Below, piece by piece: positions 1 through 39,491 of a stretch of 39,491 bases of DNA. Below the pieces are notes generated by a model that was not told the DNA's origin, made no database searches, and was given only the letters and a program-made list of their open reading frames with translations. The first letter of the stretch is position 1, and each line of letters begins with the position of its first letter. The DNA comes from Henriciella sp. (GTDB lineage Bacteria > Pseudomonadota > Alphaproteobacteria > Caulobacterales > Hyphomonadaceae): NCBI GenBank assembly GCA_013214545.1, contig JABSQB010000032.1:1-39491 (forward strand), in the 5' to 3' direction. A program made the translations under genes and the position numbers.

Positions 1-486
1 ATCCTGGCGGTGATCGATGACTTCACACGCGAGTGCCTGGCGCTTGTCGCTGACACATCTATCTCAGGACAGCGCGTCGCCCGCGAGCTGGATCGACTGA
101 TCCGGCTCTATGGCAAGCCAGAGACTATTGTCAGTGACAATGGCAGCGAACTGACCAGCCGAGCGATCCTGGAATGGCAGAATGAGCGCGGTGTTGCCTG
201 GCACTATATCGCTCCCGGCAAACCGATGCAGAACGGCTTCGTCGAGAGCTTCAATGGCAAGCTTCGTGACGAGTGCCTCAACGAAGAAGTGTTTGATAGT
301 CTGGCCCATGCCCGCATGATCCTCGGGCGCTGGCGACACGACTACAATCATATCCGGCCTCACTCATCGCTGGGCGGGCTGACGCCCGCAGCGCGCCGGT
401 CGCTCGAGCTTGATGGGAGCACCGCTCCCGACGCGCTCGCCAAGCCTCAAACAATGAACTATGGAAAGGCCAGACTCTCATTATGA
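1..486 (+). CDS. IS3-family transposase OrfB, C-terminal part (integrase catalytic core)
   Basis: This is the DDE transposase of an IS3-like element. It cuts and joins the IS ends and would be made by frameshifting from an upstream orfA that is outside the window. The reading frame is open from base 1, so the gene is cut by the window edge. All three acidic positions of the catalytic core can be placed: Asp in VIDDFTREC, Asp in VSDNGSE, and Glu in [15 protein letters not shown]. The C-terminal [14 protein letters not shown] block, typical of IS3-family rve domains, follows. The stop at 484-486 lies about 26 bp before the presumed IS end, a normal arrangement. The visible part has no frameshift or internal stop and may be intact. 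Family assignment is firm; the IS subgroup (IS51/IS407-like) is only a guess. Confidence 0.9.
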
Positions 487-512
487 GTGAGGGACCCAAG
501 GGTCTCAGGTCA
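1..512 (+). mobile_element. IS3-family insertion sequence, right-hand part
   Basis: The left end lies outside the window. The visible part holds the 3' half of the transposase orfB and then a short tail ending in a probable right inverted repeat. Read inward on the minus strand, the tail begins TGACCTGAGACCC at position 512, with the TG...CA ends usual for IS3 relatives. Inside the tail is a GACCC-aa-GGGTC dyad (493-504). The left repeat and the target duplication cannot be checked, so the exact end is inferred. Confidence 0.65.
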
Positions 513-590
513 AACTGACGAAACTCTACGAAGCGGGTCAGAAAAGCGTCAAACCAGACTGGACTTACAAGTCACTCTGAGCGTCAGTGT

Positions 591-618
591 CGGGGCGGCG
601 ACAAGTTTCGCCGCCCCG
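591..618. repeat. Perfect 11-bp stem, 6-nt loop hairpin
   Basis: CGGGGCGGCGA (591-601) is the exact reverse complement of TCGCCGCCCCG (608-618), with a 6-nt loop between. It lies between the IS end and the DUF3489 gene. No T-run follows on either strand, so it is not a standard intrinsic terminator. It may be an RNA structure in the leader of the recombinase operon or part of a recombination site; neither is shown. Confidence 0.6.
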
Positions 619-686
619 CGCCTGGCTGAATTCCGGGCTTGCCTCAGTGCAGCGTCAGCAGGTGGCGCGACACACAGGAGGCAGAC

Positions 687-920
687 ATGACGTCTACGCC
701 CAAACTCAATCCCCCACGCCCTGGATGCAAGCTGGACCGGCTTCGGACCAAATTGGTCAAGGGCGCCACGTTAAAGAAGCTGGCTTTTGATCTTCACTGG
801 CAGCCACATACCACGCGCGCGGCGATAACCCGGCTGCGTCTGCGCGGATACGATATCCAGAAAGAGAAGTCCGCCAGGGGCGCGGCGATCTATAAGCTCA
901 GATCGCCGGGCGCGGTTTGA
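687..920 (+). CDS. DUF3489 family small protein
   Basis: This is a 77-residue basic protein. It matches the DUF3489 pattern: a helical segment KLDRLRTKLVKGATLKKLAFDL, then WQPHTTRAAITRLRLRGYDI, then a short strand ending in AAIYKL. The fold reads as a small winged-helix-like DNA-binding domain, but no member has an agreed function. The ATG at 687 is chosen over an upstream in-frame start at 639 because AGGAG at 676-680 is well spaced. The stop overlaps the next start (TGATG), and that gene overlaps the recombinase in the same way. DUF3489-DUF2924-recombinase is a recurring alphaproteobacterial set, so this is probably an accessory or regulator of the element. Family call good; function unknown. 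Confidence 0.8.
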   Translation: MTSTPKLNPPRPGCKLDRLRTKLVKGATLKKLAFDLHWQPHTTRAAITRLRLRGYDIQKEKSARGAAIYKLRSPGAV

Positions 921-1327
921 TGCTTGAGGTGGACTTAAAAGCGATTGCTGAGATGAACCGCCTGGAGCTCACGGCCGAATGGCGATCGATTTTCGATGGG
1001 CCGCCACCGCCAAGGATAAGCCGTAAGCTGTTGGTCCAGATGATAAGTTCGCAAGCACAATGGAACGCTTCGGGATTGTCTAAGCCGCGCCTTATGCGCC
1101 GCATTGATCAGGCACTAATTACAGACAATACACGCACAGCGCCCGGTGTCGCGCCAGGCACCCGTTTGATCAGGGAATGGCATGGCACGAAGCATGTAGT
1201 CGATGTCACACCTGATGGCTTCGTGTGGCGAGACCGGACCTGGAGGTCTCTCAGCGCCATCGCCCGCGAGATCACAGGCGCGCGGTGGTCTGGTCCGAGA
1301 TTTTTTGGTGTGAAAGGGCAGGGGTGA
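920..1327 (+). CDS. DUF2924 family protein
   Basis: This is a 135-residue protein of the DUF2924 family. The N-terminal half has the typical pattern in which a short helix precedes EWRSIFDGPPPPRISRKLL and a second helix reads LVQMISSQAQWNASGL. The C-terminal half has TRLIREWHGTKHVVDVTPDGFVWRDRTWRSLSAIAREITGARWSGPRFFG, the small beta-rich domain of the family (given here only as a description of its order). Its start overlaps the DUF3489 stop by one base, and its stop overlaps the recombinase start by one base, which suggests translational coupling. The family's function is unestablished; neighbourhood suggests a DNA-binding partner or regulator of the serine recombinase. Confidence 0.82.
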   Translation: MLEVDLKAIAEMNRLELTAEWRSIFDGPPPPRISRKLLVQMISSQAQWNASGLSKPRLMRRIDQALITDNTRTAPGVAPGTRLIREWHGTKHVVDVTPDGFVWRDRTWRSLSAIAREITGARWSGPRFFGVKGQG

Positions 1328-2823
1328 TGCGCTGCGCTATCTACACACGCAAGTCGACCGAAGAGGGCCTCGATCAAGACTTCAACTCTCTCGACGCTCA
1401 GCGAGAGGCTTGTGAGGCGTTTATCCAGTCTCAGCGGCATGAGGGCTGGAAGCTGATCAAAACCCGCTTTGATGATGGTGGGATTTCCGGGGGCACGCTT
1501 GAACGCCCAGCCTTGAAGAACCTGCTTGATGAAATCGAAGCAGGCCGCATCCAAATGGTGGTCGTCTATAAGATTGACCGGCTGACAAGGTCACTGAGCG
1601 ACTTCGCTAAATTGGTCGATCGATTTGATGCGCGCGGCGCCAGCTTCGTTTCCGTCACACAGCAATTCAACACATCAACGAGTATGGGGCGGCTGACGCT
1701 TAATGTGCTTCTCTCGTTCGCGCAGTTTGAGCGGGAGGTCACTGCAGAGCGAATCCGAGACAAGATCGCAGCATCGAAGAAAAAAGGCATGTGGATGGGC
1801 GGCTTGCCGCCGCTCGGATATGACCGTTCCGATGACGGTCTCGTCATCAATCCGGTGGAAGCGAAAACGGTCTGCACGCTCTTCGACGCGTACCTTCGCT
1901 TCGGAAACGTTCGCGAGTTGAAGGCGTTTGCAGATGAGCAGGGGTTCAAAACCAAGTTTCGACAGTTTCCTTCAGGGCGACAAGCGGGCGGCGTTCTATT
2001 CTCGCGTGGGCGCCTTTATCACTTGCTTTCCAATCCGATCTATATCGGGAAGATCAAGCATCGCTCCGAGAGCTATGAGGGTTTGCACAAGCCCATCATC
2101 GAAATGGATGTCTGGACCGCGGTCCAGGGAATGCTTGGCGAAAATCGCGTGAAGCGACACCGTCCTTCGAACGCGGCCAACCGATCTATACTCTCCGGAA
2201 AACTGTTTGATGAATCCGGAAACGCGCTTTTTTCCAGTCACTCTCAAAAAGGAGATCGGCGCTACCGGTACTATGTCTCAAAGCACCTGATTTCGGAAAG
2301 CGGCACTCGTCAGGATGGGTGGCGAATTCCAGCCGTGGAAATCGAGAAAGCCGTCCTGGATCTCATTGCTGAGGATCGAGGAGGTGCAGCTGCAGATGCG
2401 ACCGAAATGCTCGGTTCAGTTGATCGCGTAAGTCTGGATGCGAACAAAATCACTATCGCATTCGAAGAAAATTCGGAGCGACCGGAAATCGAAAAGCCGC
2501 TCAAACTCCGGCGGCGCGGCGTTGAAACCAAGCTCTGCATCAACGGGCAAACGCGCGCTCCCGATCTCACTTTGCTGAAACGAATCTATCGCGCCATGAA
2601 ATGGGTTGGCGAAGTCGAAGCGGGCGCATCGCTTGCCACAATTGCTGAGCGTGAGAAAGTCGCGCCAGAATTTATCAGCAACAATATCAAATTTGCATTC
2701 TTGTCGCCGCAAATTATTGAGCGCGTGACCGTGGGAAGTCACTCACCTACGCTTTCAACCGAACGCATTTTCAAATCGCATATTCCGAGTTCCTGGATCG
2801 AGCAGGACGCTCTGTTCAGCTGA
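1327..2823 (+). CDS. Large serine recombinase (resolvase/invertase superfamily)
   Basis: This is a 498-residue site-specific recombinase. The N-terminal resolvase domain (about 1-150) carries the catalytic serine in YTRKSTEEG (Ser10) and the YKIDRLTRSL segment with active-site arginines. A recombinase domain (about 160-270, ending near NPIYIGKIKHR) follows. The usual zinc-ribbon region has no cysteines here and reads LSGKLFDESGNALFSSHS, then RRYRYYVSKH, as in many alphaproteobacterial members. The ATG at 1327 is chosen over an upstream in-frame GTG/ATG at 1225 because it overlaps the DUF2924 stop and begins the conserved domain directly. The gene appears full length, so the element may be or may recently have been mobile. 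Its attachment site was not identified; a tandem repeat just downstream (2909-2930) is one candidate region. Confidence 0.92.
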   Translation: MRCAIYTRKSTEEGLDQDFNSLDAQREACEAFIQSQRHEGWKLIKTRFDDGGISGGTLERPALKNLLDEIEAGRIQMVVVYKIDRLTRSLSDFAKLVDRFDARGASFVSVTQQFNTSTSMGRLTLNVLLSFAQFEREVTAERIRDKIAASKKKGMWMGGLPPLGYDRSDDGLVINPVEAKTVCTLFDAYLRFGNVRELKAFADEQGFKTKFRQFPSGRQAGGVLFSRGRLYHLLSNPIYIGKIKHRSESYEGLHKPIIEMDVWTAVQGMLGENRVKRHRPSNAANRSILSGKLFDESGNALFSSHSQKGDRRYRYYVSKHLISESGTRQDGWRIPAVEIEKAVLDLIAEDRGGAAADATEMLGSVDRVSLDANKITIAFEENSERPEIEKPLKLRRRGVETKLCINGQTRAPDLTLLKRIYRAMKWVGEVEAGASLATIAEREKVAPEFISNNIKFAFLSPQIIERVTVGSHSPTLSTERIFKSHIPSSWIEQDALFS

Positions 2824-3346
2824 GCGTGCACTCGCTCACCAAACCGCGACGCGAGGCCAGGGCCAGGGTGTGCCGAACGTCCGTCGCCCGGACAAATCGG
2901 TAGAAAATCCCTGTATTTTCCCTGTATTTTCAAACTTAACTGAATTTCGCGGCCGCAGAGACGGATCGCCAAAAGGGACCAGAATCGCCGTCGGAGACGG
3001 TGTCTCTTCCGCATGATTGCCGCTCGCGGGGCGCCATGTCTTTGAATTGTGGGTTGTTTGGTGGGTAGTCGACGGGTGGCTCAAATCGCGAAGACTGCGT
3101 GGCGGAGAGGAAGGGGGTAAATTACTCTATTAAAAACAACGAGTTGCAGCGTCTAACCGCAATTCATTAGTGCATTGTTTTTCAAGAGTATTCTAGGTTC
3201 TATGTCTAACCTTCGTCTCCGCGGTCGCGATAGATCGTATCTGCGTCATGAGCACCGGCATTTAGGTTTTTCTCGGTTTGAACGACCCATGCGGATATTC
3301 TAACGTGAACCAATCTTATTCACCGATTGCACGCCAAACACAAAAA
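2824..3346. other. Gene-free stretch downstream of the recombinase
   Basis: About 520 bp with no convincing gene. The first 270 bp is GC-rich and contains an 11-bp tandem repeat (CCCTGTATTTT, 2909-2930). The rest is AT-richer without recognisable promoters or RNA genes. A minus-strand open frame over 2739-3014 runs into the recombinase and shows no family resemblance. It may be old element boundary sequence. Confidence 0.5.
2909..2930 (+). repeat. Tandem direct repeat, 2 x CCCTGTATTTT
   Basis: Two exact copies of an 11-bp unit lie head to tail, 86 bp after the recombinase stop. The position would suit a recombinase binding or attachment region, but that is inference. Confidence 0.55.
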
Positions 3347-3369
3347 CGCCCGGCCAAATCGGCCGGGCG
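3342..3369 (-). terminator. Intrinsic terminator of the TonB-dependent receptor gene
   Basis: On the minus strand, CGCCCGGCC (3369-3361) pairs with GGCCGGGCG (3355-3347) around a 5-nt loop, followed by TTTTT (3346-3342). It starts 23 bp after the receptor stop codon, which is ordinary for a rho-independent terminator. Confidence 0.88.
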
Positions 3370-3391
3370 CTTTCTTTGAAAAGTAGCAGAC

Positions 3392-6300
3392 TTAGAACGA
3401 GACGCGGATACCCGCCAGGTAGGACTGACCGAACCCTTCAACTTCATAGACGTTGTTGGTGTTGCCGTTGTAGCGACGACCAAACTCGTCGGTGAGGTTG
3501 TTTGCATCAAGAAAATAAGTGACGTTATCGTTCATGGAGTAACGGAAAGAGAAGTCGAGCGACGGGCGTTCGTCCCAGAAGCGATCTTGATCAGGATTGC
3601 TCAAGTTGATGGCGTTCAGCCAAGGCGAGCGATACTGATATGTCAGGCGCGTCGAGATGCCATATTTCTCGTAGAAAATCGAGACGTTGTATGTTTCGTC
3701 GGACGCACCAGCGAGGCCACTTTCTCGAGACGCGCCGTCGTTCTGCCCGGTCGCCTCGTTGAAGAGTGGCGGTGTTTGAGCCTCGTCTTCCGCTTGGGTG
3801 TAGTTAATTGAAGTCCCGAAGCCATCCCACGGTTCTGGCAGGAAACCAAATTGCTGAGAATAATTGACTTCAAAACCGGTGATGGATGCATCTGATCCAT
3901 TGAGAGGGCCAGACAGCCGAACGCGGTTTTGCGGGAACCCAAATGCTGCGCCATCGAGTTCCTGCACAGCGGTGAAAATTGGATCATCAATTTCTTTATG
4001 GAAGACGCCGAGGCTGAGAATACCGCGATATGGCAGATAGTATTCCGCATAGGCATCGATCGATCGAGCTCGCAAAGGCTCCAGCGCGGGGTTACCGCCC
4101 GAGAGGAAGATCACGCCACCGGCATCCTCATCTGAATCTTCATCGATAATTCGGTTTGGCGCGAGATCCTCATAGCCCGGGCGTTCTATGCTCTCAGTAT
4201 ACGCCAGGCGAAAGACGAGATCTTCGCGCGGACGATAGTTGAAGTGAACGCTCGGGAAGAAATCGACATAATCGTCTGATGCTGTGACTTGCTCCAGGAT
4301 CGGATTGCCATCGGCGTCGCGTGCTGCATAAATTTCGTTCAATGTAATGCCGCGATTGGAGCCTGCTTCAAGGAGATCTTCAATTGCGCCTTCGTCTATT
4401 GCATTGTTACCAGTGGCTTCCCAGTCGGTAAGTTCAACGCGACCGCCGACAATAATGTCGAAATTATCGAACCGGAACGTATTCATTGCGTAACCGGCAT
4501 AGACGTTGAAATCGACGTCATAAAAATTTTCCCAGACATTGCCTTGGGTCAGGATCAGATTGTTCGCGCGTGCGGCAGCGAAGACTTCATCGCGACCATT
4601 GAATGAGCGATCTTCGCCAAATTCGAACATGGCTGGTTGCGGGAATGTGGCCCGCGACAAACTATCAGTCAGGATGTTGTCGTAGTCCGTGTTGACGAAA
4701 GCATCGATATCATCTGTGACTTCGAGATCGGTGTCTTCAAGGGTTGCGTTCGCCATCGAAACTCGTCCGCCGAATTTCAAATCCGACGTAATGCCGAAGG
4801 GTTGCCAAGGATACTCAATGTCGAACTGACCATAATACTCCTCGACGGCTTCTTCCGTGTCAGAGATTTCCAAGTTCTCGAAAATGAATGCAGAGACTGG
4901 AGGACCCGTCAGGAGATCACCAAGGGCATAACCATCTGGATTCACAGCGGTGACCGCGGCAGGATCCAAGATCGAGTCATAGACTTGAACGATTGGCGCA
5001 TCCGGGTCGGTGTAATCATAGGTGATTGAGATGCCATCGTCAGAATTGTTGATGTCATATTCCCAATAGGCGCTGTCTGGCTCGCGAGACGAAATCGACT
5101 CGTTGAAGCCAGCGGTCCATTCGACGCTGAAGCGTTCAAAGTCGCTCTCACCACCAAGCTGAGTGGTGAAGATCGACTCAATGTCCTCGCGCATATTGAA
5201 TGTCGCATCCAACTCTACGCCGTAAATCGTCCCCTGGACTGCGGTGTTTCCGATGGCGTCGAACTCGTCACTGCCGACTTCACCAAACTGCGCGTCGTCG
5301 AAGTCATAGATGTGCTGGTCGCGTTGCTCGAAATCAGAGAATGACGAGAAGACCGTGTTCCAGAAGAAACTATGATTGTCATTTGGGCGGAAATCGAAGC
5401 GCAAATTACCCGACGTGTTCTGACGCTCGAGACGATAGAGTCGATAATCGGCTTGACGCGAAATCAAACGCTCACCTTCACCAATGAACCGGTTTTCAGT
5501 GTTGTCGGTGACTTTGTTGTCGTGAAAGAAGCTACCAGAAGCCAAGACGCCAAGTTTGCCGTCTAGGAAGACATCAGAGACCGTCAGCTGCGAATTGAAA
5601 AGTTCGCCGCCGCCAAGTTGCTTGACGCCGAGCGCAAGTTCAGCGTCGACTGCAAGATCGTCACCTTTGTCGAAAGCACCTGAGGTCTCAATATTGATGA
5701 ATCCGCCGATAGAGTCGGCGGGAAGGTCTGGGGTGATCGCTTTGATGACTTCGATTGAGCCGATGACATCATTCGGGATTGTATCAAAGCGCGTGCTGCC
5801 ATTACCTGCAGAAGGGACCGAGACGCCGTTAAAAGCGATAGTCGAGAACCCGGCAGGAGCACCACGTACGTTCACGAAGCGCGCTTGTCCCTGGTCCCGC
5901 TCGATTGAGATACCAGCGACGCGGCCTAACGCGTCAGCAGCATTTCGGTCAGGGAAACGACCAATTGAGTCTGATGCGATAATGTTTGAAACATTGTCCG
6001 CGTTTTTTTGACGCGAAAGCGCCGCTGCTTCGGAATCCGCGATCGGCGTTCCAACGACCATAACAGTCTCTTGCACCAGGTCGGATCCAACGCGAGCTAG
6101 GCTGATCGAAATGTTTTCGGTTTGCCCCGCCGAGATGGTAACAGTTTCAACAACTTCGGTGCGACCGACATAGTTGATTGTGACTTGATAGGTGCCCGCA
6201 GGAACACGGCGCAGGGCAAAGCGGCCCTCTGAATCGGTTTGAGTGATAATATTCAAAGCGGCGATCTCAACCGAAGCACCGCGCAGGCTGGCACCGCGGT

Positions 6301-6454
6301 CAGAGTCCGTGACGACCCCATCGAGTCTGCCAATTTCAGTGGATTGCGCTGTCGCAGGCACAGTCAAAGCTGAGATTGAACTTGCGGCCAGGCCACCTAA
6401 AGCGAGGCTGCGAGCAGCCGTTACGAGTGTTGCTCTCTTGAGTAGCGATTTCAT
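3392..6454 (-). CDS. TonB-dependent outer-membrane receptor with CarboxypepD-like N-domain
   Basis: This is a 1020-residue outer-membrane transporter. Residues 1-37 are a signal peptide ending in TVPATAQS. A carboxypeptidase-regulatory-like domain (about 40-115) follows, with TDSEGRFALRRVPAGTY, then a TonB-box-like ETVMVVG near residue 130. The plug domain has IGRFPDRNAADALGRVAGIS and FVNVRGAPAGFSTIAFNGV, typical of the Xanthomonas/Caulobacter receptor subfamily. The beta-barrel ends in aromatic Phe (AGIRVSF), the outer-membrane insertion signal. It imports a bulky ligand with TonB energy. The substrate is unknown; the phosphoesterase 230 bp upstream on the same strand suggests an organophosphorus compound. 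A purine-rich ribosome site (AAGAGGGAAAG) precedes the ATG, and a strong terminator follows. Confidence 0.93.
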   Translation of the reverse strand: MKSLLKRATLVTAARSLALGGLAASSISALTVPATAQSTEIGRLDGVVTDSDRGASLRGASVEIAALNIITQTDSEGRFALRRVPAGTYQVTINYVGRTEVVETVTISAGQTENISISLARVGSDLVQETVMVVGTPIADSEAAALSRQKNADNVSNIIASDSIGRFPDRNAADALGRVAGISIERDQGQARFVNVRGAPAGFSTIAFNGVSVPSAGNGSTRFDTIPNDVIGSIEVIKAITPDLPADSIGGFINIETSGAFDKGDDLAVDAELALGVKQLGGGELFNSQLTVSDVFLDGKLGVLASGSFFHDNKVTDNTENRFIGEGERLISRQADYRLYRLERQNTSGNLRFDFRPNDNHSFFWNTVFSSFSDFEQRDQHIYDFDDAQFGEVGSDEFDAIGNTAVQGTIYGVELDATFNMREDIESIFTTQLGGESDFERFSVEWTAGFNESISSREPDSAYWEYDINNSDDGISITYDYTDPDAPIVQVYDSILDPAAVTAVNPDGYALGDLLTGPPVSAFIFENLEISDTEEAVEEYYGQFDIEYPWQPFGITSDLKFGGRVSMANATLEDTDLEVTDDIDAFVNTDYDNILTDSLSRATFPQPAMFEFGEDRSFNGRDEVFAAARANNLILTQGNVWENFYDVDFNVYAGYAMNTFRFDNFDIIVGGRVELTDWEATGNNAIDEGAIEDLLEAGSNRGITLNEIYAARDADGNPILEQVTASDDYVDFFPSVHFNYRPREDLVFRLAYTESIERPGYEDLAPNRIIDEDSDEDAGGVIFLSGGNPALEPLRARSIDAYAEYYLPYRGILSLGVFHKEIDDPIFTAVQELDGAAFGFPQNRVRLSGPLNGSDASITGFEVNYSQQFGFLPEPWDGFGTSINYTQAEDEAQTPPLFNEATGQNDGASRESGLAGASDETYNVSIFYEKYGISTRLTYQYRSPWLNAINLSNPDQDRFWDERPSLDFSFRYSMNDNVTYFLDANNLTDEFGRRYNGNTNNVYEVEGFGQSYLAGIRVSF

Positions 6455-6684
6455 GGACTTTCCCTCTTGTGATGTCCTGGAACGAAGACGTTCACCGAGG
6501 GCGAGTAATTGTCGCTCTGCAAAGTTAGACGACGGTTTAACGAATAATTTTAAAAACTTTCTCGACGAAAAAGTGAACCAATTGTTAATTTGTTGAGGTG
6601 CGGATTTTGTTGCCTTTTCGACGTTCAGATTTGCATGAACTAGAGGCTTTCGACGTTATCTAAATGTCACGCGTTCCCTAGTAT

Positions 6685-8592
6685 TTATTTGGAAAGGGAG
6701 AATGTATCACGCAATGCGCCGGTATCATCGTGCATTCGGTATTCAAGCGTATCTCCGTGTGCGGAAATTAGCGAATATCCATATCCTTGGAACGTTTTTG
6801 CCCAACGATTGTCAGGTTGATCAGGTCGATCTGAAGGGTTTCCGCCACCTCCGCCTAGTTGAACATATATAACGCCGTCATCCGTTGAAGGTTTATCTTG
6901 GATCAGTGGCCAAGACCTTAGGTAGTGATGGTGGTGACCCACCAAGACGAGATCTACGTCGTGCGCCTCGTAGAGGTCGACAAAGTCTGAAACGAGCTCT
7001 GGATATCGCTCCGACATAACCGGATGGTGATGGGTTGCGATCTTCCAAGTCGCGTCGGAGGTTTCTAAGGCCTCGGCAAGCCAATCTCGCTGTTCCTCTC
7101 GGAAATTTGGAATGTCTTCTCGGACGGTCAGGTTGGAATCCAACACGAAGACTTCGACATCGCCATATTTGAAATTGTAATAAGAACGATTGGCGCCACG
7201 ATCAGCATGGTAGCGATCAAACCAAACGAAATCGTGCTCGCCATTTCCCATTACCGGAAGCACCGGCATTTGAGCCATGAGGTGTCCCATCGCGGCGAAG
7301 TATTCGTGGGTCCATTCGACTCGCTGATCGTGGCGCCCCCCATCAGTAAGGTCACCAGCATTGATCATAAAGTGAGGGCTTTCGCGCCAAATGAGATCGG
7401 CCAGATGTGCATTGACGTGCGGACGCGCCTCCGTGTCGGAAATGGCTGCGAATATCACCGGGTCACCTGGAGCGACAGCTGTTCGAAATGAGAGGGTCCC
7501 AGAGTTCAGTTCCCGCCCGTTCTTATCCTCAAGGACCACTCTATAGTAATAGGCGGTATTCGGGCTGAGCCCGGCGAGTTTGGTCTTTGTCATTCGACCT
7601 TGTGACATGGGGAGGCGCTTCGAGTTGCCGAGCGCTGGTGTCGTTCCCCATTCAACCAAAGCCGCGTGCACTCTGTCCGCTTCCCACGAAATTTGGATAC
7701 TCTCCATGGTCGGGAAGGCGATATGAGGCGCAGCCGTCGTAAAGTGGAAGACGTCTCGGAAGTGTACGGCTTTGTCGACCAACTCGCGGTGATCCTTAAA
7801 CCGGCTAGCGATCTCTTCTTGAGTGAGTGCACGATCATAGAGCGCGACATTTCGAAGAAGGTTGCCGAGTTTCATATGCGGTTCATTGGCAAGATAAGCC
7901 GCAAGTTCAAACTCCGTTCCGTCTGGATACTCAATCGACGCGGCGTCTCGAGCACGGGAGGAGATCAGTTCCCCTTGATGGAAGAGCATTAGATCAGAGC
8001 CGTCAAAGGTCCCCACGAGATGGTGCCAGTACCGGTCGACCCCGCGCTTATATGTTCCGGCGTCCAAGTCTTGCGCCACCTTATTCGATTTGAGCTCCAT
8101 AACCGGTGCGCGCAACTCTGTTTCGCCGACACTAAACTGAACGTCACCTTGCCAGAACCCGAATTCCCACGCGGCCGGACGGTTATGATCGGCATCAAAC
8201 GCCATGGCAGAAGCGCCAATCGGTTGATCGACGTGATAAGTCACCCAAAATTCAATCGTAAAAGCATCTGAGGGAAGACTTTCTTTGCGCAATAGTCTCC
8301 GCTTGCGATCAGTCGCGGACTGTCCAAGCCAATTGCGGGAAGGGGACTCCCTTTCCGACAGTGGCGAAGGTAATGCTTCATTGATTGGGACGGGGTTGGA
8401 AAGGGTGCCCGCGTCTCCCGGCAGGATGTAAGAAGGCCAGAACAGCCACGCTCCAATGAGCCCTTCGGGGGGCAATGCAGAGCGGGTCAGTTCCGATTCT
8501 GGTGGGTGTTCCTCATGTCCTGGGTGGGCAAAAACCGATCCAGTGCCTAGCCACGCTAACGCGCACAAAAGGCCTATGATTTTGATTTTCAT
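6685..8592 (-). CDS. Secreted LamG-domain / purple-acid-phosphatase-like metallophosphoesterase
   Basis: This is a 635-residue exported protein that probably hydrolyses phosphate esters in the periplasm or outside the cell. The order is signal peptide (about 1-22, ending SVFAHPG), a concanavalin/LamG-like domain (about 90-270), a fibronectin-like purple-acid-phosphatase N-domain (about 285-375), and a calcineurin-like phosphoesterase domain (379-600). Metal-site motifs are SDTEA (385-389), NAGD (411-414), THHHP (520-524) and GHHHH (552-556). The motif normally reading GNHE/D is here GNGEHD (449-454), so the catalytic His is shifted. The ATG at 8592 is preferred over an upstream in-frame start at 8610 because it opens a clean signal peptide. 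It is divergent from phnD and upstream of the TonB receptor on the same strand. The LamG domain may bind a glycan-like substrate; that is inference. Confidence 0.85.
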   Translation of the reverse strand: MKIKIIGLLCALAWLGTGSVFAHPGHEEHPPESELTRSALPPEGLIGAWLFWPSYILPGDAGTLSNPVPINEALPSPLSERESPSRNWLGQSATDRKRRLLRKESLPSDAFTIEFWVTYHVDQPIGASAMAFDADHNRPAAWEFGFWQGDVQFSVGETELRAPVMELKSNKVAQDLDAGTYKRGVDRYWHHLVGTFDGSDLMLFHQGELISSRARDAASIEYPDGTEFELAAYLANEPHMKLGNLLRNVALYDRALTQEEIASRFKDHRELVDKAVHFRDVFHFTTAAPHIAFPTMESIQISWEADRVHAALVEWGTTPALGNSKRLPMSQGRMTKTKLAGLSPNTAYYYRVVLEDKNGRELNSGTLSFRTAVAPGDPVIFAAISDTEARPHVNAHLADLIWRESPHFMINAGDLTDGGRHDQRVEWTHEYFAAMGHLMAQMPVLPVMGNGEHDFVWFDRYHADRGANRSYYNFKYGDVEVFVLDSNLTVREDIPNFREEQRDWLAEALETSDATWKIATHHHPVMSERYPELVSDFVDLYEAHDVDLVLVGHHHHYLRSWPLIQDKPSTDDGVIYVQLGGGGGNPSDRPDQPDNRWAKTFQGYGYSLISAHGDTLEYRMHDDTGALRDTFSLSK

Positions 8593-8869
8593 CGCACCGC
8601 CCCCTCGCACTCAGAAAGAGCATCGAAGCGTAGGTCGCTGAAATGACAAGCATGTTACGTTTTTGCGATGTCTGGATGTCGATGGTGTAACCTGTCCAGG
8701 AATTGATCGACCGCCTAATCGACGGAGAGTACCGCCGTGTCGCGTCATTTTCGACGTTTGGTGCCGCTTTATACAAATTTCTGGATTGAGACTGTGGAAA
8801 AGCGGGAACCTTCATCGCGATGACATCTTGTTAGGTTAACCCCGTGGAAACAATTTGGGACGTCTCGAG
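8593..8869. promoter_or_regulatory. Divergent promoter region with two TGACA-N-TGTTA elements
   Basis: This 277-bp gap must hold promoters for the metallophosphoesterase (minus) and the phosphonate transport genes (plus). Two related imperfect inverted repeats occur: TGACAAGCATGTTA at 8643-8656, near the phosphoesterase, and TGACATCTTGTTA at 8821-8833, 37 bp before phnD. Spacers differ by one base. No standard Pho box (two 7-mers at 11-bp pitch) could be placed. Confidence 0.35.
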
Positions 8870-9844
8870 ATGGTGAAGATCGCTGCTCCGCTGGGATTAG
8901 TATCGTTTGTTTTAATACTATTAGCGGCTTGCTCGGGCAGTTCAGAACCTACTGAACGACAGCACGCTGATGATTGGCGCGCTGAACTGTCATCGATCAA
9001 GTATGGTTCGACAGCATCTGAAGAAGACCCAATCGCTCTTCGACGTATTGAACTAACAGCGGAATTCCTTTCGCAAGCTGCGGGCATTCCCGTTCGGGTC
9101 TATCAAACGAGCGATTATAATGGAACGGTTCAGGCGTTGTCTTCAGGGCAGCTTCAAATGGCCTCGATGGGCGCTGGCGCCTATTCAAACGTCGACTCAC
9201 AGATTGGCGAACTGGCGGACCCAATCCTGGCTGAGAGAAATTCTTACGGACAAACGGGATACTATTCGACGATGATCGTCCGCGCGGATAGCCCATATCA
9301 ATCCATAGAGGATTTGAAGGGTAAGACCTTGGCTTACGTCGATTTCAATTCAACCTCGGGATATATCTACCCGCGTTGGAAGATGGACGAGCAGGGCATA
9401 AATCCAGATATCTTCTTTGGTGAAGCAGCCATGGCCGGGAAGAGCACACAAGCGGTTCTGGCACTGTCAAATGGCCAGTTTGACGCCACGATTGTCAATG
9501 CCCATAGCGGTGCCCCAGAGACGGGGTTCTCGATGGGCACAATCAAGCGAATGGCCCGTCAGGGCATGATTGATGAAGACGAGTTTCGCATCGTCTGGAC
9601 TGCAGGTCCGATTCCACGGTCTCCTCGTGTTGTGCGCACTGACCTACCGACAGAATTTCAAGACCTAATTCGCGGAGCGCTTGCAGCGATGCCTTATGAC
9701 GCGCCTGAAGCCTATGCGAAAATGGCACGGCTTCCGGGTAGTCATTACGGCCCGGTTGATCGCCGTTTTTATGAAGAGATCATAGAGATGCGTGCAAAGG
9801 AAATCGAAAGACACAGACGCCGAGCAATCGGCGGTGAAGGGTAG
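8870..9844 (+). CDS. phnD: Phosphonate/phosphite-type periplasmic binding lipoprotein
   Basis: This is the solute-binding protein of a PhnCDE-type ABC importer for phosphonates or related P compounds. A lipoprotein signal peptide ends at LLAAC (Cys21), so the mature protein is membrane-anchored. The body follows the PhnD/PtxB pattern with the phosphonate-loop STSG (161-164) after AYVDFN, and YYSTMIVRADSPYQSIEDLKGK before it. The 324-residue length is normal. The ATG at 8870 is chosen over an upstream TTG at 8855 because it starts the signal peptide directly; its ribosome site is weak. It is the first gene of phnD-phnD2-phnE-phnE, and the ATPase gene phnC lies 4.6 kb away. The exact ligand cannot be read from sequence. 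Confidence 0.9.
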   Translation: MVKIAAPLGLVSFVLILLAACSGSSEPTERQHADDWRAELSSIKYGSTASEEDPIALRRIELTAEFLSQAAGIPVRVYQTSDYNGTVQALSSGQLQMASMGAGAYSNVDSQIGELADPILAERNSYGQTGYYSTMIVRADSPYQSIEDLKGKTLAYVDFNSTSGYIYPRWKMDEQGINPDIFFGEAAMAGKSTQAVLALSNGQFDATIVNAHSGAPETGFSMGTIKRMARQGMIDEDEFRIVWTAGPIPRSPRVVRTDLPTEFQDLIRGALAAMPYDAPEAYAKMARLPGSHYGPVDRRFYEEIIEMRAKEIERHRRRAIGGEG

Positions 9845-9855
9845 GATTGCATCAC

Positions 9856-10767
9856 ATGCGCGTGCTTTACAGAGCTTGGACGTCTTTGGCGCTGATCATT
9901 GCCGGTGTACTTAATGTCGGCTTCGCTGACGCTCAGGATTCAGTTTTCGAAGTGCAGCCGCTAGTTGTGTCACTGCCTCTAGCGACGCAGACAGAGGACG
10001 GGGAAGGGTGTAAGGCGGCGTCCAACCTAGTCGATCCGACGGCGAAGGCCTATGCGCAATACTTGGAAAGTCGTTTCAATACGCTTGTGACGCTTTGTCT
10101 TTTTAATACGATCGGTGAAGCGGTGGAGGCCGTCGACGAAACCGAAACCAATTTCATTTGGGTTGATGAAGAGAGCGGAGGTCCACTGCTTGAGACATGG
10201 CGTTCTTCTCTGACGCTCCTTCCATCTAACGGTATTGGGCGAACGCCGTTTGTGTTGTTTCGCCTCAAATCTCAACCTGAGATCGATCTAGAAAATCTAT
10301 CGATGGCCCGAATTGGTTTTCTCAACCAAACCCCACATCAACTGCATGTTGACGCCGCGCGAAAAATTCTCAGCGATTATGGCTTGCTGGCAAATGCTGC
10401 CGAGACAGGTGTCGCCAGTTCCACCATTCAGACGCTCTTTCAGGCGATTCAAAAGCAGGAAGTGGACGCAGCCATACTCGAAGCTAGCAGCTGGGCGATT
10501 TATTGTGGTGTACTAGATGCCGACAGCACAGCGTGTGACGACTATGAGATCATGATTTATGATAGGCCGCGCGCCCCGCACGCTTTCATGATCCCGAATG
10601 ACACCGCACTTGAGCGTCACTATCGACTTATCGGGGTTCATATCGCGCTCCATCTCAAACGACCCGAGCTATATGAATGGCTGTCTCAAGGTCTTGGGTC
10701 TGAGTTTGAACCGACCGAAGCCAGTGCGATGCTACCAAAATCCATAGATAACTCTATCGCGTTTTAG
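9856..10767 (+). CDS. Second, divergent PhnD-like periplasmic binding protein
   Basis: This is a 303-residue PhnD-related protein with a Sec signal peptide ending near FADAQ and no lipobox, so it should be soluble in the periplasm. The overall pattern of the family is present (LSMARIGFLNQTPHQLHVDAARKILSDYGL aligns with the loop region of PhnD, described here by position only). The STSG phosphonate-binding loop is replaced by NQTPHQ. It has four cysteines in two pairs after the signal, in EGCKAA, TLCLFN, IYCGVL and TACDDY, which could form disulfides. The ATG at 9856 fits a GAAGGGTAGG site; a TTG at 9847 is the alternative. It sits between phnD and phnE. It may bind another ligand or hand ligand to the same permeases. 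Confidence 0.75.
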   Translation: MRVLYRAWTSLALIIAGVLNVGFADAQDSVFEVQPLVVSLPLATQTEDGEGCKAASNLVDPTAKAYAQYLESRFNTLVTLCLFNTIGEAVEAVDETETNFIWVDEESGGPLLETWRSSLTLLPSNGIGRTPFVLFRLKSQPEIDLENLSMARIGFLNQTPHQLHVDAARKILSDYGLLANAAETGVASSTIQTLFQAIQKQEVDAAILEASSWAIYCGVLDADSTACDDYEIMIYDRPRAPHAFMIPNDTALERHYRLIGVHIALHLKRPELYEWLSQGLGSEFEPTEASAMLPKSIDNSIAF

Positions 10768-10769
10768 CC

Positions 10770-11705
10770 ATGGCGGATGCTGGAACCCCTATGCCGGCCA
10801 TACTGCCTGGAGGCGGCTCGAAGCGAGTGGTCGAGACGTTCGAGACCGAACGTCAAGCTATTCTGCGTCGGCGGCGTACGGGATTTGCGCTCGGGTTTCT
10901 CGGGATTGGAGCCTTGTTTCTATGGTCGTTCACCACGTCAGAAATTATCGGTACTCCTCACAGCACCGATCCTCTCTCCCGCCTCGGCGATTTTCTAGCT
11001 CGAATGAACCCTGACTTGCGTGGCGAAACCCTGTTCGAGGACGCCAATACGGATGGGTCTTTCTTAAGCTGGTTTTATGGTTGGCAGATCTGGTTGGCCG
11101 CCCTTTGGGAAACGCTACAGATTGCAATTATTTCTTCGGTTCTCGGGGCTTTTCTGGCCGTTCCGATTGCGATGATGATGTCGCGTAACCTTATGCCGAT
11201 TTCTTCGGTACGATTTGTCTTACGACGCATTCTCGAAGCGATCCGGACACTGCCCGATTTGATTGTCGCACTCATCTTGGTTGCTGCTTTCGGCGTAGGA
11301 CCGCTTGCCGGTATTATCACCATCACGCTGTCAACCACGGCGCGGTTGGGCAAGCTATATTCCGAAGTCAACGAAAATGCAGATATGCGGCAGATGGAAG
11401 GCGTGAAAGCGGCTGGCGCATCGTGGTGGAGCCAAATTCGGTATGGGATTTTTCCGCAAGTCGTCCCCAATTATGCCTCCTACGCGATGCTCAAGTTTGA
11501 GGGAAACATTGGAGCCGCAGCGGCGCTCGGCATTATCGGAGCCGGCGGTATTGGGATCGAACTTTCGCGGGCGATCACATATACTTTGTTTGCCGACTAT
11601 CTTGCCATATTGCTTCTGATGACCTGCATGATTTTCGTTATCGACATGGCGTCTGAGTGGATCCGGCATCGCCTTATCGGCGTTTCAGCAAGTGGGGCGA
11701 TTTAA
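10770..11705 (+). CDS. phnE: Phosphonate ABC transporter permease PhnE (first copy)
   Basis: This is a 311-residue inner-membrane permease of the PhnE/PtxC family. After an N-terminal cytoplasmic segment there is one TM helix near GFALGFLGIGALFLWSF, then a periplasmic segment and about five more helices. The family signature is clear: SRNLMP, RTLPDLIVALILVAAFGVGPLAG, and the ABC-contacting loop GVKAAGASWWSQIRYGIFPQVVPNY. The start follows the preceding stop by 2 bp, and the stop shares a base with the next ATG (TAATG), so the genes are cotranslated. It would pair with the second PhnE as a heterodimer and be powered by PhnC. Start choice between 10770 and 10791 is not certain. Confidence 0.9.
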   Translation: MADAGTPMPAILPGGGSKRVVETFETERQAILRRRRTGFALGFLGIGALFLWSFTTSEIIGTPHSTDPLSRLGDFLARMNPDLRGETLFEDANTDGSFLSWFYGWQIWLAALWETLQIAIISSVLGAFLAVPIAMMMSRNLMPISSVRFVLRRILEAIRTLPDLIVALILVAAFGVGPLAGIITITLSTTARLGKLYSEVNENADMRQMEGVKAAGASWWSQIRYGIFPQVVPNYASYAMLKFEGNIGAAAALGIIGAGGIGIELSRAITYTLFADYLAILLLMTCMIFVIDMASEWIRHRLIGVSASGAI

Positions 11706-12538
11706 TGAAAACGGCTTCCTATGACCAGATGATAGTGGAAGCCGAATCTTTGGCGCCCGACTTGGTTCGCCGTAGTTTTCTAGATCGATTACGGTCTTAC
11801 GTGCCTTTTTTGATCGGTGTTGCGATCTTTGTCTGGATTTGCATCGATGTCGATATCGCACCAGCGATGTTTTTAAGTGGTTTTAGCAGACTGGGGGATT
11901 TCCTCGGAAACATGTTCCCGCCGAGTTCAGGCGGTCAACTCCTGCGCATTTTGAATGCACTGGTTGAAACCTTTGGGATGGCGTTCGCTGGCACGTTCTT
12001 AGGCGTCGTTTTTGCGATTCCTCTTGGAATTATTGGTGCAAAAAACATCGTCTCATTTGGCCCAGTTCACTTCGTTATTCGCCGTGTATTTGATTTTTTT
12101 AGAGGCATTCCCGCCCTTGTGTGGGCGCTAATCTTGGTCACCGCTTTTGGGCTTGGACCATTCGCAGGTGTGATTGCGCTCGCACTGGCAGATATTCCTG
12201 TACTCTCCAAACTCTATGCTGAAGCCATCGAGAATGTAGACCGGAAACCGATTGAAGGGTTGCGTGCGGCAGGATGCGGCCGATTGGATGTGATCCGCTA
12301 CGGTATCGCGCCGCAAGTGACGCCAATCATCTTGAGCCAAGCACTCTATTATTTGGAATCAAACTTCCGCAATGCCGCCATTTTGGGCGTCGTTGGGGCA
12401 GGTGGGATCGGCTTTGAGCTGGAAGAGCGCATTCGAATTTTTGCCTTCGACGAAGTGGCCTTCATCATCCTGCTCTTCATGGTCGCGGTGGCGGTGTTGG
12501 ATTCGATTTCTGGACACCTGCGCCAGAAGCTCGCTTAG
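11705..12538 (+). CDS. phnE: Phosphonate ABC transporter permease PhnE (second copy)
   Basis: This is a 277-residue PhnE-family permease. It has TM helices from about residue 35 and the signature GAKNIVSFG, RGIPALVWALILVTAFGLGPFAGV, and the coupling-helix loop EGLRAAGCGRLDVIRYGIAPQVTPII. The ATG at 11705 overlaps the stop of the first phnE and is preferred over an upstream in-frame start at 11657. It resembles the first copy throughout but is clearly diverged, as expected for a heterodimeric permease; this is a common PhnE1-PhnE2 arrangement. The last 4 bp overlap the 3' end of the convergent kinase gene. Confidence 0.9.
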   Translation: MKTASYDQMIVEAESLAPDLVRRSFLDRLRSYVPFLIGVAIFVWICIDVDIAPAMFLSGFSRLGDFLGNMFPPSSGGQLLRILNALVETFGMAFAGTFLGVVFAIPLGIIGAKNIVSFGPVHFVIRRVFDFFRGIPALVWALILVTAFGLGPFAGVIALALADIPVLSKLYAEAIENVDRKPIEGLRAAGCGRLDVIRYGIAPQVTPIILSQALYYLESNFRNAAILGVVGAGGIGFELEERIRIFAFDEVAFIILLFMVAVAVLDSISGHLRQKLA

Positions 12539-13470
12539 CGCGCCGACGCATCAATTGCCTCCCAGCTCTGATATGTGCCTGCGGGGCGAATTTCTGCAGA
12601 TCCGCGAAGGCTAGCGGTTTTGGCGCCCCATTTTGCACCATGATGAGCGGCTTCGACGATATCCGCGCCTTTAACGAGTGCTTCTAAAACCCCCGCAGCA
12701 AAAGAGTCGCCCGCGCCCGTCGCATCGATTTGGCGAATCTCGGGAGTATAATACGCAAAGCGCTTGGCCTCGTTAAAGATCTCACCCCCAGATTTTCCAT
12801 CCGTGACAATGATCCATTTCAGTCGGTTCCCGCAGGCTTTTTTTGCGTGGTGAAAAGCACCCTCGAGCAGACCTTTTGCCTCAAGATCATCCCGCGAGCC
12901 TATCAAGACATCCGCCGGCATTTTGGAAACGCGTTCGCTTTGGGGCCAGTGTCCCACAGTGATTACATTGCTCAAGGTCGAAAGCACCGCATAGTCTGAG
13001 AACAAGGCCCGTAGGAGGATCCCTTCTGGGCGGAACACGTTGACTTCGGCGATATCAATCTTGGCGGCTTGTCGCTTCATCGCTCCTCGAATGGTTCGAT
13101 TGAGTTTGGGGTCGGCGTGTTGAAAGAAAATGGTGCGCTCGCCATTCGGCTCAATCAAGATCATGGTCTGGCCTGGTACGGTCTCTGTGATGCTCAAATT
13201 GCTGGTGTCCACACCAAGGTCTAGGAGCGCAGCTCGGATGTTTGCCCCGGTTTCATCATCTCTTACGGCACTCCAAATTGCGACGTCATGTCCTGCATTT
13301 CTGAGGCAGGCCGACGCGTTTGAAGCGGCACCGCCCAACCGTCCTTTCGGTAGATTGGACATGTCTTCTAGATCAATGAGGCCGAGCAACCGGGCGCCGC
13401 TCTTTAAAGGCTGATCCAACCAAATAGGTCGGTCCCAGCCCACGCTGCCGAATACCATAAATCGAGCCAT
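12535..13470 (-). CDS. PfkB-family sugar/nucleoside kinase
   Basis: This is a 311-residue ribokinase-superfamily kinase that transfers phosphate from ATP to a sugar-like hydroxyl. The two PfkB signatures are visible: GRLGGAASNASACLRNAG near the N-terminus and the catalytic DATGAGDSFAAGVLEAL near the C-terminus, with the Asp of GAGD as base. The ATG at 13470 is chosen; a TTG at 13497 and an ATG at 13458 are in frame, and the GGGGG upstream is rather distant. It lies convergent to phnE and inside the phosphonate locus. PhnN and C-P lyase handle ribose phosphates, so a ribose-type substrate is reasonable but not shown. It may instead serve a catabolic step of a phosphonate side product. Confidence 0.85.
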   Translation of the reverse strand: MARFMVFGSVGWDRPIWLDQPLKSGARLLGLIDLEDMSNLPKGRLGGAASNASACLRNAGHDVAIWSAVRDDETGANIRAALLDLGVDTSNLSITETVPGQTMILIEPNGERTIFFQHADPKLNRTIRGAMKRQAAKIDIAEVNVFRPEGILLRALFSDYAVLSTLSNVITVGHWPQSERVSKMPADVLIGSRDDLEAKGLLEGAFHHAKKACGNRLKWIIVTDGKSGGEIFNEAKRFAYYTPEIRQIDATGAGDSFAAGVLEALVKGADIVEAAHHGAKWGAKTASLRGSAEIRPAGTYQSWEAIDASAR

Positions 13471-13543
13471 AAATTCGAAATTTGTCCCCCTTGCCAAGCG
13501 GTGCGGATATGGCTTTTAAGTCCCTTTATAAGAGGCGAATTTT

Positions 13544-14437
13544 TTGACAAATCTGGAATTTGTGCGTCGCCAAGTTTCGGCCAACTTACCCGAAGATCGC
13601 AACATTCGTGCGTCAGTCTTGCTACTTTGCGCGATCTTGCTCGGCGGTGGCATGTCTGTCTGCATTCGCTTCTTGGGCGATGATTTTTCACCGGTCCAGA
13701 TCGTCTTCGTGCGAAGCTGTGTCATCCTGTCCGTATTACTGCCTCTATTAATGAGAACGGGGCTGTCCATTTTGAAAACAGACCGTCCGCTCATGATATT
13801 GACCCGCGCTGCCTCGGGTTTTGTCGGCCAAATTTTCGGCGTGTTGGCGATCATCAATTTGCCCCTGGCTGAAGCTCAGGCGCTTGGGTTCACCCGAGCA
13901 TTCATGGTGGCTCTGTTAAGCCTAGTGTTTCTACACGAGGCGATCACACGATTGCGCTGGTTCGCGATCATAATGGGCTTCGCAGGCGTGATCATCATTG
14001 CTCAGCCTCAAACCGGATTAAACAGTTTCGCGCTGTTTGCGTTGGCAAGCGCATTTTGCTTTTCCATCAATACAATCCTCGTCAAAATTCTCGTTGCGAC
14101 GCACTCGCGTCAGACCTTGATGACCCACGCGGCGTTTTTTCAGTGTCTGTTCGCCAGTATTCCAACATTTTTCGTGTTCCAAATGCCGCAGAGCTCGGAT
14201 TGGATTTGGTTTGTCCTGATGGGGGTCATCGCGCTTTGTGTTCAGCCGCTGAGCCTTGCTGCCTATAGAATTGGTGAGGTGAGCCGTCTTGCACCTGTAG
14301 ACTTTACGCGTTTGATCACAGCGACCTTAATCGGGTTCTGTGTTTTTCAAGAAGTTCCAAGTTTCATGTTCTGGCTCGGAGCGGTCTTAATCGTAGGCGC
14401 TAATTTGATTGTGATGAGTCAAAAAGATCCGCAATAA
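13544..14437 (+). CDS. EamA/DMT-superfamily membrane transporter
   Basis: This is a 297-residue protein with about ten hydrophobic helices in two EamA repeats. The first repeat contains ASGFVGQIFGVLAIINLPLAEAQAL, and each repeat ends in an LGAVLIVGAN-like or IMGFAGVIII-like helix. Members export metabolites or amino acids, but the substrate cannot be inferred. The start is probably TTG at 13544, with AGAGG at 13531-13535 eight bases before it; no nearby ATG precedes the first helix. It is divergent from the PfkB gene by a 73-bp gap and sits between the permease operon and phnC, so it may export a by-product of the pathway. Confidence 0.85.
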   Translation: MTNLEFVRRQVSANLPEDRNIRASVLLLCAILLGGGMSVCIRFLGDDFSPVQIVFVRSCVILSVLLPLLMRTGLSILKTDRPLMILTRAASGFVGQIFGVLAIINLPLAEAQALGFTRAFMVALLSLVFLHEAITRLRWFAIIMGFAGVIIIAQPQTGLNSFALFALASAFCFSINTILVKILVATHSRQTLMTHAAFFQCLFASIPTFFVFQMPQSSDWIWFVLMGVIALCVQPLSLAAYRIGEVSRLAPVDFTRLITATLIGFCVFQEVPSFMFWLGAVLIVGANLIVMSQKDPQ

Positions 14438-14548
14438 CCGCCCGTTTCCGAACGACAAATCCAGTGACCGTCACATTTCTTTGACTAAAATCCACAGGCT
14501 GTTTGTGGTTTACTCACTGTAAGTTTCTGGCGTGAGGAGCCCTGAAAA
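14438..14548 (+). promoter_or_regulatory. Candidate phnC promoter region with inverted repeat CCACA-N7-TGTGG
   Basis: The 111-bp gap has a TTGACT hexamer (14481-14486) that could be a -35 box; no good -10 is seen at the right distance. A dyad CCACA (14492-14496) / TGTGG (14504-14508) lies just after it and could be an operator. A smaller dyad GTGAC-c-GTCAC is at 14464-14474. The ribosome site GAGGAG (14534-14539) is strong. Confidence 0.35.
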
Positions 14549-15355
14549 TTGCTTGAAATCGGTTCGCTAACAAAGAGCTTCGGAGCGGTGAACGCGCTCG
14601 AAGATGTTTCACTCAAAATCGACGCCGGCGAAATGGTGGCGGTGATTGGCCGGTCTGGCGCAGGAAAATCAACGCTTCTCAGGTGTATCAATATGCTCGA
14701 GGCGCCGACCTCTGGGACGATCCAATGCAATGATCAATATGTCTCGACCCTGAAAGGCAAGCGGCTCAATGAGTGGCGTGCCAAATGCGCGATGATCTTC
14801 CAGCAGTTTCAGCTGGTACCGCGATTAGATGTTTTGACGAATGTGATGGTGGGCGCTCTCTGTGGGCGCCCTTTTTGGGCGTCCATGTTAAAACATTTTC
14901 CCGCTGAGTACCGTGCCCGCGCGATTATTGAATTGAACAAGCTCGGTATGAAGGATCAGGCCCTCCAACGCGCGGGGACACTATCAGGCGGACAACAACA
15001 ACGAGTCGCTATTTCACGCGCCATGATGCAAGAGCCAGAAATTCTTCTGGCGGATGAGCCAGTCGCTTCTTTGGACCCACGCAATACACACGCAGTGATG
15101 TCCACTTTGAGCGAGATCAATAGAGAGCGTGGCATCACTGTCCTTGTGAATCTGCATTCCATCGAGATCGCGAAGCAATATTGCGACCGCGTAATCGGTC
15201 TGCGCGATGGGCACTTGGTGTTTGATGCATCCGTCAATGAGCTTACAGAAAGTGCCCTCGAAACGATTTACGATGGCGATGACATCGAAGAAGCGCTTGC
15301 AACCATTCCAGGCACCGGAGAGTTTGATCCCAGTCAATTGGGAAGCGCGGCGTGA
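14549..15355 (+). CDS. phnC: Phosphonate ABC transporter ATP-binding protein
   Basis: This is the 268-residue ATPase of the PhnCDE importer. Walker A is GRSGAGKS (34-41), followed by the Q-loop in [16 protein letters not shown], the ABC signature [14 protein letters not shown], and Walker [14 protein letters not shown]. The segment [10 protein letters not shown] and the [11 protein letters not shown] ending are typical of PhnC. It starts with TTG at 14549, supported by GAGGAG nine bases upstream and by the family's N-terminus beginning at once. The C-terminal 25 residues extend past the usual PhnC end. It overlaps the hexapeptide transferase by 4 bp (GTGA). It is separated from phnD/phnE by the kinase and EamA genes, which is unusual for this importer. 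A terminator-like hairpin lies within the gene (14851-14876). Confidence 0.93.
14851..14876 (+). terminator. Terminator-like hairpin inside phnC
   Basis: GGGCGC (14851-14856) pairs with GCGCCC (14866-14871), with a 9-nt loop, and is directly followed by TTTTT (14872-14876). The shape is that of a weak rho-independent terminator but it is inside a translated gene, where ribosomes would normally prevent folding. Function is speculative. Confidence 0.3.
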
Positions 15356-16053
15356 GTGCTCTGCTCGCGGACCATCCGCTTGAGCCTGGGTACGAATATT
15401 TCGCCAATAAGCGCGTCCCTGAAGATCCAGATGCCCCAAAGGGATATCCACCGGGCGGTGCGCCTTACATCGCGCCAGGTGGAACCGTTCGAGACAGTGT
15501 TATGGGACCTTGGAGCCGTGTCGGCGCGCGTACGTCTCTCAGTGAGACCGTTTTTGGGGCGTACAGTTACATTGTCACCGATAGTTCCATCGCATATGCG
15601 CGTGTCGGAAAGTTTTGCTCTATCGCAAGACAAACGCGGATAAATCCTGGCAACCACCCAACCTGGCGCGCAGCCCAACATCACTTTTCGTATCGCGCAG
15701 TGTCCTATGAATTAGGCGAAGAAGATGATTATGACTTCTTCCAGTGGCGGCGTGATCATCAGGTCGATATTGGACATGATGTCTGGATTGGTCACGGCGC
15801 AACAATTTTGCCGGGCGTCAAAGTTGGAACGGGTGCGGTGGTCGGTGCTGGCGCCGTCGTCTCTAAAGATGTTCCCCCGTTTACGATCGTCGGAGGTGTG
15901 CCCGCAAAGCCAATTCGCGAACGCTTTCCCAAGTCAATACAACAAGGCCTAATGGATCTAGCTTGGTGGGACTGGGAACATGAGAAGCTTTCGGTTGCGC
16001 TCAAAGATTTCCGTGAACTCGACGCCGAGGCGTTTATTGAGAAGTATAGCTAA
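15352..16053 (+). CDS. Hexapeptide-repeat transferase of phosphonate operons
   Basis: This is a 233-residue left-handed beta-helix acyltransferase of the kind found in phn operons (the DapH/chloramphenicol-acetyltransferase-like group). The repeats run from about residue 40 to 190, including [28 protein letters not shown], then [20 protein letters not shown]. An internal [15 protein letters not shown]-type loop carries the histidines used by xenobiotic-type acetyltransferases. The GTG start overlaps the phnC stop by 4 bp (GTGA), so translation is coupled. It may acetylate an aminoalkylphosphonate, in the manner of PhnO, but the acceptor is not known. phnN follows after 15 bp. Confidence 0.88.
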
Positions 16054-16068
16054 CGAGTTCGGCCGATT

Positions 16069-16623
16069 ATGTCCGGTATATTGATCTTGGTTGTTGGCCC
16101 CTCGGGTGTGGGCAAGGACACGCTATTGGATGGTGCACGGGCCGAGCTCGCTCGCGATGATCGGTTTGTGTTTGTCCGGCGCGATATCACACGGCCGGCG
16201 AGCGCTGGCGGAGAAGATCATCACGCCGTTAGTCGGAGCGAGTTTGAAGCCAATTTGGCAGGCGAATCCTATGCGCTTCACTGGGGGGCGCATGACTTAC
16301 AATATGGCATTCCGAAATCTCAACTGGCGGTGATGGAAAGAGGGGGCGCGGCAATCGCGAACGGATCTCGGTCTGTTTTGGATGAGGCGAGGTCGCGATT
16401 TGAGCGTTTGGGGATTGTCTCGATTAACGCCGATGATAAGCTCTTGAGACAGAGGCTCTCAGCGCGCGGACGAGAAAGCGCTGAAGATATCAGCGCTCGA
16501 ATTGCACGGGCCAGTGCTTTCCAAGTCAGCGGATCCGATGTGTTCGAACTTCACAATGATGGGACCGTAGAAGCAGGTGTTCAGGCGCTTATCAGGGTAT
16601 TCAATAAAATTTATGAAGGCTGA
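16069..16623 (+). CDS. phnN: Ribose 1,5-bisphosphate phosphokinase PhnN
   Basis: This is a 184-residue guanylate-kinase-like P-loop enzyme that phosphorylates ribose 1,5-bisphosphate to PRPP, the last step of the C-P lyase pathway. The P-loop GPSGVGKDT (10-18) is at the N-terminus, followed by FVRRDITRPASAGGEDHHAVS, the region of substrate contact in this family, and YALHWGAHDLQYGIP. Length is the same as typical PhnN. It follows the hexapeptide transferase in the same operon. Its 3' end overlaps the convergent DUF1045 gene by 13 bp. The presence of PhnN implies that something in this organism makes ribose 1,5-bisphosphate, yet PhnP is not in the window. Confidence 0.92.
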   Translation: MSGILILVVGPSGVGKDTLLDGARAELARDDRFVFVRRDITRPASAGGEDHHAVSRSEFEANLAGESYALHWGAHDLQYGIPKSQLAVMERGGAAIANGSRSVLDEARSRFERLGIVSINADDKLLRQRLSARGRESAEDISARIARASAFQVSGSDVFELHNDGTVEAGVQALIRVFNKIYEG

Positions 16624-17327
16624 TCGACTAAGGCAGGAAACGCAGCGCGGCCAATGATGTTAAACGGCGCGTTTCGGTCTACTTGGCGATACACCGCAAT
16701 ACCATCAATCCGTATCGGCTCACAGACAACGTCTTTGAATAGGTCCTGCAATTGCCCGAGCACTTTGTCTCGCGTGCTGTCTGATAGAATGCGATTGGAC
16801 AGCGTCATATGCCATCTGAAATCGTCGAAAATATAGGGATAGCCCCATTCAAGCATGCGCGCATCTTGATCCGGCGAAAGATTGGCTTTGCGGCGACGAT
16901 CTATGTCCTCCATCGTGAGTGGTGCGCGAAACTTATCAAACTTTTTCACGCAGTCCTCGTGAAGCAGCCGCATCTGTTCCACCCCACTGACCAGGCGAAG
17001 CGCCAAGAATTGGCCCAATGGTCTGACACTGAGCTTTGCTTCAAAACTCGACTGCTTTCGGGAGAAGCTCTTGAGATACTTCAGGAGTTGGTCCTCGGTG
17101 GATCCTTCTTTCAAAACAAACGGGGCCTTCATCGTTGCGTGAAACCCGTAATGCGAAGCTGAACTCGTTAAGCGATCAATATCTTCGTCTTTGGTGCCCG
17201 GGAACTCCCGCCGTTCAACGCGGTTTCCAGAGTAAGCGTCCCGTCCGAGCCATTCACTTCCGGTTTTCCAGAGCAGTGTCTCGTCGGACGGGGCATAGTA
17301 GATCGCGTAACGAGGAGATGTGGTCAT
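16611..17327 (-). CDS. DUF1045 phosphonate-operon protein, 2H phosphoesterase-like
   Basis: This is a 238-residue protein of the family regularly encoded in alphaproteobacterial phn operons. Two HxT motifs can be seen, HAT (63-65, in YGFHATMKAPF) and HMT (173-175, in FRWHMTLS), the hallmark of 2H phosphoesterases such as LigT and cyclic phosphodiesterases. The ATG at 17327 overlaps the phnM stop by 4 bp (ATGA), which is why it is preferred over the start at 17351. It is the last gene of the phnG-to-phnM operon. Because PhnP is missing here, this protein could open 5-phosphoribosyl 1,2-cyclic phosphate; that is inference from motif and position only. Family membership is firm. Confidence 0.88.
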   Translation of the reverse strand: MTTSPRYAIYYAPSDETLLWKTGSEWLGRDAYSGNRVERREFPGTKDEDIDRLTSSASHYGFHATMKAPFVLKEGSTEDQLLKYLKSFSRKQSSFEAKLSVRPLGQFLALRLVSGVEQMRLLHEDCVKKFDKFRAPLTMEDIDRRRKANLSPDQDARMLEWGYPYIFDDFRWHMTLSNRILSDSTRDKVLGQLQDLFKDVVCEPIRIDGIAVYRQVDRNAPFNIIGRAAFPALVDQPS

Positions 17328-18466
17328 GCAGCACGCCGTCCTTTCGACCAAACTTCTTTAATCACTGGCCAATGTCTAGGTTTGTAGCTGACACGGACAA
17401 AATCTGCGCGCTTACCTGGTTCCAGCGTTCCGCGATCATCCAGCATCGCCATTTTAGCTGGCTCCGCCGTGACAGTCGCGATCGCTTTTTCAAGTGGCCA
17501 AGAAAAAGGTGGCTCAGCCAGCATAAAGGCGGCACGGATCATCGAAAGAGGGACATAGTCAGAGCAGAGGGCATCCAATTGCCCTGCTTCAGCGACCTTG
17601 CGCGCCGACGCATTGTCGCCGTGTGACCGTCCTCGCACAAAGTTGGGGCTGCCCATCACCGTGACCATATTGTTTCGCTTCGCGGCTTCTGCGGCTTCAT
17701 AAGAGACCGGAAACTCAGCGATATGGCACCCTAAGCCAACAGCGGTTTCAATATGATCCTTCGTGGCATCATCATGGCTTGCTACGGGAATTTTATGATC
17801 GCGACCAAACTCCGCAATCATGCGCCGACGGCCATCGGCACCGTCCAAATCGCGCCATGACATGGATTCTTGTAAGCTGGCCTCGACCTCTTCGATGGAG
17901 CGGCCGCGTTTAACTTGCTTTTGCTTCCAAGCTTCCAGAGTTCCGGACTGGCGATTTCCGCCCGGCGTGTGATCCATGACGGAAAGCATTTTTAAGCGCT
18001 GCGTGCCAAGATAAGGCGTGACGAGGTCTTCAATATCAGGGTTAGTGACTTCGCAGCGCAGGTGTAGCAGATGGTCAATCCGAAGCGCACCTGCATCCTC
18101 CGCATTGTCCATGCCGCCCATCATCACGGTGAGCGCCTCACCGCGATCTAGACCGTTCTTGCGTCCGCTTAGAGAAAGACTATCGAACACCGTTGTGACG
18201 CCAGCCGTTGCCATTTGCCCATCATGTGCAACGGCGGCGCCAGCGGCGTCCCATTGCGCGCCGGGGCGCGGCATGAGGTGCTTCTCGAGATTGTCGGTGT
18301 GGATATCGATAAGACCTGGGATGATGAGATCACCCTCGGCATCCGTAGCGATGGCTGCGCTGCCATTTCCGATCGACGAAATTACGTCGCCGTCAAACGT
18401 CATGGCCCCTTCAACGATCCCATTAGGCGTCACAAAGCGCGCGTTTTCGATTGCTTTTATGGGCAT
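17324..18466 (-). CDS. phnM: C-P lyase pathway triphosphate diphosphatase PhnM (operon copy)
   Basis: This is a 380-residue amidohydrolase-superfamily enzyme that removes pyrophosphate from alpha-D-ribose 1-methylphosphonate 5-triphosphate. The metal site begins with IDIHTDNLEKH (His56). Other visible marks are TTVFDSLSLSG, LSVMDHTPGG, ASHDDAT and SDYVPLSM. The C-terminal amidohydrolase strand ends RGTLEPGKRADFVRV. The start is 2 bp after the phnL stop and the end overlaps DUF1045, so it is within a tight operon. A second phnM-like gene lies at 24114; the two share the motif blocks but differ elsewhere. This copy is next to phnGHIJKL and is the likely C-P lyase enzyme. Confidence 0.95.
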   Translation of the reverse strand: MPIKAIENARFVTPNGIVEGAMTFDGDVISSIGNGSAAIATDAEGDLIIPGLIDIHTDNLEKHLMPRPGAQWDAAGAAVAHDGQMATAGVTTVFDSLSLSGRKNGLDRGEALTVMMGGMDNAEDAGALRIDHLLHLRCEVTNPDIEDLVTPYLGTQRLKMLSVMDHTPGGNRQSGTLEAWKQKQVKRGRSIEEVEASLQESMSWRDLDGADGRRRMIAEFGRDHKIPVASHDDATKDHIETAVGLGCHIAEFPVSYEAAEAAKRNNMVTVMGSPNFVRGRSHGDNASARKVAEAGQLDALCSDYVPLSMIRAAFMLAEPPFSWPLEKAIATVTAEPAKMAMLDDRGTLEPGKRADFVRVSYKPRHWPVIKEVWSKGRRAA

Positions 18467-18468
18467 GA

Positions 18469-19179
18469 CTAAGCGACTTCTTTCGCAGCGAATTCTGAAA
18501 CTTCGAAGAAACTGGTGGCGACCGCTTCTCGCACGGCTTCATCATGGAAAATACCAATCAATGCCGCGCCATTGCTTAGTGCTCGATTGATCAAGTTAAT
18601 CACGCGTTGTCGATTGGCTGCGTCTAGAGAAGCCGTTGGTTCGTCGAGCAACATAACGGGGAAATCGAGAACGAAAGATCTTGCAATGTTGACCCGTTGT
18701 TGTTCGCCGCCCGAGAAGGTCGCAGGTGGGAGATCCCAATGCGCTTTTGGTAGTTGCAGCATGTCCAAAATAAACTTGGATCTGTCTTCGGCTTCTTTCG
18801 CGTCCACGCCATTGTCGAGCAATGGCTGCATCACCAAATCGAGGGTCGAGATGCGTGGAATAACTCGCAAGAACTGACTAACATAGCCAAGCGTGCGGCG
18901 TCGAATATCGAGCAGCTGGAAGGGCGGTGCGGACGTGATATCGACCATCTCTCCTTCATGAAAAACTCTCACGGCGCCTCCAGTGGGCAGGTAGTTGCCG
19001 TAAATGGATCGCATGAGGGTTGATTTGCCAACGCCAGATACACCGGCAAGGACGACGCATTCACCGCTCTTCACTGACAGGTGTAGGTTCTGAAAAACGG
19101 GTATTCTCGCCGCCCCTGCATTGTGCAACACAAAGTGCTTCTCGAGATTATCAATTTCAATAAATGTTTGGCCAGACAT
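18469..19179 (-). CDS. phnL: C-P lyase accessory ATP-binding protein PhnL
   Basis: This is a 236-residue ABC-type ATPase without membrane partner, part of the C-P lyase machinery and needed with PhnGHI for ribosyl-nucleotide formation. Walker A is GVSGVGKS (46-53), the Q-loop is in TLGYVSQFLRVIPRISTLDLVMQPL, the signature reads FSGGEQQRVNIARS, and Walker B is VMLLDEPTASLD. The LRVIPR segment and GIFHDEAVR ending are PhnL-like rather than transporter-like. It starts 24 bp after phnK. Its TAG stop is 2 bp before the phnM ATG. Length is close to the usual 226-240. Confidence 0.93.
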   Translation of the reverse strand: MSGQTFIEIDNLEKHFVLHNAGAARIPVFQNLHLSVKSGECVVLAGVSGVGKSTLMRSIYGNYLPTGGAVRVFHEGEMVDITSAPPFQLLDIRRRTLGYVSQFLRVIPRISTLDLVMQPLLDNGVDAKEAEDRSKFILDMLQLPKAHWDLPPATFSGGEQQRVNIARSFVLDFPVMLLDEPTASLDAANRQRVINLINRALSNGAALIGIFHDEAVREAVATSFFEVSEFAAKEVA

Positions 19180-19203
19180 GTCTGGTAGTCCCCTTTAAAA
19201 AGG

Positions 19204-20019
19204 CTAAATCTGCAGAACTGCAGAGACGAGAAGTTGCGTGTAGGCGTGTTGAGGATCGTCCAGCACCTGATCGGTCAAACCGGTTTCAACAACGTGGCCA
19301 TCTTTCATCACCATTAAGCGATCGGCGAGCAACCGAGCGACGGCGAGATCATGCGTGACGACGATAACGGCGAGTTGCGAGCGACGCACGAGGTGACGCA
19401 GCAAGTCGAGGAGGCGGGCTTGCACGGAGACATCCAAGCCCCCGGTTGGCTCATCCATGAAGACGAGCCGCGGGCTGTGGACCAAGTTACGCGCAATCTG
19501 AATGCGCTGCTGCATGCCGCCGGAAAAGTTACGAGGATTATCGTCGATCCGAGCAAGGTCGAGTTCGACTCGATCAAGCCATGTGATCGTGTCCTCGCGC
19601 ATACTTCCGTAATGGCGGTTGCCGAGATTCATTAGAGGCTCAGCGACATTGGCGCCTGCGGAGACTCGCATCCGCAATCCATCGCGGGGGTTTTGATGAA
19701 CGAAGCCAAGTTCTTCTCGTTGAACCCGACGGCGGTCTGCTTCCGAGAGATCGAATAGGTCGGTGAGACCATGCTTCTTAGTGGCAAACTCCACATTTCC
19801 CGCGGTCGGGCTCAGGCGACCGGAAATGCAATTCAATAGGGTTGATTTGCCAGATCCGGACTCGCCAACAATGCCCAAAACTTCGCCTGGAAAGAGTTCG
19901 AAGCTAACGTCTTCACATCCAGTAATGAAGCCATAGCGCTTCGTGACATTTTGGGCTCGAAGAATCGGAGCGTCCGGTGCGAGATTGAGCGGACGTTCTT
20001 CTAGTGCGATCGCGCTCAT
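19204..20019 (-). CDS. phnK: C-P lyase accessory ATP-binding protein PhnK
   Basis: This is a 271-residue ABC-type ATPase that binds the C-P lyase core. Walker A is GESGSGKS (52-59), followed by the PhnK-typical GFVHQNPRDGLRMRVSAGANVAEPLM, the signature FSGGMQQRIQIARN, and Walker B LVFMDEPTGGLD. The N-terminal extension of about 18 residues is longer than in E. coli. The start overlaps the phnJ stop by 4 bp (ATGA). It is the fifth gene of the phnG-M operon. The call is secure from motifs and order. Confidence 0.94.
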   Translation of the reverse strand: MSAIALEERPLNLAPDAPILRAQNVTKRYGFITGCEDVSFELFPGEVLGIVGESGSGKSTLLNCISGRLSPTAGNVEFATKKHGLTDLFDLSEADRRRVQREELGFVHQNPRDGLRMRVSAGANVAEPLMNLGNRHYGSMREDTITWLDRVELDLARIDDNPRNFSGGMQQRIQIARNLVHSPRLVFMDEPTGGLDVSVQARLLDLLRHLVRRSQLAVIVVTHDLAVARLLADRLMVMKDGHVVETGLTDQVLDDPQHAYTQLLVSAVLQI

Positions 20020-20963
20020 GCCATCACCTCTTGGTTTTTGGAGACATCTTCAGCGATCTCGGTTAGCTCGTGGCCTGCATGAGGCCCTCGATGGCCCTGC
20101 GCGCGACGATCTGCGCAGTAATCACTATCAGAGCAGACAAACATGCGATTGTTGTCATCGTCGAGAACAACCTCATCCATGTATGTGTGCTTCGCACCGC
20201 AAAGACCGCAAACTTCATCCCAGGTTTGAACCTCGAATGGGTAATCCTCAAATCCGAGGCTTTCCACTTTGGTGAATGGCGGAACAGCATAAATGCGTTT
20301 CTCGCGCCCAGCACCGAAGAGGTGAAGGGCAGGGCTGTTGTGTAGCTTCGGATTGTCGAACTTTGGGATGGGCGAAGGCGACATCACATAGCGATCATCA
20401 ACCATCACCGGATATCCCGCCGTTGCCGCAATGCGGCCGAATGTCGAAATATTTTCGTACAGGCGAACATATTGCAGGCCATATTCTTCATAGGCGTGCA
20501 TGGCGCGCGTTTCGGTCTCACGCGCCTCAAGGTTTCTCAACGGCTCTGGTTGAGGGACCTGGAAAACCATGATTTGGCCTTCGACGAGCGGCTTTTCTGG
20601 GATCCTGTGACGGCTCTGAATTATCGTCGCGTCGCCGGTATGTTCGGTGGTTGCCACTCCACCCACTTTCGCAAAAAAGTGACGGATCGATACGGCGTTT
20701 GTCGTGTCGTCCGCGCCCTGGTCGATACACTTGAAAGTGTCATTCGGGCCAATCAGACTTGCGGTGATTTGGATGCCGCCGGTGCCCCAACCATAAGGCA
20801 CTGGCATCTCGCGAGATCCGAAGGGCACTTGATATCCGGGGACGGCGATCGCTTTCAAGATGGCGCGACGGATCATTCGCTTGGTCTGTTCGTCGAGATA
20901 AGCGAAATTATAGTCTGCTAAGCCCGGTCCGGCATTTGCAGACATGGTTTGGTGCTCGGTCAT
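20016..20963 (-). CDS. phnJ: Alpha-D-ribose 1-methylphosphonate 5-phosphate C-P lyase PhnJ
   Basis: This is a 315-residue radical-SAM enzyme that breaks the C-P bond. The four-cysteine cluster region is C252-x2-C255-x21-C277-x5-C283, the same spacing as C241, C244, C266 and C272 of E. coli, with a constant offset of 11. Gly43, in PGYQVPFG, matches the glycyl-radical Gly32. Most of the N-terminal half (DYNFAYLDEQTKRM onward) is almost identical to E. coli. The ATG at 20963 overlaps the phnI stop (ATGA) and is preferred over an upstream start at 20999. The C-terminus carries an extra 25-residue tail. No key residue is missing, so the enzyme should be active. Confidence 0.97.
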   Translation of the reverse strand: MTEHQTMSANAGPGLADYNFAYLDEQTKRMIRRAILKAIAVPGYQVPFGSREMPVPYGWGTGGIQITASLIGPNDTFKCIDQGADDTTNAVSIRHFFAKVGGVATTEHTGDATIIQSRHRIPEKPLVEGQIMVFQVPQPEPLRNLEARETETRAMHAYEEYGLQYVRLYENISTFGRIAATAGYPVMVDDRYVMSPSPIPKFDNPKLHNSPALHLFGAGREKRIYAVPPFTKVESLGFEDYPFEVQTWDEVCGLCGAKHTYMDEVVLDDDNNRMFVCSDSDYCADRRAQGHRGPHAGHELTEIAEDVSKNQEVMA

Positions 20964-22075
20964 TCTGCAGCTTCCTTGGCAGCTTGACGTTCCGCCCATT
21001 CCTCACGCTGCTTGCGCACAAACTGGAGGCTGGCTTGGAAGTCGACATAGTGGGGGAGTTTAAGGTGCTGGACGAAGCCAGAGGCTTCGACATTGTCGCA
21101 ATGGTAAAGCACGAACTCTTCATCATGCGCGGCGAATTCTGGCTTCTCACCTTCGGCCGGACGGTTTTTCAGAGCGCGATCGACAATCGCCATCGACATG
21201 GTCTTGCGCTCATTGTGTCCAAACGTCAGTCCATATCCGCGGGCATAGCGGGGTGGTTCTTCGCCAATCGTTCTCGAGTTCGAGATCATTTGGCACTCAG
21301 TGACCATGATCTGACCAATCGTAATTGGAAAGCCGAGCTCTTCAGGAATGAATTCAACGTCGACTTCTCCCAGACGGATCTCACCGCAAAGTGGGTGGGT
21401 GCCGCCCCATCCGCGCTGCGTGGAGTAAGCGAGTGACAGCAAGAACCCTTCGTCCCCACGCGCGAGCGATTGCAGACGCTGATCGCGATCTGCGGGGAAA
21501 CTCATGGGCTCGCGCGTGAGGTCGAAAGGAACCGTTTCGTTTTCATTTGCGGCCGCGGTTTCGTGTTCAAGGAGGTCTTCGTGCGCAAACACGTCTTCAA
21601 TATTCGGTACTTGCTCCGGCAGCAGCTCGTCTGCTTGTTCGGTGCGCTCGAGCGGTGTTTCACCGTTTGCCATTAGTTGGAAATCGAGCAGACGGTGCGT
21701 GTAATCAAATGTCGGCCCAAGAACCTGGCCGCCAGGAATATCCTTGAAGGCTGCAGAAACGCGACGCTCAACGCGCATTTGCCGCGTGTTAATCGCTTCA
21801 CTGACGCCGAACCGCGCAAGCGTTGTGCGATAGGCGCGAAGCAAGAAGATCGCTTCTCCAATGTCTCCGCGTGACTGCTTGACCGCAAGCGCGGCAAGAT
21901 CGCGATCGTAGCATGAGCCTTCGGCCATGACGCGATCGACAGCCAGAGAAAGCTGTTCGCGGACTTGATCCGCTTCGATTTCAGGAATGGATTGATCTCC
22001 ACGCCGATCCTCGGCGAGTAGATTGTGGGCGTTGGTGATGGCGCGTTCGCCACCTTTTACTGCAACATAGGCCAT
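20960..22075 (-). CDS. phnI: C-P lyase core component PhnI
   Basis: This is a 371-residue subunit of the PhnGHIJ core; PhnI is the nucleosidase that, with PhnGHL, joins the phosphonate to the ribose of ATP. It starts MAYVAVKGGERAITNAHNLL, as PhnI does, and the tail has LPHYVDFQASLQFVRKQREEW. Middle blocks include FDYTHRLLDFQLMANGETPLERTE and LAYSTQRGWGGTHPLCGEIR. The ATG at 22075 has AGGGGA upstream; the longer frame to 22201 is not supported. The gap from the phnH stop is 11 bp. The long acidic insert around residues 170-215 is somewhat larger than in E. coli. Confidence 0.95.
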   Translation of the reverse strand: MAYVAVKGGERAITNAHNLLAEDRRGDQSIPEIEADQVREQLSLAVDRVMAEGSCYDRDLAALAVKQSRGDIGEAIFLLRAYRTTLARFGVSEAINTRQMRVERRVSAAFKDIPGGQVLGPTFDYTHRLLDFQLMANGETPLERTEQADELLPEQVPNIEDVFAHEDLLEHETAAANENETVPFDLTREPMSFPADRDQRLQSLARGDEGFLLSLAYSTQRGWGGTHPLCGEIRLGEVDVEFIPEELGFPITIGQIMVTECQMISNSRTIGEEPPRYARGYGLTFGHNERKTMSMAIVDRALKNRPAEGEKPEFAAHDEEFVLYHCDNVEASGFVQHLKLPHYVDFQASLQFVRKQREEWAERQAAKEAAE

Positions 22076-22086
22076 CTGGTCGTCCC

Positions 22087-22692
22087 CTAGATGTGCGTGG
22101 TTCGAGTGGTGCGCGGTAAGCCGATGACTTGGTTTTCCGCTGTGAGGTAGCAATCTACTCCGAGTTGGAAGTCGGCGACGTTTTCGGTCCGCTCGGTCCA
22201 AAAACTCGCCGGGATACCCATCGGGCTAACACCCACGGATGTTTCAATTCCCGGCCCTTCAAATGTGACTTCTGGGCCCCCGGTTAGAGCCGAAAGCTGA
22301 ATAATCAAACTTGTCGAAGTGTCGGGATACTTGGCGTCACCAGGGTGAAACTCATCCAAAGCTGGCCAGTCATCGCCTTCTTGGAGGAAGGCAAAACTTG
22401 CTTCTCTGGGCACCGTTGTGATCGGCGCACTGCAATGAAAGCGGAGCCAAGATTTGAGTGCATCCGTGTTCAGCGATTCGCTGAGATAGATGGGTGTATC
22501 AAAGTCCATGAGTGTCAGCGCTAATCCTGCAGAGGCGAGATTGAGCGGCGCTGGCGCAGAGGCAATATCTAACGCTTGCACGGTGCCCGGGCGAGATAGC
22601 GCATCGAGCGTTTTGCGAAAGCATGCTTGTGCATCCAAAACGGGGTCTGAAAACCCCGGTTGCACGTTTGATAGATCGAGAAGCTCGGTCAT
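22087..22692 (-). CDS. phnH: C-P lyase core component PhnH
   Basis: This is a 201-residue subunit of the C-P lyase core. It follows the PhnH pattern: PGFSDPVLDAQACFRKTLDALSRPG at the N-terminus, ALTLMDFDTPIYLS in the middle, and GPGI near residue 155, then the PMGIPASFW region. PhnH forms dimers in the PhnGHIJ complex and has no catalytic motif of its own. It overlaps phnG by 4 bp (ATGA) and is followed by phnI after 11 bp. Length (194 in E. coli) agrees. Confidence 0.92.
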   Translation of the reverse strand: MTELLDLSNVQPGFSDPVLDAQACFRKTLDALSRPGTVQALDIASAPAPLNLASAGLALTLMDFDTPIYLSESLNTDALKSWLRFHCSAPITTVPREASFAFLQEGDDWPALDEFHPGDAKYPDTSTSLIIQLSALTGGPEVTFEGPGIETSVGVSPMGIPASFWTERTENVADFQLGVDCYLTAENQVIGLPRTTRTTHI

Positions 22693-23186
22693 TTTTTGTC
22701 TTCCCGCGTTCTAACCATGGTGAAGAAATTCACTCGGGTCGCTGCAACTTTGGCCGCGCGGTCCGCTTCGTTCTTCTCATTGTGTTGTTTGAGTGGCGCC
22801 ACGATCGCGTCATACGCTTGTTGGTGGTGCGATTCCGACTGGAGCAGCGCATCCGCTTTGGCTGCAATCAATGCATGCTCAAGGTTCCGTCCAGCGATAT
22901 AAGAAACGCCGGTTTCACCATCGGGCAGGCGAACGGCGCATCGCGTAACAGTCATCTCTCCAAGATTGAACTGTTCGCCCGCGCTTCCGGCTCGGCCTCG
23001 AACCATCACTAAGCCGCGCTCGGGCTTGCGGATGATTTCGCAGGGAATCTCGTTCAATTCAGACGCTTGCGCCCACAACGACTCCACATGGTCGGGTGTG
23101 CTTGTCGCTAGAACTTTCATCCAAGCTTGGCGCTCAGCATGAGCCCCTTTTGGAAATGTGTCAGTTTCAACAAATTTTTGATTCAT
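22689..23186 (-). CDS. phnG: C-P lyase core component PhnG
   Basis: This is a 165-residue first gene of the C-P lyase operon. It has the PhnG blocks RQAWMKVLATSTPDHV, EIIRKPERGLVMVRGRAGS, FNLGEMTVTRCAVRL and GVSYIAGRNLEHA. It belongs to the PhnGHIJ core that binds ATP and phosphonate. The ATG at 23186 follows an AT-rich intergenic region that also serves phnF. The 3' end overlaps phnH by 4 bp. The length is about 15 residues above the E. coli protein. Confidence 0.93.
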   Translation of the reverse strand: MNQKFVETDTFPKGAHAERQAWMKVLATSTPDHVESLWAQASELNEIPCEIIRKPERGLVMVRGRAGSAGEQFNLGEMTVTRCAVRLPDGETGVSYIAGRNLEHALIAAKADALLQSESHHQQAYDAIVAPLKQHNEKNEADRAAKVAATRVNFFTMVRTREDKK

Positions 23187-23218
23187 GGGATTTTGCGTGT
23201 TGCCCGCCTCAGCTAAAA

Positions 23219-23249
23219 ATTATAATTAACACGCAGTAAAAATATTCAA
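23219..23249 (-). promoter_or_regulatory. Candidate sigma-70-like promoter of the phnG operon
   Basis: Reading the minus strand, TATAAT (plus 23219-23224) lies 19 bp after TTGAAT (plus 23244-23249), which is longer than the ideal 17. The -10 box is about 33 bp before the phnG ATG. The surrounding region is notably AT-rich. The match is by eye only. Confidence 0.4.
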
Positions 23250-23305
23250 ATAAGGCACGAAAAGCAATAACAAATTCTATGACGAATTTATAAAGAAAGA
23301 AAAAT

Positions 23306-23361
23306 TTGTCTAAATGAAGTAAAAGGCGAAATAATAACGCTTTTTATAGGGGGTCTATATG
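23306..23361 (+). promoter_or_regulatory. Candidate phnF promoter and PhnF operator (TATAG-N5-CTATA)
   Basis: TTGTCT (23306-23311) and AATAAT (23330-23335) are an 18-bp-spaced sigma-70-like pair. Just downstream, TATAG (23345-23349) and CTATA (23355-23359) form a perfect 5-N5-5 inverted repeat that covers the GGGGG ribosome site and touches the ATG at 23359. The reverse complement contains TATAGACC, the core of the PhnF site known in Mycobacterium smegmatis. A repressor bound here would block transcription start and ribosome access. Direct evidence is absent. Confidence 0.5.
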
Positions 23362-24087
23362 CCGAATAAGATTTGGGAACACGTTTCCAGCCAGATAGAA
23401 GACAGTATTCGAAAGTATGAATACGCTCCTGGCGACAAACTACCCACTGAAGCCGAGTTCTCTCGGAAGTTTATGGTCAACCGCCATACTTTACGACGAG
23501 CCTTGTCTCACTTGCAGGAGATTGGACTTGTGGAAAGCACGCAAGGCCGGGGTAGCTATGTGCGTCGTCCTGCGATTCGATACACGATCGGAAAACGAAC
23601 CCGGTTTTCAGATCAAATCAAAAATCAATCCATCGTCGCAACAACGAAAACACGTAAAGTGGTCGTGCGGACTGCAACGCGCGACGTCGCTAAAGCGCTT
23701 GAAATTCCATTGGGTCAAAAAGTCATCGCGGTAAGCCGGATTGGTTATGCCGGTGATGTCCCAATCTCTATGGCGACTCATCATTTTGACTTTCACCGCT
23801 TTCCAACTTTCCAGAAGGTCTATCCTGAACACCAAAGCATTACACAGACGCTCGTGAACTGCGGAGTCCTGGATTTTACCCGAAAATGGACAGTGGTTCG
23901 GTCGCGCTTGCCGGGGCCGGAAGAGTGCGAGCATTTGAATATGCCAAAACACGTGCCGCTTATCCTAACGAAGTCCTTGAACATCGATCCATTGAGCAAG
24001 CCTCTGGAATACGGAGAAGCGGTGTTCGCGTCTGACCGAATGGAACTTGATATCGCTTCTGCTGAAGCCCCTCCCGCCGATTACTGA
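23359..24087 (+). CDS. phnF: GntR/HutC-family transcriptional regulator PhnF
   Basis: This is a 242-residue repressor. The N-terminal winged helix (about 5-75) has the GntR pattern YAPGDKLPTEAEFSRKFMVNRHTLRRALSHLQEIGLVES, and QGRGSYV closes the wing. The rest is a UTRA effector-binding domain of HutC type, with RIGYAGDVPISMATHHF and CEHLNMPKHVPLILTKSLN. PhnF proteins control phosphonate or phosphate uptake genes. It is divergent from phnG across a 172-bp AT-rich region and begins a second operon. A 15-bp palindrome at its own start suggests autorepression. Confidence 0.92.
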   Translation: MPNKIWEHVSSQIEDSIRKYEYAPGDKLPTEAEFSRKFMVNRHTLRRALSHLQEIGLVESTQGRGSYVRRPAIRYTIGKRTRFSDQIKNQSIVATTKTRKVVVRTATRDVAKALEIPLGQKVIAVSRIGYAGDVPISMATHHFDFHRFPTFQKVYPEHQSITQTLVNCGVLDFTRKWTVVRSRLPGPEECEHLNMPKHVPLILTKSLNIDPLSKPLEYGEAVFASDRMELDIASAEAPPADY

Positions 24088-24113
24088 CTAAACTGATACA
24101 AATAGGATCTCCG

Positions 24114-25244
24114 ATGGAAACGCGTATTTCCAATGCCAGAATTGTCACACCAAATGAGGTTGTCGAAAGCTCCCTCGCCGTTTCGAACGGCTGCATACAA
24201 GCGTTTGAACCGAATGGGTCCGGTATCGATTTTGATGGCGATTATCTCATCCCCGGCTTGATTGATATTCACACCGATAATCTGGAAAAGCACTTCTATC
24301 CACGACCCGGTGTCGACTGGGATGCTCAGTCCGCGGCGATCATCCATGATGGGCAATGCGTATCAGTCGGGATCACCACGGTTTTTGATAGCCTCTCCAT
24401 TGGATCGTGGTCAGACAATGAAGCACGGCACTTAGATAATATGCTGAAGCTTGTCGAAGGATTGGAGACTGCAGATCAAGAGCAGCAACTGCGGGGAAAT
24501 CACTTGCTGCATTGGCGGTGTGAAACCTCTAGTCCCGTTCTCGAAGACCTGATGGACAAGCTCGTGCCTCATCGGTTGACGCACTTGCTCTCTGTCATGG
24601 ATCATACGCCGGGCCAGCGACAGTATCCGGACATCGAGAAACACAAGGCACGCTGGAAAGCACATCTTGGTCTGACGGATGAAGAGGCCGAAGCCCGTGT
24701 TGCCAACGCCCAAGAGAAACAAGCCAAATATACGCCGATGAATCGCGAAGTGGTCGATAAGGTCGCGAAAAAGCGGAATCTGGCTTTAGCGAGCCATGAC
24801 GATCAGCTTCCCGAGCATATTCACGATGCGCTCGCCATTGACGCGACCATAGCTGAATTCCCGACAACGATCGAAGCGGCCCGGCTTGCCAAAGAAAACA
24901 ATATGACCGTGGTGATGGGCGCCCCCAATCTGATGCGGGGCGGCTCTTATTCCGGCAACGCCTCCGCGGCCGAGGTCGCTGATGCCGGCCTATTGGATGC
25001 ATTCGCGTCGGACTATGTTCCGCGCTCGATGATCGAGGCCGCCTTTCGTTTGACACAGCCTCCGTTTGACTGGTCGCTTCCGAAAGCCATTGCGACGGTC
25101 ACGGCAAACCCCGCTGACAGTGTTGGTTTGTCTGACAGGGGCCGGATCGAAGAAGGCAAAAGAGCAGATTTTATTCGCGTGAAAGTCAAAGATGGACGGC
25201 CTTTGATCCGAGGCGTGTGGGTTGCAGGGGAGCGTGTGGGCTAG
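24114..25244 (+). CDS. phnM: Second PhnM-like amidohydrolase
   Basis: This is a 376-residue PhnM-family amidohydrolase. It retains IDIHTDNLEKH (His53), TTVFDSLSIGS, LSVMDHTPGQ, ASHDDQ and SDYVPRSM, so the metal and substrate sites look intact. The middle third differs from the operon copy, for example a helical insert rich in Glu/Lys near residues 180-215. It starts 26 bp after phnF with AGGA upstream, so it is probably cotranscribed with phnF and the EEP, ABC and HAD genes. It may hydrolyse a different ribose-phosphonate triphosphate or back up the first copy. Two phnM copies in one locus are unusual. Confidence 0.9.
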   Translation: METRISNARIVTPNEVVESSLAVSNGCIQAFEPNGSGIDFDGDYLIPGLIDIHTDNLEKHFYPRPGVDWDAQSAAIIHDGQCVSVGITTVFDSLSIGSWSDNEARHLDNMLKLVEGLETADQEQQLRGNHLLHWRCETSSPVLEDLMDKLVPHRLTHLLSVMDHTPGQRQYPDIEKHKARWKAHLGLTDEEAEARVANAQEKQAKYTPMNREVVDKVAKKRNLALASHDDQLPEHIHDALAIDATIAEFPTTIEAARLAKENNMTVVMGAPNLMRGGSYSGNASAAEVADAGLLDAFASDYVPRSMIEAAFRLTQPPFDWSLPKAIATVTANPADSVGLSDRGRIEEGKRADFIRVKVKDGRPLIRGVWVAGERVG

Positions 25245-25261
25245 ACCTCATATGATGCGAG

Positions 25262-26068
25262 ATGGCGCAGACATGGCGCATCGTCACTTATAATACTTGG
25301 AAGTGCGATGGTCTTTATCGTGAGCGTTTGAATTGGATGGGACAGGCCCTCGCGGACTTGTCGCCTGATATCGTTTGTCTGCAAGAAGCGTTCGATTGCC
25401 CGTCGGGATCCGCGGACACAGTGGGTCATCTCGCGTCCGTTTTGGGGATGGAATCTGAAGTTCTGGCCGCGCGCGAAAAAACAAGAAGGTTTGAAGGGAA
25501 GGAGCAGCTCTCAAAGTCGAACCTCGCCATTCTTTCAAACCGACCGATGACGCGGCAAGACAATGTGAAGCTGGCCGATCATAATGAGGATCAGGATCGT
25601 TGGGCGATGCAGGTCATCCTGTCCGCCACACCGGGAACAAGCCTTCGGGTAGTGAACACGCATCTGTCGCATCTGCGCGGAAAAAAGGGCGATACTTTGC
25701 GCCGAATACAAGCGCAGCAATTGCATGCGAGACTAAATACGGCGTCTCGCGAGACTGTAGTTTTTTGCGGAGACTTAAATGAAGAGTGGGAGAGCCCAAA
25801 CCTGTCCGCACTCCATAAACGTGATTGGCTTAAACCGAATCATGAGCAGGAAGGCGCAACCTTTTTGGGCGCGCGTGACGATGGGACCTGCACGCAGCGC
25901 AGAATAGATACCATCCAAGTGACAAAAGGCTCCAAGCGCTCCGTTAAAATGCGGCAACGCTTCTCCGCATTGAATATGCCGGTCGGTCCGGACCGGGAAT
26001 ATCCGAGCGATCATGCCGCCGTCGTCGTTGATCTCGAATTTAGATCGCAAGACGAGGAGGGGGCGTAG
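25262..26068 (+). CDS. Endonuclease/exonuclease/phosphatase (EEP) family hydrolase
   Basis: This is a 268-residue protein of the exonuclease III/DNase I-like phosphohydrolase fold. Visible motifs are IVTYNTWKCDG, DIVCLQEAF (Glu for metal), VVNTHLSH, VVFCGDLNE and a final PSDHAAV with the catalytic His. No signal peptide is evident, so it acts in the cytoplasm. The family hydrolyses phosphodiesters of many kinds. The gene follows the second phnM by 17 bp and overlaps the next ABC gene by one base, so it is part of the phnF operon. A role on a ribose-phosphate diester, in place of PhnP, is possible but only by context. Confidence 0.86.
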   Translation: MAQTWRIVTYNTWKCDGLYRERLNWMGQALADLSPDIVCLQEAFDCPSGSADTVGHLASVLGMESEVLAAREKTRRFEGKEQLSKSNLAILSNRPMTRQDNVKLADHNEDQDRWAMQVILSATPGTSLRVVNTHLSHLRGKKGDTLRRIQAQQLHARLNTASRETVVFCGDLNEEWESPNLSALHKRDWLKPNHEQEGATFLGARDDGTCTQRRIDTIQVTKGSKRSVKMRQRFSALNMPVGPDREYPSDHAAVVVDLEFRSQDEEGA

Positions 26069-27894
26069 TGGCCGACACAGCAAACTATATCGCAGAGACG
26101 AACAAACACTTGCACCCTGAAAAGAATATTGGGTGGCGCGATGTCCTATCGCTTTGCGCGCATTATTGGGGACAGCAGAAGCGATTGCTCGGCGTGATAC
26201 TCATGGTGATTGTTGTCCAAATCTTGATTGACCTCACAATCCCGATCACTTCAGGTTTCCTAGTCGATCGCGTCATCTCTGCTTTGAACGGGGAAGCAAG
26301 CTACGATCCAGCTTACACCGCATTGTTTCTGCTTTCCGGCGCGACGATCGGCTTCCACCTCTTCCGCTGGATCAGGTTCCATTTACTGCACCACTTTCTG
26401 ACCAAAGCAATGGATCGCATGCTGAGAGATGGATTTGGCAAGGTTCAACGGTTTTCAGCCGATTGGCACGCGACCACCTTCGCCGGCGCAACGGTGCGAA
26501 AACTGACCCGGGGCAAATGGGCGTTTGATTCCATGACGACTATTCTCTGGTACAATTTCTTTCCGATATTTTTGAGCATTTGCGGCCTGACCGCATTGAT
26601 CGCGTATCGGTTCCCGTTGATCGGCTTGATGTTCGCTTGCGTGGTCATTTTTTACACCGCCACAGCAGCGCTGATTGCGACTTATTATGTGCGCCCAATG
26701 AACATCAAAGCGGCGACGTCGGATAGCGCGATTGGGGCCTCCATGGCCGATACAATTATGAACAATCCAGCCGTTTGCGCCTTCGGTGCTGCGGCGCGAG
26801 AAGACACCAGATTTCATGGCCTGACCGAGCGTTGGCGGAATTTCTGTCGTCGGGCCTGGGATCGTGGTTCGGACATGTTCTTCGTCCAGAAACTTATTTG
26901 GGCTGTGCTCCAGTTTTTCCTGGTTCTGGCGTTTATCCAAATGGTCCAAGACGGGCGCGCGACGCCGGGCGACGTGACCTTTATTCTCACAGCGAACCTC
27001 TTGGTCGGATCATATTTGCGCGCCATCGGAGATCATATCCGCATGCTTCAGCAAAGCTTCAGTGAGATTGCTGATATCGTGGACATCATACGCCGCCCGG
27101 TTCAAGTCGCCGATATAGAAGGGGCGGCCGAGATAGCCCCGAGAGCGGGTAAGATCGAATTCGATCGTGTTTCATTCGGTTATGAGGATGGTGCGACCCA
27201 GCTTTATGACAATTTCTCGCTCACGATTGGCGCGGGTGAAGTCGTTGGTCTGGTCGGGCCATCTGGTTCCGGCAAATCTACATTCGTGAAACTCATCCAG
27301 CGGCTTTATGACGTTCAAAACGGCGCCATCCGTATTGATGGAGTTGACATCTCGCAGGTAGAGCAGGCCTCCTTGCGCCGATCGATCGCACTCGTGCCTC
27401 AGGATCCACATTTGTTTCACCGCTCGCTGGCTGAGAATATCGCCTATGGACAACCTGAGGTCAGCTTGAGCGAAATCAAAGAAGCGGCACGAAAAGCGCA
27501 CGCCTCTGAGTTCATCGAAAATCTGCCGCTTGGCTATGATACGCTTGTCGGGGAGCGCGGCGTCAAGCTGTCAGGCGGGGAGAGGCAGCGCGTCGCAATC
27601 GCACGCGCTTTTCTGGCGGATGCTCCCATCGTTATCTTTGATGAGGCAACCTCCAGTCTCGACACTATCACGGAAAAGCACATTCAGGATGCCATGGCGG
27701 AGCTCATGAAGGGGCGAACGACGATTGTGATCGCCCATCGCCTTTCCACTGTCCGTGAAGTCGAACGGATATTGGTTTTCGAGCGAGGGCGGATCGTGGA
27801 ACAAGGCGATCATGCGTCTTTGATACAGATCCCGAATGGGCGATATCGCGCGCTGCATCAGCTGCAAGCAGAGACTGAACAGGTTTTATTGTGA
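26068..27894 (+). CDS. ABC exporter half-transporter (first of a pair)
   Basis: This is a 608-residue type-IV exporter half-transporter: about six TM helices (residues 45-320), then a nucleotide-binding domain. Walker A is GPSGSGKS, the signature is LSGGERQR, and Walker B is IVIFDEATSSLD, followed by IAHRLSTV. Both catalytic motifs are canonical. A conserved block, RFSADWHATTFAGATVRKLTRG, lies in the first intracellular loop and recurs in the partner. The start is GTG at 26068, overlapping the EEP stop by one base. It is tandem with a homologous gene at 27891 and likely forms a heterodimer with it. The substrate is unknown. Confidence 0.9.
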   Translation: MADTANYIAETNKHLHPEKNIGWRDVLSLCAHYWGQQKRLLGVILMVIVVQILIDLTIPITSGFLVDRVISALNGEASYDPAYTALFLLSGATIGFHLFRWIRFHLLHHFLTKAMDRMLRDGFGKVQRFSADWHATTFAGATVRKLTRGKWAFDSMTTILWYNFFPIFLSICGLTALIAYRFPLIGLMFACVVIFYTATAALIATYYVRPMNIKAATSDSAIGASMADTIMNNPAVCAFGAAAREDTRFHGLTERWRNFCRRAWDRGSDMFFVQKLIWAVLQFFLVLAFIQMVQDGRATPGDVTFILTANLLVGSYLRAIGDHIRMLQQSFSEIADIVDIIRRPVQVADIEGAAEIAPRAGKIEFDRVSFGYEDGATQLYDNFSLTIGAGEVVGLVGPSGSGKSTFVKLIQRLYDVQNGAIRIDGVDISQVEQASLRRSIALVPQDPHLFHRSLAENIAYGQPEVSLSEIKEAARKAHASEFIENLPLGYDTLVGERGVKLSGGERQRVAIARAFLADAPIVIFDEATSSLDTITEKHIQDAMAELMKGRTTIVIAHRLSTVREVERILVFERGRIVEQGDHASLIQIPNGRYRALHQLQAETEQVLL

Positions 27895-29714
27895 GCGCGG
27901 ACACATCACATATGTCAGGTCTCCACAAACCTCTGAGACCATATCCTCGTTTAAAAACGACAGCTTGGGATATGTTTCAATTGCTGGGCCAATACTGGCT
28001 TCGACGCCCGGTTCGATTTGCCCTCTCTTGTCTGATCGTGATCGGCATGGTCGTGGCAGACATTGCTATGCCAATGGCGGCTGGCGCGATGGTCGACCGG
28101 ATTGTTGAAGCCATCATTGGCGACGGTGACATGTCCGCAGCGCATACAGCCTTGTTCATTTTTGCTGCAGCAGGAGTGATGGGCTTTACTTTGCGCTGGG
28201 TTCATTCGCGTGTTTGGAACGGTATGGCCGCCGGTAATATGCGAGAATTATTGGCCGACACGTTTGAGCGCGTTCAACGTTTTTCTTCAGACTGGCATGC
28301 CAACACGTTTGCTGGGGCAACGGTGCGCAAAGTCACGCGCGGCAAGTGGGCCTATGATAATATGTCGGACATATTCTGGATCCACTTCCTCCAACTTGGA
28401 CTGGTCGTAGGCGGTATCACGCTGATTATGCTGTTGCGGTTTCCGATTGTGGGGATCTTGTTTTTGGTCACCGTCATTCTGTACATCGCCATATCCACTT
28501 GGCTCGCCATTAAATACGTACGACCAGCCAACGTGAAGTCGGCTGAAGCCGACAGCGCGATCGGTGCTTCGATCGCGGACAGCATTACGAACAACGCGGC
28601 GGTTAAAGCGTTCGGTGCGGAACATCGCGAAGACGCGTTGTTCAGGAACGTTGTCGGACGCTGGTCTGGTCTCGCCCAAAATTCATGGAACCGGGGACAA
28701 GACCTCGCTGCGGTTCAGCAATTGCTGTGGATTGGTCTCCAACTCTCTACTATTTACGTCTTGATCGAGCTCGCGAAAGCCGGACAGGCGAGCCCAGGCG
28801 ACGTGACCTTTGTTTTGACCGTGAACTTCATGCTCGGTGGTCGGCTCAGACAAGTCGGCGATCACATCCGCCAGCTACAGCGCACTTCCAGTGAATTTGC
28901 CGACGTCGTCGATTTCCACAAACGCCCCGAACAAGTCAAAGACTTGGACCAAGCAACTGAAATTGCGCCCAAAGGCGGTCGCATTGAATTTGATCACGTG
29001 ACGTTTGCTTACGGACAATCCGCGCAGGCCATCTATCAGGACTTTTCAATCGATATTCGCCCCGGCGAACGGATCGGATTGGTCGGTGCATCTGGCGCGG
29101 GCAAGTCGACGTTCGTGAAATTGATCCAGCGGCTCTATGATATTGATAGCGGAGAAATTCGTATCGACGGGCAGGGTATTGATAAGGTCAAGCAAGCCTC
29201 ATTGCGCCGCGCTGTCGCGATTGTCCCGCAAGACCCATTGCTGTTTCACCGGTCTCTCGCCGATAATATCGCCTATGCGCGCCCAGGAGCCAGCCTCGAG
29301 GAAATTGCCGAAGCCGCTCGCAAAGCACGAGCTGACATTTTTATTAGGCAGCTAGATTATGGGCTAGACACATTGGTTGGCGAGCGTGGTATAAAACTCT
29401 CCGGCGGAGAGCGCCAGCGCGTCGCCATCGCGCGGGCCTTTCTCGCGGATTCCCCAATCGTGATCTTTGATGAAGCTACATCAAGCCTCGATACGATTAC
29501 AGAAAAACACATTCAGGATGCTATGGCTGAACTGATGGACGGGCGGACGACAATTATCATAGCACACCGCCTTTCAACAGTGCGGGATGTCGATCGAATT
29601 CTCGTTTTTGATAATGGCTCCATCGTCGAGCAGGGGACTCATAAGGAATTGCTGGAGAACCCCGATGGCATTTATCGCGCCTTGCATCAGATGCAGACAG
29701 ACGCGGTGTCTTGA
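27891..29714 (+). CDS. ABC exporter half-transporter (second of a pair)
   Basis: This is a 607-residue homologue of the upstream exporter, colinear along its length, with the same loop (RFSSDWHANTFAGATVRKVTRG) and TNNAAVKAFGAEHRED in place of MNNPAVCAFGAAARED. The nucleotide-binding domain has GASGAGKS, LSGGERQR and IVIFDEATSSLD, so both halves keep full catalytic sites. The GTG start overlaps the previous stop by 4 bp (GTGA). The pair probably arose by tandem duplication and works as a heterodimer. Cargo might be a nucleotide-like or sugar-phosphonate compound or a toxic by-product; this is a guess from the operon. Confidence 0.9.
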   Translation: MSADTSHMSGLHKPLRPYPRLKTTAWDMFQLLGQYWLRRPVRFALSCLIVIGMVVADIAMPMAAGAMVDRIVEAIIGDGDMSAAHTALFIFAAAGVMGFTLRWVHSRVWNGMAAGNMRELLADTFERVQRFSSDWHANTFAGATVRKVTRGKWAYDNMSDIFWIHFLQLGLVVGGITLIMLLRFPIVGILFLVTVILYIAISTWLAIKYVRPANVKSAEADSAIGASIADSITNNAAVKAFGAEHREDALFRNVVGRWSGLAQNSWNRGQDLAAVQQLLWIGLQLSTIYVLIELAKAGQASPGDVTFVLTVNFMLGGRLRQVGDHIRQLQRTSSEFADVVDFHKRPEQVKDLDQATEIAPKGGRIEFDHVTFAYGQSAQAIYQDFSIDIRPGERIGLVGASGAGKSTFVKLIQRLYDIDSGEIRIDGQGIDKVKQASLRRAVAIVPQDPLLFHRSLADNIAYARPGASLEEIAEAARKARADIFIRQLDYGLDTLVGERGIKLSGGERQRVAIARAFLADSPIVIFDEATSSLDTITEKHIQDAMAELMDGRTTIIIAHRLSTVRDVDRILVFDNGSIVEQGTHKELLENPDGIYRALHQMQTDAVS

Positions 29715-29722
29715 GGGGGGCA

Positions 29723-30334
29723 ATGGCGCAAAAAATCATCGCGTGGGATTTTGATGGCGTGTTAAACCGCAACATCGTCGATGGCGCATTCGTCTGGAAA
29801 GCAACCTTCGATCAAGACATAGGCGCGAGCGTCGAAGACTTCTCCGAATTTATGTTCAGAAGCGGGCGGTTCTCCGATGTCCTCATTGGAAAACGCGATA
29901 TCAAGGATCTCGTTGCTGAGTGGGTGGCGACGTCCAAATGCGAGAAGAGTGCGAATGAGGTGCTCGACTATTGGTTCGCAAAGGACGCTCTGCCAGACGC
30001 AGAGACTCTAAAGCTATTGGAGCGGTCACGAGATCTCGGGTGGCTCAATGTGATAGCGACGAATAATGACGCGCGGCGGGCTGCCTATATCGAGCAACAG
30101 ATGGGCTTTGGCGACAAGATTGAGAAAGTTTTCGCGGCCGGACCGATGGGTTGCAAAAAGCCTGATCCAGCCTTCTTTAAAACGATCGAGGTCGCGCTGG
30201 ATGCTCATCCTCGCGATTTGATGCTGATTGATGACAAAGAAGAGAATGTGATTGCCGCGCAGTCTTTGGGGTGGAGCGGTTTTTACTTTCGCGACGGTGA
30301 TCATTCGAGCTTGGAGCAGGCTTTGTTTGGCTGA
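29723..30334 (+). CDS. HAD-superfamily phosphatase
   Basis: This is a 203-residue haloacid-dehalogenase-fold hydrolase. Motif I is IAWDFDGVLN (nucleophile Asp and acid Asp), motif II is VIATNND, the Lys of motif III is in GCKKPDPAFF, and motif IV is LMLIDDKEENV. It starts at ATG 29723 with GAGGGGGG upstream; a TTG at 29711 is in frame but less likely. No signal peptide is seen. It follows the ABC pair closely and overlaps the end of the second one only if the TTG is used. A sugar-phosphate or phosphonate-linked substrate is likely from context; phosphonatase (PhnX) marks are not obvious. Confidence 0.85.
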   Translation: MAQKIIAWDFDGVLNRNIVDGAFVWKATFDQDIGASVEDFSEFMFRSGRFSDVLIGKRDIKDLVAEWVATSKCEKSANEVLDYWFAKDALPDAETLKLLERSRDLGWLNVIATNNDARRAAYIEQQMGFGDKIEKVFAAGPMGCKKPDPAFFKTIEVALDAHPRDLMLIDDKEENVIAAQSLGWSGFYFRDGDHSSLEQALFG

Positions 30335-30369
30335 ACGCCTAATTCTCAAACATGGGAGAAATACGCAGA

Positions 30370-31014
30370 ATGATTACGGTTTATGGGCGCCCAGATAGTT
30401 CTGCCGTCGCTCGGGTGATGTGGACTATCGGAGAGTTAGAATTGGCGCATCAGCGGATCGATTGGGGAGGTTCTTTCGGCGGCAATGATGAGCGCGATTA
30501 TCGAGACATGTGCCCGTCAGGTAAAATCCCGGCGATTAAACTTGCAGACGGAGAGACCCTATGGGAGTCGAATGCCATCATCCGATATTTGTGCGATGCC
30601 CAAGGTGGGAACGATTTTTTGCCAAATGATCATCTAAGGCGTGCAAGAATAGAGGCTTGGATGGACTGGTCGCCCGCTTTCCAGGCCGCTGTTTCCAGCA
30701 TACGCAAGGCCTATAAGCCTGGAAGTGCAAATCAATCCGACATCGACATCGTTCTGAAGCAGGTTGAGCCTAGCTTGCTGATCCTCGAACGCCAATTATC
30801 CGGTCAGGACTATGTCATGGGCTCTGCCATATCTGCGGCAGATTTTGCTCTTGGGGTATGGGCACATCGGCTCTGGCGATGCCCGCCGGAGGCTAAGCCT
30901 ACAAATACCCCCGCGACCTGGGCATGGATCGAAAGACTGCAAGCAAGACCAGCGTATCAGGAGCACGTCATGGCCAAAGTTTCAGCCGGTCCTCAATCGA
31001 TTGGCGGCGGATGA
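30370..31014 (+). CDS. Glutathione S-transferase family protein
   Basis: This is a 214-residue GST. The thioredoxin-like N-domain has MITVYGRPDSSAVARVMW with Ser in the active-site region, then SGKIPAI with the cis-Pro, then ESNAIIRYL for glutathione binding. A helical C-domain follows. The start at 30370 begins the domain and has GGAGA 13 bp before; an ATG at 30352 is the alternative. It is 36 bp downstream of the HAD gene on the same strand and may be the last gene of the phnF operon. A role in phosphonate use is not clear; it could detoxify. Confidence 0.83.
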   Translation: MITVYGRPDSSAVARVMWTIGELELAHQRIDWGGSFGGNDERDYRDMCPSGKIPAIKLADGETLWESNAIIRYLCDAQGGNDFLPNDHLRRARIEAWMDWSPAFQAAVSSIRKAYKPGSANQSDIDIVLKQVEPSLLILERQLSGQDYVMGSAISAADFALGVWAHRLWRCPPEAKPTNTPATWAWIERLQARPAYQEHVMAKVSAGPQSIGGG

Positions 31015-31103
31015 ACCGGAATCAGATCGCGCGCGCTGCATAAGTTTTGCACCTGCTTGGATTCTCTGAACTGGTTTAGACAAGTCCCCATTTTTGGCGA
31101 TCA

Positions 31104-31123
31104 ATCTGACTTCATCTGACATC
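31104..31123 (+). repeat. Tandem 10-bp repeat upstream of a phosphoesterase gene
   Basis: ATCTGACTTC (31104-31113) is followed directly by ATCTGACATC (31114-31123), nine of ten bases the same, 57 bp before the phosphoesterase ATG. The CTGACAT within it differs by one base from the Pho-box half-site CTGTCAT, but the pitch is 10 rather than 11. It may be an operator. Confidence 0.4.
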
Positions 31124-31180
31124 GCGGCGTCACGGACGTTCATTAATCGTCCTAGCAATTCATGCTGGAGACTGATCGTG

Positions 31181-32623
31181 ATGCGTTTCGTCCTATTTCT
31201 ATCGCTACTTATCTTTGCTTTTACCAGTCCCGCACAAGCGCATCCGGGCGATCAACACGGTGAAGCAATGCCACCATGGCAGAAGGCTTCCAGCTGGCCC
31301 GATAGGATTGTTGTCACGCTCGCTGATCAGCCCCAAAACCGGTTCTCGGTAACCTGGCGAACAGACGCGACCGTCTCCGAGACAATTGCACAAATTGCGG
31401 TCGCCACCGAAGACGCTCGTTTTGACCTCGCCGCAGAGACCATGTCAGCGCGGACAGAACCATTGAATCCAGCGCTGCCGGAGCTGCAAGGAACCGTCTA
31501 TCAAGAGCCCATGAATGCCGGTATTGAGGCGGCGCACTTTCATTCGGTAACCTTCACCGATCTTGAGCCCGATACGGTCTATGCATATCGCGTTCGAGGC
31601 GCGCGCGGCGCGTGGAGTGAGTGGTTCCAGACCCGAACAGCTGCCGAAACCGGACCCGTAAAATTCATCTATGTTGGCGACGCCCAAAACGGTGTCATGT
31701 CGCATTGGTCACGGTTAATCCGCGCCAGTTATGCCGCGGTTCCAGACGCCGATTTCATTCTTCATGCCGGTGACTTAGTTAATCGCGCCTCCCGCGACTT
31801 TGAATGGGCAGAGTGGTTTAAAGCGGTCAGCCATATTCACGGGATGATCCCGGCGTTGCCAGTCGCTGGAAACCACGAATATGCACGCCTAGGGCTCTCT
31901 CCCAATCAGACCGACCGTATCTTGTCGATCTTCTGGCGCCCGCAATTTACGCTACCAATTGAAGGGGAACTACCCGCCGATCTACACGAAGTGGTGTACG
32001 ACATGCGCTACTCGCAAGACTTGCACATTTTCATCTTGTCGACTCAGAATAGCGACATCCAAACCCAAGCCGATTGGCTAAACAAACAGCTCGCGGCCAG
32101 TGACGCGACTTGGAAAGTCGTTTCTATGCATCATCCGATTTTTTCGTCCGGTCGCGGCCGCGACAGCGCCGACCGAAGAGCTGTCCTGCTGCCCGTGCTT
32201 GAGCGACACGCCGTCGATCTCGTTTTGCAAGGACATGATCATACTTACGCACGCGGGGCCATCGGCCAAACCCCTGAGCGCTTAGGTTGGCGCGATGCCG
32301 GCGGACAAGTTCAGACCATGTTCGTGAACTCTGTGAGCGGGCCCAAGCAGTATGAATTCCAGGAAACGGGCTGGGATATGTATGAGAAAGACGGTGTCGA
32401 GCTCGCGCGCCGCGCTGAAAATACGCCCTTCTATCAGATCATCACGGTTGATGGCGATACGCTGCACTATGAGGCCCGTACGGTCCTGGATCAGCTTTAC
32501 GATGATTTCGAAATGCGCAAATCGGGTGGTGTGAAGCAGATTACGCGCGGCGCGACGTCGACCATGGAAGAGCGATCTTACCAGAATACGGGCGACTATC
32601 CCGGCGTGAATGACCTGAAGTAA
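31181..32623 (+). CDS. Secreted purple-acid-phosphatase-like metallophosphoesterase
   Basis: This is a 480-residue exported phosphatase. A signal peptide (about 1-20, ending SPAQAHPG) is followed by a fibronectin-like purple-acid-phosphatase N-domain (about 35-160) and a calcineurin-like domain. All metal motifs are canonical: YVGDAQ, HAGDLVN, GNHEY, MHHP and GHDHTYAR. It should cleave phosphomonoesters in the periplasm or outside the cell. The ATG at 31181 is chosen over 31094 because CTGGAG is 10 bp upstream and it starts the signal peptide. It resembles the phosphoesterase at 6685, lacking the LamG domain and keeping the standard GNHE motif. It precedes a TonB receptor gene on the same strand. 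Confidence 0.9.
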   Translation: MRFVLFLSLLIFAFTSPAQAHPGDQHGEAMPPWQKASSWPDRIVVTLADQPQNRFSVTWRTDATVSETIAQIAVATEDARFDLAAETMSARTEPLNPALPELQGTVYQEPMNAGIEAAHFHSVTFTDLEPDTVYAYRVRGARGAWSEWFQTRTAAETGPVKFIYVGDAQNGVMSHWSRLIRASYAAVPDADFILHAGDLVNRASRDFEWAEWFKAVSHIHGMIPALPVAGNHEYARLGLSPNQTDRILSIFWRPQFTLPIEGELPADLHEVVYDMRYSQDLHIFILSTQNSDIQTQADWLNKQLAASDATWKVVSMHHPIFSSGRGRDSADRRAVLLPVLERHAVDLVLQGHDHTYARGAIGQTPERLGWRDAGGQVQTMFVNSVSGPKQYEFQETGWDMYEKDGVELARRAENTPFYQIITVDGDTLHYEARTVLDQLYDDFEMRKSGGVKQITRGATSTMEERSYQNTGDYPGVNDLK

Positions 32624-32732
32624 TTGTTTCACGATTTTATGACGGTCGTGCTCGCACGAAGTTCTATTTCTGACGAGAGCTTAAAGTAGGGGATTTTTCT
32701 AATCCTTGCCCACAAAGTGGAAGGAAGTAAGT

Positions 32733-34751
32733 TTGAAGCTACGCGTCCTTCTCGCGGCGGTCACCGTCTTTTCCACGCCGGCGTTAGGTCAGGGGGCGGC
32801 TGATCAAACGCTCGTATTTGAGCCGGACTTCTTTCAGCGATTTGTGCCTCAAACGGCACTGGATATGGTGGAGCGCGTCCCAGGGTTCAGCATAGACCAG
32901 GGTGAGAATCGCCGCGGTCTGGCCGGGGCTGCGGGCAACATCCTGATCGATGGCCGCGTCCCGGTTATTAAGGGGCAGGGCATAAGAGGCATATTAAGGC
33001 GTATTCCGGCTTCGACCGTGGAACGCCTCGAACTTATTCGCGGGTCGGGAACAAGCGCATCCAACTCGCAGTCGGTTATTCTCAATATCATACGTCGACA
33101 AGGAGGTGGCTCGGGGGTCTGGCGCGCCACTTTTGATTATACAGATGACGATCGATTAAGCCCGAACGCAGATGTGACCTGGGCGGGTCAATCCGGAAGC
33201 ATTGAATACCGCGTATCTGGGGACTTCAGGAAGTGGCACGACCCAAGATCGGGCACGGAAGATACGTTTGATGGGCTGGATATCTTGGAAGAGCGTTTGA
33301 CTGAAGAGAGTGTAAGAGATGACGAGCGTATCGGTTTGTCAGGAGAAATAAAGACACCGATAGGGCTTGGAGAGCTGCTCTTGGTAGGAGCCTTCGAAAC
33401 CCGTGAAGGTCGCACATCTGAGATGTCTCAGGTTCTCAATGCGCAAAACACGATCGATGGACTGGAACTCGTTTTATCCGATCAAGAAAATGAGAGCGGC
33501 GAATTCTCCGCGAATTATTCCAGACAACTCGGCGAGTGGAGGACGGAACTGTCCGCGCTCTTCTTGGCTGAACGTTCCGACACGCGACAAGAGAATACAG
33601 AGTTCGATTCGGGCAACATATTAGATGAGCGCGCAATCGAGGCTGAAACATCTGATGATTTTGAGGGCATCCTGCGAGCGGTTGCCTCAAGGAGTGTCGC
33701 AAACGGTGCGTGGTCTTTCGAGGGAGAGGTCGCTTTTAACAAGCTCGATAAAAGTCTCCGATTGACCGAAGACGACGGCTCTGGACCCATTCTGATCGAT
33801 TTGCCGGGCGCAAACACGCTCGTTGAAGAAACACGCAGCGAGTTTGGTGTTACTCGATCTTGGGATGTGACCTCTTTGTGGAATGTGGAAACCGGTCTCG
33901 CCTACGAGCATTCTCGGTTGAGCAATGAAGGCGATTTCTCTGATGAAAGAGACTTGAGCTATTGGAAGCCCTCCATCCAGATTTCGCGCAAATTCGGCGA
34001 TGATGATCAGGTGCGTTTTCGAGTGTTCCGCGATGTCGACCAGTTAGACTTTGAAGATTTCGCAGCCGGAGTTGAACTAGATAATGAAAACATAAATGCA
34101 GGGAATGCTGATCTTCTCCCGGAGACATCCTGGCGCGCGGAGATCGCCGCAGATTGGCGCTTCGGAGATGGAGCACTCGAACTTTCTGTCTTTGGATGGG
34201 ACATTGCGGAGGCTCAAGACTTTGCTCTCTTCATTGCGGATGGAGAGCAATTTGATACGCGCGGAAACATTGGTGATGGAACCATTTACGGATTGAGCGC
34301 CAGGCTTGAGACTCCGCTAAGTTTCGTTCCCGGAGGAACAATTGTGATTGGCGGTCTTTGGCAGGACAGCGAAGTCGAAGATCCGCTTACGGGCGAAACA
34401 AGAGCTCAATCTGAAACGACCAAGGCGACGTACGAATTTGAGTTTCGACAAGACTTCGAGACGATGGCATTAGCATGGGGAATAGAATTTGAGCGAGAAG
34501 AGCAAGCCCCCGAATTTCGATTTGACCGTGTGACAGCCGCTCAAGACCGAGATCATATGCGAATTTGGGTCGAAACCACGGCCTTCGGAAACTTCAAAGT
34601 CAGGCTGGCTTTGGATGATTTTACAGGATCACTCCAAACCCGCGATCGGCAACGCTTTGACCCCAATAGATTGGGGGCGTTCGATCAATTCGAGCGCCGC
34701 GAACGGGAGCAAGGGCCGAGCTTAAGTCTCCGATTGCAAGGGGTGTTCTGA
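32733..34751 (+). CDS. TonB-dependent outer-membrane receptor
   Basis: This is a 672-residue receptor, shorter than the one at 3392. A signal peptide (about 1-20, ending TPALGQG) leads into a plug domain with ALDMVERVPGFSID, GNILIDGRVP, IPASTVERLELIRGSG and SNSQSVILNIIRR. The barrel ends with SLSLRLQGVF, the aromatic C-terminus for outer-membrane insertion. The start is TTG at 32733, with GGAAGGAAG at 32719-32727; an upstream TTG at 32706 would give a poor signal peptide. It sits between two exported phosphatases, suggesting uptake of an organophosphorus ligand, but the substrate is not known. Confidence 0.88.
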   Translation: MKLRVLLAAVTVFSTPALGQGAADQTLVFEPDFFQRFVPQTALDMVERVPGFSIDQGENRRGLAGAAGNILIDGRVPVIKGQGIRGILRRIPASTVERLELIRGSGTSASNSQSVILNIIRRQGGGSGVWRATFDYTDDDRLSPNADVTWAGQSGSIEYRVSGDFRKWHDPRSGTEDTFDGLDILEERLTEESVRDDERIGLSGEIKTPIGLGELLLVGAFETREGRTSEMSQVLNAQNTIDGLELVLSDQENESGEFSANYSRQLGEWRTELSALFLAERSDTRQENTEFDSGNILDERAIEAETSDDFEGILRAVASRSVANGAWSFEGEVAFNKLDKSLRLTEDDGSGPILIDLPGANTLVEETRSEFGVTRSWDVTSLWNVETGLAYEHSRLSNEGDFSDERDLSYWKPSIQISRKFGDDDQVRFRVFRDVDQLDFEDFAAGVELDNENINAGNADLLPETSWRAEIAADWRFGDGALELSVFGWDIAEAQDFALFIADGEQFDTRGNIGDGTIYGLSARLETPLSFVPGGTIVIGGLWQDSEVEDPLTGETRAQSETTKATYEFEFRQDFETMALAWGIEFEREEQAPEFRFDRVTAAQDRDHMRIWVETTAFGNFKVRLALDDFTGSLQTRDRQRFDPNRLGAFDQFERREREQGPSLSLRLQGVF

Positions 34752-34862
34752 TCGCGGATCACGGTACTAGCCGCTAGATTTGTCCAGTGGTTGTTCGGTG
34801 GATCGACATGTCACTGTCGCACTCAACAATTACCGCTCCTTGCTGAAGGGGAGGAATACCAA

Positions 34863-36242
34863 ATGAGCTCATTACCCAGTATCTCAAAACGTACCTTGTT
34901 AAAGGGCATCGCTGCGGGCGGATTTCTAGCACCCGAACTCCAAGCGCTCGCACAGCGGGGGATCTTTCCAAAGCTTTTGCTGGGCCCAATGCTAGGGCCG
35001 CCGACACCGACATCCGTAAGTTTGTGGGCAATGATCAATGGCGTTTATGACGTGGTTATTGAGTATGCAGACAATGACGTCTTCCGAAATCCGAAGCAGA
35101 CCGCACCGATCCGAGCCCTTGAGGAAAACCTCTATATTGTTCGCCCGACGATTGGAGGATTACGTCCAGCAACAACCTACTGGTACCGCTTTATCATCAA
35201 TGGCCGCGGACAGGAGGGAGGGCATTCTCTTCCCATGGGCCAGTTCCGCACTGCGCCCGCCAGCGGCAGCAAATCAGATTTCGTCGTCGGATATGGATCG
35301 TGTGCCAATTTTAGCTACGATTCAGAGCAACCGGTTTGGCGGGCGGTGTCGGCCCATATGCCGGATCTGTTTTTCAATCTCGGAGACAATATCTATTGCG
35401 ACTCATTTGAGCCGTTCGTTCTGGACTTTGAGTATCAGCGCCAACGGGGCGTCGCCACATATCAGCACGTGGGTCGAAATATCCCACAATTAGCGATTTG
35501 GGATGATCACGATTTTGGTTTGAACGATCATGACCGCACTAATCCGATCAAGGACAACGCTCTGGAGGCTTTCAAACGGTATTGGATGAACCCTGCTTAC
35601 GGTTTGCCCGATACACCGGGCGTGTTCTTCTCTTATCGCTACAGCTCGGTCGATTTTATCTTCACTGATGGGCGTTATTATCGCGATCCGAATGCGCAAG
35701 AGGATTCACCTGAAAAGACGATGCTCGGAAAGCAGCAGCTTGAATGGCTCAAAGACACGCTGAAAGCGTCGGAGGGTGTGTTCAAGATTTTGGCTTGCGG
35801 CAGCGGTTGGTCAAAAAACAAAGGCCCGGGTGGCGATGCGTGGTCTTCATTCCTGCATGAGCGAGATGGCTTGTTTGACTTCATCCGGGATGAAGAGATT
35901 GAGGGCGTAATCTTGATTTCAGGAGACACTCATATTGGTGAATTTAACTGCATTCCTTGGTCCGACCGCGGCGGCTACGACCTATTCGACTTAGTGAGTT
36001 CGCCGATCTCTAGCCGCCAGTCGCATAGTTGGTTGAAGCGTGACCCTGAAATTCGCCTTCGAACGCCGCCTTACACAATCGGGCCGAATGTCGGCTTCAT
36101 GAATTTCGACTTTGAGGGCGAGCCCTCTATGACGTGGTGGCTCTCAAAACCAGATGGGAAACCCACATGGGCACCTGCAACCTTTAAGATTAGTCAGTTG
36201 AGAATTGGCGTGTCTTCTTTTCGCGAATTTTTGCAGGACTGA
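34863..36242 (+). CDS. phoD: PhoD-like alkaline phosphatase
   Basis: This is a 459-residue PhoD-family metallophosphatase acting in the periplasm. Residues 1-35 are a Tat-type signal with SKRTLLKG (Lys9-Arg10) in place of twin arginine. A PhoD N-terminal beta-domain (about 40-130) is followed by catalytic motifs GSCAN, NLGDNIYCDSF, WDDHDFGLND and SGDTHIGEF. The ATG at 34863 follows GGGGAGG and is preferred over an in-frame start at 34791. It is followed after 3 bp by a porin gene. PhoD enzymes hydrolyse monoesters and diesters with Ca and Fe and need folded export, which fits Tat. The KR signal is unusual but known to work in some cases. Confidence 0.87.
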   Translation: MSSLPSISKRTLLKGIAAGGFLAPELQALAQRGIFPKLLLGPMLGPPTPTSVSLWAMINGVYDVVIEYADNDVFRNPKQTAPIRALEENLYIVRPTIGGLRPATTYWYRFIINGRGQEGGHSLPMGQFRTAPASGSKSDFVVGYGSCANFSYDSEQPVWRAVSAHMPDLFFNLGDNIYCDSFEPFVLDFEYQRQRGVATYQHVGRNIPQLAIWDDHDFGLNDHDRTNPIKDNALEAFKRYWMNPAYGLPDTPGVFFSYRYSSVDFIFTDGRYYRDPNAQEDSPEKTMLGKQQLEWLKDTLKASEGVFKILACGSGWSKNKGPGGDAWSSFLHERDGLFDFIRDEEIEGVILISGDTHIGEFNCIPWSDRGGYDLFDLVSSPISSRQSHSWLKRDPEIRLRTPPYTIGPNVGFMNFDFEGEPSMTWWLSKPDGKPTWAPATFKISQLRIGVSSFREFLQD

Positions 36243-36245
36243 CTT

Positions 36246-37673
36246 TTGGGGCAGAAACAACGGATATTGAGCTTAGCGCTCATCGCTACTTTTATATGGG
36301 CGTCAGTCGCGGCGGGCGCACAACCTGTATTGAAATCGCACCCTCAACCCTGGCGCGCAGAGCGTGCATGGGACTTGCCGGATTGGTTCACACTCAAAGG
36401 CGAGGCACGCGTTCGATATGAGAGTCTCGAAGGCCAATTCCGGTCCAATCGTGATGGAAGTGACCAGCTTCTGCTCTTCAGAAGCCTGCTGCTAGCGGAA
36501 GCTGATTTGGGTAACGTCTCGCTCGGGGTAGAGCTTCAAGATAGTCGCACCTATTTGGGAGATGAGGGTACGCCGCTCGGGTCGAGCATCGCCAACCCTC
36601 TGGATTTATTGCAAGCCTATGTTCGGTTCGATGACATTCCCGGTCCTCTGGGCCCAGGTTCTAAGGGGAGTTTAAAACTGGGGCGACAAACCGTTTCAGT
36701 TGGTTCGAAAAGGCAAATTGAGCGCGTCGATTTCGCGAATGTCATCAAGTCATATACCGGGCTGAATTATCAATCGACGAATTCGCGTGGAGATGAATTT
36801 CACGCTATCTATGTCGTGCCCACTGCTCGCTTTCCGAACACGCGACCCGCCCTCGATGACAATGAGTTGTCAGGCGATGAAGAGCAGTGGAATAGGCATA
36901 TTTTCGGGTTGCATTATAGGCGCGCCGATATCTTGCCCACAATTGCTCCAGATCTCTGGGGTGAGGTGTTTTTATACGGGCTTGAAGAGCACGATAGCGA
37001 GACGTTCCCGACCCCCGACCGCTCATATCTGGTCCCTGGTTTCAGGCTCTACCGAAAACCTCAGAAGAGTCGATGGGACGTGGATATAGAAGGGGCTCTG
37101 CGCCATGGGACACGCTATGCGACCAGTGCGTCATCGGACACGGAGAGCCTCGCGGTTGATGCATCAATGTTGCATGCGGAGCTCGGCTATACATTCGACG
37201 CGCCATGGCAGCCCCGGATCGCGTTTGAATATTATTGGGCGAGTGGTGACTCAGATCCGACAGACGCTAAATTCGACCAACACGAGCGACTGTTTGGATC
37301 TCGTCGATCCGATCTGAACAATACCTCGATCCATGGACCCCTTACCCCCGCCAATCTTAACGCACCAGGGTTTCGCGTCGAAGTTAAACCAAATGATCGA
37401 TGGGATGGTCGGTTTTACTATCACGCGGCGCATTTGGCTTCAGAAACGGATTCTTGGGTAATCGCTCGCAGGCGAGATCCATCTGGCCAATCTGGAGATT
37501 TCATCGGGCATGTTCTCGATGCGCGGGCACGTTATTGGGTTGTGCCGGATAGTCTGCTACTTGAACTCGGTGCTTCAGCGCTGGTCTATGGCGACTTCGC
37601 CAAAAACGTACCGAACGGTCCTGATGGTGATGGAACGGCATTCGGATATGCACAGCTGACTTTGTCGTTCTAA
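36246..37673 (+). CDS. Alginate-export-type outer-membrane porin
   Basis: This is a 475-residue beta-barrel protein of the alginate_exp family. It has a signal peptide (about 1-26, ending VAAGAQP), then strands such as FTLKGEARVRYESLEG, LKLGRQTVSVGSKRQIERVDFANV and GRFYYHAAHL, and ends in AYGYAQLTLSF-like sequence (FGYAQLTLSF) with terminal Phe. It starts with TTG at 36246, 3 bp after the phoD stop, so the two are cotranscribed. Despite the name, members of this family serve as ligand channels for many compounds. In this setting it could pass phosphate or phosphonate esters. The substrate is inferred. Confidence 0.83.
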   Translation: MGQKQRILSLALIATFIWASVAAGAQPVLKSHPQPWRAERAWDLPDWFTLKGEARVRYESLEGQFRSNRDGSDQLLLFRSLLLAEADLGNVSLGVELQDSRTYLGDEGTPLGSSIANPLDLLQAYVRFDDIPGPLGPGSKGSLKLGRQTVSVGSKRQIERVDFANVIKSYTGLNYQSTNSRGDEFHAIYVVPTARFPNTRPALDDNELSGDEEQWNRHIFGLHYRRADILPTIAPDLWGEVFLYGLEEHDSETFPTPDRSYLVPGFRLYRKPQKSRWDVDIEGALRHGTRYATSASSDTESLAVDASMLHAELGYTFDAPWQPRIAFEYYWASGDSDPTDAKFDQHERLFGSRRSDLNNTSIHGPLTPANLNAPGFRVEVKPNDRWDGRFYYHAAHLASETDSWVIARRRDPSGQSGDFIGHVLDARARYWVVPDSLLLELGASALVYGDFAKNVPNGPDGDGTAFGYAQLTLSF

Positions 37674-37887
37674 GAGGCTTCGTGCCGCTTGGACGAAAAG
37701 TGAATTTGTCGCGTTCGCAATGTTGAAAATTCATATGCGCGTCTTGTTAGCGGCGCATCCTTAAAGAACAGGGAATCGAAACGCGACAATGGTGGAGCTT
37801 TGTATCGCTCCCGTGACCTAAGGTTCGTTGATTGGACCATCCTATAGAACCGAGTTGCCAGCGCAACGCATAAGCGGAGGAAATGAA

Positions 37888-38622
37888 GTGAAGGACCAGA
37901 TCACAAAAGCCGAAGTCACACGCCGATCTTTCATGGCAGGGACCACTGTCCTCGGTGGGGCGATCTTAACCAGCCAGAGCGCGAGCGCGGACCCGATGAC
38001 GACCGAAGAGACCTGGTCCAAACCCACAAATGTTATCGAACAGATTGTGGAAGTCTTTGGGGGCTTTGATTTCGATCAAGAAAGCGCCGAAGCTGTGCGC
38101 AAGAATGGCACTGACAACGCTCGCTTGGCGTATCATGCAAAGGCAGCTTCCAGACGAAGCCACGCGATCCAATGCGCTCTACAAGCCGAGCAAGCCGGCG
38201 CGGATGAGCCGTTCATCGCAGCTGCCCTCGTGCACGATATTGGTCATAGTTTCGCGGCGCCAGCGCCGATTGGCCTCGAGGATGAGTATGATGATTTGCA
38301 CGGAAAGGTCGCCGCGTATTGGCTCAGAAATGCTTTTGTTGAAGAGGTTTCAGAGCCAGTCCTGTTGCATGTGCCTGGCAAGCGTTACTTGGTCTCGACA
38401 CGCCCGGAGTACATGGGAATTCTATCGGCGGGATCGATTGACTCTTTGCGTCGACAAGGCGGCCCTATGACAGACGATGAGATCCAGGAGTTCGAAGCGC
38501 GTCCTCACTCCGATTGGGGTGTCGAAGTTCGGATTTGGGACGATAAAGCTAAAGTTCGGGGCTTTGAGCTGCCAAATATTGAGCGATTTATTCCGTATCT
38601 CGAAGCGTCGCTGAAGGTTTAG
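37888..38622 (+). CDS. Tat-exported PhnZ-like HD-domain diiron oxygenase
   Basis: This is a 244-residue protein of the PhnZ/TmpB/MIOX-type mixed-valent diiron HD family that cleaves C-P bonds oxidatively. Against PhnZ, the ligands fall at a constant offset of 58, then 57: His92, His116-Asp117, His120, His138, His161 and Asp218, with phosphonate-contacting Lys165, Ser183 and Arg215 also kept (PhnZ numbering from memory). Tyr82 matches PhnZ Tyr24, but PhnZ Glu27 is Lys85 here. A twin-arginine signal TRRSFMAG (11-18) with cleavage after SASA lies ahead, so the enzyme is probably periplasmic. It starts with GTG at 37888 after GGAGG (37876-37880); a TTG at 37828 is less likely. Family firm, substrate unknown. 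Confidence 0.88.
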   Translation: MKDQITKAEVTRRSFMAGTTVLGGAILTSQSASADPMTTEETWSKPTNVIEQIVEVFGGFDFDQESAEAVRKNGTDNARLAYHAKAASRRSHAIQCALQAEQAGADEPFIAAALVHDIGHSFAAPAPIGLEDEYDDLHGKVAAYWLRNAFVEEVSEPVLLHVPGKRYLVSTRPEYMGILSAGSIDSLRRQGGPMTDDEIQEFEARPHSDWGVEVRIWDDKAKVRGFELPNIERFIPYLEASLKV

Positions 38623-38977
38623 GGGTCCAGTAAATTTCAGCTATGTGCGCACATGGCGAGATTTTTGAGTAGCGTTTTATATTCATGAATTTTCGATCTT
38701 TATGCTTTAGGGCAACGATCATCCTAAACGCCTACAAAACTCGGCCAAAAATTTTTGGGAAACGATCTTTGGAGATTCTAATGATCGGAAAAAATAGATT
38801 CAGGTAGGGGTTCACACGCCATGCACCTTTGGTGCTGACAAGTCGCGAGCGATCTTGTCTGAAACACCTACGGTGATTGAGATTTACGCTGTATACGCTT
38901 GATTGATTATGCGATGACAAAACCGCCCTCGATACGGCTGAAAACCAATAATTCTGGGCGATTACGTCCGTACACGC
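38623..38977. other. Gene-free stretch between the oxygenase and the relaxase fragment
   Basis: About 355 bp with no convincing gene. It contains a 12-bp palindrome ATGTGCGCACAT (38643-38654) followed by GGCGAGATTTTT, which could be a weak terminator-like site for the oxygenase. The remainder shows no promoters or repeats I can support. It marks the boundary between the phosphorus genes and conjugative DNA. Confidence 0.45.
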
Positions 38978-39491
38978 TCAGCGTTCAGCTTCCATGTCAC
39001 GATCTCGGTTTGAATTGCGGAGAGATACGCTCAATCCCGACATCCCTCGAGAAGATCGAAAGGCAAGTGCCGCTGACAATACGAGACGGTGAACGGACTG
39101 GCTTAAAGACGCTGATGAAGCAGTCGTTTTTTCTGTTTGTATTGCCGTAGGCATGCTGCGGCTTGGTTCGATCTGCTGCTGGCGATCTGGAAGCTTGAAG
39201 CCCAAAGCCCGCGCTTCTTGAGACCATGCCTGGAATAGAGCAGCGCGTTCGCGAGGACGCTTCGCTTGCCGCGTGCGAAGCGCGGCCAGTTCCATCCCTT
39301 TTGGCGTTCTGTATCCATGTGCTTTAGCCGCTTCCTCGATCGCTTGGCGTCGCTTTGAGAATGCTCGTTCGATATGATGAGGGATCGCGCGCATTCGAAA
39401 AGAACTGCCTTGTCGGTCGATCACATGACCCTCTCGCTCGAGGGCGTTCGCCAATTGGTTTCGATAGACCGCGCCGGTTTCCTTCTGCGCT
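38978..39491 (-). CDS. MobF/TrwC-type conjugative relaxase, fragment
   Basis: The frame is open to the window edge and continues beyond it. The sequence AQKETGAVYRNQLANALEREG, then AFSKRRQAIEEAAKAHGY, and AKRPRERAALFQAWSQEARALGF is the C-terminal part of the TrwC/TraI relaxase domain (roughly residues 170-300 of a usual 900 or more). After about residue 105 of the visible part the family pattern is lost, and the frame stops at 38978. The gene is therefore almost certainly truncated, with a helicase domain missing. It marks plasmid- or ICE-derived DNA at the right end. The upstream part of the gene cannot be seen. Confidence 0.7.
   Translation of the reverse strand, partial: AQKETGAVYRNQLANALEREGHVIDRQGSSFRMRAIPHHIERAFSKRRQAIEEAAKAHGYRTPKGMELAALRTRQAKRPRERAALFQAWSQEARALGFKLPDRQQQIEPSRSMPTAIQTEKTTASSASLSQSVHRLVLSAALAFRSSRGMSGLSVSLRNSNRDRDMEAER

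Follow-up and report, generated by a model that had tools for sequence, protein, structure and literature searches.

The 39,491-nucleotide stretch of Henriciella sp. DNA analysed here (the window) carries a phosphonate gene island with a gene for a PhnZ-like oxygenase at its end. The N-terminus and the substrate loop of this protein raise the question of whether it acts outside the cytoplasm and on a substrate other than that of PhnZ.

The PhnZ-like gene and its family assignment

The open reading frame (37888-38622, + strand) codes for 244 amino acids and begins with a GTG codon, with a Shine-Dalgarno-like GGAGG sequence (37876..37880, + strand) located 7 nt upstream. No Shine-Dalgarno-like sequence was found ahead of the in-frame Met codons M16 and M37, and either of these starts would drop the twin arginine. 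The sole Pfam match was a marginal one to the HD domain (21.2 bits against the cut-off of 22). The NCBIfam model of phosphonate degradation HD-domain oxygenases, TIGR03276, was matched with an E-value of 1.1e-48 and a score of 165.2 bits, below the curated 214.6, and the equivalogs for TmpB (NF049941, 117.1 bits) and PhnZ1 (NF052439, 112.7 bits) likewise scored below their curated cut-off of 300. In a phmmer search of PDB sequences, TmpB from Leisingera caerulea (PDB 6NPA) was the best match (5.7e-26) and PhnZ gave 8.3e-23; a PhnZ fold was predicted for the window protein, with TmpB as a tied best fold match. The predicted mature part, a PhnZ/TmpB-type HD domain, spans residues 35-244 (37990..38619, + strand). 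Searched against the genome that encodes it, the protein gave no second match (E up to 0.001).

Diiron ligands and the substrate loop

Residues were paired on the basis of phmmer alignments to the PDB chains 4mlm (PhnZ) and 6npa (TmpB). With PhnZ from the uncultured bacterium HF130_AEPn_1 (PDB 4MLM, 4MLN and 4N71) the window protein shares the HD fold, the six diiron ligands and the equivalents of Tyr24, His62, Lys108, Ser126 and Arg158. The ligands, all encoded on the + strand, are H92 (38161..38163; PhnZ H34), H116-D117 (38233..38238; H58-D59), H138 (38299..38301; H80), H161 (38368..38370; H104) and D218 (38539..38541; D161), in agreement with the original prediction of a PhnZ-like protein with a complete ligand set. 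That prediction also assumed one constant offset to the PhnZ numbering; the residue pairings stood but the single offset did not, as it equals 58 through H138/H80 and 57 for H161/H104, K165/K108, S183/S126, R215/R158 and D218/D161, because PhnZ has one extra residue between H138/H80 and H161/H104. Apart from the ligands, H120, K165, S183 and R215 are all kept and correspond to the active-site residues H62, K108, S126 and R158 of PhnZ. The roles of the diiron ligands and of Arg158 in PhnZ have been described (PMC7916636).

The substrate loop reads YxxE in both structures (Y24/E27 in PhnZ, Y30/E33 in TmpB) and, upon substrate binding, its Glu lies within hydrogen-bonding distance of the amino group, whereas its Tyr leaves the iron, according to a review (PMC8177086). 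The YxxE pattern of the loop is not intact in the window protein. The Tyr is kept as Y82 (38131..38133, + strand; PhnZ Tyr24 in the PDB alignments), but the Glu, which TmpB keeps as E33 (PMC8177086), is replaced by K85 (38140..38142, + strand), giving YxxK, with YxxR in the closest relative. Lys85 sits exactly 7 residues ahead of the first His ligand, on PhnZ Glu27, and the alignments to the PhnZ and TmpB chains agree with what had been proposed for this position and for the retained Y82, K165, S183 and R215. In PhnZ, Glu27 interacts with the amino group of the substrate and His62 with its hydroxyl, and altering the substrate or the residues lowers the activity (review PMC7916636). Because Glu27 contacts the amino group, a substrate lacking the amino-hydroxy head group can fairly be expected for a protein with Lys85 at this place; counting against such a reading, Lys85 could lie outside the pocket.

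The predicted N-terminal Tat signal

The N-terminus of the window protein contains twin arginine at positions 12-13 (TRRSFM; codons 37921..37926, + strand) followed by the 21-residue uncharged stretch SFMAGTTVLGGAILTSQSASA. A Tat signal peptide was predicted for residues 1-34 (37888..37989, + strand), with the cleavage after SASA placed by eye. The features of a Tat substrate, i.e., the twin Arg, the uncharged hydrophobic stretch and A-x-A, are present as judged by our own motif rule and, for A-x-A, by eye, and the genome encodes TatC (234.9 bits).

A full-length homologue with 60% identity was found in a Parvularcula MAG (CALFRH010000528.1; G293, contig 528; L020) of 92% completeness and 6% contamination. 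In its N-terminus, SRRDLVIGSAAISSGLALTQTARA, the RR, the hydrophobic stretch and A-x-A are spaced as in the window protein, although the two proteins are identical in only 8 of 34 columns of the signal region, as compared with 66% across residues 35-244. Retention of these three elements in so diverged a region is the usual pattern for a signal under selection, and since the relative keeps both the signal layout and a basic loop residue while the signal region has otherwise diverged, the observation is more than chance. The claimed Tat signal with RR at 12-13 and SASA was thereby corroborated as to its motif by the rule and the layout of the relative, and as to its SASA cleavage by eye.

It had been claimed, too, that the PhnZ family is otherwise cytoplasmic, and this could be upheld for the homologues examined, solely on the basis of visual inspection and a simple motif rule. 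The rule, a loose one, sought RR followed by an uncharged stretch in the last 110 residues preceding the first ligand. It matched in 4 of 117 other homologues (L035, L044, L056 and L061), set aside by eye as a matter of judgement, with the RR located before the likely start or the stretch weakly hydrophobic or interrupted by charges, and with no A-x-A. A hydrophobic 15-mer above the threshold in L035, L059, L060, L067 and L116 falls within the domain's first helix, 31-33 residues ahead of the ligand. A convincing export signal was seen, among the homologues examined, only in the window protein and its Parvularcula relative, and export of the former is well supported by its predicted signal.

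Conservation of the loop position and relatives of the protein

For the comparison, one homologous frame was taken from each of 118 loci (phmmer, E up to 1e-8), with six loci repeating the window or MAG copy left out. At the position 7 residues before the first His ligand, Glu was found in 96 of them, Ser in nine, Ala in five, Thr and Tyr in two each, and Asp, Gln, Pro and Arg in one each, the Arg being that of the Parvularcula copy. In 21 of the 118 the place is taken by Ser, Ala, Thr, Tyr, Pro, Gln or Asp, so Glu27 is not invariant and its loss alone is not unique; the basic residue is, as it occurs only in the two exported-looking proteins (Lys in the window, Arg in Parvularcula). Both also have Gly164, adjoining Lys165, where 116 of the 117 others have Ala, and such shared rare residues suggest a change of the entire pocket.

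The window and Parvularcula copies grouped together in a tree of 121 rows (support 100/100), on a stem measuring 1.63 changes per column. The two proteins thus appear to form a deep, fully supported branch, with a bootstrap that was not fully settled and a MAG row of unusual amino-acid make-up. A separate subclade of PhnZ homologues (L041, L052, L068, L071, L079, L109, L112 and others; support 98/94) was also noticed, in which the residue matching Glu27 is Ser, Ala, Thr or Tyr in 18 of 19 rows, with a YGL-type loop and no signal seen; it likely represents another substrate class.

A third member was sought in genome sets of the order (299 and 398 genomes), the family of the MAG (62), the class (385), the window's own family (105) and the phylum (398). 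These sets overlap and, except for the two families, are draws from larger groups; in the class, phylum and 398-genome order searches, 6 or 7 first-look candidates were scored per genome. In the order, family, class and phylum sets no third member was found, only the window genome and the MAG reaching E < 1e-90, and the next best match was at 3.1e-40 (class set, 385 genomes). No other genome of the same genus matched at E up to 1e-20 in the own-family search of 105 genomes. A pattern scan of genome contigs with two short peptides returned three relatives, the Parvularcula MAG and two Glu-type proteins with no signal seen, and no relative was found in viral contigs. Plasmid relatives comprised 25 records, all below 60% identity; Glu occupied the loop position in six of the seven examined. 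The seventh, from Aquicella lusitana (L143), had no recognisable YxxE loop and is annotated as overlapping an MFS gene. The single phage record, Pseudomonas phage OQ658365.1, contains a PhnZ-like stretch of 39.5% identity at 61100-61576 of 61,975 bases, near the record end and with no annotated gene, which may be host DNA. That only two members were found, one of them in a MAG, counts against the explanation favoured below.

Genomic setting

Of the 56 open reading frames of at least 120 aa in the window, the 34 that resembled genes were scanned; the others, overlapping or antisense, were excluded on visual inspection. Integrase core and resolvase genes occupy the left end (1-2823). The window as a whole is a phosphorus-scavenging island. 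Next come a TonB receptor and a phosphoesterase (6685-8610) that combines a signal-like N-terminus with a fused laminin-G-like (LamG) domain, the latter perhaps serving polymer binding. They are followed by the genes for a PhnD-like binding protein, a product without a Pfam match and two PhnE proteins (8855..12538, + strand), and by PfkB and EamA genes. The middle part comprises PhnC, a hexapeptide-repeat protein and PhnN (14549..16623, + strand), the C-P lyase genes for a DUF1045 protein, PhnM, L, a K-like ABC protein, J, I, H and G (16611..23186, - strand), with PhnK named from its position and ABC domain, and then the PhnF regulator with a second PhnM (23359..25244, + strand). Next come an exo/endonuclease-phosphatase, two ABC proteins with membrane domains, HAD and GST. 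The last part, all on the + strand, consists of a purple-acid-phosphatase-like phosphoesterase (31094..32623; signal-like N-terminus by eye, 65% identical to its counterpart in the Parvularcula cluster), a TonB-dependent receptor (32706..34751), a PhoD-like phosphatase (34863..36242; PF09423 1.2e-26, PF16655 1.4e-11) with a KR-type Tat-like N-terminus, whose internal-ATG start and signal were placed by eye, an outer-membrane porin-like protein (Alginate_exp; 36246..37673; PF13372 9.2e-41) and the PhnZ-like gene. A TrwC relaxase fragment (38978-39490) lies at the right end of the window, and the island looks mobile or plasmid-borne.

The Parvularcula copy is also located within a C-P lyase/PhnCDE cluster, between a HAD gene and EamA-PhnC. 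The shared neighbours, from the TonB receptor through PhnJ, are 31-80% identical and their order is largely common to the window and the MAG; the MAG PhnI, truncated where the contig stops, shows 89% identity across 46 aa. Because the place of the PhnZ-like gene in the cluster differs between the two, its association is with the island rather than with a single operon. The product without a Pfam match after PhnD (9847-10767) is matched at the equivalent position of the Parvularcula cluster by a counterpart with 31% identity and is perhaps a second binding protein. The two PhnM genes of the window cluster (17324-18466 and 24114-25244, the second adjoining PhnF) are different.

A search with a Pho-box consensus showed no enrichment in the window (three matches against 2.67 expected) or in the Parvularcula stretch (L018; three against 1.36, equalled by 32 of 200 shuffles). 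One L018 match with two mismatches (5221-5238) is located 48 bases before the MAG PhnD gene, the total there being within chance. A promoter scan found nothing, and a terminator-like site at 38640 was at chance level.

Hydroxylase partner and candidate substrates

PhnZ combines Glu27 with a tandem hydroxylase, PhnY (PMC8177086), whereas the window protein combines Lys85 with a Tat signal and no hydroxylase was found in the window, no PhyH or TauD 2-oxoglutarate hydroxylase being present among the 34 scanned frames; this counts against the favoured explanation. Five PhyH and six TauD matches were detected in the genome, taurine-dioxygenase-like below the cut-off or weak in NCBIfam. None of them reaches the cut-off of an NCBIfam phosphonate hydroxylase, only TmpA being registered with 26.7 of 400 bits, and none matched a PhnY-type model, which the library may lack. 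PhnZ-like genes in C-P lyase clusters with no adjoining hydroxylase seen also occur on a Nostoc plasmid (L137, annotated as phosphonate degradation HD-domain oxygenase) and in Anderseniella (L021); unlike the window protein, both have the loop Glu and no signal seen. As the annotation of the 6.5 kb surrounding the Nostoc gene includes no hydroxylase, a partner hydroxylase does not strictly define PhnZ/TmpB-type oxygenases.

2-Oxoglutarate is not expected outside the cytoplasm, and with no neighbouring hydroxylase an exported enzyme would need ready-made hydroxyphosphonates. The first candidate substrate is hydroxymethylphosphonate, because its presence in marine dissolved organic matter has been reported (PMC6581173). 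PhnZ1 of Gimesia maris (NF052439, hydroxymethylphosphonate dioxygenase), a member of the same family, accepts a substrate without an amino group, but it pairs with its own hydroxylase (PMC10574752), whereas none was found for the window protein in the window.

Predicted function and alternative explanations

The protein probably represents a rare, exported branch of the mixed-valent diiron oxygenases typified by PhnZ and TmpB. As one component of an island that scavenges organic phosphorus, it would cleave in the periplasm the C-P bond of 1-hydroxyphosphonates that lack a cationic head group. Its scores below the TIGR03276, TmpB and PhnZ1 cut-offs, the unsettled bootstrap and unusual MAG row of the tree, and the lack of Pho-box enrichment weigh against this reading. 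An exported enzyme might instead still cleave (R)-2-amino-1-hydroxyethylphosphonate or hydroxymethylphosphonate, as PhnZ and the Gimesia enzyme do, with Lys85 tuning the loop. The remaining compared residues are kept, PhnZ has some substrate tolerance and the Gimesia PhnZ has two substrates (review PMC10574752). We regard this as unlikely in view of the charge reversal at the amine contact, with Lys or Arg in both copies and in none of the other 117 homologues, while Glu is the rule (96 of 118). The exported-looking phosphatases next to the gene, and the nearby genes of PAP-like, PhoD-like and endo/exonuclease-phosphatase type, would fit a periplasmic HD phosphohydrolase, a phosphatase or phosphodiesterase that abandoned C-P oxygenation, and the long stem branch and the lost loop Glu point the same way; we consider this rather improbable.

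If the N-terminus held no working signal, or translation started at an inner Met, the product would be a PhnZ-like enzyme of the ordinary kind, acting alone in the cytoplasm, such as is encoded in other C-P lyase clusters, among them those of Nostoc and Anderseniella, which have no adjoining hydroxylase in the stretches examined (Anderseniella genes named by eye). The Shine-Dalgarno sequence ahead of GTG and none ahead of Met37, as well as the conservation of RR, hydrophobic stretch and A-x-A in the relative despite 8 of 34 identical first columns, make this very improbable. A decaying, inactive copy carried on a mobile island would be in keeping with the integrase/resolvase genes at one contig end and the relaxase fragment at the other, and with the lack of a same-genus match at E up to 1e-20 in the own-family search, but is hardly to be expected of an intact frame that keeps all ligands and shares 60% identity, along with its special features, with another intact copy.

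For the favoured exported C-P bond oxygenase, the sequence establishes the ligands, the predicted fold, the signal, the Lys or Arg of the loop and the genomic setting, and we infer export, iron binding, O2 chemistry, activity and substrate. The protein would most likely fold and take up its iron pair in the cytoplasm, and Tat would then move it, folded, to the periplasm. There it would split the C-P bond of a 1-hydroxyphosphonate in an O2-dependent manner, yielding phosphate and a carboxylate, which would be formate if the substrate were hydroxymethylphosphonate. A basic residue in place of the amine-binding Glu suggests a substrate without a cationic head, which could be neutral, carry a carboxylate, or have an ester or another phosphonate as its additional group. 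Phosphate set free in this way would be imported alongside that from the island's exported phosphatases, and intact phosphonates would enter via PhnCDE to reach the cytoplasmic C-P lyase. With an export tag and the opposite charge at the substrate spot, the enzyme may act beyond the inner membrane and on phosphonates other than those of PhnZ.

Significance

Tat-exported enzymes that free phosphate include PhoD, and both PhoX and PhoD have folds unrelated to the PhnZ type and hydrolyse esters, not C-P bonds. In its predicted export the window protein can be likened to PhoX, a Tat-exported enzyme that frees phosphate (PMC3840354). Phosphonates are described as being imported first, via PhnCDE, and then cleaved inside the cell (PMC10574752), and in Prochlorococcus they are imported via PtxABC (PMC6581173). 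Judging by titles and the openings of abstracts, no exported PhnZ was reported in the literature searched, which mostly lay outside subscription journals. The window protein may, as a tentative proposal, be the first exported mixed-valent diiron oxygenase and define a Yxx(K/R) subfamily that acts in the periplasm on 1-hydroxyphosphonates without an amino group, either neutral or anionic. Hydroxymethylphosphonate and phosphonate esters from dissolved organic matter would be possible examples, and neither import nor a hydroxylase partner would be required.

If so, the exported oxygenase would allow the cell to gain phosphate from phosphonates that its transporters refuse, and free phosphate would be released into shared water. 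The substrate range of mixed-valent diiron oxygenases would also be wider, and the switch from Glu to Lys or Arg makes substrate choice in the PhnZ family directly testable by point exchange.
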